NCBI GenBank assembly: GCA_028281925.1
Contig: JANQIX010000089.1
Location: forward strand, 1-64,000
From: Alphaproteobacteria bacterium
Lineage (GTDB): Bacteria > Pseudomonadota > Alphaproteobacteria > DSM-16000 > Inquilinaceae
Length of the DNA: 64,000 bases
Direction of reading: 5' to 3'
Positions 1-64,000 of this stretch are shown one piece after another. The notes beneath the pieces were generated by a model. It did no database searches. It saw only the letters and a list, made by a program, of their open reading frames with translations, and had not been told where the DNA came from. A program made the position numbers and the translations under genes. The number at the start of each line of letters is the position of its first letter. Within the stretch, counting starts at the first letter, position 1.

Positions 1-2532
1 ATAGGTGTAGGTTCCATCGGCATTCACAACCAGGTCGCCGTAGACACCGCTGATCGTCAGCGTGCCGCCCACCAGCGGCTGGCCGTTCACCGAAGCCACT
101 TCAATCCCGGCGCCCGTCGGAAGCTGAAGCTGCCCCGATGTGGTGATCGCCGCCGTGTTCGGCGTGGTGTCGTCCACCGCCGACGTGCCGTCCGGCGCCA
201 GGCCGGATTCGTCGACGTCCAGCGTCTCGTTCGGCACTTCCGGCGGCTGCGTCGGGCCAGACAGCTCGATCGTCAGCTCCGCCGTCGACGTGTCGCCGTC
301 ACCGTCCGTGATCTCGTAGGTGAAGACCTCTGTATCACCGTCGGTGGGGACGTTCGCCGCGTCCGTAACCGTATAGGTGTAAGTCCCATCCGCATTCAGT
401 GTCAGCGTGCCATAGGTGCCCGCTGTGTCCGTCTGCGGCGTCACTGCACCGGCCGTCGCAGCGCCGTCCGCGCCAAGATCGTCGTTCGACAGCACGTTGC
501 CGGTCGCCGTCGCGCCGTTAACGCCCTCGACCGCGCTCCTGTCCTCCAAGGCGACCGGGCCGTCGTCACGGAAGATGATTTGGCTGCCGATGCCAAACTC
601 CGTGACGTCCGTGTCGCCGTCGGCGTCCGTGGCCGTCAGAACGGCGTTCACCTTGTCGGCGAGATTAGCATCGTCGTCGGGATCGTCGGCGTTCTCGTGA
701 CGCAAGGACAGGTATTGGGCGACGCTGACGACGCCCGTCACAGGGTCTATGGCGATGGCAAACGCGGCCTTGCCGTCAAGGTCCCCGCCGCTGGGGTCTA
801 CGACGCGGCCGACAACAATGCCGTTCTCCTCCGTCAGTACGATGTCCAGCCCACCCGTCGTCTGCAGCTCGGAATCCGAATTCTCGACGCTGAGAGAGTA
901 GACAAACGGAGTATCCGTCGCCGGCCCGTCGCCGCCATATTGGATCGACCCGCCGGCAACCGAGACCTCTCCATCGCCGCTCTGGGCGTAGCCGATCGCC
1001 CCACCCGGCGCCAAGCTGGAGACGTCCGGGTCCGTGCCGATATCCGTCACGCCGGCAAAGATCGACGAGAGATCGGCCACATCGTCGGGAGCCTGCTCGC
1101 CCGGCGTCTCATCGTGAACGATCGTGACGCCGGTCGCGAACAGCGACGTCTCAGGAACATCGTCGTTGATGGTAACGTCTACGGTGCCTTCCGCTTCGTC
1201 TCCATTGCTGTCAACGACGGTGAAGGGGAACTCCAATTCGATATCGTCTTCGACGTTGGGCAGGCCATGCTCCACAGCCTCGTAGAGTCGCGTTTCATAC
1301 TCGTAGGTCACGACATTGCCGTTTTGAGACGCGATACCGGTGACCTCGACCTCGATCACGATCTCAATACTGCCGCCACGGTCGACAGTGCCCACCAGCT
1401 TGTTCTGCCCGTCCAGAGCGAACGTCACCTGTAGATCGTCAGCCGACGTCTCAAGCTCGCCGTCCAGCGAGGACTCGTCGTTCCACGAGATGGCGCCCAG
1501 CAGATCCGACGGGACGTCGCCGTCGAAATCCACCTCGATCGTCCCCGTCGCGACCTGAGGCGTACCCGTCGCCGCCGGAGCAGAAATGGAGGTTGTGATC
1601 GGCACAGCGGCGTTGCCGACAGTAACCGGAGCGCCGGCAAAGCCATCTTCATCAACGGTCGTCGGGGACGTGCTAAGCACACTGGGGATGCCGTTGACCG
1701 GGCCATCGTCGGCGACAACGCCGAGCAGATCCACATCGATGAACGATTCAACGGTCGGCACACCAAAGCCAAGTGCCGTCGGCCCAAGCAGACCGGTGAT
1801 GCCGAATGGATCCGGCGGCCCGCCGATGTCCGCGGGGCCGGTGCCGAAGCCGCTTCGGGCGTCCTGAACGACCGGCTCGGCCGGGCCGGCGTCGGGGCCG
1901 GCGGCCGGCTCGATCGGCGTCCCGGTGATCTGCTCAGCCAATATGATCAGCTCGGCGACCACATCGGGATCGCCGAAATCGGCATCCGGCGTCACAACCC
2001 CCTGGTCGATAGCCTGCTCGATAAACTGCTCCGGCGTGATGCCGAACTCGGCAAGGGCATCCAGCAGTTCTTGGGGCAGTTCAGCGGTTTCCGCGTCCGT
2101 GTCGGCAGCCTCTTCCACGGCCTCGGCAGTTTCCTCGTCGACCGGCAGCAGCGTGACCGTTCCGGCTTCGGGGTCGTCGACCGAAAGTTCCGGCTGGGGC
2201 GGACCTGCCGCCGGCTCGGTGACGGGTTCGCCGAGGTCGTCGACAAGCGCCTGTAGAATCGCGAGGATTGCAGGATCGGTGAGATCGGCGTCGGGCGGAA
2301 TGAGGCCCTCGGCGATCGCCTGCTGGACGAACGCATCCGGCGTGATGCCGAATTGCGCCAGGCTGTCCACCATCTCCGTGGGCAGGTCGACGTCGAAAGT
2401 GGCTTCGACATCGGGCGCGATCTCTGGTGCCTCGGGCGCAACCTGGGCCACCTGCAGCGGACCGATATCGGTCGAGCGGTCGCCAATTTCCGTGATGGTG
2501 CGGTTACCGAAAGCCTCAGCCTGATCGTCCAT
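1..2532 (-). CDS. large repeat adhesin / RTX-type surface protein, N-terminal part (runs off window)
   Basis: The frame is open for 844 codons from ATG at 2532 to the window edge, with AGGAG just upstream of the ATG. The first 210 residues are acidic and contain two copies of a roughly 60-residue module (about 50-108 and 152-210), each with a core like FGITPDAF / FGITPEQF and ending in EPAAGP. After that come Ig-like stretches with Asp/Gly-rich strands, including the segment GIGSQIIFRDDGPVAL and repeated NADGTYTYTV units typical of VCBS / DUF5801 repeats. Such proteins are usually exported by a type 1 secretion system and bind Ca2+ in adhesion or biofilm. No secretion genes are in view and the C-terminal secretion signal lies outside. 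The family call is firm; the role is inferred. Confidence 0.85.
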   Translation of the reverse strand, partial: MDDQAEAFGNRTITEIGDRSTDIGPLQVAQVAPEAPEIAPDVEATFDVDLPTEMVDSLAQFGITPDAFVQQAIAEGLIPPDADLTDPAILAILQALVDDLGEPVTEPAAGPPQPELSVDDPEAGTVTLLPVDEETAEAVEEAADTDAETAELPQELLDALAEFGITPEQFIEQAIDQGVVTPDADFGDPDVVAELIILAEQITGTPIEPAAGPDAGPAEPVVQDARSGFGTGPADIGGPPDPFGITGLLGPTALGFGVPTVESFIDVDLLGVVADDGPVNGIPSVLSTSPTTVDEDGFAGAPVTVGNAAVPITTSISAPAATGTPQVATGTIEVDFDGDVPSDLLGAISWNDESSLDGELETSADDLQVTFALDGQNKLVGTVDRGGSIEIVIEVEVTGIASQNGNVVTYEYETRLYEAVEHGLPNVEDDIELEFPFTVVDSNGDEAEGTVDVTINDDVPETSLFATGVTIVHDETPGEQAPDDVADLSSIFAGVTDIGTDPDVSSLAPGGAIGYAQSGDGEVSVAGGSIQYGGDGPATDTPFVYSLSVENSDSELQTTGGLDIVLTEENGIVVGRVVDPSGGDLDGKAAFAIAIDPVTGVVSVAQYLSLRHENADDPDDDANLADKVNAVLTATDADGDTDVTEFGIGSQIIFRDDGPVALEDRSAVEGVNGATATGNVLSNDDLGADGAATAGAVTPQTDTAGTYGTLTLNADGTYTYTVTDAANVPTDGDTEVFTYEITDGDGDTSTAELTIELSGPTQPPEVPNETLDVDESGLAPDGTSAVDDTTPNTAAITTSGQLQLPTGAGIEVASVNGQPLVGGTLTISGVYGDLVVNADGTYTY

Positions 2533-2597
2533 GGTCCACTCCTCTTTCGCCGCCCGGCGGTTTGCTGAACACTGGCTGCCAAACACCGACCGTGCTC

Positions 2598-2637
2598 AAA
2601 GGGCTCGACGGCTCTTTACACATGGGCGCAAAGAGCC
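2598..2637 (-). promoter_or_regulatory. alternative hairpin arms in the adhesin leader
   Basis: Three arms can pair in two mutually exclusive ways: 2598-2604 (AAAGGGC), 2610-2617 (GGCTCTTT) and 2630-2637 (AAAGAGCC). The second and third pair perfectly over 8 bp with a 12-nt loop; the first and second pair with one mismatch. The element lies 66-105 nt upstream of the adhesin start codon, in its probable leader. It could be an operator or a switch in the mRNA. Function is not shown. Confidence 0.35.
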
Positions 2638-3027
2638 CTGAAAATCAAAGCTTTTGCCGAAAATTCCTATATATCCCGGTATGATTCTCTCTCATCCACC
2701 CATGAGCACGGCATCCAGGGCTCGAGTTTTGTCATAAGAAAGTGCAGAAAGTGCTAATGTAGAAGACATTGAAATCATTAACATTGTCTTAACCCATTAA
2801 TCACTATGCCTCAGATCCGGTCATTCGCGGATGCCACGAGGACGCGCAATTTGCCGAACCGGGCGAAGGAACGGTTAAAGGTACAGATGACGGTGACGCT
2901 AGACTTTGCTGCAGCCGGACGGCAGTTTGCCGAGCAAGTAGATTATGGGAACTCTTAACGGATTTTCATCGATCGACCGGGCGGTCTTAAAGTACGACCT
3001 ATCAGAAATGGCAGGAGGCGCGCTTTC
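2638..3027. other. intergenic region between divergent adhesin and rfbB genes
   Basis: No convincing gene is present here. The stretch around 2640-2815 is AT-rich compared with its surroundings and probably holds the promoter of the leftward adhesin gene. The last 20 bases carry the AGGAGG ribosome site of rfbB. Confidence 0.5.
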
Positions 3028-4086
3028 GTGCAGGTCTTCATCAGCGGCGGTTGCGGCTTCATCGGATCCGCCCTTGTGCGCATGCTTTCCGACCGTCGGG
3101 ACGTCCACATCATCAACTACGATGCGCTGACTTACGCCGCCAATCCAGAGGCGGTGGGGCCGGCAGCACATAGCGGTCGCTATACCTTCATCCACGGCGA
3201 CATAGGCGACGCATCGTCGGTGGCGGCGGCGCTGGACCGGTACAGACCCGATGCCGTCGTCCACTTGGCAGCGGAAAGCCATGTGGACCGGTCAGTCGAC
3301 GGCCCTGCTGCCTTCGTGGACACAAATATCTGCGGTACGCTTACGCTTTTGGAAGAGACGCTGAAGTACTGGCAGTCGCTATCGGGCGACCGGAGCAGCC
3401 ATTTCCGTTTTCTGCATGTTTCGACCGACGAGGTCTTCGGCAGCCTGGACCCTGAAGCCGCGGCCGCGACCGAGGGGGCACCCTACCAGCCGAACTCGCC
3501 TTATGCGGCTTCGAAAGCGGCATCGGATCATCTCGTTCGGGCCTGGCACCGCACCTATGGACTGCCGACCATCATCACCAACGGCGGCAACACCTATGGC
3601 CCTTGGCAGTTCCCGGAAAAGCTGATCCCGCTGATGATCTTGAACGGCCTCCTTGGCCAGCCGCTGCCCGTCTACGGCGACGGCCGCAACATTCGCGACT
3701 GGCTGCATGTGGACGACCATGCCAGCGCGCTGGTCTCGGTGCTCGAACACGGACGCACGGGCGAGACCTACAACATCGCGGCAAATGCCGAGCGCACCAA
3801 CCTGACCGTCGTGCAGGCACTGTGCAATCTGCTCGACGCGCGCGAGCCGCTTGCCGGATATCCGGATCGGCGTGCCCTGATCCAATTCGTCAGCGATCGC
3901 CCTGGCCATGATCTGCGCTATGCAATCAATGCCACCAAAATCCAGGGTGAACTTGGATGGATGCCAAGCGTCGCATTCGAAGAGGGCTTGGCGGATACCG
4001 TCGCCTGGTATCTCGCCAATCGGGACTGGCTGCTGCGCATGCGCGAGGAACGGTCGGCTGGGCGGCGGCTGGGCACGGGGCGCTGA
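3028..4086 (+). CDS. rfbB: dTDP-glucose 4,6-dehydratase
   Basis: This enzyme converts dTDP-glucose to dTDP-4-keto-6-deoxyglucose, the first committed step towards rhamnose and other 6-deoxy sugars of surface polysaccharides. The protein is 352 aa, normal for the family. It shows the NAD-binding GGCGFIG (7-13), the catalytic STDEVFG (132-138) and the SDR pair Y159/K163 in YAASK. The start is GTG with AGGAGG about 10 nt upstream. It is convergent with rfbA, which supplies its substrate. No rfbC or rfbD is in the window, so the final sugar cannot be deduced. Confidence 0.95.
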   Translation: MQVFISGGCGFIGSALVRMLSDRRDVHIINYDALTYAANPEAVGPAAHSGRYTFIHGDIGDASSVAAALDRYRPDAVVHLAAESHVDRSVDGPAAFVDTNICGTLTLLEETLKYWQSLSGDRSSHFRFLHVSTDEVFGSLDPEAAAATEGAPYQPNSPYAASKAASDHLVRAWHRTYGLPTIITNGGNTYGPWQFPEKLIPLMILNGLLGQPLPVYGDGRNIRDWLHVDDHASALVSVLEHGRTGETYNIAANAERTNLTVVQALCNLLDAREPLAGYPDRRALIQFVSDRPGHDLRYAINATKIQGELGWMPSVAFEEGLADTVAWYLANRDWLLRMREERSAGRRLGTGR

Positions 4087-4110
4087 CGGCGCCCGTCCTT
4101 TGGCCGTCAG
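4083..4110. terminator. bidirectional hairpin between rfbB and rfbA
   Basis: A perfect 8-bp stem CTGACGGC / GCCGTCAG with a 12-nt loop overlaps the stop codons of both convergent genes. There is no clear T-run, so it is a candidate terminator only. Confidence 0.4.
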
Positions 4111-4979
4111 ATGCTGCCGTCGGCCAGCGCCAGCAGATACTGGCCATAGCCCGTCTGCGCCAGTCTGCCGGCCTGCTCCCGCAACGCGCTCTGGGATATC
4201 CAGCCCTGCCGGTACGCGATCTCTTCCAAGCAGGCAATGCGCAGGCCCTGGCGCTCTTCGATCGTCTGGACGAACTCACCGGCATGCAGAAGGGCCTCGT
4301 GCGTACCGGTATCCAGCCAGGCATAGCCGCGGCCAAGCAGCTCGACCCGCAGATCGCCGCGCTTCAGATAAGCTGAGATCACGTCTGTGATCTCAAGCTC
4401 TCCACGCGCCGACGGGCGCACCCGGTCGGCAATCTCCAGGACGTCATTGTCGTAGAAATACAGGCCCGTAATGGCGAACGGCGATTTCGGCCGTTTCGGC
4501 TTCTCTTCAATGCCGACAGGCTTCCCGGTCGCGTCGAACTGGATCACGCCGTAGCGCTGGGGCTGGGCGACGCGGTAACCGAAGATCGTGGCACCGCGAT
4601 CGTGTTCGGCGGCCCGGCGCACGATCTCGGGCAGCCCGGCGCCGAAGAACAGATTGTCCCCGAGCACCAGCGCGACCGTGTCCGCTCCCACGAAATCCCG
4701 CCCGATGTGAAAGGCCTGGGCCAGGCCGTCAGGGCTCGGCTGCTCGGCATATTGCAGCGCCACGCCGTAGGCCGATCCGTCGTTCAGCAGACGCTCGAAC
4801 AAAGGCCTGTCGCGCGGCGTCGTGATGACAAGGATGTCGCGAATACCTGCCAGCATCAGCGTCGACAGCGGATAGTAGATCATCGGCTTGTCGTGCACCG
4901 GCAACAGCTGCTTGGAGACGGAGATAGTCAGAGGATAGAGGCGGCTGCCGGTTCCCCCGGCCAGGACAATGCCCTTCAT
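4107..4979 (-). CDS. rfbA: glucose-1-phosphate thymidylyltransferase
   Basis: It makes dTDP-glucose from glucose-1-phosphate and dTTP. The 290-aa protein has the nucleotidyltransferase signature [11 protein letters not shown] (8-18), the following K23 of SKQLLPV, LGDN (106-109) for metal and substrate binding, and an EEKP motif near 158. Length and motifs match RmlA throughout. It is transcribed towards rfbB and ends 20 bp from it. The product feeds rfbB; together they supply an activated deoxy-sugar precursor to the glycosyltransferases downstream. Confidence 0.95.
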
Positions 4980-5139
4980 CTGCCGGCACCCCTACCCCGC
5001 CATATGGGCGTCGCCCGCCCGGTCCACGGTCGCAGGCGCGATCTTGGCGATCCGGCAGCAACGCCGGCCAGCCGATCGCCCCCCCAAATCGGGATGAACC
5101 TCAGAGACTGCGGCCGATCATCGACCTCGCGGGACCGGA

Positions 5140-6597
5140 TCACACGCCCGCCGGCATGTTGGCCGGGTCGCGGATGACCTTGCGCGGTGCCGTCAGTTCC
5201 TTCCAGCGGGACAAAGCCCGGTTCGGCGCAGGATTGGGCTCGCGCCCCACGAACTGACCGTGGCCGGGGCGTGCCTTGATCTCGCTTTCCTGCACCGCGA
5301 CCTCGCCGCGCGTCAGGGTGAAGCGCGGCAGGCCCTTCACCTCGATCCCCTCGAAGACATTGTAGTCGATGACCGACTGCTGCGACGCGGCGCCGATGGT
5401 CTTGCTGCGCTTCGGATCCCAGACGACGATGTCGGCATCCGCCCCTTCAAGGATCGCGCCCTTGCGGGGATAGAGGTTGAGGATCTTGGCGCTGTTGGTG
5501 GAGGTGACGGCGACGAATTCGTTCATGGTCAACCGTCCCGTGGTCACGCCATGCGTCCACAAGACGGGCATGCGGTCTTCGATTCCGCCGGTTCCGTTCG
5601 GGATCTTGGTGAAGTCGCCGAGGCCCATGCGCTTCTGGTCGGAGGTGAACGAGCAGTGGTCGGTGGCCACCACCTGCAGGCTGCCCGACGCGAGGCCGGC
5701 CCAAAGGTTGTCCTGATGCGCCTTGTTGCGGAAGGGCGGCGACATCACGCGCCGCGCGGCATGGTCCCAGTTGGGGTTGGCGTACTCGCTTTCGTCCAGC
5801 ACCAGATGCTGGATCAGCGGCTCGCCATAGACGCGCATACCCTTGTAACGGGCCCGACGGATCGCCTCGTGCGCCTGCTCACAACTGACATGAACGATGT
5901 AGAGCGGGACGCCGACGGTATCGGCGATCATGATCGCCCGGTTGGCGGCCTCGCCTTCCACCTCCGGCGGGCGGGAATAGGCGTGCGCCTCGGGGCCATT
6001 GTTGCCCTCAGCCAGCAGCTTTGCCTGAAGGTGTGCGACGACGTCGCCGTTCTCGGCGTGCACCAGGGGCATGGCACCCAGGTCGGCGCATCGCTGGAAC
6101 GAGGCGTACATCTCGTCATCGTCCACCATCAGCGCGCCCTTGTAGGCCATGAAATGCTTGAACGTCGTGATGCCCTTGTCCACGACCGTCGCCATCTCGT
6201 TGAAGACCTGCTCGCTCCACCACGTGATGGCCATGTGGTAGGAATAGTCCATGCACGCCTTGGACGACTTGTTGTGCCACATCTGCAGGCCTTCCAAGAG
6301 ACCTTGCCCCGGTGACGGCAGGCAGAAGTCGACAAGCATGGTGGTGCCGCCGGACAGCGCGGCCCGCGTACCGCTTTCGAAATCGTCGGCCGAATAGGTG
6401 CCCATGAAGGGCATTTCCATATGGGTGTGCGGGTCGATGCCGCCCGGCATCACATAGCAACCGCTGGCGTCCAGCACCGTATCGCCGGCCAGGTCCGGCC
6501 CGATCTTGGCAATGCGTCCCCCCTCCACCAGCACATCGGCCGTGTAGGTTCGATCCGCCGTGACGATCGTTCCGCCCTTGATCACCTTGCTTGCCAT
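5140..6597 (-). CDS. hydA: dihydropyrimidinase (hydantoinase family)
   Basis: A cyclic-amidohydrolase of 485 aa that opens dihydropyrimidine or hydantoin rings in reductive pyrimidine breakdown. The metal ligands are visible: HTH at 57-59, the Lys of FMAYK (about 153) expected to be carbamylated, the His of LVHAEN, the His of YIVHVS and the Asp of ATDHC. I chose the ATG at 6597 because GGAGG lies 8 nt upstream and the family normally starts at this point (MASKVIKGG); an ATG 21 codons further up has no such support. No other pyrimidine-degradation gene is nearby, and it sits between rfbA and a cyclase gene, so its presence here is unexplained. Confidence 0.92.
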   Translation of the reverse strand: MASKVIKGGTIVTADRTYTADVLVEGGRIAKIGPDLAGDTVLDASGCYVMPGGIDPHTHMEMPFMGTYSADDFESGTRAALSGGTTMLVDFCLPSPGQGLLEGLQMWHNKSSKACMDYSYHMAITWWSEQVFNEMATVVDKGITTFKHFMAYKGALMVDDDEMYASFQRCADLGAMPLVHAENGDVVAHLQAKLLAEGNNGPEAHAYSRPPEVEGEAANRAIMIADTVGVPLYIVHVSCEQAHEAIRRARYKGMRVYGEPLIQHLVLDESEYANPNWDHAARRVMSPPFRNKAHQDNLWAGLASGSLQVVATDHCSFTSDQKRMGLGDFTKIPNGTGGIEDRMPVLWTHGVTTGRLTMNEFVAVTSTNSAKILNLYPRKGAILEGADADIVVWDPKRSKTIGAASQQSVIDYNVFEGIEVKGLPRFTLTRGEVAVQESEIKARPGHGQFVGREPNPAPNRALSRWKELTAPRKVIRDPANMPAGV

Positions 6598-6796
6598 AAC
6601 CCTGCCCTCCGAGAACTCAGTTTGTGGGGCGCACGGTACGCGACGACCCCTTGCGTGCACACCCGCGCCTTAACTCCACCCTTTGCAGATGGATCCCTTA
6701 ACACTCGTTATACAACAGGCTGCCGTCAATGCGGCGCACCATCATGGACCGGCACTGGAATAGAGGCGTAGACGGTCGCGGACGATGGGATCGGCC

Positions 6797-9700
6797 TCAA
6801 TCCGCAAGGCCAAGGATAGCGGCTTCGTCCGCCGCCGAGGCCAAGAGTGCGTCGGCCCGCGCGCCGTCACCGGCCAACCGCAGCGCCCTGGCCAACACCC
6901 TCTGAGCGCGAACCCGGTGGGGCCTGAGGCCAAGTTCTTCGGAAAGCTCAACCGACTGCTCAAGAAAACCGCGGGACGGTTGAAGAATCGGCGGGTCATG
7001 GTCCAGCAGTACCTCTGCCAGCGACCGCAGTGCTAAGGCCTCGGCCCCCTGGTAGCCGCCCGCCCGGGTAAAGTCCAATGCACGACGCGCGAGACCGAGC
7101 GCTGTCTCCAGATGGCCCATTTTCCGGTAGATCTCGGTCATGTAGACGCAGGGAAAGGCGAGATAGCTTGCAAACTGCTTGTCGCGCAGCTCGGCCTCAG
7201 CTTCCTCCAGCAGGTCGCTTGCGTCTTCGAGACGACCCAACTGGGCGTACACGTAGCCCAGGAAACAGGCGTTGTAGGGTATGAAGATGGTGATCCGCGC
7301 CGACCGGGCCGCCTGTAAGCCTCGTCGCAGATGGGGCACCGCCTCCATCCAGGCTCCGCGCATCATCAGCCCGTGTCCGACCACGCGATGGGCAATGGCA
7401 AGGTCGAAGGGCCGGTCCACGCTCTCCGCGATTTCACAGGCCTCCAACGCGAACCGGCGACCGATCTCGAAGTTGCCCATCGATGCTTCCGACTGCGCGA
7501 GATTGGCCAGATAGAGAACCGAGGTCGTTCCGGCGGCCCCATGCCGGTTGGTGGGATCGTCGGCGAATTCGTGCAGCATCCGCTTCAGAGTGGCCGATGA
7601 CCGGCGGTAGTCCCCCCTGAAGCGGCATGCGATGCCGAGAAAGAGGTTCGCGAGCAGCATCTGGTCGCGCTCGCCGCAGTCCTCGGCCAGCGCCAGCGCC
7701 TCTTCACCGATCTCGATCGCCTGCCTGATGTCGCCGTGCAGATACTCGTGGACGGTTTCGTGTGTCAGCACGCGGGCGAGACGCGGGCGGTCACCGATGT
7801 GCAGCGCCAGTTCCCTCGCTTCCGCCAACTGGTGCTTTGTATGTTTCAGCTGCGCCAAGGCCCCATAGGCCGCCCGCAGCTTGAGCCGGATATCGATCGC
7901 CCAGCGGGCGGCCTCGAAGGTCTCTTCCAGATTGCGCTGGGCCGCCATCGCCTGCTCCAAGAGACGCGCGGCATCCTCATGGGCAGACGTGGCAAAGGCG
8001 CGTGCCGCCGCCATCTCCAGGTACCGGGCCGCCTCCTCCCAAAGCTCCGCGCTCAACGCGTGATAGGCCAGCCGGTCGACGCGGTCCTCCTGACGATAAT
8101 AGTCTCCCTGTTCGATCAGTTCGAACAGTCGGGCATGCAGCTGCTTGCGCCCGGCCATAGGCAGCGAGGCGTAAGCCACCTCCATCGTCAGCGAGTGCTT
8201 GAACGCCAGTTCGGGGCGCGGAAACACGGTGCGCTGGAAGATCAGCTCGGCGGCCTGCAGGCTGCGGAGCAGCTCGTGGTATTCCTCGTCGCTCCACCCC
8301 CCGAGATCGCGCAACAGCTCCACGGAAATTCTGCGGCCGACGGCGGCGGCACATTGCAGGATGCGCTTCTGATCCGGATCTAGGCGGTCGACCCGCGCGG
8401 CGATAACGGCCTGGACGCTCTCGGGGATCTGAATCTCAGAGATGTCCTGCATCCGGCGATACTGCCCCGGCTCTCCTGCCACGGCGCCGCTTTCGATCAG
8501 CGACCGGATGATCTCTTCGATGAACAGCGGACGGCCCTCGGTCCGGTCGGCCAGCAGGGCAAGCAGTTCCCGCGTGCTGTCGTCGCTCCCGAGCAGCGAT
8601 TCAAGCATCTGGTCCGCATTCGTCTTGCCCAACGGCGACAGCCTGAGCAGGGTGAAGTAGCTGCGGTCCTCCCATGCCGGGCGGAACTCCGTCCGGTAGG
8701 TTGCGACCAGCAGGACGCTGGCTGCCGGAACGATGTCGACAATGGCGTCGATCAGGCGAAGGCTCTCCTGATCGGACCAATGCAGATCTTCCAAGAGAAG
8801 AACCAGCGGGACCCACTCCGACTTTGCAAAGACAAGGGTGGAAATCGCCTGGATGGCCTGCTGCCGTCGGGCTTCGCCGTTCATGTCCAGCCATTCGGGG
8901 TCGCTCGGCTCCAGGTTCAGCAGGAACTCGAAGGCTGGCAGATAGTCCAAAAGGCCTCGGTCCACCTCGCTAAGCCAGCGCACGATGCTTTCGCGCACCT
9001 CAGCCGGCTTGGCGTCGTCGGGAACGTGGCAAAGCACCCGCAAGAGCCGCGTGAACATGAGGTACGGGGCATGCTGGATCACGGGTGACGCACCGCTCTG
9101 CCACACCACCCAGCCGCGCTGTTCGGCGATCCGGCTGTACTCGTAGGCAAGGCGCGACTTGCCGATGCCCGGATAGCCGGCGATGCCGACCACCCGGCCG
9201 ATCCCGGCTTCAGCGCTATCGGCCGCGCGCTGCAGCGCCGCCAATTCGGCCTGGCGGCCGACCATGGGTGTCAACGGCTCTGCCGACCGCACGTCCCAGC
9301 GAGTCCAGCTGCCTTTTACAGCCAGCAACTCGAAGGTCTCGATCGGCTCCACAAGGCCGCGGATAAGCGTCGGGCCATAGGGCCGGACATCGACAAAGCC
9401 GGACGCCAGGTCGCGAGTCGTCTGCGCGAGGCGAATTGTGCCGGGATCGGCGAGCGATTCCATGCGGCTGGCCACATGCACCGCCTCGCCCAGCGCATCG
9501 TAGTCTTCCGTGAAATCGTTCTTGACGCCGCGGACGACGATCTCGCCGGAGTTGATGCCGGTCCGCACCTGCATCCCGAGGGTCGACTGCTCCGTTACCG
9601 CGTCGCGGGCGGCAACTGCCGCATAGCACGCGCGTACGGCATGATCCTCCAGCGCCAGGGGGGCGCCGAAGATGGCCATGATGCCGTCCCCCTGGATCTT

Positions 9701-10114
9701 GTTGACGGTACCGCCATAGAGGCGAACGGCCTCTTTCATGACGTGGACGATGGGCGAAAGGCGCTCGGCCGCTGCCTCGGCATCGAGACCGGCAATCAGG
9801 CGGGTGGACTCGCAGATGTCGCAAAACAGGACCGTGGCGATCTTGCGCTCGGTCACGAAGACGGCAGCCACCGGACCGGACACCGCATCTGCCTGCGGGA
9901 CGGCATCGCCCGCCGTCGTCGGCATCGAGTCATCGCCGAGCAGCTTGAGCGCGGCCTGCAGCTTGCGCCTGTGGCCCAGGGTGAGGCCCAGCTCTTTCAG
10001 ATCGTCATCGCTCAGATGCGGAAGCGCATCGAGGTCGATGTCGTTTTCGGCGAAGGCAAGAGCGTACTTGCCCATGCCGAGGCTCTGAAGCCAGGCTGCG
10101 AGCTGTCGCTCCAT
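6797..10114 (-). CDS. SAM domain - class III adenylyl cyclase - AAA ATPase - TPR signalling protein
   Basis: A 1105-aa multidomain protein. Residues 1-60 resemble a SAM domain. Residues 90-265 are a class III cyclase with metal Asp at D99 and D143. The purine-selecting pair K139 and D206 predicts ATP as substrate. The transition-state Arg is R217, but the usual Asn four residues before it is His (H213). An ATPase follows, with Walker A GYPGIGKS (313-320) and a Walker B-like LLLEDLHW near 430. The remainder is helical TPR-like repeats. This layout is known in Alphaproteobacteria and is thought to couple ligand or protein sensing to cAMP. No Shine-Dalgarno is obvious at the ATG. No partner gene is identifiable. 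Confidence 0.88.
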   Translation of the reverse strand: MERQLAAWLQSLGMGKYALAFAENDIDLDALPHLSDDDLKELGLTLGHRRKLQAALKLLGDDSMPTTAGDAVPQADAVSGPVAAVFVTERKIATVLFCDICESTRLIAGLDAEAAAERLSPIVHVMKEAVRLYGGTVNKIQGDGIMAIFGAPLALEDHAVRACYAAVAARDAVTEQSTLGMQVRTGINSGEIVVRGVKNDFTEDYDALGEAVHVASRMESLADPGTIRLAQTTRDLASGFVDVRPYGPTLIRGLVEPIETFELLAVKGSWTRWDVRSAEPLTPMVGRQAELAALQRAADSAEAGIGRVVGIAGYPGIGKSRLAYEYSRIAEQRGWVVWQSGASPVIQHAPYLMFTRLLRVLCHVPDDAKPAEVRESIVRWLSEVDRGLLDYLPAFEFLLNLEPSDPEWLDMNGEARRQQAIQAISTLVFAKSEWVPLVLLLEDLHWSDQESLRLIDAIVDIVPAASVLLVATYRTEFRPAWEDRSYFTLLRLSPLGKTNADQMLESLLGSDDSTRELLALLADRTEGRPLFIEEIIRSLIESGAVAGEPGQYRRMQDISEIQIPESVQAVIAARVDRLDPDQKRILQCAAAVGRRISVELLRDLGGWSDEEYHELLRSLQAAELIFQRTVFPRPELAFKHSLTMEVAYASLPMAGRKQLHARLFELIEQGDYYRQEDRVDRLAYHALSAELWEEAARYLEMAAARAFATSAHEDAARLLEQAMAAQRNLEETFEAARWAIDIRLKLRAAYGALAQLKHTKHQLAEARELALHIGDRPRLARVLTHETVHEYLHGDIRQAIEIGEEALALAEDCGERDQMLLANLFLGIACRFRGDYRRSSATLKRMLHEFADDPTNRHGAAGTTSVLYLANLAQSEASMGNFEIGRRFALEACEIAESVDRPFDLAIAHRVVGHGLMMRGAWMEAVPHLRRGLQAARSARITIFIPYNACFLGYVYAQLGRLEDASDLLEEAEAELRDKQFASYLAFPCVYMTEIYRKMGHLETALGLARRALDFTRAGGYQGAEALALRSLAEVLLDHDPPILQPSRGFLEQSVELSEELGLRPHRVRAQRVLARALRLAGDGARADALLASAADEAAILGLAD

Positions 10115-10306
10115 GGAGTCTCGATCCCGGAATCCGTCCTGTGGCCACCGCGTCGTGATGCGGCCGCGCTAAGTTCGCTCCGATAGGACAGTCTGCCAAC
10201 CTTCGAGTGTAAGGCCAAAGCAAGAGTGCGTGGGAACACGGCATCACACCGTGCTGCTCACCGGTATCGGCAGCGGCGTCCGGCAGGCTTCACTGGCCGG
10301 GTGGCG

Positions 10307-12646
10307 TCACTGATAGAGGTTGGTTCGGCGGAAGAGACGCGAGTCGTTGCTGTTGACCAGCTTGTAGCGGCCCAGTCTGACCTTGTTCAGCGTTATGACG
10401 ACCGAACGCTGGCCGATCGCGTGCAGCTGGGTGACAACGTACCGGACCATGTGCCGGGGTGTGCGGCGCCACTGGACAAGGCAGACCACCACGTCGACCA
10501 GACGGCCGACGATCAGCGCATCCGGGAAGGCCGCGATCGCCGGGGTGTCGACGATGACCAGCCCGTACGTCTCCGGCAGATCGGCAACGATGTCCGGCAG
10601 CATCTCCAGCGCTCTTGGAATGTCGAAGAGATCCTTCACCGCGATATCGAGGATGTCGAGACCGGTGCGATGGTCGCGATAGAGCTTCAGCTCCAGCTCT
10701 CGGCCCGTGTCGATCACCCTTTCGGTGACATAATGTGCCGGCGCCGGGCCCAGCATCCGCGGTGCCAGATGGGCGCGACGCAGATCCCCGTTCACAACCA
10801 GGGAACGCCGCCCAGACAGCGCCGCCATCTGCCCCAGTGTCACCGCGGTCACGGACTTCCCCTCGCCGCGATCCCCGGAGACCAGAGCCGTCCAGGCCGG
10901 GCTCCGGTCCTCTGCGCAAGACCGGATCGAGTATAAGAGGGACTGAAGGGCGATGGTGTGCTCGCTCTGGCGGCCACCCCGACCCGACTTTCCGCGCAGC
11001 AGCGACCGCCGCCAGAACAGCCGCTGCGGCCAGATCGACGGCCCTGCAAGCGGGATGATGCCGGTGGACTGGACGGCGAGGTCCCGTCGGATCTCGCCGG
11101 TGCTTTGGAAGCCGCTGCGCGTAAGCTCGATACCCGCCGCGATGCCCAGGCTGACCGACAGCGACACGAACACGACAGCCGCCAAGGTCACCTTCCGGCT
11201 GGGCGAGATCGGCCGCGTGGGCGGAATGGCGCTGGAGATGACCCGTGCGTCCGCACGCGCCAGCCCGACCTCGCCCTGGATCAGATCGGCCCTGGTTCGC
11301 AGAATCTCGTAAAGCGTCTGCCCCACCTGCTCGCTGGCTTCCAGAGTTCTAAGTGGGATTTCGGCCTGTATGCTTTCGAGATTCTGGCGCGTGAGGTCGG
11401 CCACCTCCGCCTCGATCAAGGTCACCCGCTGTTCGGCCGACGCGACCTGGTCGTCCATTGCCGCGACGAAGGCCCGTGCCTCCGCCTCGATCTGGCCGAG
11501 CACCGAGGAGAGTTCGACGGCCGCATTCCGATAGTCGGGGTGCTGGCTGCTGAAGGTAGCCCGCGCTTCGGCCATGGCAGAGCGCGCATCGGCTTCGTCG
11601 TCCCTTAGTCTCTCAAGAAGCGATGTGGATCCCGACAACTCCAGTGCGGACAGAAACAAACCCTGATCGAGTGCCTCGCGTGCGCTACGCGCCCGTGCCT
11701 GCAGCGCCAGAAGATCGTCACGCGCCGCAGAGAGGTTCCCCAGGGTCACGGTCAGCTGGCCCTCGATCAGATCCTGATCCAGCAACGGCGGCGTGGACTC
11801 CACACTGCCGTCATCCGCCGGGAAGTCTCCGGGCGCCGTCGCCGCCGCCATGCTGCGGCGCACTTCCTCCAGCTCGGCCTGGATCTCGAACAGTCGCTCG
11901 CGGGCCCACGCCAGCGCCTCGTTCGCATCCGCCACCCGGCGTACGCGTAACGCCTCCACGTAATAGTCGACGATCTGGTTCGCGACATAGCTTGCGACCC
12001 TTGGATCGGGATGGTCGAACTGCACATCGACCACTGCCGAATTGGAGACGGGACGCACGGTCATCATGCTGCGGAACCTGGCGACCGTCGCCAGCTCCTC
12101 CGCAGACAGGCCCATTTCGTCGGGAAGCGGCGGCGCCTCAGTCTCGGCCGGCGGCCCGTCGCCCGCCGTCACCTCCGCCAGCCGGTCGCGCACAGGCGCC
12201 AGCAGGCGGCCTAGCGGCCCGGTCCGCTCTGGCGGAAGCAGTTCCTCAAATCCGATACGCCGCACGACGCCGAGAACGACATCGGTGGAGGTGAGGATCT
12301 GCACTTGGCTATTGACGGCCTCCCTATCGACTTGAGGACGGCCTGAGATGCCATCGCCGGCCACCATTTGCCGTTCGTCCGGCGCCACCATGATCTTCGC
12401 CGTCGCCCGGTAGATCGTCTCTCGTTCCATCACCAAGAGGATGCCGAGAGTCGATAGGGCGAAGAAGAAGGTCGCAATCAGCAGCTGCCGCCGCCGCAGG
12501 AACAGCCATATGTCAAGCAGGCTGAACCCGTCGAAGTCCTCCGCACCGCTGGACCAGAGCCTGTTTCCGTCCGGTGGCGCCATATCCTCCACCGGCGACC
12601 GATGCCGGTTGGTCGGCAGCTCCGACTGGCGCGTGATTTCAGTCAT
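10307..12646 (-). CDS. Wzc/GumC-like polysaccharide co-polymerase with tyrosine-kinase domain
   Basis: It controls chain length and export of exopolysaccharide. A Wzz-type N-terminus has a first membrane segment near 55-75 and a second near 475-500, flanking a long coiled-coil periplasmic region. The cytoplasmic BY-kinase domain has Walker A GDRGEGKS near 592-599 and a Walker B-like IVDTPA near 695. The total is 779 aa. The start at ATG 12646 is preceded by GAGGCG; an upstream in-frame ATG at 12694 lacks one. Only two Tyr lie near the C-terminus (ending TNLYQ), far fewer than the Tyr cluster of Escherichia coli Wzc, so autophosphorylation may differ. An outer-membrane Wza partner is not in the window. 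Confidence 0.9.
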   Translation of the reverse strand: MTEITRQSELPTNRHRSPVEDMAPPDGNRLWSSGAEDFDGFSLLDIWLFLRRRQLLIATFFFALSTLGILLVMERETIYRATAKIMVAPDERQMVAGDGISGRPQVDREAVNSQVQILTSTDVVLGVVRRIGFEELLPPERTGPLGRLLAPVRDRLAEVTAGDGPPAETEAPPLPDEMGLSAEELATVARFRSMMTVRPVSNSAVVDVQFDHPDPRVASYVANQIVDYYVEALRVRRVADANEALAWARERLFEIQAELEEVRRSMAAATAPGDFPADDGSVESTPPLLDQDLIEGQLTVTLGNLSAARDDLLALQARARSAREALDQGLFLSALELSGSTSLLERLRDDEADARSAMAEARATFSSQHPDYRNAAVELSSVLGQIEAEARAFVAAMDDQVASAEQRVTLIEAEVADLTRQNLESIQAEIPLRTLEASEQVGQTLYEILRTRADLIQGEVGLARADARVISSAIPPTRPISPSRKVTLAAVVFVSLSVSLGIAAGIELTRSGFQSTGEIRRDLAVQSTGIIPLAGPSIWPQRLFWRRSLLRGKSGRGGRQSEHTIALQSLLYSIRSCAEDRSPAWTALVSGDRGEGKSVTAVTLGQMAALSGRRSLVVNGDLRRAHLAPRMLGPAPAHYVTERVIDTGRELELKLYRDHRTGLDILDIAVKDLFDIPRALEMLPDIVADLPETYGLVIVDTPAIAAFPDALIVGRLVDVVVCLVQWRRTPRHMVRYVVTQLHAIGQRSVVITLNKVRLGRYKLVNSNDSRLFRRTNLYQ

Positions 12647-13300
12647 GCTGATCGCCTCTCGGACGTTCGTTTCCCGTCTTGACGCAAGGCCCACGGAAGC
12701 CGATCGCCAACTCGATAACCTGCCTCAGACCCAATTCTGTTGCCGACCAAATGCGTCATAGCGACGGCAGCATAAACGCCTGCTCGGAACAGAACGCTGT
12801 CGGTTGTCCCAGCAACAGCGGCTGCGTTCGAGAACCGTTGTCGCGATCCAACGGGGTAGAACCGCCGACCGATCGCCCTCCCCCGCTTGCCGATAGCGTT
12901 TCGGTTGCCGAAGCACCTCCGGATCGATCTATCGGCGTCACACTCTGTTTCGGTCGCCCGGTCTGGCGAAGTGATTTCATCGCTCCCCCGCCGCACCGAA
13001 ACGACCTCACCGTCCCAACTCCGCGTGCTCCACCTCTGCAGTCGCCCGCGAAGGTGTCGCAGGGCTCCGCGCACCGGAGACGCCAATTACTACAAAAGGG
13101 CCACCAATGCCAGATATGTTGACTTTGCTTTCTGGGATTTATTTAAATTTTGGATAAAAATATTTGACTGTACTCCATCTTTCGCATCTGCGATATGAAG
13201 GAGAAACTCAGGCTCGGGGAAGGAAAGGCGCGTCGCATCGACGGGGGTGGAGACCCTCGGATCTTTCGGGTTCTTGGTGGACATCATTGCACGGCAACGA
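12647..13300. other. divergent intergenic region in the exopolysaccharide cluster
   Basis: About 650 bp without a gene I can support. The part near 13105-13200 is AT-rich and contains a promoter-like sequence on the plus strand. The rest is ordinary high-GC DNA whose short frames overlap one another and lack ribosome sites. Confidence 0.5.
13119..13147 (+). promoter_or_regulatory. sigma70-like promoter upstream of glycosyltransferase operon
   Basis: TTGACT (13119-13124) and TTTAAA (13142-13147) are separated by exactly 17 bp, giving 5/6 and 4/6 matches to the consensus hexamers. They lie in the only AT-rich part of this gap, about 150 bp before the glycosyltransferase start. Transcription start was not determined. 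Confidence 0.4.
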
Positions 13301-14392
13301 ATGAAACCGCTGCGGCTCGTCTTTAACGGAAAGTTCCTGACTGCCCCGTCGACCGGTGTGCACCGCGTGGCGGAAGAGCTGATTCTGGCGCTCGACCTGT
13401 TAGCGTCAGAAGATATGCAAATCGCCGCACGGATTACCGGAGAGGTCGTTCACCCCGCAAGCGCGCGTCGCGAACTGCCGTTGCGTGCCTTTTCCAGTCG
13501 GCAGGCCGGTCGGCTGAGGTCCCAGCTATGGGAACAGATGGACTTGCCGCGAGCCGCCAGCGGACACCTTCTTGTCAATCTCTGCAACATTGGTCCGATC
13601 GCCGTTCACCGCGCCGTCACCATGTTCCACGACGCTCAGGTACGGATCTCGCCTGAGTCGTATTCGCCTGCGTTCCGCACTTACTACCGCATGATCCAGC
13701 CAGTGATCGCCCGTCGGCACGCACGCATTCTGACGGTGTCGGACTACTCTCGCCAGCAGCTTGCGCATTACGGCGTCGCGCGTGCTGACGCGGTCTCCGT
13801 GATCCACAACGGCGTCGACCACGTGCTTCGCGCGGAGGCCGAGGCAGGGGTGGCGCAAGACCTCGGCCTGGCACCCGAACGCTACGTCGTGGCCCTCGCC
13901 AACACGCAGGTACACAAGAACATTGGTATGCTGCTGGCAGCCTTCAGACGGACTGAGCTGGCAAACCTCAAGCTGGTCCTGTTCGGCGGCAGAGACCGGT
14001 CGGCTTTCCTTGAAGCAGGCCACAGCGTCCCGGAAAACGTCGTCTTCACGGGCCGGATCTCCGATGGGCGCCTGCGTGGATTGCTGGAATCGGCGCTTTG
14101 CCTTGCCTTTCCCTCGACCACCGAAGGCTTCGGCCTGCCGCCGTTGGAAGCGATGCTCGTGGGATGCCCCACCATCGCCGCCCCCTGCGGTGCATTGCCT
14201 GAGGTGTGCGGCGACGCCGTCCTCTACGCCCCACCCGATGATCCGGCAGCCTGGGTCCGCACCATCGCCACGTTGGCGGCAGATCCGCAGTCACGCCAGC
14301 GTCTCGCCGAGACAGGCCGCCTCCATGCTCAACAATTCACCTGGACTGCCGCGGCTCGGCAGTTGCTCGATGTGCTGGAGACGATCGCGTGA
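13301..14392 (+). CDS. glycosyltransferase family 4/1 (GT-B)
   Basis: A retaining GT-B glycosyltransferase of 363 aa that adds one sugar to the lipid-linked repeat unit on the cytoplasmic face. The C-terminal nucleotide-sugar domain carries the E-x7-E type motif in STTEGFGLPPLEAM and an upstream IHNGVD. I prefer ATG 13301 (MKPLRLVFNGKFL), which matches typical starts of this family; a GTG at 13247 in the same frame is an alternative and neither has a strong ribosome site. The next gene overlaps its stop by 4 nt, so the two are co-translated. Confidence 0.85.
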   Translation: MKPLRLVFNGKFLTAPSTGVHRVAEELILALDLLASEDMQIAARITGEVVHPASARRELPLRAFSSRQAGRLRSQLWEQMDLPRAASGHLLVNLCNIGPIAVHRAVTMFHDAQVRISPESYSPAFRTYYRMIQPVIARRHARILTVSDYSRQQLAHYGVARADAVSVIHNGVDHVLRAEAEAGVAQDLGLAPERYVVALANTQVHKNIGMLLAAFRRTELANLKLVLFGGRDRSAFLEAGHSVPENVVFTGRISDGRLRGLLESALCLAFPSTTEGFGLPPLEAMLVGCPTIAAPCGALPEVCGDAVLYAPPDDPAAWVRTIATLAADPQSRQRLAETGRLHAQQFTWTAAARQLLDVLETIA

Positions 14393-15306
14393 GGTCACAG
14401 TCGCCCACCCCCACTTGCGAACCGGCCCGCATCGCCGTCGTGATCGCAACATTAGGTCGCCCGGAAGAGGTAGCGTGCCTACTCCGGCATCTTGCCACCC
14501 AGTCGCGACCTCCGGATCGCCTGGTGCTATCGGTGACGAAAACCTCCGACGCGCCTGAGGACGCGCAGAACACTTTTGGCGCAGAGATTATCATGGGCTC
14601 GAAGGGCCTGTGCGCACAACGCAATCGCGGCCTTGATGCCGTGCGCGACGACTGCGACATAGTCATCTTCTTCGACGACGATTATGTCCCAGCTCGCTCG
14701 GCAATCTCTGGCATCGCCAACGCATTCGCTGCCTTCCCGGACGTGGCCGGACTTACCGGCTTGCTGCTCGCCGATGGCATCAGATCGAAGGGAATCTCAG
14801 CGCCGGAGGCTGAGGCACTGATCAAGGCCCATGAAGACGAAGAGGATGCCACGGGTAGGCTGCGAATTCTGGCTGAGCTCAATGGTCTTTACGGCTGCAA
14901 CATGGCTTACCGGACGGCGGCAATTGGTGACGTCAGGTTCGACGAAAATCTGCCGCTCTACGGCTGGCAGGAGGATGTTGACTTTGCCTCGCAGCTCCGG
15001 CCGCGCGGCCGACTGGTTCGAACCGATGCTCTGGTCGGCGTCCACAAGGGGGTTAAGGGCGGCCGCACCACCGAAGCACGCCTTGGCTACAGCCAGATCG
15101 CCAACCCGCTCTACCTGCAGCGAAAGGGCACCATAGAATTCGCTTACGCAGCCAACCTCATCATGCGCAATTTCCTGGCAAACCACGTCAAGGCACTCGC
15201 GCCAGAGCCGTGGGTAGACCGGCGTGGCCGAGCCCGAGGCAACTGGATTGCCATCAAGGACCTGTTGCTGGGGCGGCTCTTTCCCTTACGTGCTCTGGAT
15301 GTATGA
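14389..15306 (+). CDS. glycosyltransferase family 2 (GT-A)
   Basis: A 305-aa GT-A enzyme. The Rossmann-like start IAVVIATLGRP and the metal-binding acidic motif FFDDDYVP near residues 98-105 identify family 2. It begins at GTG 14389, overlapping the stop of the preceding transferase by 4 nt. The two form a short plus-strand pair flanked by a pyruvyl transferase on the other strand. The sugar donor cannot be told from the sequence. Confidence 0.87.
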   Translation: MRSQSPTPTCEPARIAVVIATLGRPEEVACLLRHLATQSRPPDRLVLSVTKTSDAPEDAQNTFGAEIIMGSKGLCAQRNRGLDAVRDDCDIVIFFDDDYVPARSAISGIANAFAAFPDVAGLTGLLLADGIRSKGISAPEAEALIKAHEDEEDATGRLRILAELNGLYGCNMAYRTAAIGDVRFDENLPLYGWQEDVDFASQLRPRGRLVRTDALVGVHKGVKGGRTTEARLGYSQIANPLYLQRKGTIEFAYAANLIMRNFLANHVKALAPEPWVDRRGRARGNWIAIKDLLLGRLFPLRALDV

Positions 15307-15341
15307 CTGCGCCACTGACGCGTGGGAAGCGACGGCAACAT

Positions 15342-16679
15342 TCAATCGGACGATTCCAGTATTTTGAAGTTTCTTCTGGCAAGATCCAATACGCTTGGAC
15401 GCGAATTTCCAACACTGCGGCTCAAATTCTCGCAATTCTCGAGGAATTCGGAAGCGATATTGTAGAATGCTTCCGAGTCAGCAACGGCCGTATTTGACAT
15501 CAAGAACTTGGATGGTATTGAGAAGTGACGAAACAGGCCCTCAAACTTATCCTTGTACTTGAAGCCCAAGACGGGTACGCCCATGCCAAGCGAAGCAATT
15601 GCAAGGTGCATCCGACCTGAGAAAACAGCATCCAGATGGCCGACAATTGCCTTCAATTGGGGCGCTGGAAGTTCTCGACTTAGGTAATATACAGACTGGC
15701 CTAATTCATCTCTGATCATATCAAAGACTCTATCTAGACACCATCTGTCCGCTGACGTTCCTCTGAAATCATGACATAGCAGCAGTATTCGCGCCCGCTG
15801 CTCCCTAACAAGCTTGGCCAAGACCGTTGCCAACGAGTGAATGGCCGCGTCGGCGGTCACCCTTGATTGGTGAGAAAACAGAAGGGGGTGAAAGTTGACA
15901 CCTATTGTTTTCCTTCCTGCCTCCCGTCCCTGGACGATCCATTGCTCGACATCTTCGGGAATCCGGTCAGCTGGCGGCATCAAGAATGCGAGGTCGGCCG
16001 TCGGTTCTGCTTTGGCCGACGAGAACTGGGTGAACCGCTCGTATGAGAGGCCATCCCTCAGATAGAAGGTTACGTCCTTAGAGACGGTGTCCAAGGCCTG
16101 CCTCAACGCCGGGAATGGCTTGCCACTGAAGCTAAAACCCATCACGGCGGCACGAGCACCGCTGCGGCTTGCCAGGTCCGTGAGAGCGATATGTCGGAGA
16201 CTGAAGTTCGGGTCGTATGAACCGTCCAGCACATCGGCGCCTAGCGTGATCACATGAGTGGGCCGCAGCCGGCTGATCTCTGCAAACAGTGCGTGCAACC
16301 GGTGCGCTTCCAGTATTCTTGCTGGTTCTACGTCCAACCGGCCGGCAGCCTGGTCGGCGACGTCACTGCAGGTTCCAACGTGCAGCGTTGGATCACTGTA
16401 TCTCGATCTGATCTCGGCGATCAGGGAACCAAGCATCGCCTCGTCGCCCTTAGACGCGGTCAACAGAAGCGGATCGGGCGGAATGATGAGGATGCGAGGG
16501 TTTCCCGCTGACAGCGACCGATGTTCTTGGACGGTTTCGCCATCCAGCGTGCGCCGGATCCCCTGCCAATCAAGCCGCGTTTGTCGATAGTGGCTTCGAA
16601 GCCGCAGGTCGCGGAGCCCCGACGCCCGCCAGATGCGGCGTGCCGGCTGTGCGATCGGCAAAGGAAGAAGACTGCCCAT
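15342..16679 (-). CDS. polysaccharide pyruvyl transferase family protein
   Basis: Members of this family transfer a pyruvate ketal from phosphoenolpyruvate to a sugar of an exopolysaccharide, adding negative charge. The protein is 445 aa. It shows the N-terminal glycine/acid segment TASKGDEAMLGSL and the C-terminal SGRMHLAIASLGMGVPVLG pattern characteristic of the family. It starts 3 bp after the stop of the upstream glycosyltransferase on the same strand, so the two are an operon. A second, shorter family member lies at 18178-19116. Confidence 0.88.
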   Translation of the reverse strand: MGSLLPLPIAQPARRIWRASGLRDLRLRSHYRQTRLDWQGIRRTLDGETVQEHRSLSAGNPRILIIPPDPLLLTASKGDEAMLGSLIAEIRSRYSDPTLHVGTCSDVADQAAGRLDVEPARILEAHRLHALFAEISRLRPTHVITLGADVLDGSYDPNFSLRHIALTDLASRSGARAAVMGFSFSGKPFPALRQALDTVSKDVTFYLRDGLSYERFTQFSSAKAEPTADLAFLMPPADRIPEDVEQWIVQGREAGRKTIGVNFHPLLFSHQSRVTADAAIHSLATVLAKLVREQRARILLLCHDFRGTSADRWCLDRVFDMIRDELGQSVYYLSRELPAPQLKAIVGHLDAVFSGRMHLAIASLGMGVPVLGFKYKDKFEGLFRHFSIPSKFLMSNTAVADSEAFYNIASEFLENCENLSRSVGNSRPSVLDLARRNFKILESSD

Positions 16680-16682
16680 CCC

Positions 16683-17783
16683 TTATGCCTCCAACACTTC
16701 ACGGGATAACTCCACATGGCGGCGCACATAGGCCTCCGAACTCAATCCGTCCGGCCCCATCCTGGCCTGCGCCATGTTCGCCATCGACATTCGCCTCTCA
16801 TCATCGTTGATCAGCGCTGCGATGCACTGCCGCAACGCGTCCGGTTGACCTGTCGGCACGTAGGCAACCTCATCTTCCGAGAAATAGTCTCTCAACCCAC
16901 CGGCGTCCGAACAAATGACTGGAAGGCCATTCAACACGGCCTCCTGAAGCGCAGTGCTGCCCGACGCATGCAGGTTGGGCTTCAAGGGCACGACGGCGAT
17001 GTCCGCCCAGTCATAGATTGCCATCAGTTCTTCGTTCGTCCGCGGTCGGCAGATCGTGACATTGCCGACGCCGTTGGTCAGCGCCGGCGGGACGCGGCGT
17101 GAGACGATCCTGAGATCCGTTTCGGGCAGCCCGGCAACCGCTGCAATCAGCGTCTGCCAGTCCCGGTGAACGTCGTTGCCGACAGCGATCAGTCTGGCCG
17201 GCCGCCCCACAGGGCCATGGCGGATGGGTCGCTTCTCCGATGCTCGGATCCCGAACAACACGACCTCGCAGCGTCGGCCATTGAACAGGTCTGTCGCGAT
17301 GTTCCTGTTGACGGACGTGTGAAACGTCAGCACGTCGGCCTTCGTCAGCAGGCGCCGCCACAGCCAGCGACGCAAAGGCCCCTGGCTTTGCCAACGATCA
17401 ATCAGCCAAACGGACTGCAGAATGAGTTTTGGCCGTGGAACGATGCCCAACAGGCCGATTAGCGCGCTGACGGCCAGGCTCTGCGACTCTGTGTGGGTCC
17501 AGACCACATCGGCCTGACGCAGAGCATTCCGATTGCGCCAAGCGTGGATGAGATCAAATCCCGCAATGGCTCGCACCGCCAGCCGCGAAAGTTTAGAAAC
17601 CATTCCCTCATGCGCATCTTCCGAATAGACGACATGGCAACCCATGTCACCAGCCCGATAGTATCCATATGCAAGGCGCTCATTGATACCCAGTATTTCG
17701 CCCCTCTCATATCGAGATCCCCAATTCACCGCACCATATCCAAATGCCAGTTGCACAAATATGGAAGGCATATTTCCTTTCAT
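16683..17783 (-). CDS. glycosyltransferase (GT-B type)
   Basis: A protein of about 366 aa with a GT-B C-terminal domain: donor-binding region ending GLPVICSDAGGLRDYF, and a preceding WADIAVVPLKPNLHASG. The start is taken as ATG 17783, with AAGGA about 10 nt upstream. ATG 17771 four codons later also has AAGGA at good distance and cannot be excluded. An upstream extension to 17873 is unlikely because its codons are AT-rich and unlike the gene. It probably acts in assembly of the repeat unit. It is the first gene of a minus-strand pair with the pyruvyl transferase. Confidence 0.85.
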   Translation of the reverse strand: MKGNMPSIFVQLAFGYGAVNWGSRYERGEILGINERLAYGYYRAGDMGCHVVYSEDAHEGMVSKLSRLAVRAIAGFDLIHAWRNRNALRQADVVWTHTESQSLAVSALIGLLGIVPRPKLILQSVWLIDRWQSQGPLRRWLWRRLLTKADVLTFHTSVNRNIATDLFNGRRCEVVLFGIRASEKRPIRHGPVGRPARLIAVGNDVHRDWQTLIAAVAGLPETDLRIVSRRVPPALTNGVGNVTICRPRTNEELMAIYDWADIAVVPLKPNLHASGSTALQEAVLNGLPVICSDAGGLRDYFSEDEVAYVPTGQPDALRQCIAALINDDERRMSMANMAQARMGPDGLSSEAYVRRHVELSREVLEA

Positions 17784-18177
17784 ACCTCGATTCCTTCTGA
17801 GTTCCTTGCGTTTTATTTGATATTTCTCAACAAATACATTGACATCCCAATCGACTCTCCTATGATTGGGCAAATATTGAGGCTCGCCGCCTATGGGACA
17901 CTGAACGTCCGATGCCGGTGCTGCACCGGAACGGAGCCTGCACGGCAGGGCCGCGACGATGGCTATCGCAGAGTTCGATCCGCTTGAGTTGAGGCGCCTT
18001 CAGCGACCGGCGGCTCAAGCCCCAACGGCCCCCATGGCGCGTTGCAGTGATGCATGACCGCCGGGCCCGTGGGTCGATCGGGTGGTGGTCCACGGAGGAA
18101 CCGCGAACCGAGATGGGGTTGCCCATCTTCGCCAACCCTCGAACCGTCGACACGCTGGTGGTCGCATCGGAGGCGCA

Positions 18178-19116
18178 ATGGAAGTCTTCTACTGGAAGTC
18201 GGCGTACGGCAATTTCGGCGACGACCTCAACGAATGGCTCTGGGACTACCTGCTGCCGGGCATAGGCCAGGTGGAAACAGACCGCATGCTGGTTGGCGTA
18301 GGCACGTTGCTGAACACAACGCTGATGCCGGCCGACCGACGAAAGCTGGTCGTGGGCAGCGGCGTCGGCTACGGCGCGGCGCCCACCATCAGCGATCAGA
18401 CGCTCTGGGACATCCGGTGCGTTCGGGGGCCCATGACCGCCCGCATGCTTGGTCTCGACGAAGGCCTTGGCATTGCCGATCCCGCCGTGATGATCGCCGA
18501 CATGCCGGAATTCAAGGGACTTGACGGCACAGCCGAGCGGATCTTCGTGCCACACTGGAAGACGGTTGTGAACGGCACGTGGGACGTACCAAAAGCGTGT
18601 TCCATCGCAGATCTGCATTACGTATCGCCATGTGGAGACGCGAAATCCATCATTCGGAAGATCGCGCAGGCCGAGCTCGTCGTGGCGGAATCCATGCACG
18701 CCGCAATCATTGCCGATGCGTTTCGCGTGCCTTGGGTCGCGGTCGCTTCGCGGCGGATCAACGCGTTCAAATGGCGTGATTGGGCGGCGACACTGGATCT
18801 GACCTACGATCCTGTCCGCCTGCCGTTTGGTCACAATTACGCCGGTGTCAGGCGCGCGTTGCGGCGTTTCGGCGTCGATGCCGAAAAGCTCTCGGCAAGG
18901 GGTACGCCGGATCGATCGGCTGCTTCCAGCGCTCCGCAGCGGCGCCCACGTGCCCTTGAACTGATCAAGCAGACACTGGCAATTCCCGCCGGCCTGGCGC
19001 TGCGCCGCGCGCTGAAGCGCGAGCCACAACTCAGCGCGCCGGGACGTACCGAAGAACGCCAGGGTCGGCTGCATGCCGTTCTGAATGGTGTCAGCGCCGA
19101 CCTCGGGCTTTCTTGA
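18178..19116 (+). CDS. polysaccharide pyruvyl transferase family protein (short form)
   Basis: A 312-aa member of the pyruvyl transferase family. The N-terminus reads FYWKSAYGNFGDDLNEWLW, the typical family opening for short forms. The C-terminal part has AELVVAESMHAAIIADAFRVPW, the equivalent of the SGRMH motif. The ATG at 18178 has GGAGG 4-8 nt upstream. It is a single gene on the plus strand between minus-strand operons. It may pyruvylate a second residue, or act on a different acceptor from the 15342-16679 enzyme. Confidence 0.87.
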   Translation: MEVFYWKSAYGNFGDDLNEWLWDYLLPGIGQVETDRMLVGVGTLLNTTLMPADRRKLVVGSGVGYGAAPTISDQTLWDIRCVRGPMTARMLGLDEGLGIADPAVMIADMPEFKGLDGTAERIFVPHWKTVVNGTWDVPKACSIADLHYVSPCGDAKSIIRKIAQAELVVAESMHAAIIADAFRVPWVAVASRRINAFKWRDWAATLDLTYDPVRLPFGHNYAGVRRALRRFGVDAEKLSARGTPDRSAASSAPQRRPRALELIKQTLAIPAGLALRRALKREPQLSAPGRTEERQGRLHAVLNGVSADLGLS

Positions 19117-19121
19117 TGGTG

Positions 19122-19144
19122 TGCCGGGAAACCACCCCCCGGCA
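19122..19144. terminator. hairpin between convergent genes
   Basis: Perfect 7-bp stem TGCCGGG / CCCGGCA with a 9-nt loop lies 6 bp after the pyruvyl transferase stop and before the convergent flippase stop. No T-run follows. It is a candidate bidirectional terminator. Confidence 0.35.
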
Positions 19145-19172
19145 GCACCAAGCCAGGATGTCTGATTCCATC

Positions 19173-20711
19173 TCATCGCGCGAAACTCAGCACTTTACCG
19201 CCGACGTCCACGATCTCCCGCCGATAGCGGGGTATCGCCAGACAAAGGCAGAGATGAGAGCCGAATACGACCGCGACCCCGATGACGAACAACAGTGGCG
19301 TATCTGCAGCCGGCCAATTGGCCGCCAGGTACCGGTAACTCAGATGCGCCGCTAGCACGACCAGCGCCAGAGCAAGGAAGAAGGGCATGACGATCCGGAA
19401 AAAGGTGCCGAACCGCAAGCCGCCCCTGCCCTGCGCTGCCCAAACCAGCAAGGGCATCAGCACCGCAACGGCCAGCACGCCCTGGATCAGGGCAGTCGCC
19501 ACGACGCCGAACTGGACGCCGATCCAATACCCCAAGAGGGTGAGCGCCATGGCTGGAAACGCAAATCGACGCAGAACATGCGTTGAGCCTGCTGCAATCA
19601 GACGCCAACGAACCAACGACTCCAGCGGTACGGAAAAGGTGCGCAATCCCAACAGCGCAAGAATGATGGCAGCCTCTCGCCACTCTGCGCCCAGCAGTAT
19701 GAGCGTGAAGGGCTCAGCAAGAGCGATAAAGGTGGCGGCCATTGGCACGGCGGCCATCGCAGTCTGGATCAGGATCCGTTGGTAAACGGCGTCGAAGCGG
19801 TCGGAATCGCCCGCCACACGGCTGAGCGCCGGCGTGATCACGGCGCCCATCGGACCCAGCAGCTGGGTCATGGGCCAATGTGCGACATTGCTCGCGCGAA
19901 AGAACAGTGCGGCCTGGACGTCGCCGAGCGTGCGGCCGATCGCCACCATGCCCAAAGCGTGGCCCAGCTGGGTCAGAAAGCTGAAGATCGCAAGGTCGCC
20001 GCCCATGGTGACCAGACCGCGCGCTCGGCCGAGCGTGGCCGGTCCATCGGGCAGCCATCGCGATGCGATCACCCGGAACGCGAGCAGGCTGGACTGGCGC
20101 GCCAGAATCTGGATCACGATCGCCCAGTAGCTGAGCCCCGCATAGGCCGCCGAGACCGCACAGACGATCCCGCAGATCTCCGCGAAGATCGCTGACCCGT
20201 GGAGCGCCCAGAATCGCATTTCCCGACTGAGGACTGCCGAGAACTGCGAGGTGGCGCCTGCCAGAAACGTCATCAGGGCAAGAGCCATGAGAACGGGTGC
20301 CACGCGCTCGTCTTCATAGAACGCAGCCACCGCGCCGGATGCGAGCATCAAGAGCAGTGTCACAGCACCGGCAATCAGCAGGTTTGCCCAGAACAATCCG
20401 CTGACTTCGGCCTGCGTGATCCGCTGTCTTTGGACCGTCACCTGGCCAAGGGCGTGCTGCGCGATATCAGATGCGAGAAAGGAAATCGGCAGTGCAAGGG
20501 CAACGATGCCGAACTCTTCGGGGGGGATCAGTCGGGCAAGAATCGCGATCGACAAGAGATTGAGCACGATCCTTACGGTCTGAGCGCTCGCAGAAATCAT
20601 GCCGCCGGACACCACCCGACGCCCGAGTTGGTGCCTCAGATGGTCTACGTCGAAGCGTCCGTCGGCGTTACCGGTCGGACGGTTCGCCGGACCCAACTCC
20701 GCCTCAGACAT
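19173..20711 (-). CDS. Wzx-like polysaccharide flippase (MOP superfamily)
   Basis: A 512-aa membrane protein with about 12-14 hydrophobic segments. It begins after a charged N-terminus with GGMISASAQTVRIVLNLLSI, the usual first helix of the lipopolysaccharide biosynthesis / RfbX family. It would move the undecaprenyl-linked repeat unit across the inner membrane. Its start overlaps the stop of the upstream glycosyltransferase by 8 nt, and that gene overlaps the polymerase gene by 4 nt. Polymerase, transferase and flippase are therefore made from one transcript. Confidence 0.9.
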   Translation of the reverse strand: MSEAELGPANRPTGNADGRFDVDHLRHQLGRRVVSGGMISASAQTVRIVLNLLSIAILARLIPPEEFGIVALALPISFLASDIAQHALGQVTVQRQRITQAEVSGLFWANLLIAGAVTLLLMLASGAVAAFYEDERVAPVLMALALMTFLAGATSQFSAVLSREMRFWALHGSAIFAEICGIVCAVSAAYAGLSYWAIVIQILARQSSLLAFRVIASRWLPDGPATLGRARGLVTMGGDLAIFSFLTQLGHALGMVAIGRTLGDVQAALFFRASNVAHWPMTQLLGPMGAVITPALSRVAGDSDRFDAVYQRILIQTAMAAVPMAATFIALAEPFTLILLGAEWREAAIILALLGLRTFSVPLESLVRWRLIAAGSTHVLRRFAFPAMALTLLGYWIGVQFGVVATALIQGVLAVAVLMPLLVWAAQGRGGLRFGTFFRIVMPFFLALALVVLAAHLSYRYLAANWPAADTPLLFVIGVAVVFGSHLCLCLAIPRYRREIVDVGGKVLSFAR

Positions 20712-21915
20712 GCCTCTGGCCCACGGTGCGCAGCGGTACAGCGTGGGCCGCTAAAGGGCCGGCCGCGAGCGACAATCCGTCTGGGCTAACACCACCAACA
20801 AGTCCGGCCTGGGTCGGAATGCTGATACCGTGCGGTGCCAGCACGGCCGTCATGCCGTCGACAAACGCGCGTTCGCTGAACTGTCCGGCATGGGCAACCA
20901 TGTCGGACGGATCGAGCTGCCGCTCCATCTCCCGCTCGAAGCGCTCGATGGCGTCGATCAGCCCGTCGACGGTCTGTTCGCCAAACAGCAGGCCTGTACG
21001 GCCATCAACGACGGTGTCCAGAATGCCGCCCCGGCCATAGGCAATGACCGGCCGTCCGGACGCCATCACTTCCACCGGGATGATGCCGAAGTCTTCCTCG
21101 CCCGGGAAGATCAGCGCCCGGCAGCGCGCGAAGTGGTGCTTGAGCGTATCGAACGGCACTTTGCCGAGGAAACTGACGTTGGGACCGGCGCGCTTGCGCA
21201 GCCGCGGCCCTTCTTCGCCGTCACCGATGACGACCAGTTTCCTGCCGGATCTCGTAAACGCATCGACAGCAAGATCGACCCGCTTGTAGGCCACAAGTTC
21301 ACTGGCACAGAGATAGTGGTCGCCGATTTCGCCGCTCTCGCAGGGAGCGAACGCCGTGACATCGACGGGCGGCGCCACGACCGCAGCCTCCCGCCGGTAG
21401 TACTTCCCGATCCGCCGCGCGACATGGCGGGAATTGGCCACGAACTCGTCGACGCGCATCGAGTTGACGGCGTCCCATTTGCGCAGACCGTGCGCCAGCA
21501 TCGGCATGATCGCACGCGTCATGAACCCCGCACTGCGGCGGTACAGGTGGTACTGATCCCAGAGGTACCGCATTGGCGAGTGGCAATAGCAGACATGCAC
21601 GGCGCCGGGCGGCGGGATGACGCCCTTGGCCGGTCCCGACTCGCTGGAAAGGATCAGGTCGTAGGACGAGAGATCCAGCCCCTCCAGAGCGTAGGGCATG
21701 AGCGGCAGATACTTCTTGTAGTGCGCGCGCGCAAACGGCAGGCGGGCGATGAACGTGGTGGTCACAGCGTGCGCGCGGATCGTCTCCGAAACGCCGGCCG
21801 GATCGTAGCAATGGGTGAATATGTCGGCTTGCGGAAACATGCGGCACAGGCTTTCCACCACCTTTTCGCCGCCGCGCATGTGGAACAGCCAGTAGTGGAT
21901 GATGGCAACTTTCAT
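20704..21915 (-). CDS. glycosyltransferase family 4
   Basis: A 403-aa GT-B glycosyltransferase. It opens with MKVAIIHYWLFHMRGGEKV, a frequent start for mannosyltransferase-like enzymes of this group. It contains CHSPMRYLWDQY and the C-terminal donor motif FPGEEDFGIIPVEVMASGRP with both catalytic-site Glu residues. Presence of manC in the cluster fits a GDP-mannose donor, but that is inference. It overlaps neighbours at both ends, showing tight translational coupling. Confidence 0.9.
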   Translation of the reverse strand: MKVAIIHYWLFHMRGGEKVVESLCRMFPQADIFTHCYDPAGVSETIRAHAVTTTFIARLPFARAHYKKYLPLMPYALEGLDLSSYDLILSSESGPAKGVIPPPGAVHVCYCHSPMRYLWDQYHLYRRSAGFMTRAIMPMLAHGLRKWDAVNSMRVDEFVANSRHVARRIGKYYRREAAVVAPPVDVTAFAPCESGEIGDHYLCASELVAYKRVDLAVDAFTRSGRKLVVIGDGEEGPRLRKRAGPNVSFLGKVPFDTLKHHFARCRALIFPGEEDFGIIPVEVMASGRPVIAYGRGGILDTVVDGRTGLLFGEQTVDGLIDAIERFEREMERQLDPSDMVAHAGQFSERAFVDGMTAVLAPHGISIPTQAGLVGGVSPDGLSLAAGPLAAHAVPLRTVGQRHV

Positions 21916-23441
21916 CGAACCAGCGTCCCCAGGTTCGGGCTGACATTGCTCAGCGGATTGGTTCGGTGTCCCAAGAGCGGCGCGTTCAGTCGGCCGGCGC
22001 GCCAGCGCGTGGCCATGACCAGGCCGAATAGGAAGCCGGTGAACACGCCGAAGTCGGTCGTCGTTCCGGAGATCGAGCCCATCGCCAAGGACACGAGGAT
22101 CGTGAGCTTGGCGGCCAGCATGACTTCCCGTCCGACGGCCTCGCCTCGGGGCGCCGATTTCAATAGGCAGACCGCGAGAAACGCCAGCATCAGCGCAGAG
22201 CCTATGAGGCCGGTGTTGCTGAGGATGGCAATCGCCCAGCTTGATGTACGCGCCCCGCCGACGCCGACACCCAAACCATGTGTCTCGACGAACGCGGCGA
22301 CCCCCATGCTGTTCCAGAACATCCGTTCATCGAATGAATTGGTACTGACCTTTCCGAACACCATTCGGTCGACAAAGTCGGTAATCGGCGTCAGCAGATG
22401 CGGGTCCAGCAGAAAGACGATCATGACCATGAAGGCCGCCGAATAGGCGGTCACCATTTCCCCGGCTAGCCGCCGCCGGTGGGGTCGTGACTGCCCGCGC
22501 TGCAGGGCCTGACGCAGCCAATTGCCGGAGATCAGAACCAGCAGCGCGAAGAGTCCGAGATAGGCGGTGCTGGAAGTCGAGAGCGCGGCGAGCAGCAGCA
22601 GCAAGCCGACCACGCCGGCTTGAAGCGCGGGGTTGACCATCCGCGCATCGGTTGCAGAGCGTAGCAGGAAGAGGATGGCCGCAAAGCCCACGCAGAGCGG
22701 TCCGAACGAAGACGCCTCAGGCATCAGACCGACAGCACGGCGCGTACCACCCACCGTACTGTCGGTGAAAATCGCATAGCTCGCCGTCCGGAATGGGTCG
22801 AGGAGGGCCTGTGCCCCGGTCCGTGAAGCCACCATCTCAACGACGCCGGTGAGACAGACGATGGCACCGCCGAAGCAGACCGCCCGCACGATAATCGCCA
22901 GATCCTCCATCCGCCGGACATAGACGGCAGCGGCGATCGCGACCCCGAGGGACAGCATCAGGTAGGCAGCTTGAGTGAGGTTCGCCGATGTCGGCCACAG
23001 CAGATCGGTCGGACTGCCGCCGACCCGCATCGGAACCACCGCGACCTGACCGGCAAACAGCCGAGGCAAGAGGAATGCCGAAACGATCGCCACGATCACA
23101 AAGGCCGTAAGCAATCCGAGCCGCTTCGGGTCGATCGCCGCATCCAGCGCCAGTCGCGCGGCCTTCGGTCGAAGAAGGGTCTTTGCAACCAGGAACACGG
23201 CCACGACGGACGCCGGAAGCAGCGTTACACCACCGGTCACCTGAGGCGGAACGACCGCAAATGACCCGAAGGCCAAAGCGCCGAACAGCATGTACCAGAG
23301 CACCGGCCGCCGCGAGATCAGGCCCCACAGCACAAGCAACCAGAAGACGGCCAGCGGGACAGCGGTCACAGCGGTGCGGGCCCAAGACGGCGCCGCGATG
23401 TCCCGGAAACGCGATCCTGCGCGGCCGCGGGAGGCGCCCAT
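21912..23441 (-). CDS. O-antigen ligase / Wzy-like polymerase membrane protein
   Basis: A 509-aa integral membrane protein with about 11-12 hydrophobic segments and a large periplasmic loop near residues 330-410. The loop contains FDERMFWNSMGVAAFVETHG and GVGVGGARTSSWAIAI, a pattern typical of the Wzy_C / O-antigen ligase domain. In a Wzx/Wzy pathway it would polymerise repeat units in the periplasm. It is the first gene of the three-gene operon with a glycosyltransferase and the flippase. Sequence alone does not separate polymerase from ligase. Confidence 0.82.
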   Translation of the reverse strand: MGASRGRAGSRFRDIAAPSWARTAVTAVPLAVFWLLVLWGLISRRPVLWYMLFGALAFGSFAVVPPQVTGGVTLLPASVVAVFLVAKTLLRPKAARLALDAAIDPKRLGLLTAFVIVAIVSAFLLPRLFAGQVAVVPMRVGGSPTDLLWPTSANLTQAAYLMLSLGVAIAAAVYVRRMEDLAIIVRAVCFGGAIVCLTGVVEMVASRTGAQALLDPFRTASYAIFTDSTVGGTRRAVGLMPEASSFGPLCVGFAAILFLLRSATDARMVNPALQAGVVGLLLLLAALSTSSTAYLGLFALLVLISGNWLRQALQRGQSRPHRRRLAGEMVTAYSAAFMVMIVFLLDPHLLTPITDFVDRMVFGKVSTNSFDERMFWNSMGVAAFVETHGLGVGVGGARTSSWAIAILSNTGLIGSALMLAFLAVCLLKSAPRGEAVGREVMLAAKLTILVSLAMGSISGTTTDFGVFTGFLFGLVMATRWRAGRLNAPLLGHRTNPLSNVSPNLGTLVR

Positions 23442-23513
23442 TCCTTGTCCGGATTAAGCCCCGGGTAACCCGCGGATGGTACCAAGACACATCCCGAACC
23501 CGGAGAGTGGCCC

Positions 23514-23675
23514 GTGAACGACACACTGCTGGACCTGACCGAAGCCACGTTCGTCTGCCCCACGTCGTCCGGCGGATCCGCCGTTGGCCTGGTGACAAAG
23601 CGGCTCTTGAAGGCCGCAGCCGTGGTCGTATGCGGCATTACCGTCTGGGTGGCCGCGCTGAGCGCGATCCTCTGA
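23514..23675 (+). CDS. possible small single-pass membrane protein (53 aa)
   Basis: GTG at 23514 is preceded by GGAGAG at 8-9 nt and opens a 53-codon frame ending in TGA. The N-terminal half is polar (MNDTLLDLTEATFVCPT). The C-terminal half is one hydrophobic helix after a KR pair (LLKAAAVVVCGITVWVAALS). It stands alone on the plus strand between two minus-strand exopolysaccharide genes. I recognise no family. The clean polar-then-helix layout and ribosome site support coding; the short length keeps it uncertain. Confidence 0.4.
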   Translation: MNDTLLDLTEATFVCPTSSGGSAVGLVTKRLLKAAAVVVCGITVWVAALSAIL

Positions 23676-23718
23676 GCCGAAAGGCCGACCAGGGTCGGAT
23701 GCCGTCGCGGCATGTCGG

Positions 23719-25161
23719 TCACACCTTGTCGGCCAGACGTGCGAAATCGTCGTCGATGCGGACGATATCGTCTTCCTGCAGGTAGGGGCCGGACTGCACC
23801 TCGATCAGGTTCAGCGGCAGCTTGCCCGGATTGGCCAACCTGTGCGCGCAGCCCAACGGCAGATAGATCGACTCGTTCTCGCGCACCAGGATCTCTTCCT
23901 CGTCGCGGGTCACAAGCGCGGTGCCGTTGACCACCACCCAGTGCTCCGCCCGGTGATAGTGGCGTTGCAGCGAGAGCCGCGAACCAGGATTGACTGTGAT
24001 CAGCTTGACCTGGAACCTCTCACCGGTCTGCAGCGTCCGGTAGGCGCCCCAGGGGCGGTAGACCCGGGTGTGGTTCTTGGCCTCCGGCCGGCCATCCCGC
24101 TTCAACCGGTCGACGATGCCCTTGACCTCTTGCGCGCGGTCGCGTGATGCCACCAGCACGGCGTCCGCCGTCGTTACGACGACCATGTCGTCGGCCCCGA
24201 CCACTGCCGTGAGCGCTCCGTCGCTGCGGATGTAAGAGTTCCGCGTGTCGACCGTCATTACGTCGCCGGCAAAGGCGTTGCCCTCGGTATCGCGGTGGCA
24301 GGTTTCCCAGAGCGCAGACCACGACCCGACATCCGACCAGTCGAGATCGGCCGATACAACGGCGGCACAGGCCGTCTTCTCCATCACGGCATGGTCGATG
24401 GAGATCGACGGGCTCGCCTCCAGCGATGGGCCATCAAGGCGGAAGAAATCGAGATCGGTACGGCCCCCGGCCATTGCTTCACGGGCAGCCGCGAGCACCT
24501 CCGGCGCGTGGGCTTCGAGCTCTGCCACCATGCTGTCCGCGCGGCACAGGAACATACCGGCATTCCAGACATGACGACCGTCCGCCGCATAACGGCGCGC
24601 TCGCTCAAGGTCCGGCTTTTCGACGAACCGGTCGACGTGATGGACATCGTTGCGACCGTCGAACGCGGCACCACGCCGGATATAGCCGTAGCCGGTTTCC
24701 GGCCCTGTCGGTTCTATACCGAAGGTCACCAGCTTTCCGGCTGCCGCCGCATCACGGGCGCGATCAACCGCCGACAGGAAAGCCTCCGTGTCCGGGATCC
24801 GGTGATCGGCCGGCAGCAAGAGGACGACAGCTTCCGCCTCGCGCTGCAGCGCCCGCAGCGCTGCCACACCCGCGGCAGGCGCCGTATTGCGGCCGACCGG
24901 CTCCAGCAGAATCTCGGCCGCAACACCAGCTTCCCGAAGTTGCGCGGCAATGAGGAACCTCTGCTCCTCGCTGCAGATCACGATGGGAGACGAAAACCGG
25001 TCACGATCGGCTACGCGCAGAGCCGTTTCCTGCAGCAGCGTGTGGCTGCCGTTCAGGGCGATCAACTGCTTCGGATAGGCCTCGCGCGAAAGCGGCCACA
25101 GCCGCGCGCCGACGCCACCCGACAGGATCACGGGGGTCACCCGCGTACTGTGCATCCGCAA
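23719..25161 (-). CDS. manC: mannose-1-phosphate guanylyltransferase / mannose-6-phosphate isomerase
   Basis: A 480-aa bifunctional type II enzyme that supplies GDP-mannose. The N-terminal nucleotidyltransferase has the signature ILSGGVGARLWPLSR (12-26) and a later FVEKPD. The C-terminal cupin, with QRHYHRAEHWVVVNGTA and YLPLGCAHRLANP, is the isomerase part. Length and motif order are those of ManC/XanB/AlgA. No manB (phosphomannomutase) is in the window. GDP-mannose would serve the family 4 glycosyltransferases nearby. Confidence 0.93.
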   Translation of the reverse strand: MRMHSTRVTPVILSGGVGARLWPLSREAYPKQLIALNGSHTLLQETALRVADRDRFSSPIVICSEEQRFLIAAQLREAGVAAEILLEPVGRNTAPAAGVAALRALQREAEAVVLLLPADHRIPDTEAFLSAVDRARDAAAAGKLVTFGIEPTGPETGYGYIRRGAAFDGRNDVHHVDRFVEKPDLERARRYAADGRHVWNAGMFLCRADSMVAELEAHAPEVLAAAREAMAGGRTDLDFFRLDGPSLEASPSISIDHAVMEKTACAAVVSADLDWSDVGSWSALWETCHRDTEGNAFAGDVMTVDTRNSYIRSDGALTAVVGADDMVVVTTADAVLVASRDRAQEVKGIVDRLKRDGRPEAKNHTRVYRPWGAYRTLQTGERFQVKLITVNPGSRLSLQRHYHRAEHWVVVNGTALVTRDEEEILVRENESIYLPLGCAHRLANPGKLPLNLIEVQSGPYLQEDDIVRIDDDFARLADKV

Positions 25162-25192
25162 GCCCTCCGGTTCCGACAGTTAGTACGCGCAG

Positions 25193-25819
25193 TTAGTACG
25201 CGCCTCTTGCCCGCAGTACCGCTGCTGGCGTCATCAACAGGATGTAAAGATCAAGGATCGCGTTGCGGTGCCGCGCGTAGGTCGCTTCCAGCGCAACGCG
25301 ACGAAGATAACTCAGGTCACTACGGCCGCTGACCTGCCAGAGACCGGTGATGCCGGGTTTGACCGACAAGATCTCGTCAAGGTGGCGTCCGAAATTCGAC
25401 GCTTCCGCAGCAACAATCGGACGCGGTCCGACAAGACTCATCTCACATCGCAGAACATTCAACAATTGCGGTAACTCGTCCAGGCTGGTCCTTCGCAGGA
25501 AGTTGCCAACCCTAGTCACACGCGGATCATCCTTGAGCTTTCGCGACGCTTGCCATTCGGCGCGCGCATCCGGCGACGCCTCCAACAGCGCTGCAAGACG
25601 CTGCTCGGCGTCGACGCACATCGTCCGGAACTTCACCACGTTGAACGGCCGATGAAACTGACCAAGTCGCCGATGGCGGAAGAAGATTGGCCCGCCATCA
25701 AGCGAAACAGCGACTCCGACAAAGACGAACAGTGGCAAAAGAGAGATCAGAAGAATACTTGCGATTGCCACGTCGAATCCAGCTTTGATCACGCCGTAGG
25801 TCTTGAAGCCAAGTTTCAT
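25193..25819 (-). CDS. undecaprenyl-phosphate sugar phosphotransferase (priming transferase, short form)
   Basis: This initiates repeat-unit assembly by moving a sugar-1-phosphate onto undecaprenyl phosphate. The protein is 208 aa, i.e. the catalytic PglC/WcaJ-C core without the large N-terminal membrane domain. It has one reentrant hydrophobic helix (about 11-40), then the core motifs PFNVVKFRTM, DDPRVTRVGNFLRRTSLDE and MSLVGPRP, and a terminal LWQVSGRS segment. An in-frame ATG at 25819 begins MKLGFKT. A promoter-like sequence lies 58-85 bp upstream. Confidence 0.92.
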   Translation of the reverse strand: MKLGFKTYGVIKAGFDVAIASILLISLLPLFVFVGVAVSLDGGPIFFRHRRLGQFHRPFNVVKFRTMCVDAEQRLAALLEASPDARAEWQASRKLKDDPRVTRVGNFLRRTSLDELPQLLNVLRCEMSLVGPRPIVAAEASNFGRHLDEILSVKPGITGLWQVSGRSDLSYLRRVALEATYARHRNAILDLYILLMTPAAVLRARGAY

Positions 25820-25876
25820 GGTCAGCCCCCTACAATCCTAGACCGCGGTCTCTCGCAGTGCACAATAGTGTGGCTC

Positions 25877-25904
25877 ACTGTATCCGGCATCCGTGATCCG
25901 TCAA
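25877..25904 (-). promoter_or_regulatory. promoter-like sequence before the priming transferase
   Basis: Read on the minus strand, TTGACG (25904-25899) and TACAGT (25882-25877) are 16 bp apart, with 5/6 and 4/6 consensus matches. An AT-rich tract (25905-25960) lies immediately upstream, like an UP element. It fits transcription into the gene starting at 25819. Confidence 0.4.
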
Positions 25905-26210
25905 GTTAAAAAAGTATAAATATTTGATGTTTATTCAAATTTTATCATTAACCCAAATTGATGCGCACCCAGTATTGCTGACGACAGCTCGTGCTGCATG
26001 GGCAGGCTCATGGGCTGGGAATGGAGAACCTGAACGCATGGCATCTCGCTGCGGTACGGCAACATCAGCGGTGTTCGGGCGAACGCAATGCCCGCGTTCA
26101 CGACAGTCGCGTCAATGATCCCGGCGCACCGAACCGTCAGACGCGTACTGCCCTGACAATCGCATACGCCGATCGACGCGAAGCCATTCCATGCCGCGAC
26201 GGCCGGCCGA
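25905..26210. other. intergenic region between galU and the priming transferase
   Basis: About 300 bp. The part nearest the transferase is AT-rich; the rest is high in GC. I see no supported gene, RNA or clear terminator here. Confidence 0.45.
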
Positions 26211-27125
26211 TCATGCGACCTTGGCCTCGGGCTCTCTGGCGTCGTTCAACGCCGTCTCCATCAGAATGCGTTCCGCCGCGTTGCGCACTTCGGTGGCAAT
26301 CTCAGGTCTGCGAAGACTGAACGCGAGATTGGCCGCGACCAGCTGCGCGCGATCGCCGCAGTCGAACCGCTCGCCCTCCACACGAACGCCGTGGAAGGGC
26401 TGCTTGCCGATCAGCCGAGCCATGGCGTCGGTCAACTGGATTTCGCCCCCGGCTCCTGGATCCTGTCGATCCAATTCGTCCAGAACTTCGGGCTGCAGGA
26501 TGTACCGGCCAATGACCGACAGCCGGGATGGCGCCACCTCCGGGGCAGGCTTCTCGACCAAGCCCTTTGCCGCCACCAAGTTGCCGTCATCGAAGGCCGG
26601 ATCGAGAATGCCGTATCGTTCGGTCATGTCTGCCGGCACCTCGCGCACGGCGATCAGATTGCCGCCGGCGGTGGCATGCGCCCGCAGCATCTGCGCCAGC
26701 GGTGGCATGTCGGCCAGAAACACCTCATCCGGCAGCAAGACCGCGAATGGCTCGTCACCGATGAACTGGCGGGCGCACCAGACGGCGTGCCCCAGACCCA
26801 TCGGTTCCGGCTGGCGAACGAACGCATATCTGCCAGCCGCCAGCTCGCTGCCACGGGCCTCGGCCAGCTGTGCCGATTTTCCGCGACGCTGCAGCGTGTG
26901 ATAGAGCTCGAACTGCCGGTCGAAATGGTCTTCCAACGACGTCTTGCCGCGGCTCGTGACGAAGATGAACAGCTCGATACCCGCCGCGCGGGCCTCTTCG
27001 ACTGCATACTGCACGATCGGACGGTCGACGATCGCCAACATCTCCTTAGGGATGCTCTTCGTTGCGGGCAGCGAGCGGGTGCCGAGCCCCGCGGAGGGGA
27101 TCACAGCCTTACGTACCGGTTGCAC
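26211..27125 (-). CDS. galU: UTP-glucose-1-phosphate uridylyltransferase
   Basis: It makes UDP-glucose, a donor for glycosyltransferases and a precursor of UDP-galactose and UDP-glucuronate. The N-terminal signature AVIPSAGLGTRSLPATKSIP and PKEML are exactly GalU-like, followed by LLPDEVF and GLVEKPAP motifs. I set the start at GTG 27125 (304 aa) because GAGAGG lies 8 nt upstream and it brings the signature to the usual distance. An ATG at 27173 would add 16 residues without family support. Confidence 0.93.
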   Translation of the reverse strand: MQPVRKAVIPSAGLGTRSLPATKSIPKEMLAIVDRPIVQYAVEEARAAGIELFIFVTSRGKTSLEDHFDRQFELYHTLQRRGKSAQLAEARGSELAAGRYAFVRQPEPMGLGHAVWCARQFIGDEPFAVLLPDEVFLADMPPLAQMLRAHATAGGNLIAVREVPADMTERYGILDPAFDDGNLVAAKGLVEKPAPEVAPSRLSVIGRYILQPEVLDELDRQDPGAGGEIQLTDAMARLIGKQPFHGVRVEGERFDCGDRAQLVAANLAFSLRRPEIATEVRNAAERILMETALNDAREPEAKVA

Positions 27126-27865
27126 GTCGATTGCCTCTCTGTCTTCGGGTCTCAGATAGCGTTCAGCGCACAACGCCGCAGCGGTTCCCCAGTTTCATGA
27201 CCGGTTATCGGTTCGGCACCGGCGGCGCCGACTCATCGGGCCGTTGCCGGTTGGCGATGGAGAGCACCTTTGCGTCTGTCTGCTCCATCGTCACCATCAG
27301 CACTCCGTGCCTCACTTATAGTGATTTATTGGCCGAATCCGGTCCATTTCTTGAGCCGCGTCATGTATCAAAGACCATAAGCGTAGCCTCATCATCACAG
27401 TCACCGGACGGTACCATAGATCACCCCGCTGTAAAGTTATAAAATCTGACCATTTCATGATCATGTTTGTTTTTACTTTAGATTACCCTAAAATTGACGA
27501 TTTGCGCATTTGAGTAAAAGTCTTGATATTAACGATTTCTTCGACCGGACTGCGACAACTTGACCTATCGGAAGGCATGGTCTCTTTCCGTTTGGTCGGT
27601 CGCCACCCACTGTCCAGGAAGCCTTCCGTCCGGCGAGCAGGGTCGTCCGCCCGCCAGGAATTCCTCTAGGCGCTTTAGCTACTTAAGCGAGCAGGATTTC
27701 TAGGGACAGATTCGAATATGGGTGCTAACGTTCCACATTACGTTTGTAGTCCAGACTCACCATCCGGTCGGGCGCGGCTTGGATACGATTCCAGACCGTG
27801 CGCGAGATGCGGCTGCCGGCTTGTGCTTTGGTGGGCGCCGGGCCCCAATGCGGCGCGGGATTGAG
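27126..27865. other. long divergent intergenic region upstream of galU and the hemerythrin gene
   Basis: About 740 bp. The segment 27420-27560 is strongly AT-rich compared with its flanks and contains the palindrome TCATGATCA, a likely promoter area. The remainder shows short frames only, with no ribosome sites and no recognisable product. I could not place promoter hexamers with confidence. Confidence 0.45.
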
Positions 27866-28438
27866 ATGCCCATGCAGGATATCGACCTTAACGACGCCCA
27901 TCGGCGGCAGCCTCGCGGTGGCGCCGGCACCCGGCATACGATCCACGACCATTCTGTCGGGGACAGCGGGGCAGACTCGTCCCACATCGCGCTGGGGCAC
28001 GCGTCCATCGATCGCGATCACAGGCATCTGCTGTCTCTGGTCGCGCGCTTCAACAGCCTGGCGATTGACCACGCACCGCCAGATGCCTTGGCTGAGGCGG
28101 TGTGCGACCTGACAGAGTTCACCAGGTCGCATTTCGAGTACGAGGAGGCGCTGATGGCCGGCGCCGGCTTCCCCGACGCCGATGCTCACCGCATGGATCA
28201 TGCGGCATTGATGCAACAGCTCAGCCTCTACCTCTTCCAATTCTCCACGACTGTCGAGGCGTCACCGACTGTGATTGTCGAGTCGCTGCAGGGCTGGTTC
28301 ACCGGCCATCTGAAGAGGTTCGACACTCCGATGGTTCAATTCCTTCTGGCGTCTGGAGGGTCCGACGGATCCTCAGGCGCCGATGAGGCCTCCGCATCGG
28401 CGGACCATCAACCCGCCGCCGAGCCACCGATGGAATAG
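27866..28438 (+). CDS. bacteriohemerythrin-like oxygen-binding protein
   Basis: A hemerythrin-fold protein binding a di-iron O2 site. Taking ATG 27866 (190 aa), the seven ligands are all visible: H52 (RDH), H89 and E93 (HFEYEE), H108 and H112 (HRMDH), and H148 and D153 (HLKRFD). About 40 disordered residues precede the domain, and an acidic Ser/Ala-rich tail follows. The start is uncertain: in-frame starts also exist at 27722 and 27848, and none has a good ribosome site. The 3' end overlaps the convergent GH88 gene by 31 bp. The usual role is O2 sensing, storage or delivery. Confidence 0.85.
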   Translation: MPMQDIDLNDAHRRQPRGGAGTRHTIHDHSVGDSGADSSHIALGHASIDRDHRHLLSLVARFNSLAIDHAPPDALAEAVCDLTEFTRSHFEYEEALMAGAGFPDADAHRMDHAALMQQLSLYLFQFSTTVEASPTVIVESLQGWFTGHLKRFDTPMVQFLLASGGSDGSSGADEASASADHQPAAEPPME

Positions 28439-29799
28439 AACGCGAGGTACGGCTCCCCGGCGGCGATGCGCTGGACGTAGAGCGCCGCCTCTCGTGCATG
28501 ATAGTCGCCCCACATGGTGGCTTCGCCATAGGGGATCGCGGCACCAGCTGGCACGTGATCCCATCCGTTCGGCCGGTGATACTGGCTGTGCAGGACGAGG
28601 CCGTGATGGTCAACGTCGTCGCACAGATAGGGCGCCCCCATCAGCGTATCCACAACCGTCAAACCCGCCGCCAGGTATCGGTTGCCGTCCGCGTCCCCGC
28701 GCGCAGCAAGGTGGCGGCCGAGACGCATCAGTCCCTGCGATGCGATCGCGGCGGCTGAGCTGTCCACCGGCTCTCGCCCGTTGAAAGGGTCGGACGGACG
28801 CGCCCGCCAGTCCCCGAGTTCGAACAAGGCAGGGGCCCCCGTATCCCAATAGGGCACGCCGTCGGTCGCCGTATTGTCGATGTAGAAGTCGCATGTAGCC
28901 CGCGCCGCCTGTTCCACGACCTGCAAGAGACCGGCGCCATGGGGAACCGCCGCCAGTTCCGACGCCGGCAGCGTCGCGAGATATTCCAGCAGTTCGCCAT
29001 AGCCACAGATCGCCCAGGCGAGCCCCCGCGTCCAGGTGCTGAACGGCGCATAGCCCTGCTGCGTGCTGGGGCACCGGTAGGCGCCGGTCACCGTGTTGAA
29101 GATCGACTCGTGCGCAACCCGGCCGCGCAGGTCGTACACGTCCCTGCCCTCACCGTAGTAGACGTTGTAGCGGGCGGTGGTCACTGCATGCTGCGCCAAG
29201 CGTGCCAGCAGTGAGATGCGCGTGTCGCCTTCCTCCATCATCACATGGCCCAGCTGGTGTGCCAGCGCCAACACCCGCAGGCTGCGGATCGTATCGATGA
29301 ACAGCGAGTGTGGGCCGTTGAATGACGGGATGTATCCGAGATCTTCCGGCAGGGCCGTCCACCGCCGGGCCTGGACGGCACCGCTGACCTTCAGCGCCAG
29401 GCGGTAGAATTCCAGCTCCCATTCGCTGGACTCGATGCGGCCCTCCGCCGCCAGGCGCAACAGGCCGCCATAGGTGCTGACATTGTTGAAGCCGTGGTCG
29501 TGAACGCCGAAATGGGTGAGATGCGGCGCCATCACGTCGCGCGTGCGCTGGCGGCCCAGGTCCAGGTATCGCTGCTCGCCGGTGGCATCGAATTGCAGTA
29601 TGGCGCTGCCGAACTGAAAGCCCTGCGTCCATTCCGTCCAGCCACGCGCCGTGTAGCGCCCCTCCACCGTGAAGACCGGGGCGCCGCGCGCAAGATCGAA
29701 GTCACGCTCGATCGCGTCGATCTTGGCAGCGGACAGCGACCACATGTGCTGAATCTTCGGCAGGATGCCGGACGGCGTCAGGTCTGTACGAATCTCCAC
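28408..29799 (-). CDS. glycoside hydrolase family 88 protein (unsaturated uronyl hydrolase-like)
   Basis: GH88 enzymes hydrolyse the 4,5-unsaturated uronic acid left on oligosaccharides by polysaccharide lyases. The 463-aa protein has the family landmarks HDHGFNNVSTYGGLLRLA with the proposed catalytic Asp, TWTRGLAWAICGYGELL in the barrel, and DSSAAAIASQGLMRLG. There is no signal peptide, so it should be cytoplasmic. GTG 29799 is preceded by a G-rich site. It lies 52 bp downstream of an SDR gene on the same strand, suggesting joint use of an imported uronide. No polysaccharide lyase is in the window. Confidence 0.85.
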   Translation of the reverse strand: MEIRTDLTPSGILPKIQHMWSLSAAKIDAIERDFDLARGAPVFTVEGRYTARGWTEWTQGFQFGSAILQFDATGEQRYLDLGRQRTRDVMAPHLTHFGVHDHGFNNVSTYGGLLRLAAEGRIESSEWELEFYRLALKVSGAVQARRWTALPEDLGYIPSFNGPHSLFIDTIRSLRVLALAHQLGHVMMEEGDTRISLLARLAQHAVTTARYNVYYGEGRDVYDLRGRVAHESIFNTVTGAYRCPSTQQGYAPFSTWTRGLAWAICGYGELLEYLATLPASELAAVPHGAGLLQVVEQAARATCDFYIDNTATDGVPYWDTGAPALFELGDWRARPSDPFNGREPVDSSAAAIASQGLMRLGRHLAARGDADGNRYLAAGLTVVDTLMGAPYLCDDVDHHGLVLHSQYHRPNGWDHVPAGAAIPYGEATMWGDYHAREAALYVQRIAAGEPYLAFYSIGGSAAG

Positions 29800-29851
29800 G
29801 AACGTTCCCCCCTGATTCTGGTCTTGATCGAAAAGTGCCGGGCGACGGGCG

Positions 29852-30631
29852 TCACAGAACGGGCACAGTCAGGCCCCCATCCACGGTCAGAACCTGTCCG
29901 GTCGCATAGGGCAGGTCGCCCCGCAGCAGCGCGGCCACGGCGGCGCCCACATCCTCCGGTGTGCCCCACCGGGGTTCCAGCGCCAGCCCCTCGGCGAACA
30001 GGCGGTCGTATTTCTCGGTCACCGCCGATGTCATGTCGGTGCGGATCACGCCCGGGCGGACCTCGTAGACCGGGATCCCGAATTCGGCCAAGCGCACCGC
30101 CCACAGGCGCGCTGCCATGGCAAGACCGGCCTTACTGAGGCAATAGTCGCCGCGATTGACCGAGGCGACGGTGGCGGAAATCGAGGTCACGAACACCACG
30201 CCGCCCCGGTAGCCCGCGTCCGCCCTGGCTTGCTCGGCCATAACGCGCGCCGCGCGCTGGGTCAGGAAATAGGGCCCCCGCAGGTTGGTCCCGATCAGCC
30301 GGTCGAAACTCTCCTCGCCCGCCTCAAGGATGTCCGCACGCTCAAGCGGCGCGACACCGGCATTGTTCACCAGCGCATGCAGGCCGCCGAACCGCTGCCG
30401 AATGCCGTCGACCAGCGGACCGTGGTCCTCCGTCCGGGCGATGTTTGCCTGGAAATAGGCGACCTCCGCGCCCTGCCGGCGCAGGTCTTCCAGCGTTTCC
30501 TCCACCGCCGGCTGGGGCCGGACGCCGCAGATGGCAAGGCGCCAGCCCTCGCTTGCAAGGCGCCGGCTGATGCCGAGACCGATACCACGTCCGCCCCCTG
30601 TTACCAGGGCAACCCGACCATCCGCTGCCAT
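29852..30631 (-). CDS. short-chain dehydrogenase/reductase
   Basis: A classical SDR of 259 aa. It has the cofactor motif TGGGRGIG near 11-18, NNAG in the middle, and the Ser/Tyr/Lys triad in FVTSISATVAS followed by YCLSK. It ends with VLTVDGGLTVPV. The start at ATG 30631 has GGAGAG about 10 nt upstream. It is transcribed together with the GH88 gene and divergently from a Gfo/Idh/MocA gene. It may reduce the keto-uronate released by GH88, as KduD-like SDRs do, but the sequence does not fix the substrate. Confidence 0.88.
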   Translation of the reverse strand: MAADGRVALVTGGGRGIGLGISRRLASEGWRLAICGVRPQPAVEETLEDLRRQGAEVAYFQANIARTEDHGPLVDGIRQRFGGLHALVNNAGVAPLERADILEAGEESFDRLIGTNLRGPYFLTQRAARVMAEQARADAGYRGGVVFVTSISATVASVNRGDYCLSKAGLAMAARLWAVRLAEFGIPVYEVRPGVIRTDMTSAVTEKYDRLFAEGLALEPRWGTPEDVGAAVAALLRGDLPYATGQVLTVDGGLTVPVL

Positions 30632-30936
30632 GAATACCCGCTCTCCAGATCGCCGCTCGATGCCCAGATTGGCCGCCGCGCATGGGAAGATGTGCACGGT
30701 ACCTGTTGTCGTCGAGCGCAGAAGTATCTATTCATTGAATAACACGCTTTGGCGGGCGACCATGCAAGAGCCTTCGTCACGGGCCGACAGCATGGACGCC
30801 CTGCCGAGAACATGTGACGGGTCCTTTGGCGTCTCAGGGATGGGTGATAGAGTGAAGGCTACGGTGGGCCCCTATCCCTCCGGCAAAAATCAAGAAACGC
30901 GACACGAACCGCGGCGTATGGGAGGGAGCGCGGGGT
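30632..30936. promoter_or_regulatory. divergent promoter region with palindrome
   Basis: About 300 bp between divergent catabolic operons. It contains the perfect 13-bp inverted repeat TATTCATTGAATA at 30729-30741, about 100 bp from the SDR start and 196 bp from the Gfo/Idh start. This is in AT-rich DNA and is the best operator candidate here. No regulator gene is adjacent. Confidence 0.4.
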
Positions 30937-31968
30937 ATGGCCAGTAGACGTGTCGCCGTTGTCGGCCTCGGTATGGCTGTCGCGCCGCATGCGCAGAGCC
31001 TGCTGTCGCTGGGCGATCGGGTCGAAGTGGCAGGATGCTACAGCGGCAGTGCGGACCGGCGGATGGCGTTCGCCGACCGCTTCCACCTGCCGGTCACCGA
31101 CGACCTGGATGCGCTGTTTGCCGATGACAGCATCGATGCTCTGTTCCTGCTGACACCGCCGACCACCCATCTCGACCTGGTGCACCGCGCCGCTGAGGCC
31201 GGCAAGCATGTGCTGCTGGAAAAGCCGCTGGAAGCGACGCTGGACCGCTCGCGGGCCGTCGTCGAGGCAATGGAGGATGCCGGCCTGACCTTGGCCGTCA
31301 TGTTCCAGCACCGGTTTCGCCCGGTCGCGCGGCGGCTCGCCGGCCTGTTGGCGGACGGCCGACTGGGCGCGCTTTTGATGGCCTCTGCCAGCATCCACTG
31401 GTGGCGGCCGGACAGCTATTTCGCCCAACCCGGCCGCGGCATGAAGGCGCGCGACGGCGGCGGGGTGCTGCTGACACAGGGCATCCACACGCTGGATCTG
31501 TTCGTGAGCCTGACCGGCCTGCCGCAGGAGGTCATGTCCTATGCGGTGACAAGCCCGCTGCGCCGCATCGACACCGAAGACATCGTCAGCGCCAGTGCCC
31601 GCTTCCCCGGTGGTGCAATCGGCGCCATTGAAGCGACGACGGTTGCCTATCCGGGCTTTGCTGAGACCATTGTGCTTGCCGGCGAAGACGGCACCGCCCG
31701 GCTGGCGAGCAACCATCTGCATGTTGCGCTCAAGGACGGCACTGTCATCGAAGACGGCAGCGCCGATGCCGGCGGCGGCGGCGGCGCTGACCCCATGGCC
31801 TTCTCGCACGAGCCGCATCAGGCCCTGATCACCGATTTCCTGGACGCGATCGACGAAGGCCGGCCGGCCGTCACCAACGGCCGTGAGGCTCTCAAGGTCC
31901 ACGCCCTGATCGACACGATGCTGCGGGCGGCGGAGGCCGGCCGGCATCTTCCGGTCCCTCAGGCTTGA
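30937..31968 (+). CDS. Gfo/Idh/MocA family NAD(P)-dependent oxidoreductase
   Basis: A 343-aa sugar or inositol-type dehydrogenase. It shows an N-terminal Rossmann segment VAVVGLGMAVAPHA, the hallmark EKPLE near residue 95 (LLEKPLE), and the C-terminal domain motif GGGVLLTQGIHTLDLF with the catalytic-region His. GGAGG lies about 12 nt before the ATG. It heads a plus-strand run to 39439 with CoA enzymes, a TRAP transporter, an SDR and a sugar-acid dehydratase. Substrate unknown. Confidence 0.92.
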   Translation: MASRRVAVVGLGMAVAPHAQSLLSLGDRVEVAGCYSGSADRRMAFADRFHLPVTDDLDALFADDSIDALFLLTPPTTHLDLVHRAAEAGKHVLLEKPLEATLDRSRAVVEAMEDAGLTLAVMFQHRFRPVARRLAGLLADGRLGALLMASASIHWWRPDSYFAQPGRGMKARDGGGVLLTQGIHTLDLFVSLTGLPQEVMSYAVTSPLRRIDTEDIVSASARFPGGAIGAIEATTVAYPGFAETIVLAGEDGTARLASNHLHVALKDGTVIEDGSADAGGGGGADPMAFSHEPHQALITDFLDAIDEGRPAVTNGREALKVHALIDTMLRAAEAGRHLPVPQA

Positions 31969-31981
31969 GACAGAGCATCCC

Positions 31982-33601
31982 ATGACCGCCCAACCCATCA
32001 CCCCGCAGGATGCTGCCAGGCTGATCCCCGACGGGGCCGTCGTTTCCGTCAGTTCGTCCAGCGGCCTCAACTGCCCGGATCGGGTTCTTCAGGCGATCGG
32101 CGAGCGGTTCGCCAAGAACGGTGGCCCCCGCGGCCTCACCCTGCTGCACCCCATCGCCGCGGGCGACATGTACGGCATCAAGGGCATCGACCACCTGGCG
32201 CAGGACGACCTGATCCGCACGGTGATTGCCGGGTCCTATCCCAGCGGTCCATCTTCAATGCCAACGCCCTTGATCTGGCAGATGATCGTCGAAGACCGCG
32301 TCGCGGCCTACAACGTCCCCAGCGGCATTCTTTACGACATGCACCGCGACGCGGCGGCGCGCCGGCCCGGCGTGCTGACCCAGGTCGGCATCGACACCTT
32401 CGTCGATCCCCGCCGGCAAGGCTGCCGCATGAATGCCGCGGCGCGGGACGACATTGTGCGGCTGGTCGACTTCGACGGCCAGGAATGGCTGCATTTCCGC
32501 AACATCCCGCCCGACGTGGCGATCGTTCGGGGCACCACGGCGGATGAGCGCGGCAATATCTCCGTGGAACACGAGGGCGCCGTGCTGGGGGTGATCGACC
32601 AGGCGCTGGCCACGCGCGCCAATGGCGGTATCGTCATCGCCCAGGTGAAGCGCCTGACGACGGAGGGCTCGATCCCGCCGCATCACGTCCACCTGCCGTC
32701 GACGCTGGTCGACTACATCGTCGTCGATCCCGACCAGCCGCAAGCCACCGAAACGCTCTACGATCCAGCCATCAGCGGCGAGGTGCGCCGCCCGTTGGAG
32801 AGCTTCGATCCACCGCCCTTCGGCCTGGACAAGGTGATCGCGCGGCGTGCCGCCATGGAGCTGGCGGAAGGCGATGTGGTCAATCTCGGCTTCGGCCTCT
32901 CTGCCCTCGTACCGGAGGTGCTGATTGAAGAGGGCCTGCACGGCCGCGTCACGTGGTCCATCGAGCAGGGTGCGGTCGGCGGCGTCCCACTGACCGGCTT
33001 CGTCTTCGGCTGCTCCGCCAATGCCGAGGCGATCATGCAGTCGCCGCAACAGTTCACCTTCTTCCAAGGCGGCGGCGCCGACTGCGCGCTCTTGTCGTTC
33101 CTGGAGGTCGACGGCGACGGCAGCGTCAACGTCTCCCGCCTCAGCACCAAGCCGCATGTCACCGCCGGCGTCGGCGGCTTCATCGACATCACCGCGCATG
33201 GGCGCAAGCTGGTCTTCTCCGGCTATTTCTCTGCCGGCGGACTGAAACAGGAAGTCGAGGATGGCGCTTTGCGGATCGACCAGGACGGCCGGTTCGCGAA
33301 GTTCGTGGAAACGGTGCAGCACGTGACCTTCAGCGGCCGCCGCGGGCGTGAACTGGGCCAGGACGTCGTCTTCGTCACCGAACGGGGCGTGCTGCGGCTG
33401 ACAGAACAGGGACTGGTGCTGGTCGAAATCGCGCCGGGCGTCGACGCCAAGCGCGATATTCTCGACCGCAGCCAAGCCCCCATCACCATGGCGGGCGATT
33501 TACAGGTCATGGATCCGCGCCTGTTCAGGCCCGAACCCATGGCGCTGCAACTCCAGCCGGCGCGGCGCCGCGCGCCTCAACTGGCGGCGGCGGCGCAATG
33601 A
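31982..33601 (+). CDS. acyl-CoA:carboxylate CoA-transferase (propionate CoA-transferase-like)
   Basis: A 539-aa fused alpha-beta family I CoA-transferase. It has the first-domain opening DGAVVSVSSSSGLNCPDRV and, in the second half, SIEQGAVGGVPLTG, where Glu328 is the expected nucleophile that forms the glutamyl-CoA intermediate. A second glycine-rich block, GGGADCALLSFLEVDGDG, follows. It would activate a carboxylic acid at the cost of another acyl-CoA. Its stop overlaps the following crotonase start by 4 nt, so the two act together. Confidence 0.9.
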   Translation: MTAQPITPQDAARLIPDGAVVSVSSSSGLNCPDRVLQAIGERFAKNGGPRGLTLLHPIAAGDMYGIKGIDHLAQDDLIRTVIAGSYPSGPSSMPTPLIWQMIVEDRVAAYNVPSGILYDMHRDAAARRPGVLTQVGIDTFVDPRRQGCRMNAAARDDIVRLVDFDGQEWLHFRNIPPDVAIVRGTTADERGNISVEHEGAVLGVIDQALATRANGGIVIAQVKRLTTEGSIPPHHVHLPSTLVDYIVVDPDQPQATETLYDPAISGEVRRPLESFDPPPFGLDKVIARRAAMELAEGDVVNLGFGLSALVPEVLIEEGLHGRVTWSIEQGAVGGVPLTGFVFGCSANAEAIMQSPQQFTFFQGGGADCALLSFLEVDGDGSVNVSRLSTKPHVTAGVGGFIDITAHGRKLVFSGYFSAGGLKQEVEDGALRIDQDGRFAKFVETVQHVTFSGRRGRELGQDVVFVTERGVLRLTEQGLVLVEIAPGVDAKRDILDRSQAPITMAGDLQVMDPRLFRPEPMALQLQPARRRAPQLAAAAQ

Positions 33602-34380
33602 CGGATCAAACCACAGTTCTGCATAGTCGCGACGGCGCGATCGCGACCGTCACGCTCAACCGCCCGGACAAGCTCAACGCCCTGACGCCTGAGATGGTCG
33701 GGCGGCTGCATGCCGTGCTGGACGAGATCGAGCAGGATGCCGACTGTCGCGTGGTTCTGCTGAGCTCCACCGGCGAGAAAGCATTCTGTGCAGGTGCCGA
33801 TGTGGATGCCTGGTCGGTCCTGCCTGCGGTCGACATGTGGCGTCGCTGGGGGCCGCTGGGCCATCGGCTTTTCGATCGGATCGCCCACCTGCGTCAGCCG
33901 ATCATCGCCGTGATCGGCGGTCTTGCGCTCGGCGGCGGGCTGGAGCTGGCACTGGCCTGCGATCTTCGGATCGCCGGCCCCGCGGCCAAGTTTGGCCTGC
34001 CGGAGGTCACCATCGCGACCTTGCCGGGTTGGGGTGGCACCCAGCGCCTGCCCGCCATCATCGGTCTCGGCCGCGCGAAGGAGCTGGTGCTGACCGGCAG
34101 GCGCATCGATGCCGCCACAGCCGAACAGTGGGGCTTGGTCAACGCCGTGGCGCAGGCGGGCGAACTGGAGGCCGAGGCGCGGGCGCTTGCGGCGCGGATT
34201 TCCAACAATGCACCCGTTTCCGTGCAAGCGGCCAAACAGCTCGTCGATGCCGGACAGGGGAACGGCACCGGCGCGGTGCTGGAGGGCCTGGCCGGGTCGG
34301 TGTGCCTGGCCACACAGGATGCACAGGAAGGGATCGCCGCGTTGAAAGACCGGCGTAGGCCCGAGTTCACAGGAGGGTGA
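33598..34380 (+). CDS. enoyl-CoA hydratase/isomerase (crotonase) family protein
   Basis: A 260-aa crotonase. The oxyanion-hole segment GLALGGGLELALACD carries the first active-site Glu, and FGLPEVTIATLPGWGGTQRL carries the second, so hydratase chemistry is plausible. Its start overlaps the CoA-transferase by 4 nt. It is probably the second step after CoA activation of the transported acid. A strong palindrome follows the stop. Confidence 0.92.
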   Translation: MTDQTTVLHSRDGAIATVTLNRPDKLNALTPEMVGRLHAVLDEIEQDADCRVVLLSSTGEKAFCAGADVDAWSVLPAVDMWRRWGPLGHRLFDRIAHLRQPIIAVIGGLALGGGLELALACDLRIAGPAAKFGLPEVTIATLPGWGGTQRLPAIIGLGRAKELVLTGRRIDAATAEQWGLVNAVAQAGELEAEARALAARISNNAPVSVQAAKQLVDAGQGNGTGAVLEGLAGSVCLATQDAQEGIAALKDRRRPEFTGG

Positions 34381-34391
34381 CGGGACTGTCT

Positions 34392-34415
34392 GGCCGGCGC
34401 CGATCGGCGCCGGCC
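34392..34415. terminator. 24-bp perfect palindrome between the crotonase and dctP genes
   Basis: Positions 34392-34415 form a perfect self-complementary GC-rich sequence (arms GGCCGGCGCCGA / TCGGCGCCGGCC). It is 11 bp after the crotonase stop and 76 bp before dctP, with no T-run behind it. It may terminate partially, protect an mRNA end, or bind protein. Confidence 0.4.
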
Positions 34416-34490
34416 TTGTGTGACCCGGCAGGTCGTGGGATCCGTCCGGGGAAGGAAGCGAAGAGTCCATCAAAAAGGGAGTTTCACGAG

Positions 34491-35477
34491 ATGTATCGAT
34501 CCACCACAGCGTTGTTTGCGGCCACTCTGGTCGCCGGTCTCGGCACCACGGCAAGTGCCGACACGGTTGAGCTGCACGGCGCCTCGCAGTTCGACGAGAA
34601 CCACTCCTACACCATCACCATGCGCAAGTTCGAAGAGCTGGTGACGGAGTGCTATGACGGCGATGTCGAGTTCGTCATGCACCTCAATTCCGAGCTCGGC
34701 GTCGAGCGCGACTTCTTCCAGATGATGAGCCAGGGCGTTTCCGTCGACTATGCCGTGGTCGCACCGTCGCACATGGCCAGCCTGTCGCCGCAGATGCCGC
34801 TGATGGACATGCCGTTCCTGTTCCGCGACCTCGACCACTGGAACGCGGTGCTGGACAGCGGCACGGCCTTCGAGCTGATCGAGGAAGAGGTCCTGGGTAA
34901 CGCCGATGTCCGCGTCATCGGCTATGGCGGCGGCGGCACCCGCAACCTGATCAGCAACCGCGAGATCACCGGCATGGATGAGCTTTCGGGCTTCCAGATG
35001 CGGGTGATGGGCGCACCGATCCAGGCGATGATCTTCGAAGCGATCACGGCCGAGCCTTCCGTCATCGCCTATAACGAAGTCTACAACGCCGTGCAGACCG
35101 GCGTGGTCGACGGCCTGGAGAACGAGGCTGCCGGCATCGAGCAGATGAAGTTCTACGAGGTCGCGCCCTACATCATCCTGACGCAGCACGCGATCACGGT
35201 GCGGCCGCTGATGTTCTCCGACCACACCTTCCAGCGTCTGCCGGAAGACCTGCAGGCCTGTGTGCTGGAGGCGGGACCGGAAGCCGCGCGGCACGGCCGC
35301 GAGATCGAGTCCGGTCAGGACGGCGAAAAGCTGACCATGATGGAAGATAATGGCTGGCTGCAGACCGTGCCGTTCGCAGATCGTGACCAGCTGCTGGAGC
35401 TGTCGATCCCGGTGCAGGACGAATTCGCGGCCGAACTCGGCGCCACCGAGACGCTTGAGCGTATCCGCGGGATGTAG
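34491..35477 (+). CDS. dctP: TRAP transporter substrate-binding protein
   Basis: A periplasmic receptor of 328 aa for an organic acid. A Sec signal peptide (MYRSTTALFAATLVAGLG, ending around TASA at 23) precedes a DctP fold. The mature part includes LGVERDFFQMMSQG and the conserved Arg of FQMRVMGAP that normally salt-bridges the ligand carboxylate. I chose ATG 34491 because GGGAG lies about 10 nt upstream and the signal peptide begins there. dctQ and dctM follow, separated by a strong hairpin that would raise receptor over permease expression. Confidence 0.93.
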   Translation: MYRSTTALFAATLVAGLGTTASADTVELHGASQFDENHSYTITMRKFEELVTECYDGDVEFVMHLNSELGVERDFFQMMSQGVSVDYAVVAPSHMASLSPQMPLMDMPFLFRDLDHWNAVLDSGTAFELIEEEVLGNADVRVIGYGGGGTRNLISNREITGMDELSGFQMRVMGAPIQAMIFEAITAEPSVIAYNEVYNAVQTGVVDGLENEAAGIEQMKFYEVAPYIILTQHAITVRPLMFSDHTFQRLPEDLQACVLEAGPEAARHGREIESGQDGEKLTMMEDNGWLQTVPFADRDQLLELSIPVQDEFAAELGATETLERIRGM

Positions 35478-35488
35478 TTGATGCCTTC

Positions 35489-35518
35489 GGGCCGGCCCCC
35501 ATCCTGGTGGGCCGGCCC
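35489..35518 (+). terminator. attenuating terminator between dctP and dctQ
   Basis: A perfect 10-bp stem GGGCCGGCCC repeated on both arms with a 10-nt loop, followed by GTTTTCTT. This is a good intrinsic-terminator shape placed 11 bp after the receptor stop. Partial read-through would set the excess of binding protein over membrane subunits. Confidence 0.6.
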
Positions 35519-35607
35519 GTTTTCTTGTGACCGCCCCGGCGGTCGATACCCTTGGCAGCGGCCGACCGACGGCCGGATCTCAAGCCGAGGGCGCGGGTGA
35601 CACGCCC

Positions 35608-36198
35608 ATGATCGTCTTCGAAAAACTGCTGGACGGCTATTACAAGGTCCTGCGCTTCGTCGTCGGCCTGATGATGGCCGCCCTCATCATCCCCGTCGCG
35701 ATGCAGGTGCTGTCCCGCCCGCTGGACATACCCTGGATCGGCGAGGTCCGCTTCGTGCCGCGCTATCTGTGGACCGAAGAGGTCGCGTTGTTCCTGTTCA
35801 TCTGGATCATCATGCTTGGGTCCGTGATCGCTGTGCGGGAGAAGACGCACTTCGTCGTGGACATCGTGCCTGAGCCCAAGAACATCCAGCTACGGGGCTT
35901 CATGCGCATGATCGTGCACGGCGCCATGGGCGTGATGGCGTACTTCTTTGCGGTGGACGGCTGGGACTACTTCCAGTTCGGCGGCCGCCAGCAATCCGAC
36001 TATCTGCGCTATGACCTTGGGTATCTGTACTTCACGGTGCCTCTGGCCGGCGCCAGCTGGGGTATCTTCCTGCTCGAGAACTTCGTGAAAGACATCCACA
36101 TGATCGTGCGCGGCAACGGCAGTGATGGCGAGGCCGACCGGGCAACCAGGCTGCCCGATGCAGGGCAGGACGATATCGGAAAGGAGGCGTCGCTATGA
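35608..36198 (+). CDS. dctQ: TRAP transporter small permease subunit
   Basis: The four-helix small subunit, 196 aa from ATG 35608. Hydrophobic segments lie near 15-35, 58-76, 94-112 and 134-152, and the typical LWTEEVALFLFIWIIMLGS lies in the second. A GTG at 35527 would add 27 polar residues but sits directly on the terminator's T-run, so I prefer 35608, although its ribosome site is weak. Its stop overlaps the dctM start by 4 nt. Confidence 0.88.
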   Translation: MIVFEKLLDGYYKVLRFVVGLMMAALIIPVAMQVLSRPLDIPWIGEVRFVPRYLWTEEVALFLFIWIIMLGSVIAVREKTHFVVDIVPEPKNIQLRGFMRMIVHGAMGVMAYFFAVDGWDYFQFGGRQQSDYLRYDLGYLYFTVPLAGASWGIFLLENFVKDIHMIVRGNGSDGEADRATRLPDAGQDDIGKEASL

Positions 36199-37496
36199 GT
36201 GCCGGCGACGCCGCGCTGCTGTTGTTCAGCACCTTCGGTATTCTTGTTGTCCTGCGCATCCCGGTTTCTTTCGCGCTCGGCATAGCGTGCCTGCCGGTCC
36301 TCTTGATCGACGACCGCATGCGCCCGTTCATCCTGCTGAACGAGTCCTTCACATCCTACTGGTCGTTCATCCTGCTGGCTGTGCCGTTCTTCCTGTTGGC
36401 CGCCAACCTGATGAACATGGCCGGCATTACCGATCGGCTGATCAACCTGTCAAAGGTAGCCGTGGGCCATATGCCGGGCGGGCTCGGTCATATCAATGTC
36501 GTCGTCAGCATGCTGTTCGCCGGCATCTCCGGCTCTTCCACGGCAGATGCGGCGGGCATTGGCAAGCTGTTGATCCCGGCCATGGTCAAGCAGGGATACG
36601 ATGTGCGGTTCTCCGTCGCGATTACCGCCTGCTCCTCTGTCATGGGCGTGATCATTCCGCCCAGCATCCTGATGGTGGTCTGGGGCGGGGTGATGTCGGT
36701 GTCGATTGGCGCCCTTTTCCTGGCGGGCGTCCTGCCCGGCATCCTCATCGCGGTCGCGATGATGACCACGGTCTATGCCTACGCGAAGGTGTACAAGTAC
36801 CCGATCTATCACCGATCCACGCTCAGCGAACTGCTGCCGGCCTTCACCAAGGCTATCCTGGCCCTGCTGACGCCGATCATCATCGTGGCCGGCATCGTCG
36901 GTGGTATCTTCACGCCGACGGAGAGTTCGGTCGTCGCGGTGATCTACACCCTCATCGTCGGCACGATGATCTACCGCACCGTCAACTTCCCGAAATTCGT
37001 ACATGCAGTGTACGAAACGGGCCGGTTCGCGGCGATCTCCCTGTTCTGCATTGGCACGGCATCGGCCTTCGGCTTCCTGCTCGCCTACTACAAGGTGCCG
37101 GAAGCGCTGGTCGATTGGATTGCCTCGATGGCACTCGGGCGTGTCGAAACCGGGTTCATGATCGCAATGGCCTTCCTCTTGATCGGCCTGTTCATCGACG
37201 CGATCCCGGCCATCATCATCCTGGGCACGATCCTGTTCCCGGTTGCGCAGAGCGTTGACATACATGCGGTGCACTTCGCCATCATCGGCGTGATCTCGCT
37301 GGCCTTCGGGCTGGTGACGCCACCCTATGGCCTGTGCCTGCTGATCGCCGCGTCGATCGGCGGCATCTCTGTGGTCAAGGCGCTGAAGGATGTGGGCATC
37401 GTGCTGTTGCCGATGCTGGCCATCCTGGTGCTGGTCGTCGTGCTGCCCGATGTCATTCTTTGGCTGCCGCGCGTGGTCATGCCCCAGTTCATGTAG
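36195..37496 (+). CDS. dctM: TRAP transporter large permease subunit
   Basis: A 433-aa membrane protein with about 12 hydrophobic segments that carries the Na+-coupled transport path. The family signatures AGISGSSTADAAGIGKLLIPAM (about 112-133) and VIIPPSILMVVWGGVMSVS are present, as is the late FGLVTPPYGLCLL. AGGAGG precedes the ATG. It follows dctQ with a 4-nt overlap, completing a DctPQM system in a catabolic operon. Confidence 0.94.
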   Translation: MSAGDAALLLFSTFGILVVLRIPVSFALGIACLPVLLIDDRMRPFILLNESFTSYWSFILLAVPFFLLAANLMNMAGITDRLINLSKVAVGHMPGGLGHINVVVSMLFAGISGSSTADAAGIGKLLIPAMVKQGYDVRFSVAITACSSVMGVIIPPSILMVVWGGVMSVSIGALFLAGVLPGILIAVAMMTTVYAYAKVYKYPIYHRSTLSELLPAFTKAILALLTPIIIVAGIVGGIFTPTESSVVAVIYTLIVGTMIYRTVNFPKFVHAVYETGRFAAISLFCIGTASAFGFLLAYYKVPEALVDWIASMALGRVETGFMIAMAFLLIGLFIDAIPAIIILGTILFPVAQSVDIHAVHFAIIGVISLAFGLVTPPYGLCLLIAASIGGISVVKALKDVGIVLLPMLAILVLVVVLPDVILWLPRVVMPQFM

Positions 37497-37524
37497 TCCT
37501 CGTTCGTAGCAGTAGGGATCGACA

Positions 37525-38286
37525 ATGTTCGATGATCTGAAGGGTCAGCGGGTACTGGTCACTGGCGCCAGCACCGGCATCGGTGCCGCCGTGGCCAAGG
37601 GCTTCGGCGCGGAAGGTGCACGGGTGGCCGTGCACTACAACGCCAGCGCCGACGCCGCCAACGCGGTGGCGGAGGCCGTTACAGCCCTGGGCGGTGAAGC
37701 CCATCTGATCGGCGGAGATCTGAGCCAGCGCGGCGCGGCCGAGCAGGTGGTGGCCGATGCCGCCGATGCGCTGGGCGGGCTGGACGTGCTGGTCAACAAC
37801 GCTGGAGCACTGGTACGCCGGGCGATGCTGGAAGAGTTGGACGACGATCTGATCGACCAGGTGTTCGACCTCAATGTCCGTCAGCTGACCCATGCCTGCC
37901 GTGCCGCCATCCCCCATCTGCGGCAGAGTGCCGGATGCATCATCAACACCGGCTCGATCGCCGGCCGACACGGCGGCGGCCCGGGTGCCGGCGTCTATGC
38001 CGCGGCGAAGGCCTGGGTACAGAGCGTCACCCGCAACTTGGCCAAAGAGTTTGCCGCAGAGGGCATTCGCGCGAATGCCGTGGCGCCGGGCGTGATCTAC
38101 ACCCCGTTCCACGAGCGCTTCAGCACCGCAGAACAGCTGGAGTCCATGCGCCAGACCATTCCCATGGCCCGGCTGGGCACGCCGGAGGAGTGCGTGGGCG
38201 CATACCTCTTCCTCGCGTCCAAGGCCGCCTCGGGCTACATCACCGGGCAGGTGATCGAGGTGAACGGCGGCCAGCTGATGCCGTAG
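37525..38286 (+). CDS. short-chain dehydrogenase/reductase
   Basis: An SDR of 253 aa. The cofactor loop is TGASTGIG (12-19), followed by NNAG, the catalytic NTGSIAG and YAAAK, and the C-terminal GYITGQVIEVNGGQLMP. It most resembles sugar or sugar-acid dehydrogenases such as gluconate 5-dehydrogenase or KduD-type reductases. It lies 28 bp after dctM and 7 bp before the enolase-superfamily gene, so all three probably work on the imported acid. Confidence 0.9.
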   Translation: MFDDLKGQRVLVTGASTGIGAAVAKGFGAEGARVAVHYNASADAANAVAEAVTALGGEAHLIGGDLSQRGAAEQVVADAADALGGLDVLVNNAGALVRRAMLEELDDDLIDQVFDLNVRQLTHACRAAIPHLRQSAGCIINTGSIAGRHGGGPGAGVYAAAKAWVQSVTRNLAKEFAAEGIRANAVAPGVIYTPFHERFSTAEQLESMRQTIPMARLGTPEECVGAYLFLASKAASGYITGQVIEVNGGQLMP

Positions 38287-38293
38287 GCGGTCG

Positions 38294-39439
38294 TTGCGTA
38301 TTACCGGCATCAGTCCGTTCGCCTGCGGCAGCCCGGTCACAGACTGGGTGTTCGTGCGGGTGGACACCGATCAGCCTGGCCTGGTCGGCTGGGGCGAGGC
38401 GTCGCTGCCCGGCAAGCATGCCGGTGTGTGCGGCGCCGTGGAGGATGTGAGCGGCCTGATCCTGGGCGCAGACCCCACCGATACGGAATGGTGCTGGCAG
38501 CGCATCTACCGGCACGCCTACTGGCGCGGCGGGCCGATCCAGACCAGTGCGCTCAGCGGCATCGACGTTGCGCTGTGGGACATCCGCGGCAAGCTGGCAG
38601 GCCAGCCGATCCACAAACTGCTGGGCGGGCCGGTCCGCGACCGCGTCCGCCTTTACGCCAATTGCGGCCTCGCGACCGAACCTGAGGTATTTCGCACCCG
38701 CGTGGGCGACGCCCTGGCGCTCGGCTATACGGCAGTGAAGATCTACCCGCTGCCCGCAACCGGCCCCGTGGCAGGCCCAGCCCTGCTGCGCCAGGTGGTG
38801 GCGTGCTGCGAAGCGGTGCGCGACGAGCTTGGCCCCGATCGCGATTTCGCCGTCGACTGCCACGGCCGCATGACCGCGGCCGTGGCAGTCGAGGTCGAAG
38901 CCGCCATCCGCCACACCCACCCCCTTTGGCTAGAGGAACCGGTGGCGCCGGAAAGCCCCCAAGCGCTAGCGCGCTGTGCGGAAAAGTTCACAATTCCGAT
39001 CGCGGTGGGGGAGCGCCTGTTCACACGCTGGGCCTTCCGCGACCTGCTTGAGCACCAATGGGCCGGCATCCTCCAGCCCGACGTTTCCAATGCCGGTGGC
39101 ATCACGGAGTTAGCGAAGATCGCCCAGCTCGCAGAGCTCTATGGCGTGGGCTTCGCCCCGCATAACCCCAATGGCCCGCTGCAGACCTGGGCCAGCCTGC
39201 ATCTTGCGGCCCACGCCCAGGCCTTCGCCATTCTGGAACACCGGCACGAGCCACCCCTGCAGGCCTTCATGCGCAAGATCGCCGACGCCATCGTGGAGGT
39301 GGAGGCTGACGGTCATGCGGCGCTGCCCGCGGCAGCAGGCCTCGGCACCGCGATCGACGAAGGCGCCTTGGCCGCCCACCCTCCGCAACGCTTCGTCCAT
39401 GAGAGCTTTCGTTCCGACGGCAGTATTGGTGACTGGTAG
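38294..39439 (+). CDS. mandelate racemase / muconate lactonizing enzyme family sugar-acid dehydratase
   Basis: A 381-aa enolase-superfamily protein, near the galactonate/mannonate dehydratase branch. The barrel shows AVKIYP, the ligand motif DCHGR, EEPVAPE, GERLFTR and HNPNGP, where the His is expected to act as acid/base. It starts at TTG 38294, the position that gives the family's usual MRITGI opening. It would dehydrate a hexonate or uronate-derived acid to a 2-keto-3-deoxy acid. Substrate unknown. Confidence 0.88.
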   Translation: MRITGISPFACGSPVTDWVFVRVDTDQPGLVGWGEASLPGKHAGVCGAVEDVSGLILGADPTDTEWCWQRIYRHAYWRGGPIQTSALSGIDVALWDIRGKLAGQPIHKLLGGPVRDRVRLYANCGLATEPEVFRTRVGDALALGYTAVKIYPLPATGPVAGPALLRQVVACCEAVRDELGPDRDFAVDCHGRMTAAVAVEVEAAIRHTHPLWLEEPVAPESPQALARCAEKFTIPIAVGERLFTRWAFRDLLEHQWAGILQPDVSNAGGITELAKIAQLAELYGVGFAPHNPNGPLQTWASLHLAAHAQAFAILEHRHEPPLQAFMRKIADAIVEVEADGHAALPAAAGLGTAIDEGALAAHPPQRFVHESFRSDGSIGDW

Positions 39440-39621
39440 CCCCGCGGCCAAGCGACGTCGCCGATACCGGCGGTCCGAAATTGCGTAGACATTTAACTAA
39501 AGCTTCATTGATCTCGCCTATTAGCGTCTATTGGTGGGGTTCGGACGGCCGTCGCCTAATGCGCCTTGGTATGCGACAGGGCCCGCGATGACCGCCGCGT
39601 CGAGTTTGGGGGGAGAGGGAA

Positions 39622-40272
39622 ATGGTCCATCGGTCGATCGACCGATTGCCGCTGGAAGCTGATGACCGGGCATTGACGGGGTTCTTCCTCTCCGCGCTCG
39701 GGCATGCCGACAGGATCACGCTGCATCACTCCGTCATGGCTTCCCACCTGACGGAGATCCTGTGCCGAAGCATGTGTTTGAATGGGCGCACGCCGGAAAT
39801 CGTTCTGGCTGCCCTGTTTCACGATATTGGCAAGATCGGTGTCGAAGGCCGGTTCCTGGCCCATGATGGCCCGCTCAGCCCGGCCGAAATACGTGCATTG
39901 CAGGTCCACACGACACTGGGGGCTCAAGCGCTCTCGCGCATGTTCGAGCGCGAGACGGTGACACTGGTCGCGTGCCACCACCACGAGAAATACGATGGCA
40001 CCGGGTACCCTGCGGGCCTCTCCGGCGAAGAGATTCCGCTGCCCGCCCGTGTCGTCGGCCTGATCGATGCCTATGACGCGATCCGTGCCAAACGCAGCTA
40101 TTCACCAGCACGGACACACGGCGAGGCGATGGCGTGCCTCGTCTCCGCGCGCGGCACCCATTTTGATCCTTCGGTGGTCGATGCATTCGTGCGCTCGGAA
40201 CAGTCGGTAGAGGCGACCTACGATGAGACGCAGGCCGATCTTGCTGCCGACACCGACATCCGTCACCACTGA
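39622..40272 (+). CDS. stand-alone HD-GYP domain protein (predicted cyclic-di-GMP phosphodiesterase)
   Basis: A 216-aa protein that is almost entirely the HD-GYP domain, without a sensor. The metal motifs are HDIGK (67-71), HHHEKYDGTGYP (119-130) with the GYP triplet intact, and DAYDAIRAKRSY. It should cleave c-di-GMP to pGpG or GMP. GGGAGAGGG sits directly before the ATG. The 180-bp region upstream is partly AT-rich and probably holds its own promoter. A link to the exopolysaccharide or adhesin genes is plausible but only inferred. Confidence 0.9.
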   Translation: MVHRSIDRLPLEADDRALTGFFLSALGHADRITLHHSVMASHLTEILCRSMCLNGRTPEIVLAALFHDIGKIGVEGRFLAHDGPLSPAEIRALQVHTTLGAQALSRMFERETVTLVACHHHEKYDGTGYPAGLSGEEIPLPARVVGLIDAYDAIRAKRSYSPARTHGEAMACLVSARGTHFDPSVVDAFVRSEQSVEATYDETQADLAADTDIRHH

Positions 40273-40317
40273 CCCCCTTCTCGGACGATCACTTTTTCCG
40301 ATCGGGGACTGTTGCCT

Positions 40318-40758
40318 TCATCCTACCACCTTCTCTCGGCGCGCCCGGCCTCCAGCATGGTATGTCAGCGCCATGGCGATGCAGTGCGCCAAGGCCTCGC
40401 GAGCAATCTCATCCTCCGCAGCGAACACGATCGCCCGGTTTCCCTCGTAGCGGAACCGGTCCGGATAGATCTCCCGGAAGGTTGAGATCAGCGAGGTCTG
40501 GCAGTGGACGTAGAGGGCATATCGCGGTGGCCCCGCCTTCAGCGCATCGATCCTAACCGTGGTTCCGGTTCCGCGTCGTTCAGGCAGATAGGCGGGCTGC
40601 CCCCACTTCAGCGTCTCCACCAACGGCCCCACGCCCTCGGTCCGTGCTGCCGTCTCGAAGATGAGTGCCCGCAACGCCAGAAGGCGGTCCCGCACAGCGT
40701 CTGGATACTCTTGGAACACGGCCGCAACGCGCGCGTCCCTGAATTGGTGCCCGCTCAT
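40318..40758 (-). CDS. DUF1801 domain protein
   Basis: A 146-aa cytoplasmic protein with the DUF1801 landmarks ETLKWGQPAYLP and YALYVHCQTSLISTFRE. Function of the family is unknown. Its ATG overlaps the hutH stop by 4 nt, so it is translated together with hutH at the end of the operon. It is convergent with the HD-GYP gene. Confidence 0.85.
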   Translation of the reverse strand: MSGHQFRDARVAAVFQEYPDAVRDRLLALRALIFETAARTEGVGPLVETLKWGQPAYLPERRGTGTTVRIDALKAGPPRYALYVHCQTSLISTFREIYPDRFRYEGNRAIVFAAEDEIAREALAHCIAMALTYHAGGRARREKVVG

Positions 40759-42251
40759 TCTGCCGCGACGATGGCATGCGCGGCGGCAATATCCTCCGCC
40801 ATCACGCGGTCACGCACCATGGTCGGTACGCGGTCGCGCAGGGTGACGTAGAGGGGGCGGAGGGCCGGCGCCGGTTCGATACCGCGCAGGTCGAGGGCCT
40901 GAGCCGCCAGCAGCAATTCGATCGCAACAATCCGCTGTGCCGTCTCCACGGCAAAGGCTGCCCGTCTCGCGGCAATCGGCGCCATGGGCACATGGTCCTC
41001 GGTATTGGCGCAGGTGGGCACCGACTGAATGGCGGCAGGCACGGATCGGCATCTCAGTTCCGCAATCAGCGCAGCGGCCGTGTACTGGGCGATCATGAAG
41101 CCGGAGTTCTCGCCCGGTGCCGCATCAGGGTGGATCAGGAAGGGTGGCAGGCCGCCGTTCAGATTGGCATCCACCAGCCGGGCTGACCGGCGCTCGCTGA
41201 TCACGGCCAGCGAGGTCAGCGAATTGGCGAGATAGTCCAGCAGCTCTGCCGCGCGCTGGCCGTGAAAGTTACCGGAATTCGACGTCACCCAGCCGTCGGC
41301 CAAGCCGAAAATCGGATTGTCGTTGGCGGCGTTGATCTCGATCTCCAGTCCCTGAGCCACATGCGCGACAGCATCCCTGGTGGCCCCCAGGACCTGTGGA
41401 ATGCAGCGCAGACTCAAGCCGTCGCGCAGGCGGCTGGGTCTGGGCGGGCCGATCGACACGCTGCCGTCGGTCAGCGCCCGCAGCCGTGCCGACGTGGTGA
41501 TCTGGCCGGGATGAGGCTTGGCCAGCGCCGTACGCGCATCGAAGCTGTCGTCGAGCGCGCCCAGCGCCTCGAGGCTCATGGCCGCCACCGCCTCCGCGGT
41601 TTCCACCAGCTGTTGCGCGTCGTGCACCGCCAGGCAGCCGATCCCGGTCGTCTGTTCCGTGCCGTTGATCAGGGCGATGCCATCACGACCGGCGATCTCC
41701 GGCAACGGAATGCCGGCTTCACGCATAGCATCGGCGCCTGCACGCCAGTCGCTGCCGGGCAGATGCGCACGCCCCTCCCCGATCAGCGGCAGAGCCATAT
41801 GGGCCAACGGCGCGAGATCACCGCAGGCCCCAACCGAGCCGAACTCCGGCACGCATGGCACGACGCCGGCATTCAGCATCGCGACCAGTGCGTTCAGCGT
41901 TGCGGCCGTCACACCCGTTACGCCGGTGGCCAGCACATTGGCGCGGATGGCCATCATGGCGCGGACCGCATCGTCCGCCATCGCGGCGCCCACGCCGGCG
42001 GCGTGGCTGCGCAAAAGGTTCTTCTGCAGTGATACGACCGCCTGCGGCGGCACGGCGCGGCTGTCCAGCGCCCCGAAGCCGGTCGTGATCCCGTAGATGG
42101 GCGTGCCGTCAGCGATCAGGCTCGCCAGCAGGCGCTCGCCCTCGGCGACCCGGCGCTGAGCCTCATCCTCCAACGCGACCGTCGCGCGCCGCCGGGCCAC
42201 GGCCACGACGTCTCCAATGCTCAGGCTGCGGCCAGTAAGCACGACGGTCAT
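40755..42251 (-). CDS. hutH: histidine ammonia-lyase with Cys in the MIO triad
   Basis: It deaminates L-histidine to urocanate. The 498-aa protein aligns without shifts to the Pseudomonas putida enzyme at key points: Y53, H83, and the prosthetic-group triad at 142-144. The triad normally reads Ala-Ser-Gly; here it reads Ala-Cys-Gly (FGSVGACGDLAPLAH), and codon 143 is TGC at 41825-41823. Other family blocks are intact, including NDNPIF and the GNFHGQ region. hutU lies 6 bp upstream, which strongly supports the histidine assignment. The change may still allow MIO formation. Confidence 0.92.
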   Translation of the reverse strand: MTVVLTGRSLSIGDVVAVARRRATVALEDEAQRRVAEGERLLASLIADGTPIYGITTGFGALDSRAVPPQAVVSLQKNLLRSHAAGVGAAMADDAVRAMMAIRANVLATGVTGVTAATLNALVAMLNAGVVPCVPEFGSVGACGDLAPLAHMALPLIGEGRAHLPGSDWRAGADAMREAGIPLPEIAGRDGIALINGTEQTTGIGCLAVHDAQQLVETAEAVAAMSLEALGALDDSFDARTALAKPHPGQITTSARLRALTDGSVSIGPPRPSRLRDGLSLRCIPQVLGATRDAVAHVAQGLEIEINAANDNPIFGLADGWVTSNSGNFHGQRAAELLDYLANSLTSLAVISERRSARLVDANLNGGLPPFLIHPDAAPGENSGFMIAQYTAAALIAELRCRSVPAAIQSVPTCANTEDHVPMAPIAARRAAFAVETAQRIVAIELLLAAQALDLRGIEPAPALRPLYVTLRDRVPTMVRDRVMAEDIAAAHAIVAAE

Positions 42252-42257
42252 GGGGCT

Positions 42258-43949
42258 TCAGTCTTCCAGCGACGGCAGGTTCAGGTGATGGCGTCTGGCG
42301 CAGTCGATGGCCAGCTCATAGCCCGCATCGGCATGGCGCATCACGCCCGTGGCCGGGTCGTTCCACAGCACCCGCTCGATGCGCTTAGCCGCGGCCTCTG
42401 TGCCGTCGCAGACGATCACCATGCCCGAATGCTGCGAGAAGCCCATGCCGACCCCACCGCCATGGTGCAGCGACACCCAGGTCGCCCCGCTGGCGCAGTT
42501 CAACAGCGCGTTCAAGAGCGGCCAGTCCGACACGGCGTCGGAGCCATCGCGCATGGCCTCGGTCTCGCGGTTCGGGCTGGCGACGGAACCGCTGTCCAGA
42601 TGGTCGCGGCCGATGACGATCGGCGCATGCACTTCACCCGTGCGCACCATGTCGTTGAAGGCCAGCCCCAGCCGGTGGCGCTGGCCGAGACCGACCCAGC
42701 AGATGCGCGCCGGCAGCCCCTGGAAGTGGATACGGTCGCGCGCCATGTCCAGCCAGGTGTGCAGATGCGGGTCGTCCGGGATCAGGCGCTTGACCACCTC
42801 GTCGGTGCGGTAGATGTCCTCCGGCTCACCGCTCAGCGCTGCCCAGCGGAACGGGCCGATGCCGCGGCAGAACAGCGGCCGGATGTAGGCCGGCACGAAA
42901 CCGGGGAAGTCGAAGGCATCATCCACGCCTTCGTCCTTGGCCATCTGGCGGATGTTGTTGCCGTAATCCAGCGTCGGCACGCCCGCATGGTGCCAGTCCA
43001 GCATGGCCCGGACATGCAGGGCCATGGACCGCTTGGCCGCCGCTTCGACCGCCTTCGGGTCGGTCTCGCGCCGCTCCGCCCACTCCGCCAGCGTCCAGCC
43101 GGCGGGCAGATAGCCGTTGACCGGGTCGTGGGCCGAGGTCTGGTCGGTCACCACGTCCGGCCGCACACCGCGCCGCACCAGCTCCGGAAACACATCGGCC
43201 GCGTTGCCCAACAGGCCGATGGACACCGCCCGCCGCTCCGCCCTGGCTTCCGAGATCATCTCCAGCGCCAGGTCCAGATTGTCGGTGCTGTCGTCCAGAT
43301 AGCCGGTGCGCAGGCGCATCTCGATCCGGCTCGGCTGGCACTCCACGGCCAGCATCGAGGCGCCGGCCATAGTGGCAGCCAGAGGTTGGGCCCCGCCCAT
43401 GCCGCCTAGCCCGGCCGTCAGGATCCACCGGCCCGCCAGGTCGCCGCCGTAGTGCTGCCGTCCCACTTCCACGAAGGTTTCGTACGTCCCCTGCACGATC
43501 CCCTGGCTGCCGATATAGATCCACGAGCCGGCGGTCATCTGCCCGTACATCATCAACCCGGCGCGATCGAGCGCGTGGAAATGGTCCCAGTCGGCCCAGT
43601 GGGGCACGAGGTTTGAATTGGCAATGAGTACGCGCGGCGCGTCTTCATGCGTGCGGAACACCCCGACCGGCTTGCCCGACTGGACCAGCAGGGTCTCGTT
43701 GCCTTCCAGCGACCGAAGGGCGTCGCAGATGCGGTCGAAGCTCTGCCAGTCGCGCGCTGCCCGGCCGATGCCGCCATAGACCACCAGCTCTTGCGGCCGC
43801 TCGGCCACGTCCGGGTCCAGGTTGTTCATCAGCATGCGCAGCGGCGCCTCGGTCAGCCAGCTCTTGGCACTCAGCTCCCGCCCCTGAGGCGCGCGGATCA
43901 GGCGGCTGTTGTCAAAGCGGCTGGTTCGCTGGGGAGCGTCGTCAGTCAT
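42258..43949 (-). CDS. hutU: urocanate hydratase
   Basis: It hydrates urocanate to imidazolone propionate using tightly bound NAD+. The 563-aa protein has the NAD site [17 protein letters not shown], the active-site region [11 protein letters not shown] with the conserved Cys, and the long signature [13 protein letters not shown] followed by [17 protein letters not shown]. It lies 6 bp before hutH and 25 bp after the FadH-like gene on one strand. hutI, hutG/F and a HutC regulator are absent from the window, so the later steps must be encoded elsewhere. Confidence 0.96.
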
Positions 43950-43974
43950 CGGTCAAGCTTTCCAACAGGGGTGA

Positions 43975-46005
43975 TCAGAGCGCCAGGGCAAGGCGGGTTC
44001 CTTCCTCGATGGCACGCTCGGCGTCCAGCTCCGCGGCCAGACGCGCACCGCCGATCGCCGTCGCAGCCACGCCAGCCGCGGCAAGGTCCGGGGCCAGCTC
44101 AGCCAGAGGGTCCTGCCCGGCGCAGATAACGATCGTATCGGCCGGAATGTGCCGCCCCTCGCCGGCTACGGTGATGTGGATGCCGCGATCGTCGATGCGA
44201 TCGTATGCGACGCCGGCGAACTGGGCCACGCGGTTCCGCGCGAGGATCAGCCGGTGGATCCAGCCGGTCGACCGGCCGAGCGTGCGCCCGAATCCGCCGG
44301 GAGACCGCTTCAGCATGGTGATCTCGTGATGCGGTGGGTCGTCCGAGGCGCCGCCCGGGTCCAGGCCGCCGGCCACCTCGCCATTCGTAGCAATGCCCCA
44401 GTGATGCGCGAACGCATCAGCCTCCACATGGCTGCGCAGGCTGCGCTCCAGCAGAAACAGCGCCACATCGAAGCCGATGCCGCCGGCGCCGATGATCACG
44501 ACGCGACGGCCCGCCTGCACGCGGCCGGTCAGTACGTCGGCATAGGTGGCCACCATGGTGTGTTCGATGCCGGGGATGTCGGGGCGCCGCGGTGCCACGC
44601 CGGATGCCATGACGACATGCGCGAAACGGCCGCCCGCCAAGTCATCGGTCGTCGCCCGCTGGCCGAGGCGGAGTTCGACGCCCGCTCGCTGCAGGCGATC
44701 GGCGAAATAGGCAACGCTCTCGCCGAATTCCTGCTTTCCCGGCACGCGCTTGGCCAAGTTGAACTGGCCGCCCAACTCCGAAGCGGCCTCGAACAGCGTC
44801 ACTTGGTGGCCCCGTTCAGCGGCAACGACGGCGGCGGCCAGTCCGGCTGGCCCGCCGCCGACCACAGCGATGGCCCGCGGCTGCTCTACCGGAGTCACCC
44901 GCAGCTCCTCTTCCCGGCAGGCGTGCGGATTGACCAGGCAGGAGGCCGGCTCATCGATGAAATAGTGGTCCAGGCAGGCTTGGTTACAGGCGATGCAGAT
45001 GTTGATGCCGCGCCGATCGCCGGACCGCGCCTTTGCCGCGAAGGCCCCGTCGGCCAGGAACGGCCGCGCCATGGAGATCATGTCGGCATGGCCCGCCGCC
45101 AGGATCGCCTCGCCGGCCTCCGGCGTGTTGATGCGGTTGCTGGCCGCCACGGGAATGGCGACGGCCTCTGTGATCCGCCGGCTCGCCCAGGCGAACCCGC
45201 CGCGCGGCACGGCCTGCGCAATCGTCGGCACGCGGGCTTCGTGCCAGCCGATGCCGCTTGTCAGCATGTCCGCGCCCGCCGCTTCCACTGCACGAGCGAG
45301 CGCCACCGTCTCATCGGCCGTCAGGCCGCCTTCCACGAGATCGAGCGTGGAGATGCGGAAGATCACCAAGAAATCCGGGCCCACGGCCCGCCGCACTGCC
45401 TGCACCGTCTCCACAGCGAAGCGCAGCCGGTGATCCAGGCTGCCGCCCCAGTCGTCGTCCCGCTGGTTGGTGCGCGGGCACAGAAACTGGGTGATCAGGT
45501 AGCCTTCGGAGCCCATGACCTCGACGCCGTCATAGCCGGCTTCGCGCGCAAGCCCGGCAGCCGTTGCGAAGTCACCGATGGTGCGCGTGATGTTGGCCTC
45601 GGTCATCGCCCGCGGCATCTCGCGGTTGATGGGCGAGCGGATGGCGCTCGGCGCGACAATGGCCTCGTGATAGCCATAGCGGCCGCTGTGCAGGATCTGC
45701 AGGACGATCCGCCCGCCCGCCTCGTGCACGGCCTGAGGGATTGGCCGGTGCCACGCGGCATCCGCAGCGCTTGCCAGCATGGCCGGCTCATCCTTCAGCC
45801 GCCCTTCGAAGTTCGGCGAGACGCCGCCGGTGATGATCAGTCCGGCTTCGGCTGCAGCCCGTTCGGCGTAGAAGGCGGCCAGCCGCGGCGCGCCGTCGGC
45901 CCTCGCCTCCAGCCCCGTATGCATGGATCCCATGACCAGCCGGTTCGGCAGCTGAACCGATCCCACCATGATCGGCTGAAACAGATGCGGATAGGCGGCG
46001 GTCAT
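43975..46005 (-). CDS. fadH: NADH:flavin oxidoreductase, 2,4-dienoyl-CoA reductase-like
   Basis: A 676-aa three-domain protein: FMN barrel (1-330), 4Fe-4S site, and an FAD/NAD(P) disulfide-reductase-like domain. It follows Escherichia coli FadH closely by eye: MGSMHTGLE, LQILHSGRYGYH, REAGYDGVEVMGSEGYL and TGIGWHEAR-type segments. The iron-sulfur ligands lie in CIACNQACLD...SCLVN, and FAD binding is at VVGGGPAGLAAAV. FadH reduces 2,4-dienoyl-CoA in oxidation of unsaturated fatty acids. Its place in a hut/sugar-acid operon suggests another substrate is possible. Confidence 0.88.
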   Translation of the reverse strand: MTAAYPHLFQPIMVGSVQLPNRLVMGSMHTGLEARADGAPRLAAFYAERAAAEAGLIITGGVSPNFEGRLKDEPAMLASAADAAWHRPIPQAVHEAGGRIVLQILHSGRYGYHEAIVAPSAIRSPINREMPRAMTEANITRTIGDFATAAGLAREAGYDGVEVMGSEGYLITQFLCPRTNQRDDDWGGSLDHRLRFAVETVQAVRRAVGPDFLVIFRISTLDLVEGGLTADETVALARAVEAAGADMLTSGIGWHEARVPTIAQAVPRGGFAWASRRITEAVAIPVAASNRINTPEAGEAILAAGHADMISMARPFLADGAFAAKARSGDRRGINICIACNQACLDHYFIDEPASCLVNPHACREEELRVTPVEQPRAIAVVGGGPAGLAAAVVAAERGHQVTLFEAASELGGQFNLAKRVPGKQEFGESVAYFADRLQRAGVELRLGQRATTDDLAGGRFAHVVMASGVAPRRPDIPGIEHTMVATYADVLTGRVQAGRRVVIIGAGGIGFDVALFLLERSLRSHVEADAFAHHWGIATNGEVAGGLDPGGASDDPPHHEITMLKRSPGGFGRTLGRSTGWIHRLILARNRVAQFAGVAYDRIDDRGIHITVAGEGRHIPADTIVICAGQDPLAELAPDLAAAGVAATAIGGARLAAELDAERAIEEGTRLALAL

Positions 46006-46022
46006 CGTCTCGGGCCGTATCG

Positions 46023-47756
<1,734 letters not shown>

Positions 47757-47835
47757 GGATGCGTTCCCTGCCCGGGACCGGTTCGCCCCGGTTTCGCGGA
47801 TTTTCCGCAATACGGCCCTTGCAGCCACCGGCCTG

Positions 47836-49245
47836 TCAAGTCAACGCGGCATGCGCCGCCACTATGGCAGCCAACGCCGTGGCGAGGGCCAGCGGTGCAT
47901 AGACCCCGTTCCAACCCCAACTCACGATCCGCGAAGGCCGTTCCGCCAGCCGCGCCAGCAGCAGCACCGAGATGCCGAACGGCGACACGACGACCGTGGT
48001 CGCCCAAGCCGCGCCCAGCCCAACGGCGATCGCGGCGGCCAGGGAAGGATCGGGCTGCGCCTGCTGCAGGATGGCGCCGACTATGGTGACGCTGATGATC
48101 GGGTTGATGGCGATCTGATGCGCTGTGATCACGAAGATCGCCGGCACCGCAATTGCGGCTGCGGTTGGCCAGGCGCCGAGGTTCAGCAGCCCCTCCAGCC
48201 CCAGCGCCGGCAGTAAGGCGGCGATCGCCGCACCGATGAAGGCGGCTGAGGCGATCACGACGATCTCGGGGCTGGCCGCCGGAAACTGATCGCGCACGAC
48301 ATCGCGCAGACGGACACTGGTCTGGCGGACGCGGGATTCGTCGCTCTTGCGCTGCTGCAGCAGGATCCAGCCGAGCCAGAACATCGGCCCCACCGCCACG
48401 ACCGCTTCGATCAGCCGCAAGTCGAACAGCAGTTTCAGCGCCGTGACCAGCAAAAGCAGCAGGCCCACCGGCACCATCAGCAAGAGGACGGCCCGTTTTT
48501 CGCCAACCGTCAGCGGTGCCCTTTCAAGGGCCAGGCCGCCGTCGCCTCCCTCAAGGCTATCCAGCAGCCATCCGACAGCGGTGATCAGCATAGAGGCTGC
48601 AAAGCCGAACGCGGCCGTGTCCGTCCACAGCACGCCTGGGACCGAGGTCACGATCAGTGCCTGGGCGATGGTCGTCGGCGCCCAGACGGTCGACGCCCCG
48701 AATCCCCTAAGCGCCGCACTCAACGACCGTCGCTCGCGGCTCAGGGCCTCGCGCCGGTTCCGGTCCGCCTCGCCAATGCCGACGCGGACCACCGCGCTCA
48801 GCAGGCTCAAAGCGCCCAGGTTCAACAGGATCGTCAACAGGTGGCTGCCGAACGCCAAGGCCAGATACCGGCGGCCCGGCGGCTGGTGAACGATGATGCG
48901 GCCGGCCTGCGTCACCGTGGGCGACGTCACCGCAGCATCGCGGACGAGGCCAAGCACCAAGACCAACGTGCCAAGGAACGCCGCCTGGCTGAGACCCTGT
49001 ACCATCACCCGGCCGGCGTCTTCGGTGACGGCGACAAGGGTCGCGGCAAGACCGATGGATGCGATCAGCAGAACGCCACCCACCCGGCCGGCGCGGCGCC
49101 ATGCCAGCGCAAGAAAGCCGGCGCAGGCCAGGCATCCGGCCGTCGTGGCCCACGGCCCCGCATCGAGCAGACGCGCGAAGGTCGGGACCATCATGGCCAC
49201 CAGCATTGCCGTCAGCGCGCGCCGATGCCACCGATGGACCGCCAC
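47836..49245 (-). CDS. polytopic membrane transporter (ion-transporter superfamily-like)
   Basis: A 469-aa protein with about 12 hydrophobic segments in two halves. Both contain re-entrant-like stretches: FGASTVWAPTTIAQALI and HQIAINPIISVTIVGAIL. This arrangement resembles carboxylate transporters of the IT superfamily, but I cannot name a family. I set the start at GTG 49245, preceded by GGGGACG. An in-frame extension to 49497 would run through the operator region and is not believed. It begins the minus-strand operon leading to the dehydratase, fadH-like, hutU and hutH genes and may import their substrate. Confidence 0.75.
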   Translation of the reverse strand: MAVHRWHRRALTAMLVAMMVPTFARLLDAGPWATTAGCLACAGFLALAWRRAGRVGGVLLIASIGLAATLVAVTEDAGRVMVQGLSQAAFLGTLVLVLGLVRDAAVTSPTVTQAGRIIVHQPPGRRYLALAFGSHLLTILLNLGALSLLSAVVRVGIGEADRNRREALSRERRSLSAALRGFGASTVWAPTTIAQALIVTSVPGVLWTDTAAFGFAASMLITAVGWLLDSLEGGDGGLALERAPLTVGEKRAVLLLMVPVGLLLLLVTALKLLFDLRLIEAVVAVGPMFWLGWILLQQRKSDESRVRQTSVRLRDVVRDQFPAASPEIVVIASAAFIGAAIAALLPALGLEGLLNLGAWPTAAAIAVPAIFVITAHQIAINPIISVTIVGAILQQAQPDPSLAAAIAVGLGAAWATTVVVSPFGISVLLLARLAERPSRIVSWGWNGVYAPLALATALAAIVAAHAALT

Positions 49246-49417
49246 CTTCGTCCCCAGATTATGCGGGCCCAAGCTTACCGGGTGACCCGCCCGGTCTTGG
49301 CCGCCCTCACCTTGGCGCCGGAATGCTACCGCATGTTCTCGCAGCGGCGCCAAACACACAGGTCCGACGGATGATTGGCAGAGACACCGCCGCTCCGGCC
49401 CGGTATGATCGCGACCG

Positions 49418-49451
49418 CTGTATACAGAAGAGTGGCCATTGCTGTATACAG
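49418..49451. promoter_or_regulatory. pair of identical palindromic operators
   Basis: The perfect 10-bp palindrome CTGTATACAG occurs at 49418-49427 and again at 49442-49451, 24 bp apart centre to centre, i.e. on nearly the same face of the helix. It lies in the 296-bp region between the divergent transporter (49245) and aldolase (49542) genes. TGTATACA-type sites are typical of GntR-family (FCD) regulators of sugar-acid genes. No such regulator is encoded in the window. Confidence 0.6.
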
Positions 49452-49541
49452 TGTCATCGTCGCCATTGCATGCAGGATGTGGGACCCGCCCAGGCAACCC
49501 GCACCAAACGGTCTCAATGACGGCGCCTTAGGGAGGACGAC

Positions 49542-50477
49542 ATGAAGACCAACCCGGTCACCGCAGCCGATCTTCGCAGCTCCGTCTTGGCGGTGCCGCC
49601 GCTTGCCCGCCACGGGGACTTGTCGCTCAACCCCGAAGCCAACCGCCGGATGATCCGCCATCTCGAGAGCGGTGGCGTGACCACGCTAATGTACGGCGGC
49701 AACGCAAATCTATACAACATTGCATTAAAAGAATACGATACCGCGTTGTCATTACTTGAAGATTCGGCGGCAGCTGAGACCTGGGTTATCCCCTCGGCCG
49801 GGCCCGATTTCGGCCGGCTGACCGACCAGGCCGATGTCCTGAAAGATCGCGCCTTTCCCACGGTGATGGTGCTGCCGCTCGCCTTCCCGGCGACGCCGGA
49901 CGGCGCTGCAAAGGCGATCCGCCTGTTTGCCGAGCGCATCGCCCGCAAGGTGATCCTCTATATGAAGACCGAGGCCTATCTCTCGGTCGATCACGTGCGT
50001 GCCCTGGTCGATGATGGCCTTGTGGCCGGCATCAAATACGCCGTAGTGCGCGAGGACCCGACCGTGGACCCGCTGCTGGAACGGCTGGTGCAGGCCGTCG
50101 ATCCATCGCTGATCGTCAGCGGCATCGGCGAGCGGCCGGCGATCGTCCACTTCACCCGGTTCGGCCTGGGTGCCTTCACCTCCGGCTCTGTGTGCGTCGC
50201 CCCGGCCGCGTCGACCCGCCTGCTGCGCGCGCTCGCATCGGGCGATGTCGAAACGGCCGAGACAATCCGCGGGCACTTCCTGCCCTTAGAGGATCTGCGC
50301 GACGGGTTGAGTCCGATCCGCGTGCTTCACGATGCCGTCACCCTTGCCGGCATTGCGGATATGGGCCCCATGCTGCCGATGCTCAGTAATCTGGAGGAGC
50401 GGCATCGGCACGATGTGGCAGCGGCGGCGCGCGCCCTTCTCGCTTACAATGGCACGATGATGACGGCGGCTGCTTGA
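49542..50477 (+). CDS. dihydrodipicolinate synthase family aldolase
   Basis: A 311-aa class I aldolase/lyase of the DapA (NAL) family. The Schiff-base Lys is K165 in AGIKYAV and the assisting Tyr is Y140 in ILYMK. The usual GTTGE substrate loop is replaced by GGNANLYN (52-59), which argues against true DapA and for a 2-keto-3-deoxy-acid aldolase or dehydratase. GGGAGG lies 7 nt before the ATG. It starts the plus-strand operon with an Ldh-family dehydrogenase and TAXI-TRAP genes, divergent from the sugar-acid dehydratase operon. Confidence 0.88.
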   Translation: MKTNPVTAADLRSSVLAVPPLARHGDLSLNPEANRRMIRHLESGGVTTLMYGGNANLYNIALKEYDTALSLLEDSAAAETWVIPSAGPDFGRLTDQADVLKDRAFPTVMVLPLAFPATPDGAAKAIRLFAERIARKVILYMKTEAYLSVDHVRALVDDGLVAGIKYAVVREDPTVDPLLERLVQAVDPSLIVSGIGERPAIVHFTRFGLGAFTSGSVCVAPAASTRLLRALASGDVETAETIRGHFLPLEDLRDGLSPIRVLHDAVTLAGIADMGPMLPMLSNLEERHRHDVAAAARALLAYNGTMMTAAA

Positions 50478-50495
50478 CCGGGGGCGTTGGGTCCC

Positions 50496-51563
50496 ATGGG
50501 CATTCCCGCGATACACCTGCGGTCGCAGATCGAGAGCGTGCTGACGGCCTGGGGGTTTGGGGCCGCAGATGTCGCCGCCACCGCCGAAGCGCTGGTCTGG
50601 GCCGATCTCCGCGCCATCGACAGTCACGGCATCGCGCTGCTGCTGCTCTATGAGCAGTTCCTGAGCCAGGGCTCGCTGATCGTTCGCCCCGAGGTTGGCG
50701 TTGTGCGCGACCGGGCTGCCACCGCCGTAGTCGATGGCGGCGGCGGGCTGGGGCATCGACCGGCGTGCCTGGCTGCGGATCTGGCCACAGAGAAGGCGCA
50801 GGCGTTCGGTCTCGGCGCCGTTGCCGTGCGCAACAGCAATCATTTCGGCGCCGCCGGCTTCTACGCCGCCGGCATGGCCGAGAAGGGCGTTCTGGGCATC
50901 GTCACCTCGTCCGTCCACCTGCCCGCCATCGTGCCGACCTTCGGCACGGTGCCGATGCTGGGCACCAATCCGATTGCTCTCGCTGCGCCGACGTCCCGCA
51001 ACCGTCCCTTCGTGCTGGACATGGCCACCAGCACGGCCGCCATAGGCAAGCTGCGCCTGGCCAAGCGCGCCGGCCGGCAGCTTCCGGTCGGCTGGGCGCT
51101 CGACACCCAGGGCCGGCCGGAGACCGACCCTGACGCCGCGCTCGTCGTCAAGCGGCTGACACCGCTGGGCGGAAGCCGGGAACTCGGCGGCCATAAGGGC
51201 TACGGCCTCGCCACGCTGGTGGAGATTCTCTCGACCACGCTCTCGGGCGCCGCCTTCGCGCCGCTTCGGCCAAAGGACAACACGCAGCTGGATGTGGGCC
51301 ATTTCCTGATGGCCATCGACCCCGACGCCTTCCGCGAGACCGGCGACTTCGAAGACGATCTGGACGCTCTGATCGATGCCATGCGCGCGAGCCCCCCGGC
51401 CGAAACCGGACAGCCGGTTATGGTCGCCGGCGACCCGGAACACGCGGCGCATGACGAACGATCGGTCCATGGAATTCCGCTCGGCGACAGCCTCCTGAAC
51501 GACCTGAAGGCTCTCGCCAAGCGGTGCGGCGCCCCCTTCCACCTGGCGGAGGGGGTGCCATAA
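50496..51563 (+). CDS. Ldh family (malate/L-lactate dehydrogenase-type) oxidoreductase
   Basis: A 355-aa NAD(P)-dependent 2-hydroxyacid or imino-acid dehydrogenase of the LdhL/YlbC/DpkA fold, unrelated to Rossmann lactate dehydrogenases. It has DLRAIDSHGIALLLL, NSNHFGAAGFYA with the conserved His, FVLDMATSTAAIGKL and GGHKGYGLATLVEILS. It begins at ATG 50496, 19 bp after the aldolase stop. It could oxidise or reduce the keto acid produced by its neighbours. Confidence 0.9.
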   Translation: MGIPAIHLRSQIESVLTAWGFGAADVAATAEALVWADLRAIDSHGIALLLLYEQFLSQGSLIVRPEVGVVRDRAATAVVDGGGGLGHRPACLAADLATEKAQAFGLGAVAVRNSNHFGAAGFYAAGMAEKGVLGIVTSSVHLPAIVPTFGTVPMLGTNPIALAAPTSRNRPFVLDMATSTAAIGKLRLAKRAGRQLPVGWALDTQGRPETDPDAALVVKRLTPLGGSRELGGHKGYGLATLVEILSTTLSGAAFAPLRPKDNTQLDVGHFLMAIDPDAFRETGDFEDDLDALIDAMRASPPAETGQPVMVAGDPEHAAHDERSVHGIPLGDSLLNDLKALAKRCGAPFHLAEGVP

Positions 51564-51630
51564 CGCCGAACCACAAGCCCCCGGCGTTCGACTCGTAACG
51601 CAGAAGAGAAAGCACAACACGGAGGAAACC

Positions 51631-52581
51631 ATGACGCATCGGACACGCTATACCCTGGCCGGCCTTCTGCTCGCCGGCACGACCCTGACCGCCGGCACGG
51701 CGGGTGCACAGTCGCTGACGCTGATGACGGGCCCGCAGGGCGGCTCGTGGTACCCGCTGGGCGGTGCTATCCAGGCGATCGTCGAAGCCAATATCGACGG
51801 CGTCAGCATGCAAGTGATGCCGGGCGGCGGTGTGGCCAATGTGCAGGGCGTGCAGGGCGGCCGCAGCGACCTGGGCTTCGCCAACTCCGTCTCCACCGTC
51901 GATGCCATTAATGGCCGCGACCCGTTCGAAGAAGCGGCGGACAATGTGTGCAATGTCGCCACGCTCTATCCTCAGTACTTCCAGGTCGTGACCACGACGG
52001 ACACCGGCATCGAGACCGTAGCGGATATCGGCGGCCGCTCGCTCGCCACCCAGCCGCGCGGCAATACCGGTGAGCAGATCACCCGGCAGATGCTGCAGGT
52101 GATCGACCAGACGCCGGACAGCATGGCCGACTATCACCAGGTTTCGTACACCGATGCGGTGTCGTTGATGAAGGATGGCAATGCCGAGGTGTTCACGCTG
52201 GGCACCACGGTGCCGGCCGGTGCCATCATGGACCTCGCCAGCGCGCGCGACATCCACCTGATCGGCATGGACGACACCACGTTCGATGCGATGCGGGAAC
52301 TGAATCCCGGCTTCAACATGCTCACGATCCCCGGGGGCAGCTATCCCGGCGTCGATGACGACGTGAACGTGATCGGCTATGCCACCCACGTGATCGCTCG
52401 CTGCGATCTGGATGCCGATCTGGTGCACAACATCCTCGACAACGTCTATGCCAACATTGCCGATCTGCAGGCGATCGCACGGGCGATGGAGGGTATCACG
52501 CCGGCCGACATGGCCGTCGAGACGGGCGTGCCGCTGCACCCGGGTGCGGAGCGCTGGTACACCGAGCAAGGCGCCCTTTAG
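51631..52581 (+). CDS. TAXI family TRAP transporter solute-binding protein
   Basis: A periplasmic receptor of 316 aa. The signal peptide MTHRTRYTLAGLLLAGTTL ends at about residue 27 (AGAQ), and the mature protein opens with TLMTGPQGGSWYPLGGAIQ, the defining TAXI motif. AAGAATVNG-type details are replaced by GRSDLGFANS. GGAGG precedes the ATG. TAXI receptors usually bind glutamate-like or other organic acids. The fused permease follows after a hairpin. Confidence 0.93.
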   Translation: MTHRTRYTLAGLLLAGTTLTAGTAGAQSLTLMTGPQGGSWYPLGGAIQAIVEANIDGVSMQVMPGGGVANVQGVQGGRSDLGFANSVSTVDAINGRDPFEEAADNVCNVATLYPQYFQVVTTTDTGIETVADIGGRSLATQPRGNTGEQITRQMLQVIDQTPDSMADYHQVSYTDAVSLMKDGNAEVFTLGTTVPAGAIMDLASARDIHLIGMDDTTFDAMRELNPGFNMLTIPGGSYPGVDDDVNVIGYATHVIARCDLDADLVHNILDNVYANIADLQAIARAMEGITPADMAVETGVPLHPGAERWYTEQGAL

Positions 52582-52590
52582 TCGCAACCC

Positions 52591-52620
52591 TGCCGGGGGG
52601 CTTCGTGCGGCCCCCCGGCA
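52591..52620 (+). terminator. attenuating hairpin between TAXI receptor and permease
   Basis: A perfect 10-bp stem (TGCCGGGGGG / CCCCCCGGCA) with a 10-nt loop, 9 bp after the receptor stop. A moderately T-rich sequence follows. It occupies the same position as the dctP/dctQ hairpin and probably favours receptor expression. Confidence 0.5.
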
Positions 52621-52641
52621 ACCGTTCGTTCTTTCGCAAGC

Positions 52642-54519
52642 ATGAGCCCCAAGATCGCCACCTGGACGCAGCGACTGACCATGGCGGTGGCGCTCGGTAT
52701 GAGCTGCTATCACCTGTACATCGCCTTTGTCGGCACACCGAACGCCATTGTGCTGCGCAGCTCCCATGTGGGCTTCGCGCTGGTGCTGGCGTTCCTCACG
52801 CTGCCCATGTGGTCCCGCACGGGCGGGCGCGAGGGGCCGAGGGTGGCGGACATCCTGTTCATGGTCGCCGCCTTGGCGGTCTCCGCCTATCCGATCCTGC
52901 AGCTCGACTACATCCTCAACCGCTTCATCTACATTACGCCGCTCAACGACAGCGACGTCGTCGTCGGGATCGCGCTGTTGCTGCTGGTGCTGGAGGCGAC
53001 GCGGCGCGCGCTGGGGCCCATCCTGCCGCTGACCGCTCTGTTGTTCGTGGGCTACGCGCTGGTCTTCACCGGCACCAATCCCGAGGTGCTTCTGGAACAG
53101 CTCACCCTGTCGACGGAGGGCGTCTACGGCATTCCGGCCGGCGTCTCGGCCACCTTCATCGTGCTGTTCATCATCTTCGGCGCGCTGGTGGAGCGCAGCG
53201 GGGCGGGCCGGCTGTTCATGGATTTCGCGCTCAGCCTGACCGGCAGTGCGGCGGGCGGTCCTGCCAAGGTCGCCTGCATCACCAGCGGTCTGTTCGGCAG
53301 CGTTTCCGGCAGCGCCGTTGCGAATGTGATGACCACCGGCACGTTCACCATCCCGCTGATGAAGCGCATCGGCTATCGCCCCGCCTTTGCCGGCGCGGTG
53401 GAGGCCGTGGCCTCGACCGGTGGGCAGATCATGCCGCCGATCATGGGGGCGGCCGCCTTCGTCATGGCCGAGTTCCTGGGCGTCAGCTATCTGACCGTCG
53501 CAGGCTTCGCGTTGATCCCGGCCGTGCTCTATTACGTCGCCCTGTTCGCCGCGGTGCATTTCGAGGCCAAGCGCACCGGCATGCGCGGTCTGCCGCGCAG
53601 TGAACTGCCGCGCGTCTGGGATGTGCTGCGCGAGCGCGGGCACCTGTTCCTGCCGCTGCTGATCATCCTGGGCGTCTTGTTCAACGGCTACAGCGCGCAG
53701 TTCGCAGCGCTGTGCGGCATCGTCTCGGTCATCCCGACCATGCTCATGCGCAAGACGACCCGCAAAGACGTGACCTTTACCATGATCGTCGAAGCGCTGC
53801 AGGCTGGCGCCCGCGGTGCGGTACCGGTGGCACTGGCCTGTGCCAGTGCCGGCATCGTGATCGGCGTGATTACGCTGACCGGGCTGGGGCTCGATTTCAC
53901 CGGCCTGGTTGTCGGCATCGCCCAGGACACGCTGTTCCTGGCGCTGATCCTTACCATGGTGGCGGGCATCATCCTGGGCATGGGCATGCCGACGACGCCG
54001 GCCTACATCGTCATGGTGGCGCTCTTGGCCCGGGCGCTGGAACAGCTCGGCATCCCTATCGAGGCAGCCCATCTGTTCCTCTTCTACTACGCCATCCTCT
54101 CGGCCATCACGCCGCCGGTGGCGATTGCCGTCTATGCCGCCAACGGGCTTTCCGGCGCCGGACTGTGGGCAAGCAGCCTGGCGGCGGTGAAGCTTGGGGC
54201 CACGGGCTATATCGTGCCGTTCATGTTCGCCTTGGGCCCGGCGCTCTTGATGATCGGCCCGTGGCACGGCGTGGCCATGGCCGTAGCCACGGCCGTCGTC
54301 GGCGTGGTGTGCCTGGCAGCCTCGCTGCACGGCTATTTCCTGGCGGCCACGCCGTGGTGGCAGCGGCTGGTTCTGGTCGCCGCGGCCTTCGTGCTCATCT
54401 ATCCGGGCCTGCTGACGGACGGCATCGGTGTGGGTCTTGTCGCCCTGGTGGTGGCGATGCAGATGCTGCGCCCGGCGACGCCGGCACCGCAGCCCGTCGA
54501 TGCCGACCGTGGCGGCTGA
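52642..54519 (+). CDS. TRAP transporter fused permease (DctQM type)
   Basis: A 625-aa permease in which the small four-helix and large multi-helix subunits are one chain, as is usual for TAXI systems. About 16 hydrophobic segments are visible. The large-subunit signature GLFGSVSGSAVANVMTTGTF and the region GGQIMPPIMGAAAFVMAE are present, as well as a late GMGMPTTPAYIVMVAL. The ATG at 52642 has little Shine-Dalgarno sequence. It works with the receptor encoded upstream. Confidence 0.93.
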   Translation: MSPKIATWTQRLTMAVALGMSCYHLYIAFVGTPNAIVLRSSHVGFALVLAFLTLPMWSRTGGREGPRVADILFMVAALAVSAYPILQLDYILNRFIYITPLNDSDVVVGIALLLLVLEATRRALGPILPLTALLFVGYALVFTGTNPEVLLEQLTLSTEGVYGIPAGVSATFIVLFIIFGALVERSGAGRLFMDFALSLTGSAAGGPAKVACITSGLFGSVSGSAVANVMTTGTFTIPLMKRIGYRPAFAGAVEAVASTGGQIMPPIMGAAAFVMAEFLGVSYLTVAGFALIPAVLYYVALFAAVHFEAKRTGMRGLPRSELPRVWDVLRERGHLFLPLLIILGVLFNGYSAQFAALCGIVSVIPTMLMRKTTRKDVTFTMIVEALQAGARGAVPVALACASAGIVIGVITLTGLGLDFTGLVVGIAQDTLFLALILTMVAGIILGMGMPTTPAYIVMVALLARALEQLGIPIEAAHLFLFYYAILSAITPPVAIAVYAANGLSGAGLWASSLAAVKLGATGYIVPFMFALGPALLMIGPWHGVAMAVATAVVGVVCLAASLHGYFLAATPWWQRLVLVAAAFVLIYPGLLTDGIGVGLVALVVAMQMLRPATPAPQPVDADRGG

Positions 54520-54805
54520 CAGCCGACCAGCGCAGCGGGCCTGGAAGCGTGCACTGTAGTCACATGCCATTCAGGAGATACCGCCCATTGACGCAAGACA
54601 GCCGGGCGCGGGTAGCCGCAGCGTCTCAGATGGCCAACCGCAAAGTGTTCGAAGAGATCCAAGCCTACGCGGGGATGGCGCGCGGGTTGGGGTCTACGCC
54701 ACAGAAACGTCGTCCCCACGAAGGCGGGGACCTTCATGGGCAGCGTCACGCAACCAGCCACAAGCATGCCTGCGCCCGACGATCGATCGCTTCGGAGCCT
54801 TGCCC
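54520..54805. other. intergenic region with a REP-like hairpin
   Basis: About 285 bp before the acyl-CoA synthetase. Positions 54712-54731 form a hairpin (GTCCCC / GGGGAC around ACGAAGGC) of the form common in scattered repeats of Alphaproteobacteria. No gene is supported. Confidence 0.45.
54712..54731. repeat. REP-like palindrome
   Basis: A 6-bp perfect stem with an 8-nt loop containing GAAGGC, embedded in GTCCCC...GGGGACCTTC. Its form recalls the dispersed TCCCCGCGAAAGCGGGGA family. Only one copy is seen in the window. Confidence 0.4.
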
Positions 54806-56344
54806 GTGACTCAAAGCCTGGCCGACATCGTTGTCGGCGATCGCCTGATCGAGGGCACCACGCTGGCCGACCGCATCGACCGGGCAGCAGGGATGCTGCA
54901 CGGCCTCGGCGTCCGCGCTGGTGACGTCGTCGCCCTGCTGTTGCGCAATGACGTCGTGTTCCTTGAGGCGATGTTCGCCGCTCGTCGGCTCGGCGCCTAT
55001 TCATGCCCCATCAACTGGCATTTTCCGCCGGCCGACATTGCTTACATCCTCAGCGACAGTGGGGCGACGGTCTTGGTCGGCCATGCGGATCTGCTGGCCG
55101 GCCTGCGGACCACCCTCGACACGACGCTTCGGGTTCTGGCCGCAACGCCGTCACCGGAAGTCGCGGCGGCCCATCGCCTATCGCCCGATGCCTGCCGGAC
55201 ACCCGACGGTTTGGCCGACTGGGACACTGCGGTCGCCGACGCGCGACCCTATGACGGCCCGAGCCCGCCGCCCGGCGGCAACATGCCCTATACCTCCGGC
55301 ACCACCGGCCGCCCCAAGGGTGTGCGGCGCGCATCGCCGACGCCGGAGCATCTAGCGCGCATGGCGGCGATGACCGAAACGGCGCTGGGCATCACACCGG
55401 GCGTGCGGACGGGGGCGACCGGCCCGCTCTACCACACCGCGCCCAACACGCATGTCACGCACGCGATGCTGCGTGGCGAACGCGTGGTGCTGTTCCCGCG
55501 CTTCGATGCGGCGGCAACGCTGGCCGCCATCGAGCGGCACCGGCTGACCAACATCTATCTGGTGCCGACCATGTTCGTGCGCCTGCTGGCGCTGCCGGAA
55601 GCCGAGCGCCGCCGCCACGACCTCTCCAGCCTGCGCTTCGTCGCCAGCACCGGCGCGCCCTGCCCGCCCGCGGTCAAGCGCGCGATGATCGACTGGCTGG
55701 GCCCGATCATCAACGAGACCTATGCCGGCAGCGAAACCGGCTATCTGACTGCCGTGTCGTCCGAAGAGTGGCTGGCCCGCCCCGGTACCGCCGGCCGCGC
55801 CATTGCAGGTGCCACCGTGCGCATCTATGCCGACGACGGCACGGTCTGCCCGCCGGGCACGCCCGGCACGATCCATGTCCGCCAAGATGCCTATCCTGAC
55901 TTCACCTACGTCAACAGTCCGGAGGCACGCCGGGCGGTGGAGCGCGACGGCCTGATCACCATGGGCGACGTCGGCTACCTGGACGAAGACGGCTATCTGT
56001 TCATCTGCGACCGTGCGGCCGACATGGTGATCTCCGGCGGCGTGAACATCTATCCGGCCCAGATCGAAGCCGCCCTGATGACCCTGCCGGGCATCGCCGA
56101 CTGCGCCGTGTTCGGCATCCCCGACGCCGAGTTCGGGGAGGCCCTGGCCGCGGCAGTGCAGCCTGAACCGGGACGGACGGTCACCGAGGAAGACGTGCGG
56201 CAGCACCTGGAGGGTGAGGTCGCTCGCTATATGATCCCAAAGGTGGTGACATTCCACGCGTCCCTGCCCCGCGAAGACAGCGGCAAGATCTTCAAACGTG
56301 TGCTGAGGACCCCTTACTGGACCCAAGCGGGGCGTCTCATCTAA
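54806..56344 (+). CDS. AMP-binding acyl-CoA synthetase
   Basis: An ANL-superfamily ligase of 512 aa that activates a carboxylic acid to its CoA ester. The phosphate-binding motif MPYTSGTTGRPKG, the adenine motif ETYAGSETGY, the hinge region YLFICDRAADMVISGGVNIYP and the C-terminal catalytic Lys in SGKIFKR are all present. I prefer GTG 54806, with CGGAG 8 nt upstream; TTG 54800 is possible. The gene is convergent with the ptx regulator gene. Its substrate is unknown; it may serve acids imported by the adjacent TAXI system. Confidence 0.9.
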   Translation: MTQSLADIVVGDRLIEGTTLADRIDRAAGMLHGLGVRAGDVVALLLRNDVVFLEAMFAARRLGAYSCPINWHFPPADIAYILSDSGATVLVGHADLLAGLRTTLDTTLRVLAATPSPEVAAAHRLSPDACRTPDGLADWDTAVADARPYDGPSPPPGGNMPYTSGTTGRPKGVRRASPTPEHLARMAAMTETALGITPGVRTGATGPLYHTAPNTHVTHAMLRGERVVLFPRFDAAATLAAIERHRLTNIYLVPTMFVRLLALPEAERRRHDLSSLRFVASTGAPCPPAVKRAMIDWLGPIINETYAGSETGYLTAVSSEEWLARPGTAGRAIAGATVRIYADDGTVCPPGTPGTIHVRQDAYPDFTYVNSPEARRAVERDGLITMGDVGYLDEDGYLFICDRAADMVISGGVNIYPAQIEAALMTLPGIADCAVFGIPDAEFGEALAAAVQPEPGRTVTEEDVRQHLEGEVARYMIPKVVTFHASLPREDSGKIFKRVLRTPYWTQAGRLI

Positions 56345-56362
56345 GACGTCTTTGGCAGCCCC

Positions 56363-57241
56363 TCAGCCGTCGCTGCGGTCGCCCGCCAGCGATCGGGCGA
56401 AGCGCGCTGTGACGTCGTCGTCCGGCAGGTTGGCGGGGCGGGCGATATAGAACGTCTTTGCCAGCGGCACAGCTTCAAGCGCAACGCTTGCCAACCGGCC
56501 GTCCGCCACATCGTCGGCCACCGCCTGCTCCAGCACGATCGATGCGCCGAGCCCGGACTTCACCGCGCTCTTCACCGCTTCCGTGGAGCCCACATTCGCG
56601 GCGATCGTGACGTCGGCCGACCGATCGCCCAACAGACCGCGCAGCACTGTGCCGGTGCCGGAGCCGCTCTCGCCGCCGATCAGGCGCAGGCTCAAGAACT
56701 CGTCGACCGCGATGGCAGTGCGCCCGGCCCAGGGGTGGTCGGGGGGCAGGATCACCGTCATCCTGGCGTCGCGCCATGTCTCCACGGCGATGCCGGGGGC
56801 ATCCATGGGCCATTCCATGGCCGCCAAGTCGATCTCCCGGCTCTTCAGCATCTCCGCGATCTGGGGGTTGGGGGCGGTCTTGACCTCCCACCCGCCGGTC
56901 CAGCCGTCGGCCTCCAGGAACCGTTTGATGGCCCGGGAGATGAAATAGCCGGCGATGTTGCCGCTGCAGCCGATCACCAGCGCGCTTTCCTGCGCCACGG
57001 CGGCGGCGCGTTCGGCCGTGCGCAGCAGGCTGCGCGCATAGGGCAACAGCCGCTCGCCGTGGCGGGTCGAGCGGCTGCCGGCATGGCTGCGCTCGATCAG
57101 CATCACGCCCAGGTCCTGTTCCAGCTTCTTGATGTGCTGTGAGATCGTGGGCTGGGCGATCTGCAGCCGCGCGGCGGCATCCTGAAAGCTGCCGGTTTCG
57201 GCCAGGCTGACGAAGCTGCGCAGAAGGGAGAGGTTCAGCAT
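56363..57241 (-). CDS. ptxE: LysR-family regulator of the phosphite cluster
   Basis: A 292-aa LysR-type regulator. An N-terminal winged helix-turn-helix (about 1-60; SLRSFVSLAETGSFQDAA...QPTISQHIKKLE) is followed by a periplasmic-binding-like effector domain. Its ATG overlaps the ptxD stop by 7 nt, so it is translationally coupled to the phosphite dehydrogenase. In Pseudomonas stutzeri the ptx operon also carries a LysR gene, ptxE, next to ptxD. The gene name here rests on context, not on specific sequence features. Confidence 0.85.
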   Translation of the reverse strand: MLNLSLLRSFVSLAETGSFQDAAARLQIAQPTISQHIKKLEQDLGVMLIERSHAGSRSTRHGERLLPYARSLLRTAERAAAVAQESALVIGCSGNIAGYFISRAIKRFLEADGWTGGWEVKTAPNPQIAEMLKSREIDLAAMEWPMDAPGIAVETWRDARMTVILPPDHPWAGRTAIAVDEFLSLRLIGGESGSGTGTVLRGLLGDRSADVTIAANVGSTEAVKSAVKSGLGASIVLEQAVADDVADGRLASVALEAVPLAKTFYIARPANLPDDDVTARFARSLAGDRSDG

Positions 57242-58245
57242 CGGCCGGCGACCTCAAGCGCGTCCGGGTTGATCAGCGTCTCCGGCACGCCGCCCCGCAG
57301 TACCGTCAGGATGCTGTCGGCGGCCGACGCAGCGATGGCCCGGCGTACCTCCACGACAGCGGAGCCGATATGCGGTGTCAGCACTGTCCTGTCGGACGCG
57401 ATCAGTTCGGGATGGACGGCGCGCGGCCGGTCCTGCCGGCTCCAGTCCTCCATCTCAAAGGTGTCGGACGCATAGCCGGCCAGATGACCGCTCTTCAGAG
57501 CCTGCGCCACCGCCGCCTCCTCCACCAAGCTGCCCCGGGCGGGATTGACCAGCCGCGCCCCCGGCTTCATCCGGGCGAGGAAGCCGGCGTCCACCATGTG
57601 CATCGTGCCCTCGGTCAACGGGACGGCCAGAACGACGAAGTCCGAGATGGCGATCAGCTCATCAAGCGGCACACGGGTCGCCGTCAGCGACCGTTCCGTC
57701 GTTGGGTCGAGCGGCCGCAGATCGTGATAGAGGCGCTGACCGCGAAACCCGGAGAGCAGGCGCAGGATCTCGCGGCCCACCGCCCCGGCCCCCACAACGC
57801 CAACCGTCGCCCCCTGGATTGTGCCGCCATAGAGATGCGGCCGCCATCCGGCGAAGTCACCCGAACGCATATGCGCATCGCCGGCCCAGAGGTTGCGTGC
57901 CAGCGCAATCATCAGGCCGATGGCCAGCTCCGCCGTCGGCTCGGTCAAGAGATCGGGCACGATCGTCACCAGCACGCCGCGGTCCGTGCACGCCGCCACG
58001 TCCAGATTGTCGAAGCCCTTCAAGGCCCCGGCGACGATGCGCAGACGGGGACAGGCGTCCAGCAACGCCGCATCGACCGTCTCGGTCATGAACGCCATCA
58101 GCGCGACCGCATCCCGGCACGCGTCCCGCAACGCAGCGGGCGGCAGCGGCGTTTCCTCGGGGTTGGCGAACACCTCCCCGGCCTCGCGAAGCCGCGTCAG
58201 GATCTCTTCTTCTATCCGGTTCGGAACGACGATCTTGCGCGCCAT
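57235..58245 (-). CDS. ptxD: phosphite (phosphonate) dehydrogenase
   Basis: It oxidises phosphite to phosphate with NAD+. The 336-aa D-2-hydroxyacid dehydrogenase-fold protein matches Pseudomonas stutzeri PtxD along its length, with shared blocks such as ALKGFDN, VPDLLT, PTAELAIGL and FEMEDW. The four catalytic residues fall at identical numbers: K76, R237, E266 and H292. The dinucleotide loop is GAGAVG (152-157). D175 replaces PtxD's E175, so an acidic residue still favours NAD+ over NADP+. It is divergent from a phosphite/phosphonate ABC transporter and coupled to a LysR gene, the context expected of ptx. This is a confident assignment. Confidence 0.94.
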   Translation of the reverse strand: MARKIVVPNRIEEEILTRLREAGEVFANPEETPLPPAALRDACRDAVALMAFMTETVDAALLDACPRLRIVAGALKGFDNLDVAACTDRGVLVTIVPDLLTEPTAELAIGLMIALARNLWAGDAHMRSGDFAGWRPHLYGGTIQGATVGVVGAGAVGREILRLLSGFRGQRLYHDLRPLDPTTERSLTATRVPLDELIAISDFVVLAVPLTEGTMHMVDAGFLARMKPGARLVNPARGSLVEEAAVAQALKSGHLAGYASDTFEMEDWSRQDRPRAVHPELIASDRTVLTPHIGSAVVEVRRAIAASAADSILTVLRGGVPETLINPDALEVAGRC

Positions 58246-58391
58246 ATCGTGGTGCGATCCCCCTTTTGCTGTTTCTTCATCTAGTTAGCAGAGCCAAAAC
58301 ATCATTGCAATACGTCATCAAAGCTTCACTTGCATTGGAAAACGCAATGAAATAGCCAATCGCCGTCACGGGTGATCACGGAGGTCCTGTC
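58246..58391. promoter_or_regulatory. ptxD-ptxA divergent control region
   Basis: This 146-bp AT-rich region holds TTGCATTGGAAAACGCAA (58330-58347), an inverted repeat with arms TTGCATT/AACGCAA (one mismatch) typical of LysR sites. ATTGCAAT lies at 58304-58311. Between them a 7-4-7 arrangement ACGTCAT-CAAA-GCTTCAC (58312-58329) loosely resembles a Pho box (9 of 14 bases). Regulation by PtxE and perhaps PhoB is suggested, not shown. Confidence 0.45.
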
Positions 58392-59225
58392 ATGGCTCTC
58401 GACGCTGTGGAGGTGGGGTCGCCCGCCCCTCCGGCCTTCCCGCTTCGAAAGATCGGCTTCGACCCGGAACCGGCAGGTGCGGACGACCCGATCGTCCGGC
58501 TGCACGGTGTCGAGGTGGTTTATCCCAACGGCACGGTGGCCCTGCAGCCCACGGATCTGGAGCTTTCGGACCGGCAGGTGACGGTGCTGCTGGGCCCGTC
58601 AGGTGCCGGCAAGTCGACGCTGTTGCGCAGCTTGAATCTGCTGGTCAGGCCGACCCGCGGCACAGTGCGGTCGCGCGACATGGGTGAGCTGGTGCGGCAA
58701 TCGACGATCCGACAGCACCGGTGCGGCACTGCGATGATCTTTCAGCAGCACCAGCTGATCGGCCGGCTGCCTGCCCTGCACAACGTACTGATGTCGCGCC
58801 TGGGCCGGCATTCGTTCTGGCGGACGTTGATCGGCTTCTCAGACGCGGAGCGCCGCTTGGCGCTGGACTGCCTGAACCGCGTCGGCCTGTTCGATCAGGC
58901 GCTGACCCGCTGCGACAATCTCTCCGGCGGACAGCAACAGCGCGTAGGCATCGCGCGCGCTCTTGCCCAAGAGCCGAAGATGATCCTGGCGGACGAGCCG
59001 GTGGCGTCACTCGATCCGACATCGTCGGAACGTGTGCTGACCGTGCTCAGGACAATCTGCCGGGAAGATCGGATCCCGGTGATCATCAGTCTGCATCAGC
59101 TGGAATACGCACGCGAATTCGCCGACCGGATCATCGGCCTCATGCAGGGCCGCGTGGTGTTCGACGGTCCGCCGGACAGGCTGGACGACCAGGCGCTGTC
59201 GCTCATCTACGGCGCCCGCAGCTAG
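58392..59225 (+). CDS. ptxA: phosphite/phosphonate ABC transporter ATP-binding protein
   Basis: A 277-aa PhnC/PtxA-type ATPase. An N-terminal extension of about 33 residues precedes the nucleotide-binding domain. Walker A is GPSGAGKS (68-75), the Q-loop is [10 protein letters not shown], the signature is LSGGQQQR (about 177-184) and Walker B is [16 protein letters not shown] lies 7 nt upstream of the ATG. It is followed by the binding protein and permease. With ptxD across the promoter, phosphite is the likeliest cargo. Confidence 0.9.
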
Positions 59226-59290
59226 ACCCGGTTCCCCGCCCGGATCGGTACCCGGGCCCCAAAAGCATCAACCCAGACGGAGAGAGACCC

Positions 59291-60172
59291 ATGAAACGAA
59301 CGATGCTCGCCGCTGCCACAGTGACCCTGGGGGCCGGCGTGGCGCTCGCCGCCGGCGACCATGATCCCGACACGCTGCGCATTGCGCTCTTGCCGGACGA
59401 AAACGCCGCGACCGTGATCCAGGATAACGAGCCCCTGGCCAACCATCTGGAAGCCGCGCTCGGCCGCGAGATCGAGCTGATCGTCACGACGGACTATTCC
59501 TCGATGATCGAGGCGACCCGCTTCGGCCGGATCGACGTCGCCTATTTCGGCCCCGCGTCCTACACCATCGCGCGGGAGCGCATGGAAGAGGGCGACCTGT
59601 TGATCGAGCCGTTCGCGGCCCGGCTGAAGGACGGCAGCACGACCTACCAGTCGGTGCTGATCGCCAATGTGGACTCCGGCATCACGTCGATCGCCGATAT
59701 CGAAGGCTCGGGCATCGACGTCGCCTTCGGCGACCAGGCCTCGACCTCCAGCCATTTTGCGCCGAAATACACCATGCTGCTGGAAGGCGTGACCGTCGGC
59801 GAGGATTACGAGGAGAACTTCACCGGCGCCCACGACGCCGTGGCCCGCAATGTGGAGCTGGGCAATGCCGAGGTCGGCGGCCTGAGCCGCCCGATCTTCG
59901 AGCGGCTGATCGAACGCGAGATGGTGGATGCCGACCAGATCGTGGTCATCGGCTATTCCGCCGACATCCCGCAATACCCCTGGGTGATGCGCACCGACCT
60001 GACGCAAGAGCTGCAAGACGGCATCCGAGCCGCGTTCCTGGAGCTTGAGCTCGGCACCGAGGTCGGCGACGCCGTGCTTGGCCCCTTCTCCGCCGACGGC
60101 TTCGCCCCGATCACGGACGCGGATTACGACATCATTCGCGCCATCCGGTCAGAACTGCAGCCCGAAGGCTAA
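59291..60172 (+). CDS. ptxB: phosphite/phosphonate ABC transporter substrate-binding protein
   Basis: A periplasmic PhnD-family receptor of 293 aa. A signal peptide (MKRTMLAAATVTLGAGVALA) precedes the mature LRIALLPDENAATVIQ. Ligand-site segments of the family are present: TDYSSMIEATRFG and VAYFGPASYTIA, where the Tyr and the helix N-terminus bind the phosphonate-like head group. ATG 59291 follows GGAGAGA at good distance. The frame is open far upstream, but that part overlaps ptxA and is not coding. Confidence 0.92.
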   Translation: MKRTMLAAATVTLGAGVALAAGDHDPDTLRIALLPDENAATVIQDNEPLANHLEAALGREIELIVTTDYSSMIEATRFGRIDVAYFGPASYTIARERMEEGDLLIEPFAARLKDGSTTYQSVLIANVDSGITSIADIEGSGIDVAFGDQASTSSHFAPKYTMLLEGVTVGEDYEENFTGAHDAVARNVELGNAEVGGLSRPIFERLIEREMVDADQIVVIGYSADIPQYPWVMRTDLTQELQDGIRAAFLELELGTEVGDAVLGPFSADGFAPITDADYDIIRAIRSELQPEG

Positions 60173-60201
60173 TGCCTCACGGCGAAGAGGAGGCTTGAGC
60201 G

Positions 60202-61026
60202 ATGAACCGACCCCTTGCCGACGCCCGCAGTGCCGACGAGATCCGTGGCGTTCTGAAGGCCGAACGCAGGGGGCGGCATCGTCTGATGCTGCAGGTCAGC
60301 GCCGTTCTGGCCATCATCGTCCTGTGCCTCTGGGTTACAGGCATGCTGGACGGCGCCAGGCTGGCCGATGGCCTGCCGGCCATCGGTGTGCTGTTCACCG
60401 ACATGATCCCGCCGGATTTCACCCGCTGGCGGGCCTGGGTCGACCCGATGGTCGAGACCCTCGCCATGTCCGTCGCGGGCACAGCGCTGGCGATCTTTTT
60501 CTCCGTCCCGCTGGCCTTCCTGGCGGCGCGCAACACCGCGCCCAACGCCTGGACCTATCAGGCGGCCCGGCTGGTGCTGAACGCGCTCCGCGCCATCCCG
60601 GAACTGATCATGGGCATCGTCTTCGTCGCGGCCGTCGGCTTCGGCATGCTGCCGGGTGTACTGGCGCTGGGCCTGCATTCCGTCGGCATGGTCGGCAAGT
60701 TCTTCGCCGAGGCGATCGAACACGCCCACCCCGCCCCCATCGAGGCTGCGGAGGCCGCCGGCGCCAGCCGCCTGCAGGTGATCACCCACGGCGTCCTGCC
60801 GCAGGTGTTCCCGCAATTCGCCGACGTGACCATGTACCGGTGGGAATACAACTTCCGTGCCTCCACCGTCATGGGCATGGTCGGGGCCGGCGGCATCGGC
60901 ACGGAGTTGGTCGGCTCGCTGCGCATCCTGGACTACCCCCAGGTCTCCGCCCTGTTGATCATCATCCTGGTCACGGTGACGATCGTCGATGCGCTCAGCA
61001 ACATGCTGCGCAAGCGGTTCAACTAG
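60202..61026 (+). CDS. ptxC: phosphite/phosphonate ABC transporter permease
   Basis: A 274-aa PhnE-family permease with about six membrane segments. The EAA loop that docks the ATPase reads EAAEAAGASRLQVITHGVLP. The C-terminus TELVGSLRILDYPQV is typical for PhnE. GGAGG lies upstream of the ATG. It is the last gene of ptxABC. A decayed second copy of its final 51 codons is found at 62214-62369. Confidence 0.92.
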   Translation: MNRPLADARSADEIRGVLKAERRGRHRLMLQVSAVLAIIVLCLWVTGMLDGARLADGLPAIGVLFTDMIPPDFTRWRAWVDPMVETLAMSVAGTALAIFFSVPLAFLAARNTAPNAWTYQAARLVLNALRAIPELIMGIVFVAAVGFGMLPGVLALGLHSVGMVGKFFAEAIEHAHPAPIEAAEAAGASRLQVITHGVLPQVFPQFADVTMYRWEYNFRASTVMGMVGAGGIGTELVGSLRILDYPQVSALLIIILVTVTIVDALSNMLRKRFN

Positions 61027-61053
61027 GCGCCCTCACTGCCTACGTCCCCACCA

Positions 61054-61072
61054 CCAATGACCGTCTCATTGG
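61054..61072. terminator. hairpin between ptxC and the convergent cytochrome-b-like gene
   Basis: A perfect 7-bp stem CCAATGA / TCATTGG with a 5-nt loop, overlapping the stop codon of the leftward gene. No T-run. Candidate bidirectional terminator. Confidence 0.35.
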
Positions 61073-61974
61073 TTCGCGCGCCTGAGAGTGAACGGCACCA
61101 CCAGAAAGAAGGCAAACCAGCAGACTATCAGGGCGCGGCTTACGGCAATGACGCTGCCGTCCGGCACCTGGGTCCCTTGCCAGGTCAGCAGGCCCCACAC
61201 CATAGCCAGCCCGAGACAGGCCAATCGCCATCCCCACCGCGCCCGTCCCGCGCGCAAACGTTCCGCGCGGTACCAGGCGGCAAGCAGGGGCAGCACGATC
61301 GCCAAGAACATGACGACGACACCGGCGAGCTTGCCAGGCACGGCGCGGAGCATCGCGTACACGTGCAGGACGTACCACTCGGGCACGATGACGGCAGGTG
61401 TGAGCATCGACCCACCGGCCCCGGATAGCGGGTCCTCTACCGGGACGGCCAGACGAGAGACGATAAGGTGAACGATGCCGGCGATTGCGATCCCAGAGGC
61501 GACCAAAGCGACCCAAGCTTTTGCCGAGCGCGTCCGCCACGCGACCGCCTGCATCGCAATAAAGTTCGCCAGCAACGCCATGCCAAGCAGGGCGGTCACA
61601 ACACCCAACAGCGTGATGCTCTCTGGGATGGCGCGTGAAAGGGGCTCCAGGGCCGGGCCGATTACAGGCTGGGCCGCAAGCCAGGCGCCGAACGGTCCGG
61701 CGGGCATGGTGAAGCTTTGGAAGACGACCGCGAACGATATCAGATAGGCCGCGATCAGGATGAACCACGTAGCCCGGCGCAGCTTATAGAGCTCGCCGAC
61801 ATAGATCGTGAAGGCTGCGTGCACGACGAACGCAAGATGAATGCTTGTCGTCGGGCCCAGACCTGCGGCCAGCCATGCAATCGCGCCGTCGACGGCAATC
61901 GCCACGAGCAGCACGAGCGACGCGTCGAGCGAACGGGGATGGCGTGGCGAGTGGATCGCCGGCGGCGCGCTCAT
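61066..61974 (-). CDS. cytochrome b-fold membrane protein, heme ligands mostly absent
   Basis: A 302-aa protein with about eight hydrophobic segments. Residues 188-215 (MLTPAVIVPEWYVL...YAMLRAVPGKLAGV) follow the C-terminal cytochrome b region closely, including the PEWY quinol-site motif (198-201). The first half can be laid on helices B-D of cytochrome b, with H52 near the position of one heme ligand. The other ligand positions on helices B and D are non-His, and the helix A part is reduced. It has no Rieske or cytochrome c1 neighbour. It is convergent with ptxC. Function unknown; it may be a quinone-binding protein or a relic. Confidence 0.65.
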   Translation of the reverse strand: MSAPPAIHSPRHPRSLDASLVLLVAIAVDGAIAWLAAGLGPTTSIHLAFVVHAAFTIYVGELYKLRRATWFILIAAYLISFAVVFQSFTMPAGPFGAWLAAQPVIGPALEPLSRAIPESITLLGVVTALLGMALLANFIAMQAVAWRTRSAKAWVALVASGIAIAGIVHLIVSRLAVPVEDPLSGAGGSMLTPAVIVPEWYVLHVYAMLRAVPGKLAGVVVMFLAIVLPLLAAWYRAERLRAGRARWGWRLACLGLAMVWGLLTWQGTQVPDGSVIAVSRALIVCWFAFFLVVPFTLRRANQ

Positions 61975-62213
61975 TTCGACTCCCTATCTCCGATGTCATC
62001 GTTTGTATGCGCATGCTGCCAGTCGGTCTGGCGTGCAATCTTGAGCTGCCGGGTGCGAACGCACCCATCGGAACGGCCCGGCACTCTCGATCACCGCCTT
62101 CATCGTGGCGCTGTTCGGCCAAAGTAGGGTCGGCGGAGCCGAAATTGGCCCTGCTCTTGCCCCTTTGTACGCGGTGTGGATGTCCGCATGTGCCGGCGCC
62201 AAGCCAGCATTGC
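61975..62213. other. region between cytochrome-b-like gene and ptxC remnant
   Basis: About 240 bp with overlapping short frames on both strands but no ribosome site or recognisable product. It probably contains the promoter of the leftward gene and further decayed DNA. Confidence 0.35.
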
Positions 62214-62369
62214 ATCGGCATGGTCGGCGGCATCGGTATCGGCGCGGAACTGGTTGGCTCGCTTCGCATCCTTGATTGCCCCCAGGTCTTGGCCCTCTTG
62301 AACGCCATCCTGGTCACCGTGACGATCGTGAACCCACCCAGCAACTTGCCGAGCAAGCTGTACACGTAG
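62214..62369 (+). pseudogene. C-terminal remnant of a ptxC/phnE permease gene
   Basis: Read in frame to TAG at 62367-62369, this stretch gives GMVGGIGIGAELVGSLRIL and continues to the stop. By hand alignment it matches 34 of 51 C-terminal residues of the intact ptxC product, and the DNA is alike too. There is no start and no upstream permease sequence in frame, and the last ten codons are degraded (PPSNLPSKLYT). It is a broken duplicate, or a relic of a second permease gene such as the phnE2 found in some phosphonate systems. Confidence 0.75.
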
Positions 62370-62716
62370 GGGGATGCATTTGGCCGAAGGGCGGACGGCC
62401 GAAATCCGCCCTTCAGCAGCCGTCGCTTCAAATGAACCAAGTCGAGTGCTTATGACCCTGACCGGTCATGTGAATGGCGCAGTTCGCGATGCTCTGTTCC
62501 GCCCCGAACGACTACTTGGACCCACCACAGGAAGCTGCTGGGTATTGAGTATCTGGCAGCGTCCGCTTCGTCCAGGCTCCAGCGAGTGAGATCCGCGAGT
62601 ATCGATCTGAAGCTATCTCGTCGACTGTCCCGTTAATCGTTATTATTCGGACAATGCTTCATCCTTATGGCCCCGCGGCAACGAGACGGTTCAACCCCCA
62701 ATTCCTCGCGCCCCCA
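62370..62716. other. non-coding boundary before low-GC accessory DNA
   Basis: About 350 bp. No gene is supported. GC content starts to fall near 62600. Confidence 0.4.
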
Positions 62717-63490
62717 CTACGGTGTCGACAGATACCGGAGATAACCTTCAATCATACCGTGAGCGATCCGTCTTGCTTCCGACAACTCGGCATCAGTAGC
62801 GTCGCGCAGGCTCATCAAAGCACGGCCGCGGTGCCGGCCTTGTCTCAGAGGTTCCATATTGGCCAGAGCGCTCAATGTGTTCCAATCCGCTTTGGAGATT
62901 CCCAGTTCCTTGCGCGCTTCTGATTGGCTACCGAATCGTTTCGTTAAGGCGTCTGGGATCTCATAAAGGTGGACAAGTTCGTTGGCTTGGTCGTGGATGG
63001 CTTCTTTGTGGCTCCGAAGCAGTGAACGGAGTACGTCATCACTGGCATAGTGCGCGCTCGCACGATCAGCTAATGACCGTCTCCTCTCAACCCGGTCTTG
63101 TCTTGTGTCTGAGACGACGTTCCCATCTTTATCAGTGATCCGAATGTCTGGCACTCCAACAGACACCCGAACAGTAGCCGGCGACGGTTCCAAATGATAA
63201 TTCACCTTACCATCTGGATATATTGTCGTAACACTAGAATTTGATAAGATATACTTTCTAAAATTGATTAGCTGCGCACCTAAGAACATTCCATCAAGAT
63301 GTATCTGTAGTAAGGAACGCAATGATGGCAGCCTGTCATATTTGCTTTTCCCAATCTCTGTTGTTATTATTCCGTCATCTATGACGACATCGACCCCTTC
63401 AAGCTTGCACTCAATTTTCTCTTCAAAGTAGTCTGGCGGAGTGAAGTGCCATTCCAGCCGAATAGTAGCGAACTTATCTGGATCGGTCAT
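62717..63490 (-). CDS. hypothetical protein of lower-GC accessory region
   Basis: A 257-aa soluble protein with no signal peptide or membrane segment. The N-terminal half looks beta-rich (RLEWHFTPPDYFEEKIECKL), and includes a stretch ending NYHLEPSPATVRVSVG and DIRITDKDGNVV. The C-terminal half is helical and charged, ending in ARRIAHGMIEGYLRYLST. Codon use is more AT-rich than in the rest of the window. It has the look of hypothetical proteins that accompany integrated elements. I recognise no named domain and propose no function. Confidence 0.75.
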   Translation of the reverse strand: MTDPDKFATIRLEWHFTPPDYFEEKIECKLEGVDVVIDDGIITTEIGKSKYDRLPSLRSLLQIHLDGMFLGAQLINFRKYILSNSSVTTIYPDGKVNYHLEPSPATVRVSVGVPDIRITDKDGNVVSDTRQDRVERRRSLADRASAHYASDDVLRSLLRSHKEAIHDQANELVHLYEIPDALTKRFGSQSEARKELGISKADWNTLSALANMEPLRQGRHRGRALMSLRDATDAELSEARRIAHGMIEGYLRYLSTP

Positions 63491-63545
63491 GATTTATCTT
63501 GCGCTTATACGCGTATTTGCGCTCGGTCCATCAGGTTTTTCTTCG

Positions 63546-63713
63546 TTATTCACCGAGTAGAAATACCAGCATAAAGTCACCGTCTATTTTGCGAGGAGTG
63601 CTCCGCAGCATCTCATCCATTCCGCGCCTCACTGAGCGACAGTCCTGCCGAGCCATTAAAACGATCACCATGCAGCGGCATGGAACACGATCCAGGAGGC
63701 GTAGCTGTTCCAT
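63546..63713 (-). CDS. possible small ORF upstream of the hypothetical gene
   Basis: An ATG at 63713 opens a 55-codon frame to TAA at 63546, reading MEQLRLLDRVPCRCMVIVLM and ending DGDFMLVFLLGE. It lies 55 bp upstream of the 257-aa gene on the same strand. There is no convincing ribosome site, and the product has no recognised family. It could equally be chance or the tail of a broken gene. Confidence 0.22.
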   Translation of the reverse strand: MEQLRLLDRVPCRCMVIVLMARQDCRSVRRGMDEMLRSTPRKIDGDFMLVFLLGE

Positions 63714-63921
63714 TTCTGTCTGTTCTTTGGACAGTCTACCACCTCAAGGTCCCGGTCACATCGGTTGAAACTCAATTCCTGGTCGGCTCTGGCTCCAATC
63801 GGAGCGCGGCCGCCCGTGTCGTTCCTGGGAGAGCAGAGTCAGCAATTGGCATACTGCTGCCGCTCCAAACTCCGCTTGGCCACGACAGCAATGCTCTTAC
63901 CTGCGGTCGGCTGCACCCAGG

Positions 63922-64000
63922 TCACGAAAGCTCAAGAATCCCCCGCTTGTCGGCACGCACACCAAAGCCCTTGTCGCGGATGTCGTCTTGGCCTGCTATC
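63922..64000 (-). CDS. possible C-terminus of a gene entering from the right edge
   Basis: A minus-strand frame runs from the window edge to TGA at 63924-63922 and reads DDIRDKGFGVRADKRGILEL. The residue composition looks coding, but with only about 25 codons visible this cannot be settled and no family can be named. Confidence 0.25.
   Translation of the reverse strand, partial: IAGQDDIRDKGFGVRADKRGILELS

Follow-up and report, generated by a model that had tools for sequence, protein, structure and literature searches.

Among the minus-strand genes of the window, a 64,000-nucleotide stretch of an alphaproteobacterial contig, is an intact open reading frame without internal stops (positions 40755..42251) that encodes a 498-aa, Cys-type paralogue of histidine ammonia-lyase (HAL; PF00221). 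It starts 6 bp downstream of hutU (42258..43949, minus strand), the only urocanate hydratase gene in the genome, whose product scores 965.5 bits against TIGR01228; that an intact lyase gene adjoins a genuine hutU had been predicted from the sequence and is borne out. Where the PF00221 superfamily has the MIO-forming Ala-Ser-Gly triad, the window lyase has Ala-Cys-Gly at residues 142-144 (41820..41828, minus strand): positions 41817-41831 read GGG GCC TGC GGT GAT on the minus strand, that is, G-A-C-G-D, with the TGC Cys codon at 41825-41823. The PF00221 profile matches the protein at 534.2 bits over positions 1-465 of 466, and NCBIfam PRK09367 at 540.5, above its cut-off of 524. Against TIGR01225, the hutH equivalog, it scores 522.9 bits, below the cut-off of 539.15; four homologues tested score 500.6, 508.4, 539.5 and 550.1, two of them below the same cut-off, and the canonical HutH of the same genome scores 649.2.

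Other genes crowd the pair. A small DUF1801 protein is encoded at 40318..40758 (minus strand), its start overlapping the lyase end by 4 bp, and this gene is retained in the same-genus genome G009. Ahead of hutU, on the same strand and in the same gene run, lie genes for an OYE-type flavin/Fe-S oxidoreductase (43975..46005, minus strand) and an IlvD-type dehydratase, with gaps of 25 and 17 bp; neither was seen beside the lyase outside the genus, and we therefore leave them out of the system. Farther out, the genes at 34377-39439 and 46023-54519 resemble sugar-acid or carboxylate catabolism: they encode DctPQM and TAXI TRAP transporters, a galactonate-dehydratase-like enolase, an IlvD-type dehydratase and a DHDPS-type aldolase.

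A Second Paralogue beside hutU

If the window lyase adjoins the only hutU, is it the ordinary HutH of this genome? It is not: the protein is a divergent second paralogue. The ordinary enzyme, a canonical Ser-type HutH fused to N-formylglutamate deformylase (HutG) in a single 790-aa frame, is encoded on another contig (C107; L163:5969-8341, minus strand), and the single imidazolonepropionase gene also lies on another contig. The original prediction, which took the window lyase for no more than the HAL half of an intact hut pair, is not supported, given this separate Ser-type HutH-HutG and three replacements in the window lyase that the prediction had overlooked, Q277R, Y280L and Q413T (P. putida numbering). 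G009 and G015 seem to share the HutH-HutG fusion, to judge from their open frames of 812 and 805 aa (L017 and L015).

The same duality marks all eight genomes of the Cys-type subfamily, each of which has exactly one Ser-type HutH and one hutU (G198 has an additional PF00221 fragment). The Cys gene adjoins hutU in seven of the eight; in the remaining one, G010, hutU is split over two other contigs. hutC lies near the Cys gene in four, and in G329 the lyase belongs to a full hut operon, in the order hutI-hutH(ASG)-hutG-hutU-lyase(ACG)-TRAP transporter, where hutF lies upstream of the run and hutC downstream of it.

Conservation of the Cys Codon

Ala-Cys-Gly is kept in seven further genomes whose proteins are 66-94% identical to the window lyase (G009, 94%; G010 and UBA7691, 70%; G385, G217, G329 and G198, 66-68%), and the Cys143 codon is TGC in seven of the eight members and TGT in UBA7691. 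A sequencing or assembly error at codon 143 can be dismissed as vanishingly improbable because eight genomes, assembled separately, carry Cys through two synonymous codons; the predicted natural Ala-Cys-Gly is real. With pairwise dN/dS values of 0.095-0.148, the subfamily is under purifying selection. The next alphaproteobacterial relatives below 66% identity are Ser-type HutH enzymes at no more than 44%, and no relative above 60% identity was found in plasmid records. When the middle codon was left free in a scan of 190 alphaproteobacterial genomes, 60 triads were recovered, 58 with Ser and 2 with Cys (counted by eye); both Cys triads belong to the window’s subfamily, and no other middle residue occurs among the 60.

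The Active-Site Pocket

The subfamily retains Y53, H83, N195, R283, F329 and E414 in the alignment, and Tyr53, His83 and Cys143 line up position for position with the P. putida enzyme, as predicted. Mutations at the Geobacillus HAL equivalents of the essential residues Y53, H83, N195 and E414 (Y52, H82, N194 and E411) abolished activity, while Q274, R280 and F325 mutants retained reduced activity, with Q274N lowering efficiency, and Y277F, the equivalent of a Y280 change, could not be expressed (PMC11432326). The window lyase thus has all the activity-abolishing positions intact, judging by the alignment, and two positions that matter altered: Q277 and Y280, present in every Ser-type HutH examined, are Arg and Leu in all eight members, and Q413 is Thr, or Ser in one member. 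The segment R276-D-G-L279-S-L-R282 (41406..41426, minus strand; P. putida 277-283) carries both Q277R and Y280L and keeps R283. Elsewhere in the alignment Leu280 is limited to nine MIO-less relatives, one of them T. denticola ergothionase, and no Ser-type HutH or other Ala-Cys-Gly group has it; within the set examined, only this subfamily pairs an intact Cys triad with Leu280. Given these three replacements, and a Leu280 otherwise confined to MIO-less proteins, plain HAL activity is not assured.

The predicted monomer matches the HAL, TAM and TAL folds at Z scores of 42-44. It is silent on MIO because pLDDT is below 50 at the triad and at 274-278 and because a monomer lacks the tetramer that completes the active site. 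The window lyase shares with histidine ammonia-lyases (P. putida 1b8f and T. acidophilum 7tqr, Z 42-44) its length, the hutU neighbour, the residues listed above and the GxVGAxGDLAP loop; it differs from them in having Cys143 for Ser, R277 for Gln, L280 for Tyr and T413 for Gln, in being only about 36-44% identical, and in coexisting with a Ser-type HutH.

Ala-Cys-Gly Enzymes across Phyla

MIO formation begins when the Gly144 nitrogen adds to the carbonyl of Ala142; dehydration of the ring follows, and elimination of the residue 143 side chain comes last. In this last step water leaves from Ser and H2S would leave from Cys, the two residues able to eliminate to an unsubstituted methylidene. 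An engineered P. putida HAL, Ser143Cys, is reportedly active, H2S being lost as its MIO forms; it is said to have the same triad as the window lyase, but it is a laboratory mutant with an otherwise canonical pocket, whereas the window lyase has further pocket changes. In published accounts the middle Ser of the triad is “strictly conserved” (PMC3903478) and variation is allowed at the first residue only (PMC9002059); we found no paper on natural Ala-Cys-Gly or Ser143Cys in the open-licence library searched.

How unusual is the Cys triad? Natural Ala-Cys-Gly is no rarity: when the named genome collection was scanned for the pattern, at least 114 natural loci in over 20 phyla emerged, all the matches listed lying in frame within PF00221 homologues, so that the replacement is present in well over a hundred species. 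A search of viral contigs gave no Ala-Cys-Gly match. The matches listed are of three kinds: (i) the window’s subfamily (eight entries); (ii) a large clade of at least 88 loci (L023-L136) from well over 20 phyla, many candidate phyla and archaea among them, in which NFQG and EDFV replace NFHG and EDHV; and (iii) at least 11 enzymes scattered among other lineages, several of which depart from the canonical HAL pocket only at Cys143. In the large clade hutU is the sole recurrent neighbour found (7 of 88 pieces), the other frequent matches in that neighbour search being the lyase itself or antisense frames. Ala-Cys-Gly members do form clades, but a single clade is rejected (p-AU 0.0004, from a quick tree in which long branches are present). 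The Aliidiomarina taiwanensis enzyme adjoins P. putida HutH in this tree, within the Ser-type enzymes.

In several genomes the Cys-type enzyme is the sole PF00221 member: A. taiwanensis, a Woeseiaceae, two Bdellovibrionota, an Elusimicrobia, an archaeal and a Planctomycetota genome. Each has hutU on the same piece; some are incomplete MAGs, but A. taiwanensis is a cultured isolate whose hutU and hutH (L042:2115-3683) follow a HutC-like frame in a single run, that frame being cut by the piece edge. Four enzymes (L042, L081, L120 and L082) combine an otherwise canonical pocket with being the only HAL of their genome and adjoining hutU. That a sole HAL beside hutU has Cys speaks for natural MIO formation from Ala-Cys-Gly. 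Having several origins and spanning many phyla, these enzymes are natural evidence that Cys takes the part of Ser in the MIO triad, probably releasing H2S, in contrast to descriptions of MIO enzymes as requiring an invariant Ala-Ser-Gly (PMC3903478). Wild enzymes such as the sole HAL of A. taiwanensis also bring the final step in forming MIO within reach of testing. Paralogue pairs also occur beyond the window’s subfamily: Ser-type and Cys-type lyase genes share one short contig piece at L050, L087 and L102 (Cloacimonadota and Delongbacteria).

Proposed Mechanism and Substrate

The window lyase is probably a functional, hut-linked second MIO-type lyase. In this protein Ala142-Cys143-Gly144 would cyclise as Ala-Ser-Gly does, and the final step would lose H2S from Cys143, not water, to leave the same methylidene-imidazolone; the lyase would then remove the alpha-amine of histidine, or of a closely related derivative, by elimination, and the resulting urocanate (or near analogue) would be handed to HutU, the product of the adjacent gene. 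Judged from sequence, functional equivalence of the two triads is plausible and MIO formation in the window lyase is probable. The sole-HAL cases and the restriction of the middle codon to Ser or Cys in the 60 alphaproteobacterial triads support MIO from Cys in nature, and within the subfamily Cys is present in eight of eight members under low dN/dS (0.095-0.148). Also in favour of a working MIO-type lyase are hutU adjoining in seven of eight genomes, the full hut run in G329, the independent canonical-pocket enzymes that are the only HAL beside hutU, and the retention of all residues essential in Geobacillus HAL (PMC11432326). Set against it are the changes at Y280 and Q277, whose Geobacillus counterparts gave an unexpressed and a less efficient protein, respectively (PMC11432326); the TIGR01225 cut-off missed by the window lyase, as by two of the four homologues tested; the Ser-type HutH already present in every host genome; and the inability of sequence, or of a model with pLDDT below 50 at the triad and 274-278, to reveal MIO.

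What would a second lyase act on in a cell that already has a HutH? A urocanate-type product is likely since HutU is the neighbour. The retained imidazole- and carboxylate-side residues favour histidine as the substrate, to which we give an even chance; Leu280 and Arg277 speak for a specialised one, as does the Ser-type HutH present in every genome, and an N-substituted or otherwise modified histidine is a possible but less probable substrate, with anything else improbable. Tyrosine aminomutase and lyase (S. globisporus 2ohy and R. sphaeroides 2o6y) share the fold (Z 42-44) and have a phenol-binding context, whereas hut linkage and the kept H83 and E414, on the imidazole side, point to histidine for the window lyase.

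The alternative that survives best, though still tentative, is an ordinary second HAL isozyme for L-histidine, a redundant copy in which Cys143 and the remaining replacements would have arisen by near-neutral drift. The imidazole-, carboxylate- and base-type residues are all kept, and many canonical-pocket Ala-Cys-Gly enzymes are sole HALs, as this explanation would have it. But a clade on a long stem (SH-aLRT 100, stem 1.21) has all of Q277R, Y280L and Q413T/S fixed, and dN/dS is low; joint pocket changes, long stem and low dN/dS argue for specialisation rather than drift.

Specialisation could take the form of a modified-histidine lyase, acting on N-methylated histidine or hercynine and yielding urocanate and a methylated amine, the urocanate for HutU; Leu280 would give room near the amine, as in ergothionase-like enzymes. 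This is rather unlikely as a specific proposal, even though Y280L is common to the subfamily and all nine MIO-less relatives examined and absent from the Ser-type HutH enzymes and other Ala-Cys-Gly groups aligned, a Ser-type HutH is present in eight of eight genomes, and the product-side partner is a true urocanase rather than a thiourocanate hydratase. Ergothionase itself (T. denticola 6s7j) shares the superfamily fold (Z 41.5) and Leu280 with the window lyase but is 26% identical, lacks the MIO triad and is partnered by a thiourocanate hydratase; the window lyase keeps the triad loop intact apart from Cys and, among solved relatives, scores 354.9 bits to HAL versus 187.6 to ergothionase. Thiourocanate-hydratase models fall under their cut-offs on the window hutU (NF058530, 698.1 versus 930), so an ergothionase/thiourocanate pair, which the juxtaposed HAL and urocanase genes had brought to mind, is rejected on triad, scores and hutU model. 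EgtD (PF10017, the hercynine synthase family) is found in two of eight genomes; there is therefore no link to hercynine, and EgtD is uninformative on hercynine synthesis.

A catalytically dead or regulatory paralogue, in which Cys143 remains a free thiol and no MIO forms, would fit the loss of Y280 and Q277 and the Ser-type HutH in the same genome, but it is improbable: all other catalytic residues are kept under purifying selection, and nowhere does Ala or another non-eliminating residue take the place of Cys.

The window lyase also serves as a warning against annotating each hut-linked homologue as HutH, given that its pocket differs and a normal HutH coexists with it. A bolder combined proposal, that repeated replacement of the MIO Ser by Cys has made MIO enzymes with Ala-Cys-Gly a broad class, hitherto overlooked, and that the subfamily pocket (Arg277, Leu280) has been retooled to release urocanate from modified histidine, is unlikely as a whole; if true, such release would be a branch of histidine catabolism without prior description.

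In the MIO-less PF00221 relatives L019, L020, L021, L022, L190, L192 and L193 the triad is shortened (GA-AD, GE-AD) and Leu280 is present, and L020 is the closest of these relatives to ergothionase (266 bits). In L191, a PF00221 protein from Maledivibacter halophilus, whose genome has five PF00221 members, the triad region aligns as GSVGYIG, of neither the Ser nor the Cys type.

Follow-up and report, generated by a model that had tools for sequence, protein, structure and literature searches.

Two questions arise at positions 56363-61026 of the analysed DNA (the window, a 64-kb stretch): whether the genes there form a phosphite oxidation locus, and whether their split order sets it apart from the known ptxABCDE operons.

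Gene content of the locus

Open reading frames and family profiles bore out the complete ptx gene set proposed by the initial annotation, including the LysR gene overlapping the ptxD stop and the PhnCDE-type ABC transporter read away from the enzyme gene. The features were as follows:

56363-57241, minus strand: ptxE-type LysR-family regulator gene (292 aa; PF00126 and PF03466)
57235-57241, minus strand: ATGCTGA, in which the ptxD stop and the ptxE start overlap (7 bp)
57235-58245, minus strand: ptxD-type phosphite dehydrogenase gene (336 aa; PF02826 and PF00389, PDB matches, tree)
58246-58391, no strand: divergent intergenic gap between ptxD and ptxA (146 bp)
58334-58348, plus strand: candidate PtxE operator ATTGGAAAACGCAAT, an ATTG-N7-CAAT palindrome (de novo motif from divergent gaps)
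58392-59225, plus strand: ptxA-type (PhnC/PtxA) ATP-binding protein gene (277 aa; TIGR02315)
59291-60172, plus strand: ptxB-type (PhnD/PtxB) phosphite-binding protein gene (293 aa; TIGR01098, PDB matches)
60202-61026, plus strand: ptxC-type (PhnE/PtxC) permease gene (274 aa; TIGR01097)

With two divergent arms, the locus is not the one transcription unit of classical ptxABCDE. The source genome also encodes a C-P lyase (PhnJ); if the host grew on phosphite alone, this would therefore be no proof of the ptx locus.

Identity of the enzyme

The 14 best PDB sequences for the 336-aa protein were all phosphite (phosphonate) dehydrogenases (E-values down to 1.5e-98), and the first match after them was a glyoxylate reductase (2.6e-66). 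Solved structures exist for enzymes about 50% identical to it. The protein could also be an ordinary D-2-hydroxyacid (glyoxylate-type) reductase next to a transporter for organic phosphonates. Such reductases share a superfamily with PtxD, and both the glyoxylate reductase model NF009714 (234.6 bits, under its cut-off of 455) and the structure 6bii (227 bits) matched. However, the PtxD matches lay about 100 bits above the non-PtxD matches.

The pocket residues, which we take to be Lys76, R237, E266, H292 and several others, were present as M53, L75, K76, L100, T104, W134, Y139, R237, E266, H292, S295 and R301. The initial annotation had relied on K76, R237, E266 and H292. Their numbering is indeed that of the P. 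stutzeri-like enzyme on an E. coli plasmid (locus L018), but only K76 is diagnostic, since all seven paralogues examined from the source genome carry R237, E266 and H292, and none carries K76. Among the PtxD rows of the tree, K76 was kept in 47 of 48, which again argues against the reductase. In that tree, the 336-aa protein fell inside the PtxD clade, clustering with 47 other PtxD rows and split from the seven paralogues at 100/99. The characterised enzymes, none of which had a row of its own, were represented by the L018 enzyme, which is near-identical to 9pr0. Position 175 is D in the 336-aa protein and E in the L018 enzyme; an acidic residue here presumably fits NAD use. Judged by homology, residues and tree placement, the 336-aa protein is assigned as PtxD.

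Identity of the transporter

The best PDB match of the 293-aa protein was PtxB (5o2j, 281 bits), about 220 bits ahead of E. coli PhnD (3p7i, 61 bits). A hypophosphite transporter was rejected, as HtxB (33 bits) was the weakest of the 17 PDB matches listed. TIGR01098 was matched with 217.3 bits (cut-off 112.05). The PhnD model TIGR03431 was also matched, as a phosphonate transporter would predict, but with 187.2 bits it remained under its cut-off of 261.1. The ATPase and the permease, encoded beside ptxB, both exceeded their family cut-offs (277-aa protein: TIGR02315 PhnC, 293.8 bits, cut-off 266.1; 274-aa protein: TIGR01097 PhnE, 299.3 bits, cut-off 216.7).

According to an excerpt of PMC5700983, phosphite is contacted in P. 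stutzeri PtxB by D16, Y94, S124, T125, S126 and H155, and the hallmarks of PtxB are an STS-H motif, a hinge Tyr, and a cap Tyr with its Asp partner. Mapped via the near-identical PtxB of L018, all six contact residues of this excerpt were kept (D36, Y119, S151, T152, S153 and H181). The putative cap Tyr lies in PQYPW (227-231) and was aligned by eye to Y208 of Te_PtxB as given there. The 293-aa binding protein is assigned as PtxB on these similarities. Across loci, the enzyme and transporter genes were repeatedly adjacent, in both layouts and on plasmids. A reductase combined with a phosphonate transporter is very unlikely.

A probable assimilatory phosphite locus

Homology, pocket residues and gene content give good support to the earlier reading of phosphite uptake with NAD-linked oxidation. 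At a probability of roughly 0.92, we consider this an assimilatory phosphite locus with import by PtxABC, NAD-linked oxidation by PtxD and, most likely, control by PtxE via the palindrome. Periplasmic phosphite would be captured by PtxB and carried inward by PtxA and PtxC at the cost of ATP. PtxD would then oxidise it with NAD to phosphate, which would enter ordinary phosphorus metabolism.

Dissimilatory phosphite oxidation, with energy drawn from phosphite, is most improbable. The names ptxD and ptxE are common to that pathway in an excerpt of PMC11933879, but the enzyme gene here adjoins an ABC importer, which belongs to the assimilatory set in the same excerpt. Moreover, the scanned flanking genes encode an AMP-binding ligase, components of TRAP-type transport and a cytochrome b C-terminal protein; one further product gave no match. 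The locus is one more well-supported phosphite locus, an unremarkable example of a system already known.

Gene order among related loci

The initial annotation had contrasted the split layout of this locus with the classical operon; as a local departure, the layout did not hold up. It may, as also proposed there, alter the balance between uptake and oxidation. The divergent layout was found in 26 of 80 loci (the best 80 of 351 matched PtxD loci in genome_contigs) and on plasmids of Roseovarius, Labrenzia, Sulfitobacter and Pseudosulfitobacter. One genome of the same genus, one of the same family and other alphaproteobacterial loci have it in common. The layout is real, recurrent and common in related bacteria, and not special to the window. 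A published account of it was not found in the literature searched, which was mostly without subscription papers, so it has possibly been described.

On the PtxD tree, two changes of layout were required. The second divergent group comprised four rows, two of them from Burkholderiales. An identical 7-bp ptxD/ptxE overlap was seen in the co-directional loci L018, L060, L082, L086 and L103, in the divergent loci L019 and L020, and in L052, where no ptxABC match stood alongside. Relative to the classical ABCDE order, a block of promoter and ABC genes appears to have been inverted in place, with the D-E pair left intact.

The two-way layout is thus a recurrent form that occurs chiefly among alphaproteobacteria, several times on plasmids, and surveys expecting co-directional ptxABCD may misjudge such loci.

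Regulator and divergent gap

The LysR family of the 292-aa protein and its gene position directly after ptxD were evident, while all 25 NCBIfam models listed remained under their cut-offs. It was 97% identical to the ptxE-type protein of the same-genus locus L019 and 37% identical (255 aligned columns) to the PtxE of the classical-type operon L018.

The 15-bp palindrome at 58334-58348 is 43 bp upstream of ptxA and 88 bp upstream of ptxD. De novo motif discovery across 14 divergent gaps yielded the motif with a score of 75.5, compared with a mean of 30.3 (sd 3.2, largest 39.1) for 40 shuffled sets run with equal settings. Palindromes of 13 bp (49.0 vs a largest shuffled score of 37.1) and 17 bp (76.7 vs 40.4) also stood out, with fewer starts given to the shuffled sets. 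Allowing up to two mismatches, the box sequence had a single occurrence in the 64-kb window, against an expected 0.04. A symmetric dyad of this length is expected for LysR proteins, and the palindrome is a candidate PtxE operator. Bound there, the PtxE-type regulator would most likely control both arms together.

Similar boxes were found before ptxA in some co-directional operons. Among 15 co-directional loci with a LysR match, five reached p ≤ 0.005 and two p = 0.04 (L015, L082), and eight did not reach 0.05. None of four co-directional loci labelled as lacking LysR reached 0.05, a weak sample, since only 199 bases follow ptxD in L058 and a weak LysR-like match lies on the other strand in L077. 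In the divergent gap of L056, only a poor site was found (score 4.1). The near copies L043 and L046 have a weak box (8.2, scored in L043), and no LysR match was found within the 15-kb locus of L046.

It is possible, if on the doubtful side, that the LysR gene is a passenger through its overlap with ptxD, that PhoB is the real control and that the palindrome marks another regulator. Classical ptx belongs to the Pho regulon, and PtxE is not known to have an established role there. The source genome encodes a PhoB above cut-off, three of the 19 divergent gaps (L013, L045 and L056) contained Pho-box-like sites (p ≤ 0.015), and L042 has a medium box (10.0) with no LysR match within its 11-kb locus. 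However, a Pho box was rejected for the window gap (at best 8 matches out of 14, p 0.975 over 200 shuffles), and the dyad symmetry and, weakly, the four loci labelled as lacking LysR also speak for PtxE.

Control by PtxE is itself weakened by a box that is not universal and by the 37% identity to the classical protein. We tentatively suggest that PtxE could be a phosphite-responsive switch acting on one conserved ATTG-N7-CAAT operator, placed before ptxA in the classical order. With the promoter-ABC block inverted in place in two lineages, the box between ptxA and ptxD would have become a two-way switch of uptake and oxidation. The shared 15-bp palindrome offers a concrete target for tests of PtxE function. 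Of the 'shared promoter' initially proposed, the shared regulatory gap stands, but a simple scan of 58100-58500 found no sigma-70-like promoter and no terminator.

Comparison with known systems

The P. stutzeri-type ptxABCDE (E. coli plasmid L018; PDB 9pr0/4e5n for PtxD and 5o2j for PtxB) has the same five genes. The pocket residues, the 7-bp ptxD/ptxE overlap and the palindrome before ptxA are alike. Its proteins are 37-61% identical to those of the window (PtxA 59% over 251 columns, PtxC 61% over 266 columns). The difference is in the layout: L018 is one co-directional operon, whereas the window locus has two divergent arms.

The plasmid operon of Pseudonocardia autotrophica (L016) likewise has the ABC and D genes, ABC then D in one direction. 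It has GntR in place of LysR, and no palindrome was found before its ptxA (p 0.94).

By typing, the roseobacter-type plasmids are mobilizable or conjugative, and genes for transposases or recombinases lie close to the ptx genes; the window locus lies on a 65-kb contig. Roseovarius indicus pRIdsm_03, Labrenzia THAF35, Sulfitobacter pontiacus and Pseudosulfitobacter SMR1 have the order C-B-A / D-E as in the window, and their PtxD proteins belong to the same clade (66-70% identical).

Gene content of the locus and identity of its proteins

The ptx locus was confirmed in the window. Its five genes were found from open reading frames and family scans, and the scans concurred with the gene names given by the initial annotation. 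The LysR gene had been described as overlapping the ptxD stop, and a 7-bp overlap was found. The reported separation of enzyme and regulator from the transporter was likewise recovered, with both arms present.

Features of the ptx locus
56363-61026, both strands: ptx locus, five genes
Within 56363-61026, minus strand: LysR gene and ptxD, mutually overlapping
Within 56363-61026, plus strand: ptxA, ptxB and ptxC, separated from the minus-strand pair by a 146-bp gap

Phosphite dehydrogenases made up the 14 top PDB sequences for the window PtxD, the best of them at E 1.5e-98 and 333 bits, and the next match was a glyoxylate reductase (227 bits). Identity to the enzyme of L018, the classical-type operon of an E. 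coli plasmid, was 51% over 326 aligned columns; PDB 9pr0 is near-identical to the L018 PtxD. In the tree, the window protein stood with the PtxD rows, as the initial annotation had expected, and the 48 rows were separated from seven own-genome paralogues with a support of 100/99, these paralogues being an outgroup on long branches and nearer characterised non-PtxD enzymes being absent from the tree. Of the four residues named in the initial annotation, K76 occurred in 47 of the 48 PtxD rows (R in L026) and in none of the seven paralogues examined; R237, E266 and H292 were also present in all seven. M53, L100, T104, W134, S295 and R301 were kept in all 48 rows and Y139 in 45 (F in three). Some of the paralogues also had L100, T104, W134, S295 and R301; none had M53 or Y139.

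The closest solved relative of the window PtxB was PtxB 5o2j (281 bits), with E. coli PhnD at 61 and HtxB at 33 bits. The P. stutzeri PtxB residues D16, Y94, S124, T125, S126 and H155, as given in PMC5700983, are kept as D36, Y119, S151, T152, S153 and H181. The mapping was routed through the near-identical L018 PtxB with a numbering offset set by hand, and visual inspection was used to place the cap tyrosine. As a prediction from sequence, the function assigned to the ptx locus is well supported.

Distribution and genomic setting

Within the family, 3 of 17 genomes had ptxD at E ≤ 1e-60; among 385 genomes drawn from the class, 7 had it at E ≤ 1e-75 (own genome included in both). Relatives of the window PtxD at E ≤ 1e-50 occurred in 701 plasmid records, 577 of them Klebsiella. 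The genome of the window also encodes the C-P lyase PhnJ, PhoB (above cut-off) and two weaker PhnD-type matches.

The same-genus genome (L019) aligned with the window at ~50402-62457, covering both flanks. The same-family genome (L020) aligned only at the ptx locus itself (~56375-61030), except for an 83-base ptxA piece that also matched elsewhere in L020. As one match is confined to the locus and the other spans the flanks, the locus moved or its surroundings changed.

Features beyond ptxC
61066-61974, minus strand: 302-aa protein with the C-terminal cytochrome b domain only (PF00032, 7.2e-21) and a PEWY motif, between ptxC and its decayed copy
62184-62370, plus strand: partial, decayed duplicate of the 3' end of ptxC

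Positions 62213-62370 were 78% identical to 60870-61027 in ptxC, and L019 also carries a decayed ptxC copy (4385-4528). The stretch 61066-61974 was found in L019 and unmatched in L020; a single relative of its cytochrome b-type protein, weaker and partial, was found in the genome.

Candidate operator between ptxD and ptxA

The sole new lead of the analysis is a candidate PtxE operator, an ATTG-N7-CAAT box in the gap.

58334-58348: box in the window, from the palindrome search

After removal of 5 near-duplicates from 19 divergent gaps, a 15-bp palindrome search in the remaining 14 gave the consensus ATTGCATAATGCAAT with a score of 75.5. In forty shuffled sets at equal settings, the score averaged 30.3 (sd 3.2, largest 39.1). 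Sites were identical between the window and L020 and among the loci L011, L013 and L027; one gap per identical group (11 gaps) gave 53.2 vs. 28.0 shuffled (sd 2.4, largest 33.9). Because even these rows have ancestry in common, the shuffles overstate the significance of the box. The usual LysR site is a T-N11-A dyad.

A profile from 11 of the 14 sites (excluding the third identical site, L043 and L056) was run on the 300 bases before the ptxA match in 19 of 22 collapsed co-directional rows. L067 stood in for L022; L026, L053 and L062 had no ptxA match. Five rows reached p ≤ 0.005 with scores of 14.2–16.1 (L017, L018, L060, L086 and L103); as the last four are one clade, the strong co-directional boxes represent two lineages. 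L015 and L082 had p 0.04 before ptxA, and 12 further rows were above 0.05. The 57 control stretches before ptxB, ptxC and ptxD of these loci scored at most 7.8.

The box was present at p ≤ 0.05 in 7 of 15 rows with a LysR match and in 0 of 4 without, a contrast weakened by the state of those four: L016 has a GntR gene, L054 shows no match in 7 kb, L058 stops 199 bases past ptxD and L077 shows a weak LysR-like match on the opposite strand. Three observations speak against a link between box and LysR gene: L042 has a medium box (10.0) and no LysR match in 11 kb, L043 has a weak box (8.2) and a near copy (L046) without LysR match in 15 kb, and the L056 site is poor (4.1).

Gene order among relatives

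The split layout, which the initial annotation had singled out, is real in the window, yet common in near relatives. The genome_contigs scan gave 351 relatives; the best 80 comprised 26 divergent loci, 50 co-directional loci and 4 without ptxABC match above the bit thresholds, a sample tilted to the window's own layout because these loci are nearest to it. All 99 loci with a ptxD match, with duplicates of the window and its two relatives counted in, comprised 36, 56 and 7, respectively. Of the seven, L023–L025 (4-kb stretches) and L048 (contig end) may have ptxABC beyond the sequence available. Collapsing at 96% identity left 48 rows including the window (19 divergent, 22 co-directional and 7 without ptxABC). 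L052 (6995-8832), L049 and L068 have ptxD and no ptxABC match within the stretch examined; a LysR gene follows ptxD in L049 and L052, and L068 is without LysR match.

On the PtxD tree, two layout changes were enough. A single divergent clade was narrowly rejected (p-AU 0.044), the group having been defined after an earlier tree was viewed. The divergent group holding the window is alphaproteobacterial by titles, except for the collapsed copy L035 (titled Marinobacter bin). The second group, of lake origin to judge by sample names, consists of L050 and L083 (Burkholderiales), L104 (betaproteobacterium) and L056.

With ptxE starts taken from tblastn matches, the 7-bp ptxD/ptxE overlap was found in co-directional L018, L060, L082, L086 and L103, in the divergent loci of the window, L019 and L020, and in L052, which has no adjoining ptxABC match. 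The remaining loci had overlaps or gaps of different size. The simplest history would be an inversion of the promoter-ABC block that left the D-E pair untouched.

Plasmid layouts were taken from 8 records among 40 listed of the 701 matching. In the Pseudonocardia plasmid operon, a GntR gene (L016:7966-8700) occupies the usual LysR place. The Methylobacterium ptxA was missing from the gene table and was recovered by tblastn. The order of the window recurs on Roseovarius, Labrenzia, Sulfitobacter and Pseudosulfitobacter plasmids. The Skermanella, Pseudonocardia and Methylobacterium loci, like that of the E. coli plasmid, have the co-directional layout.
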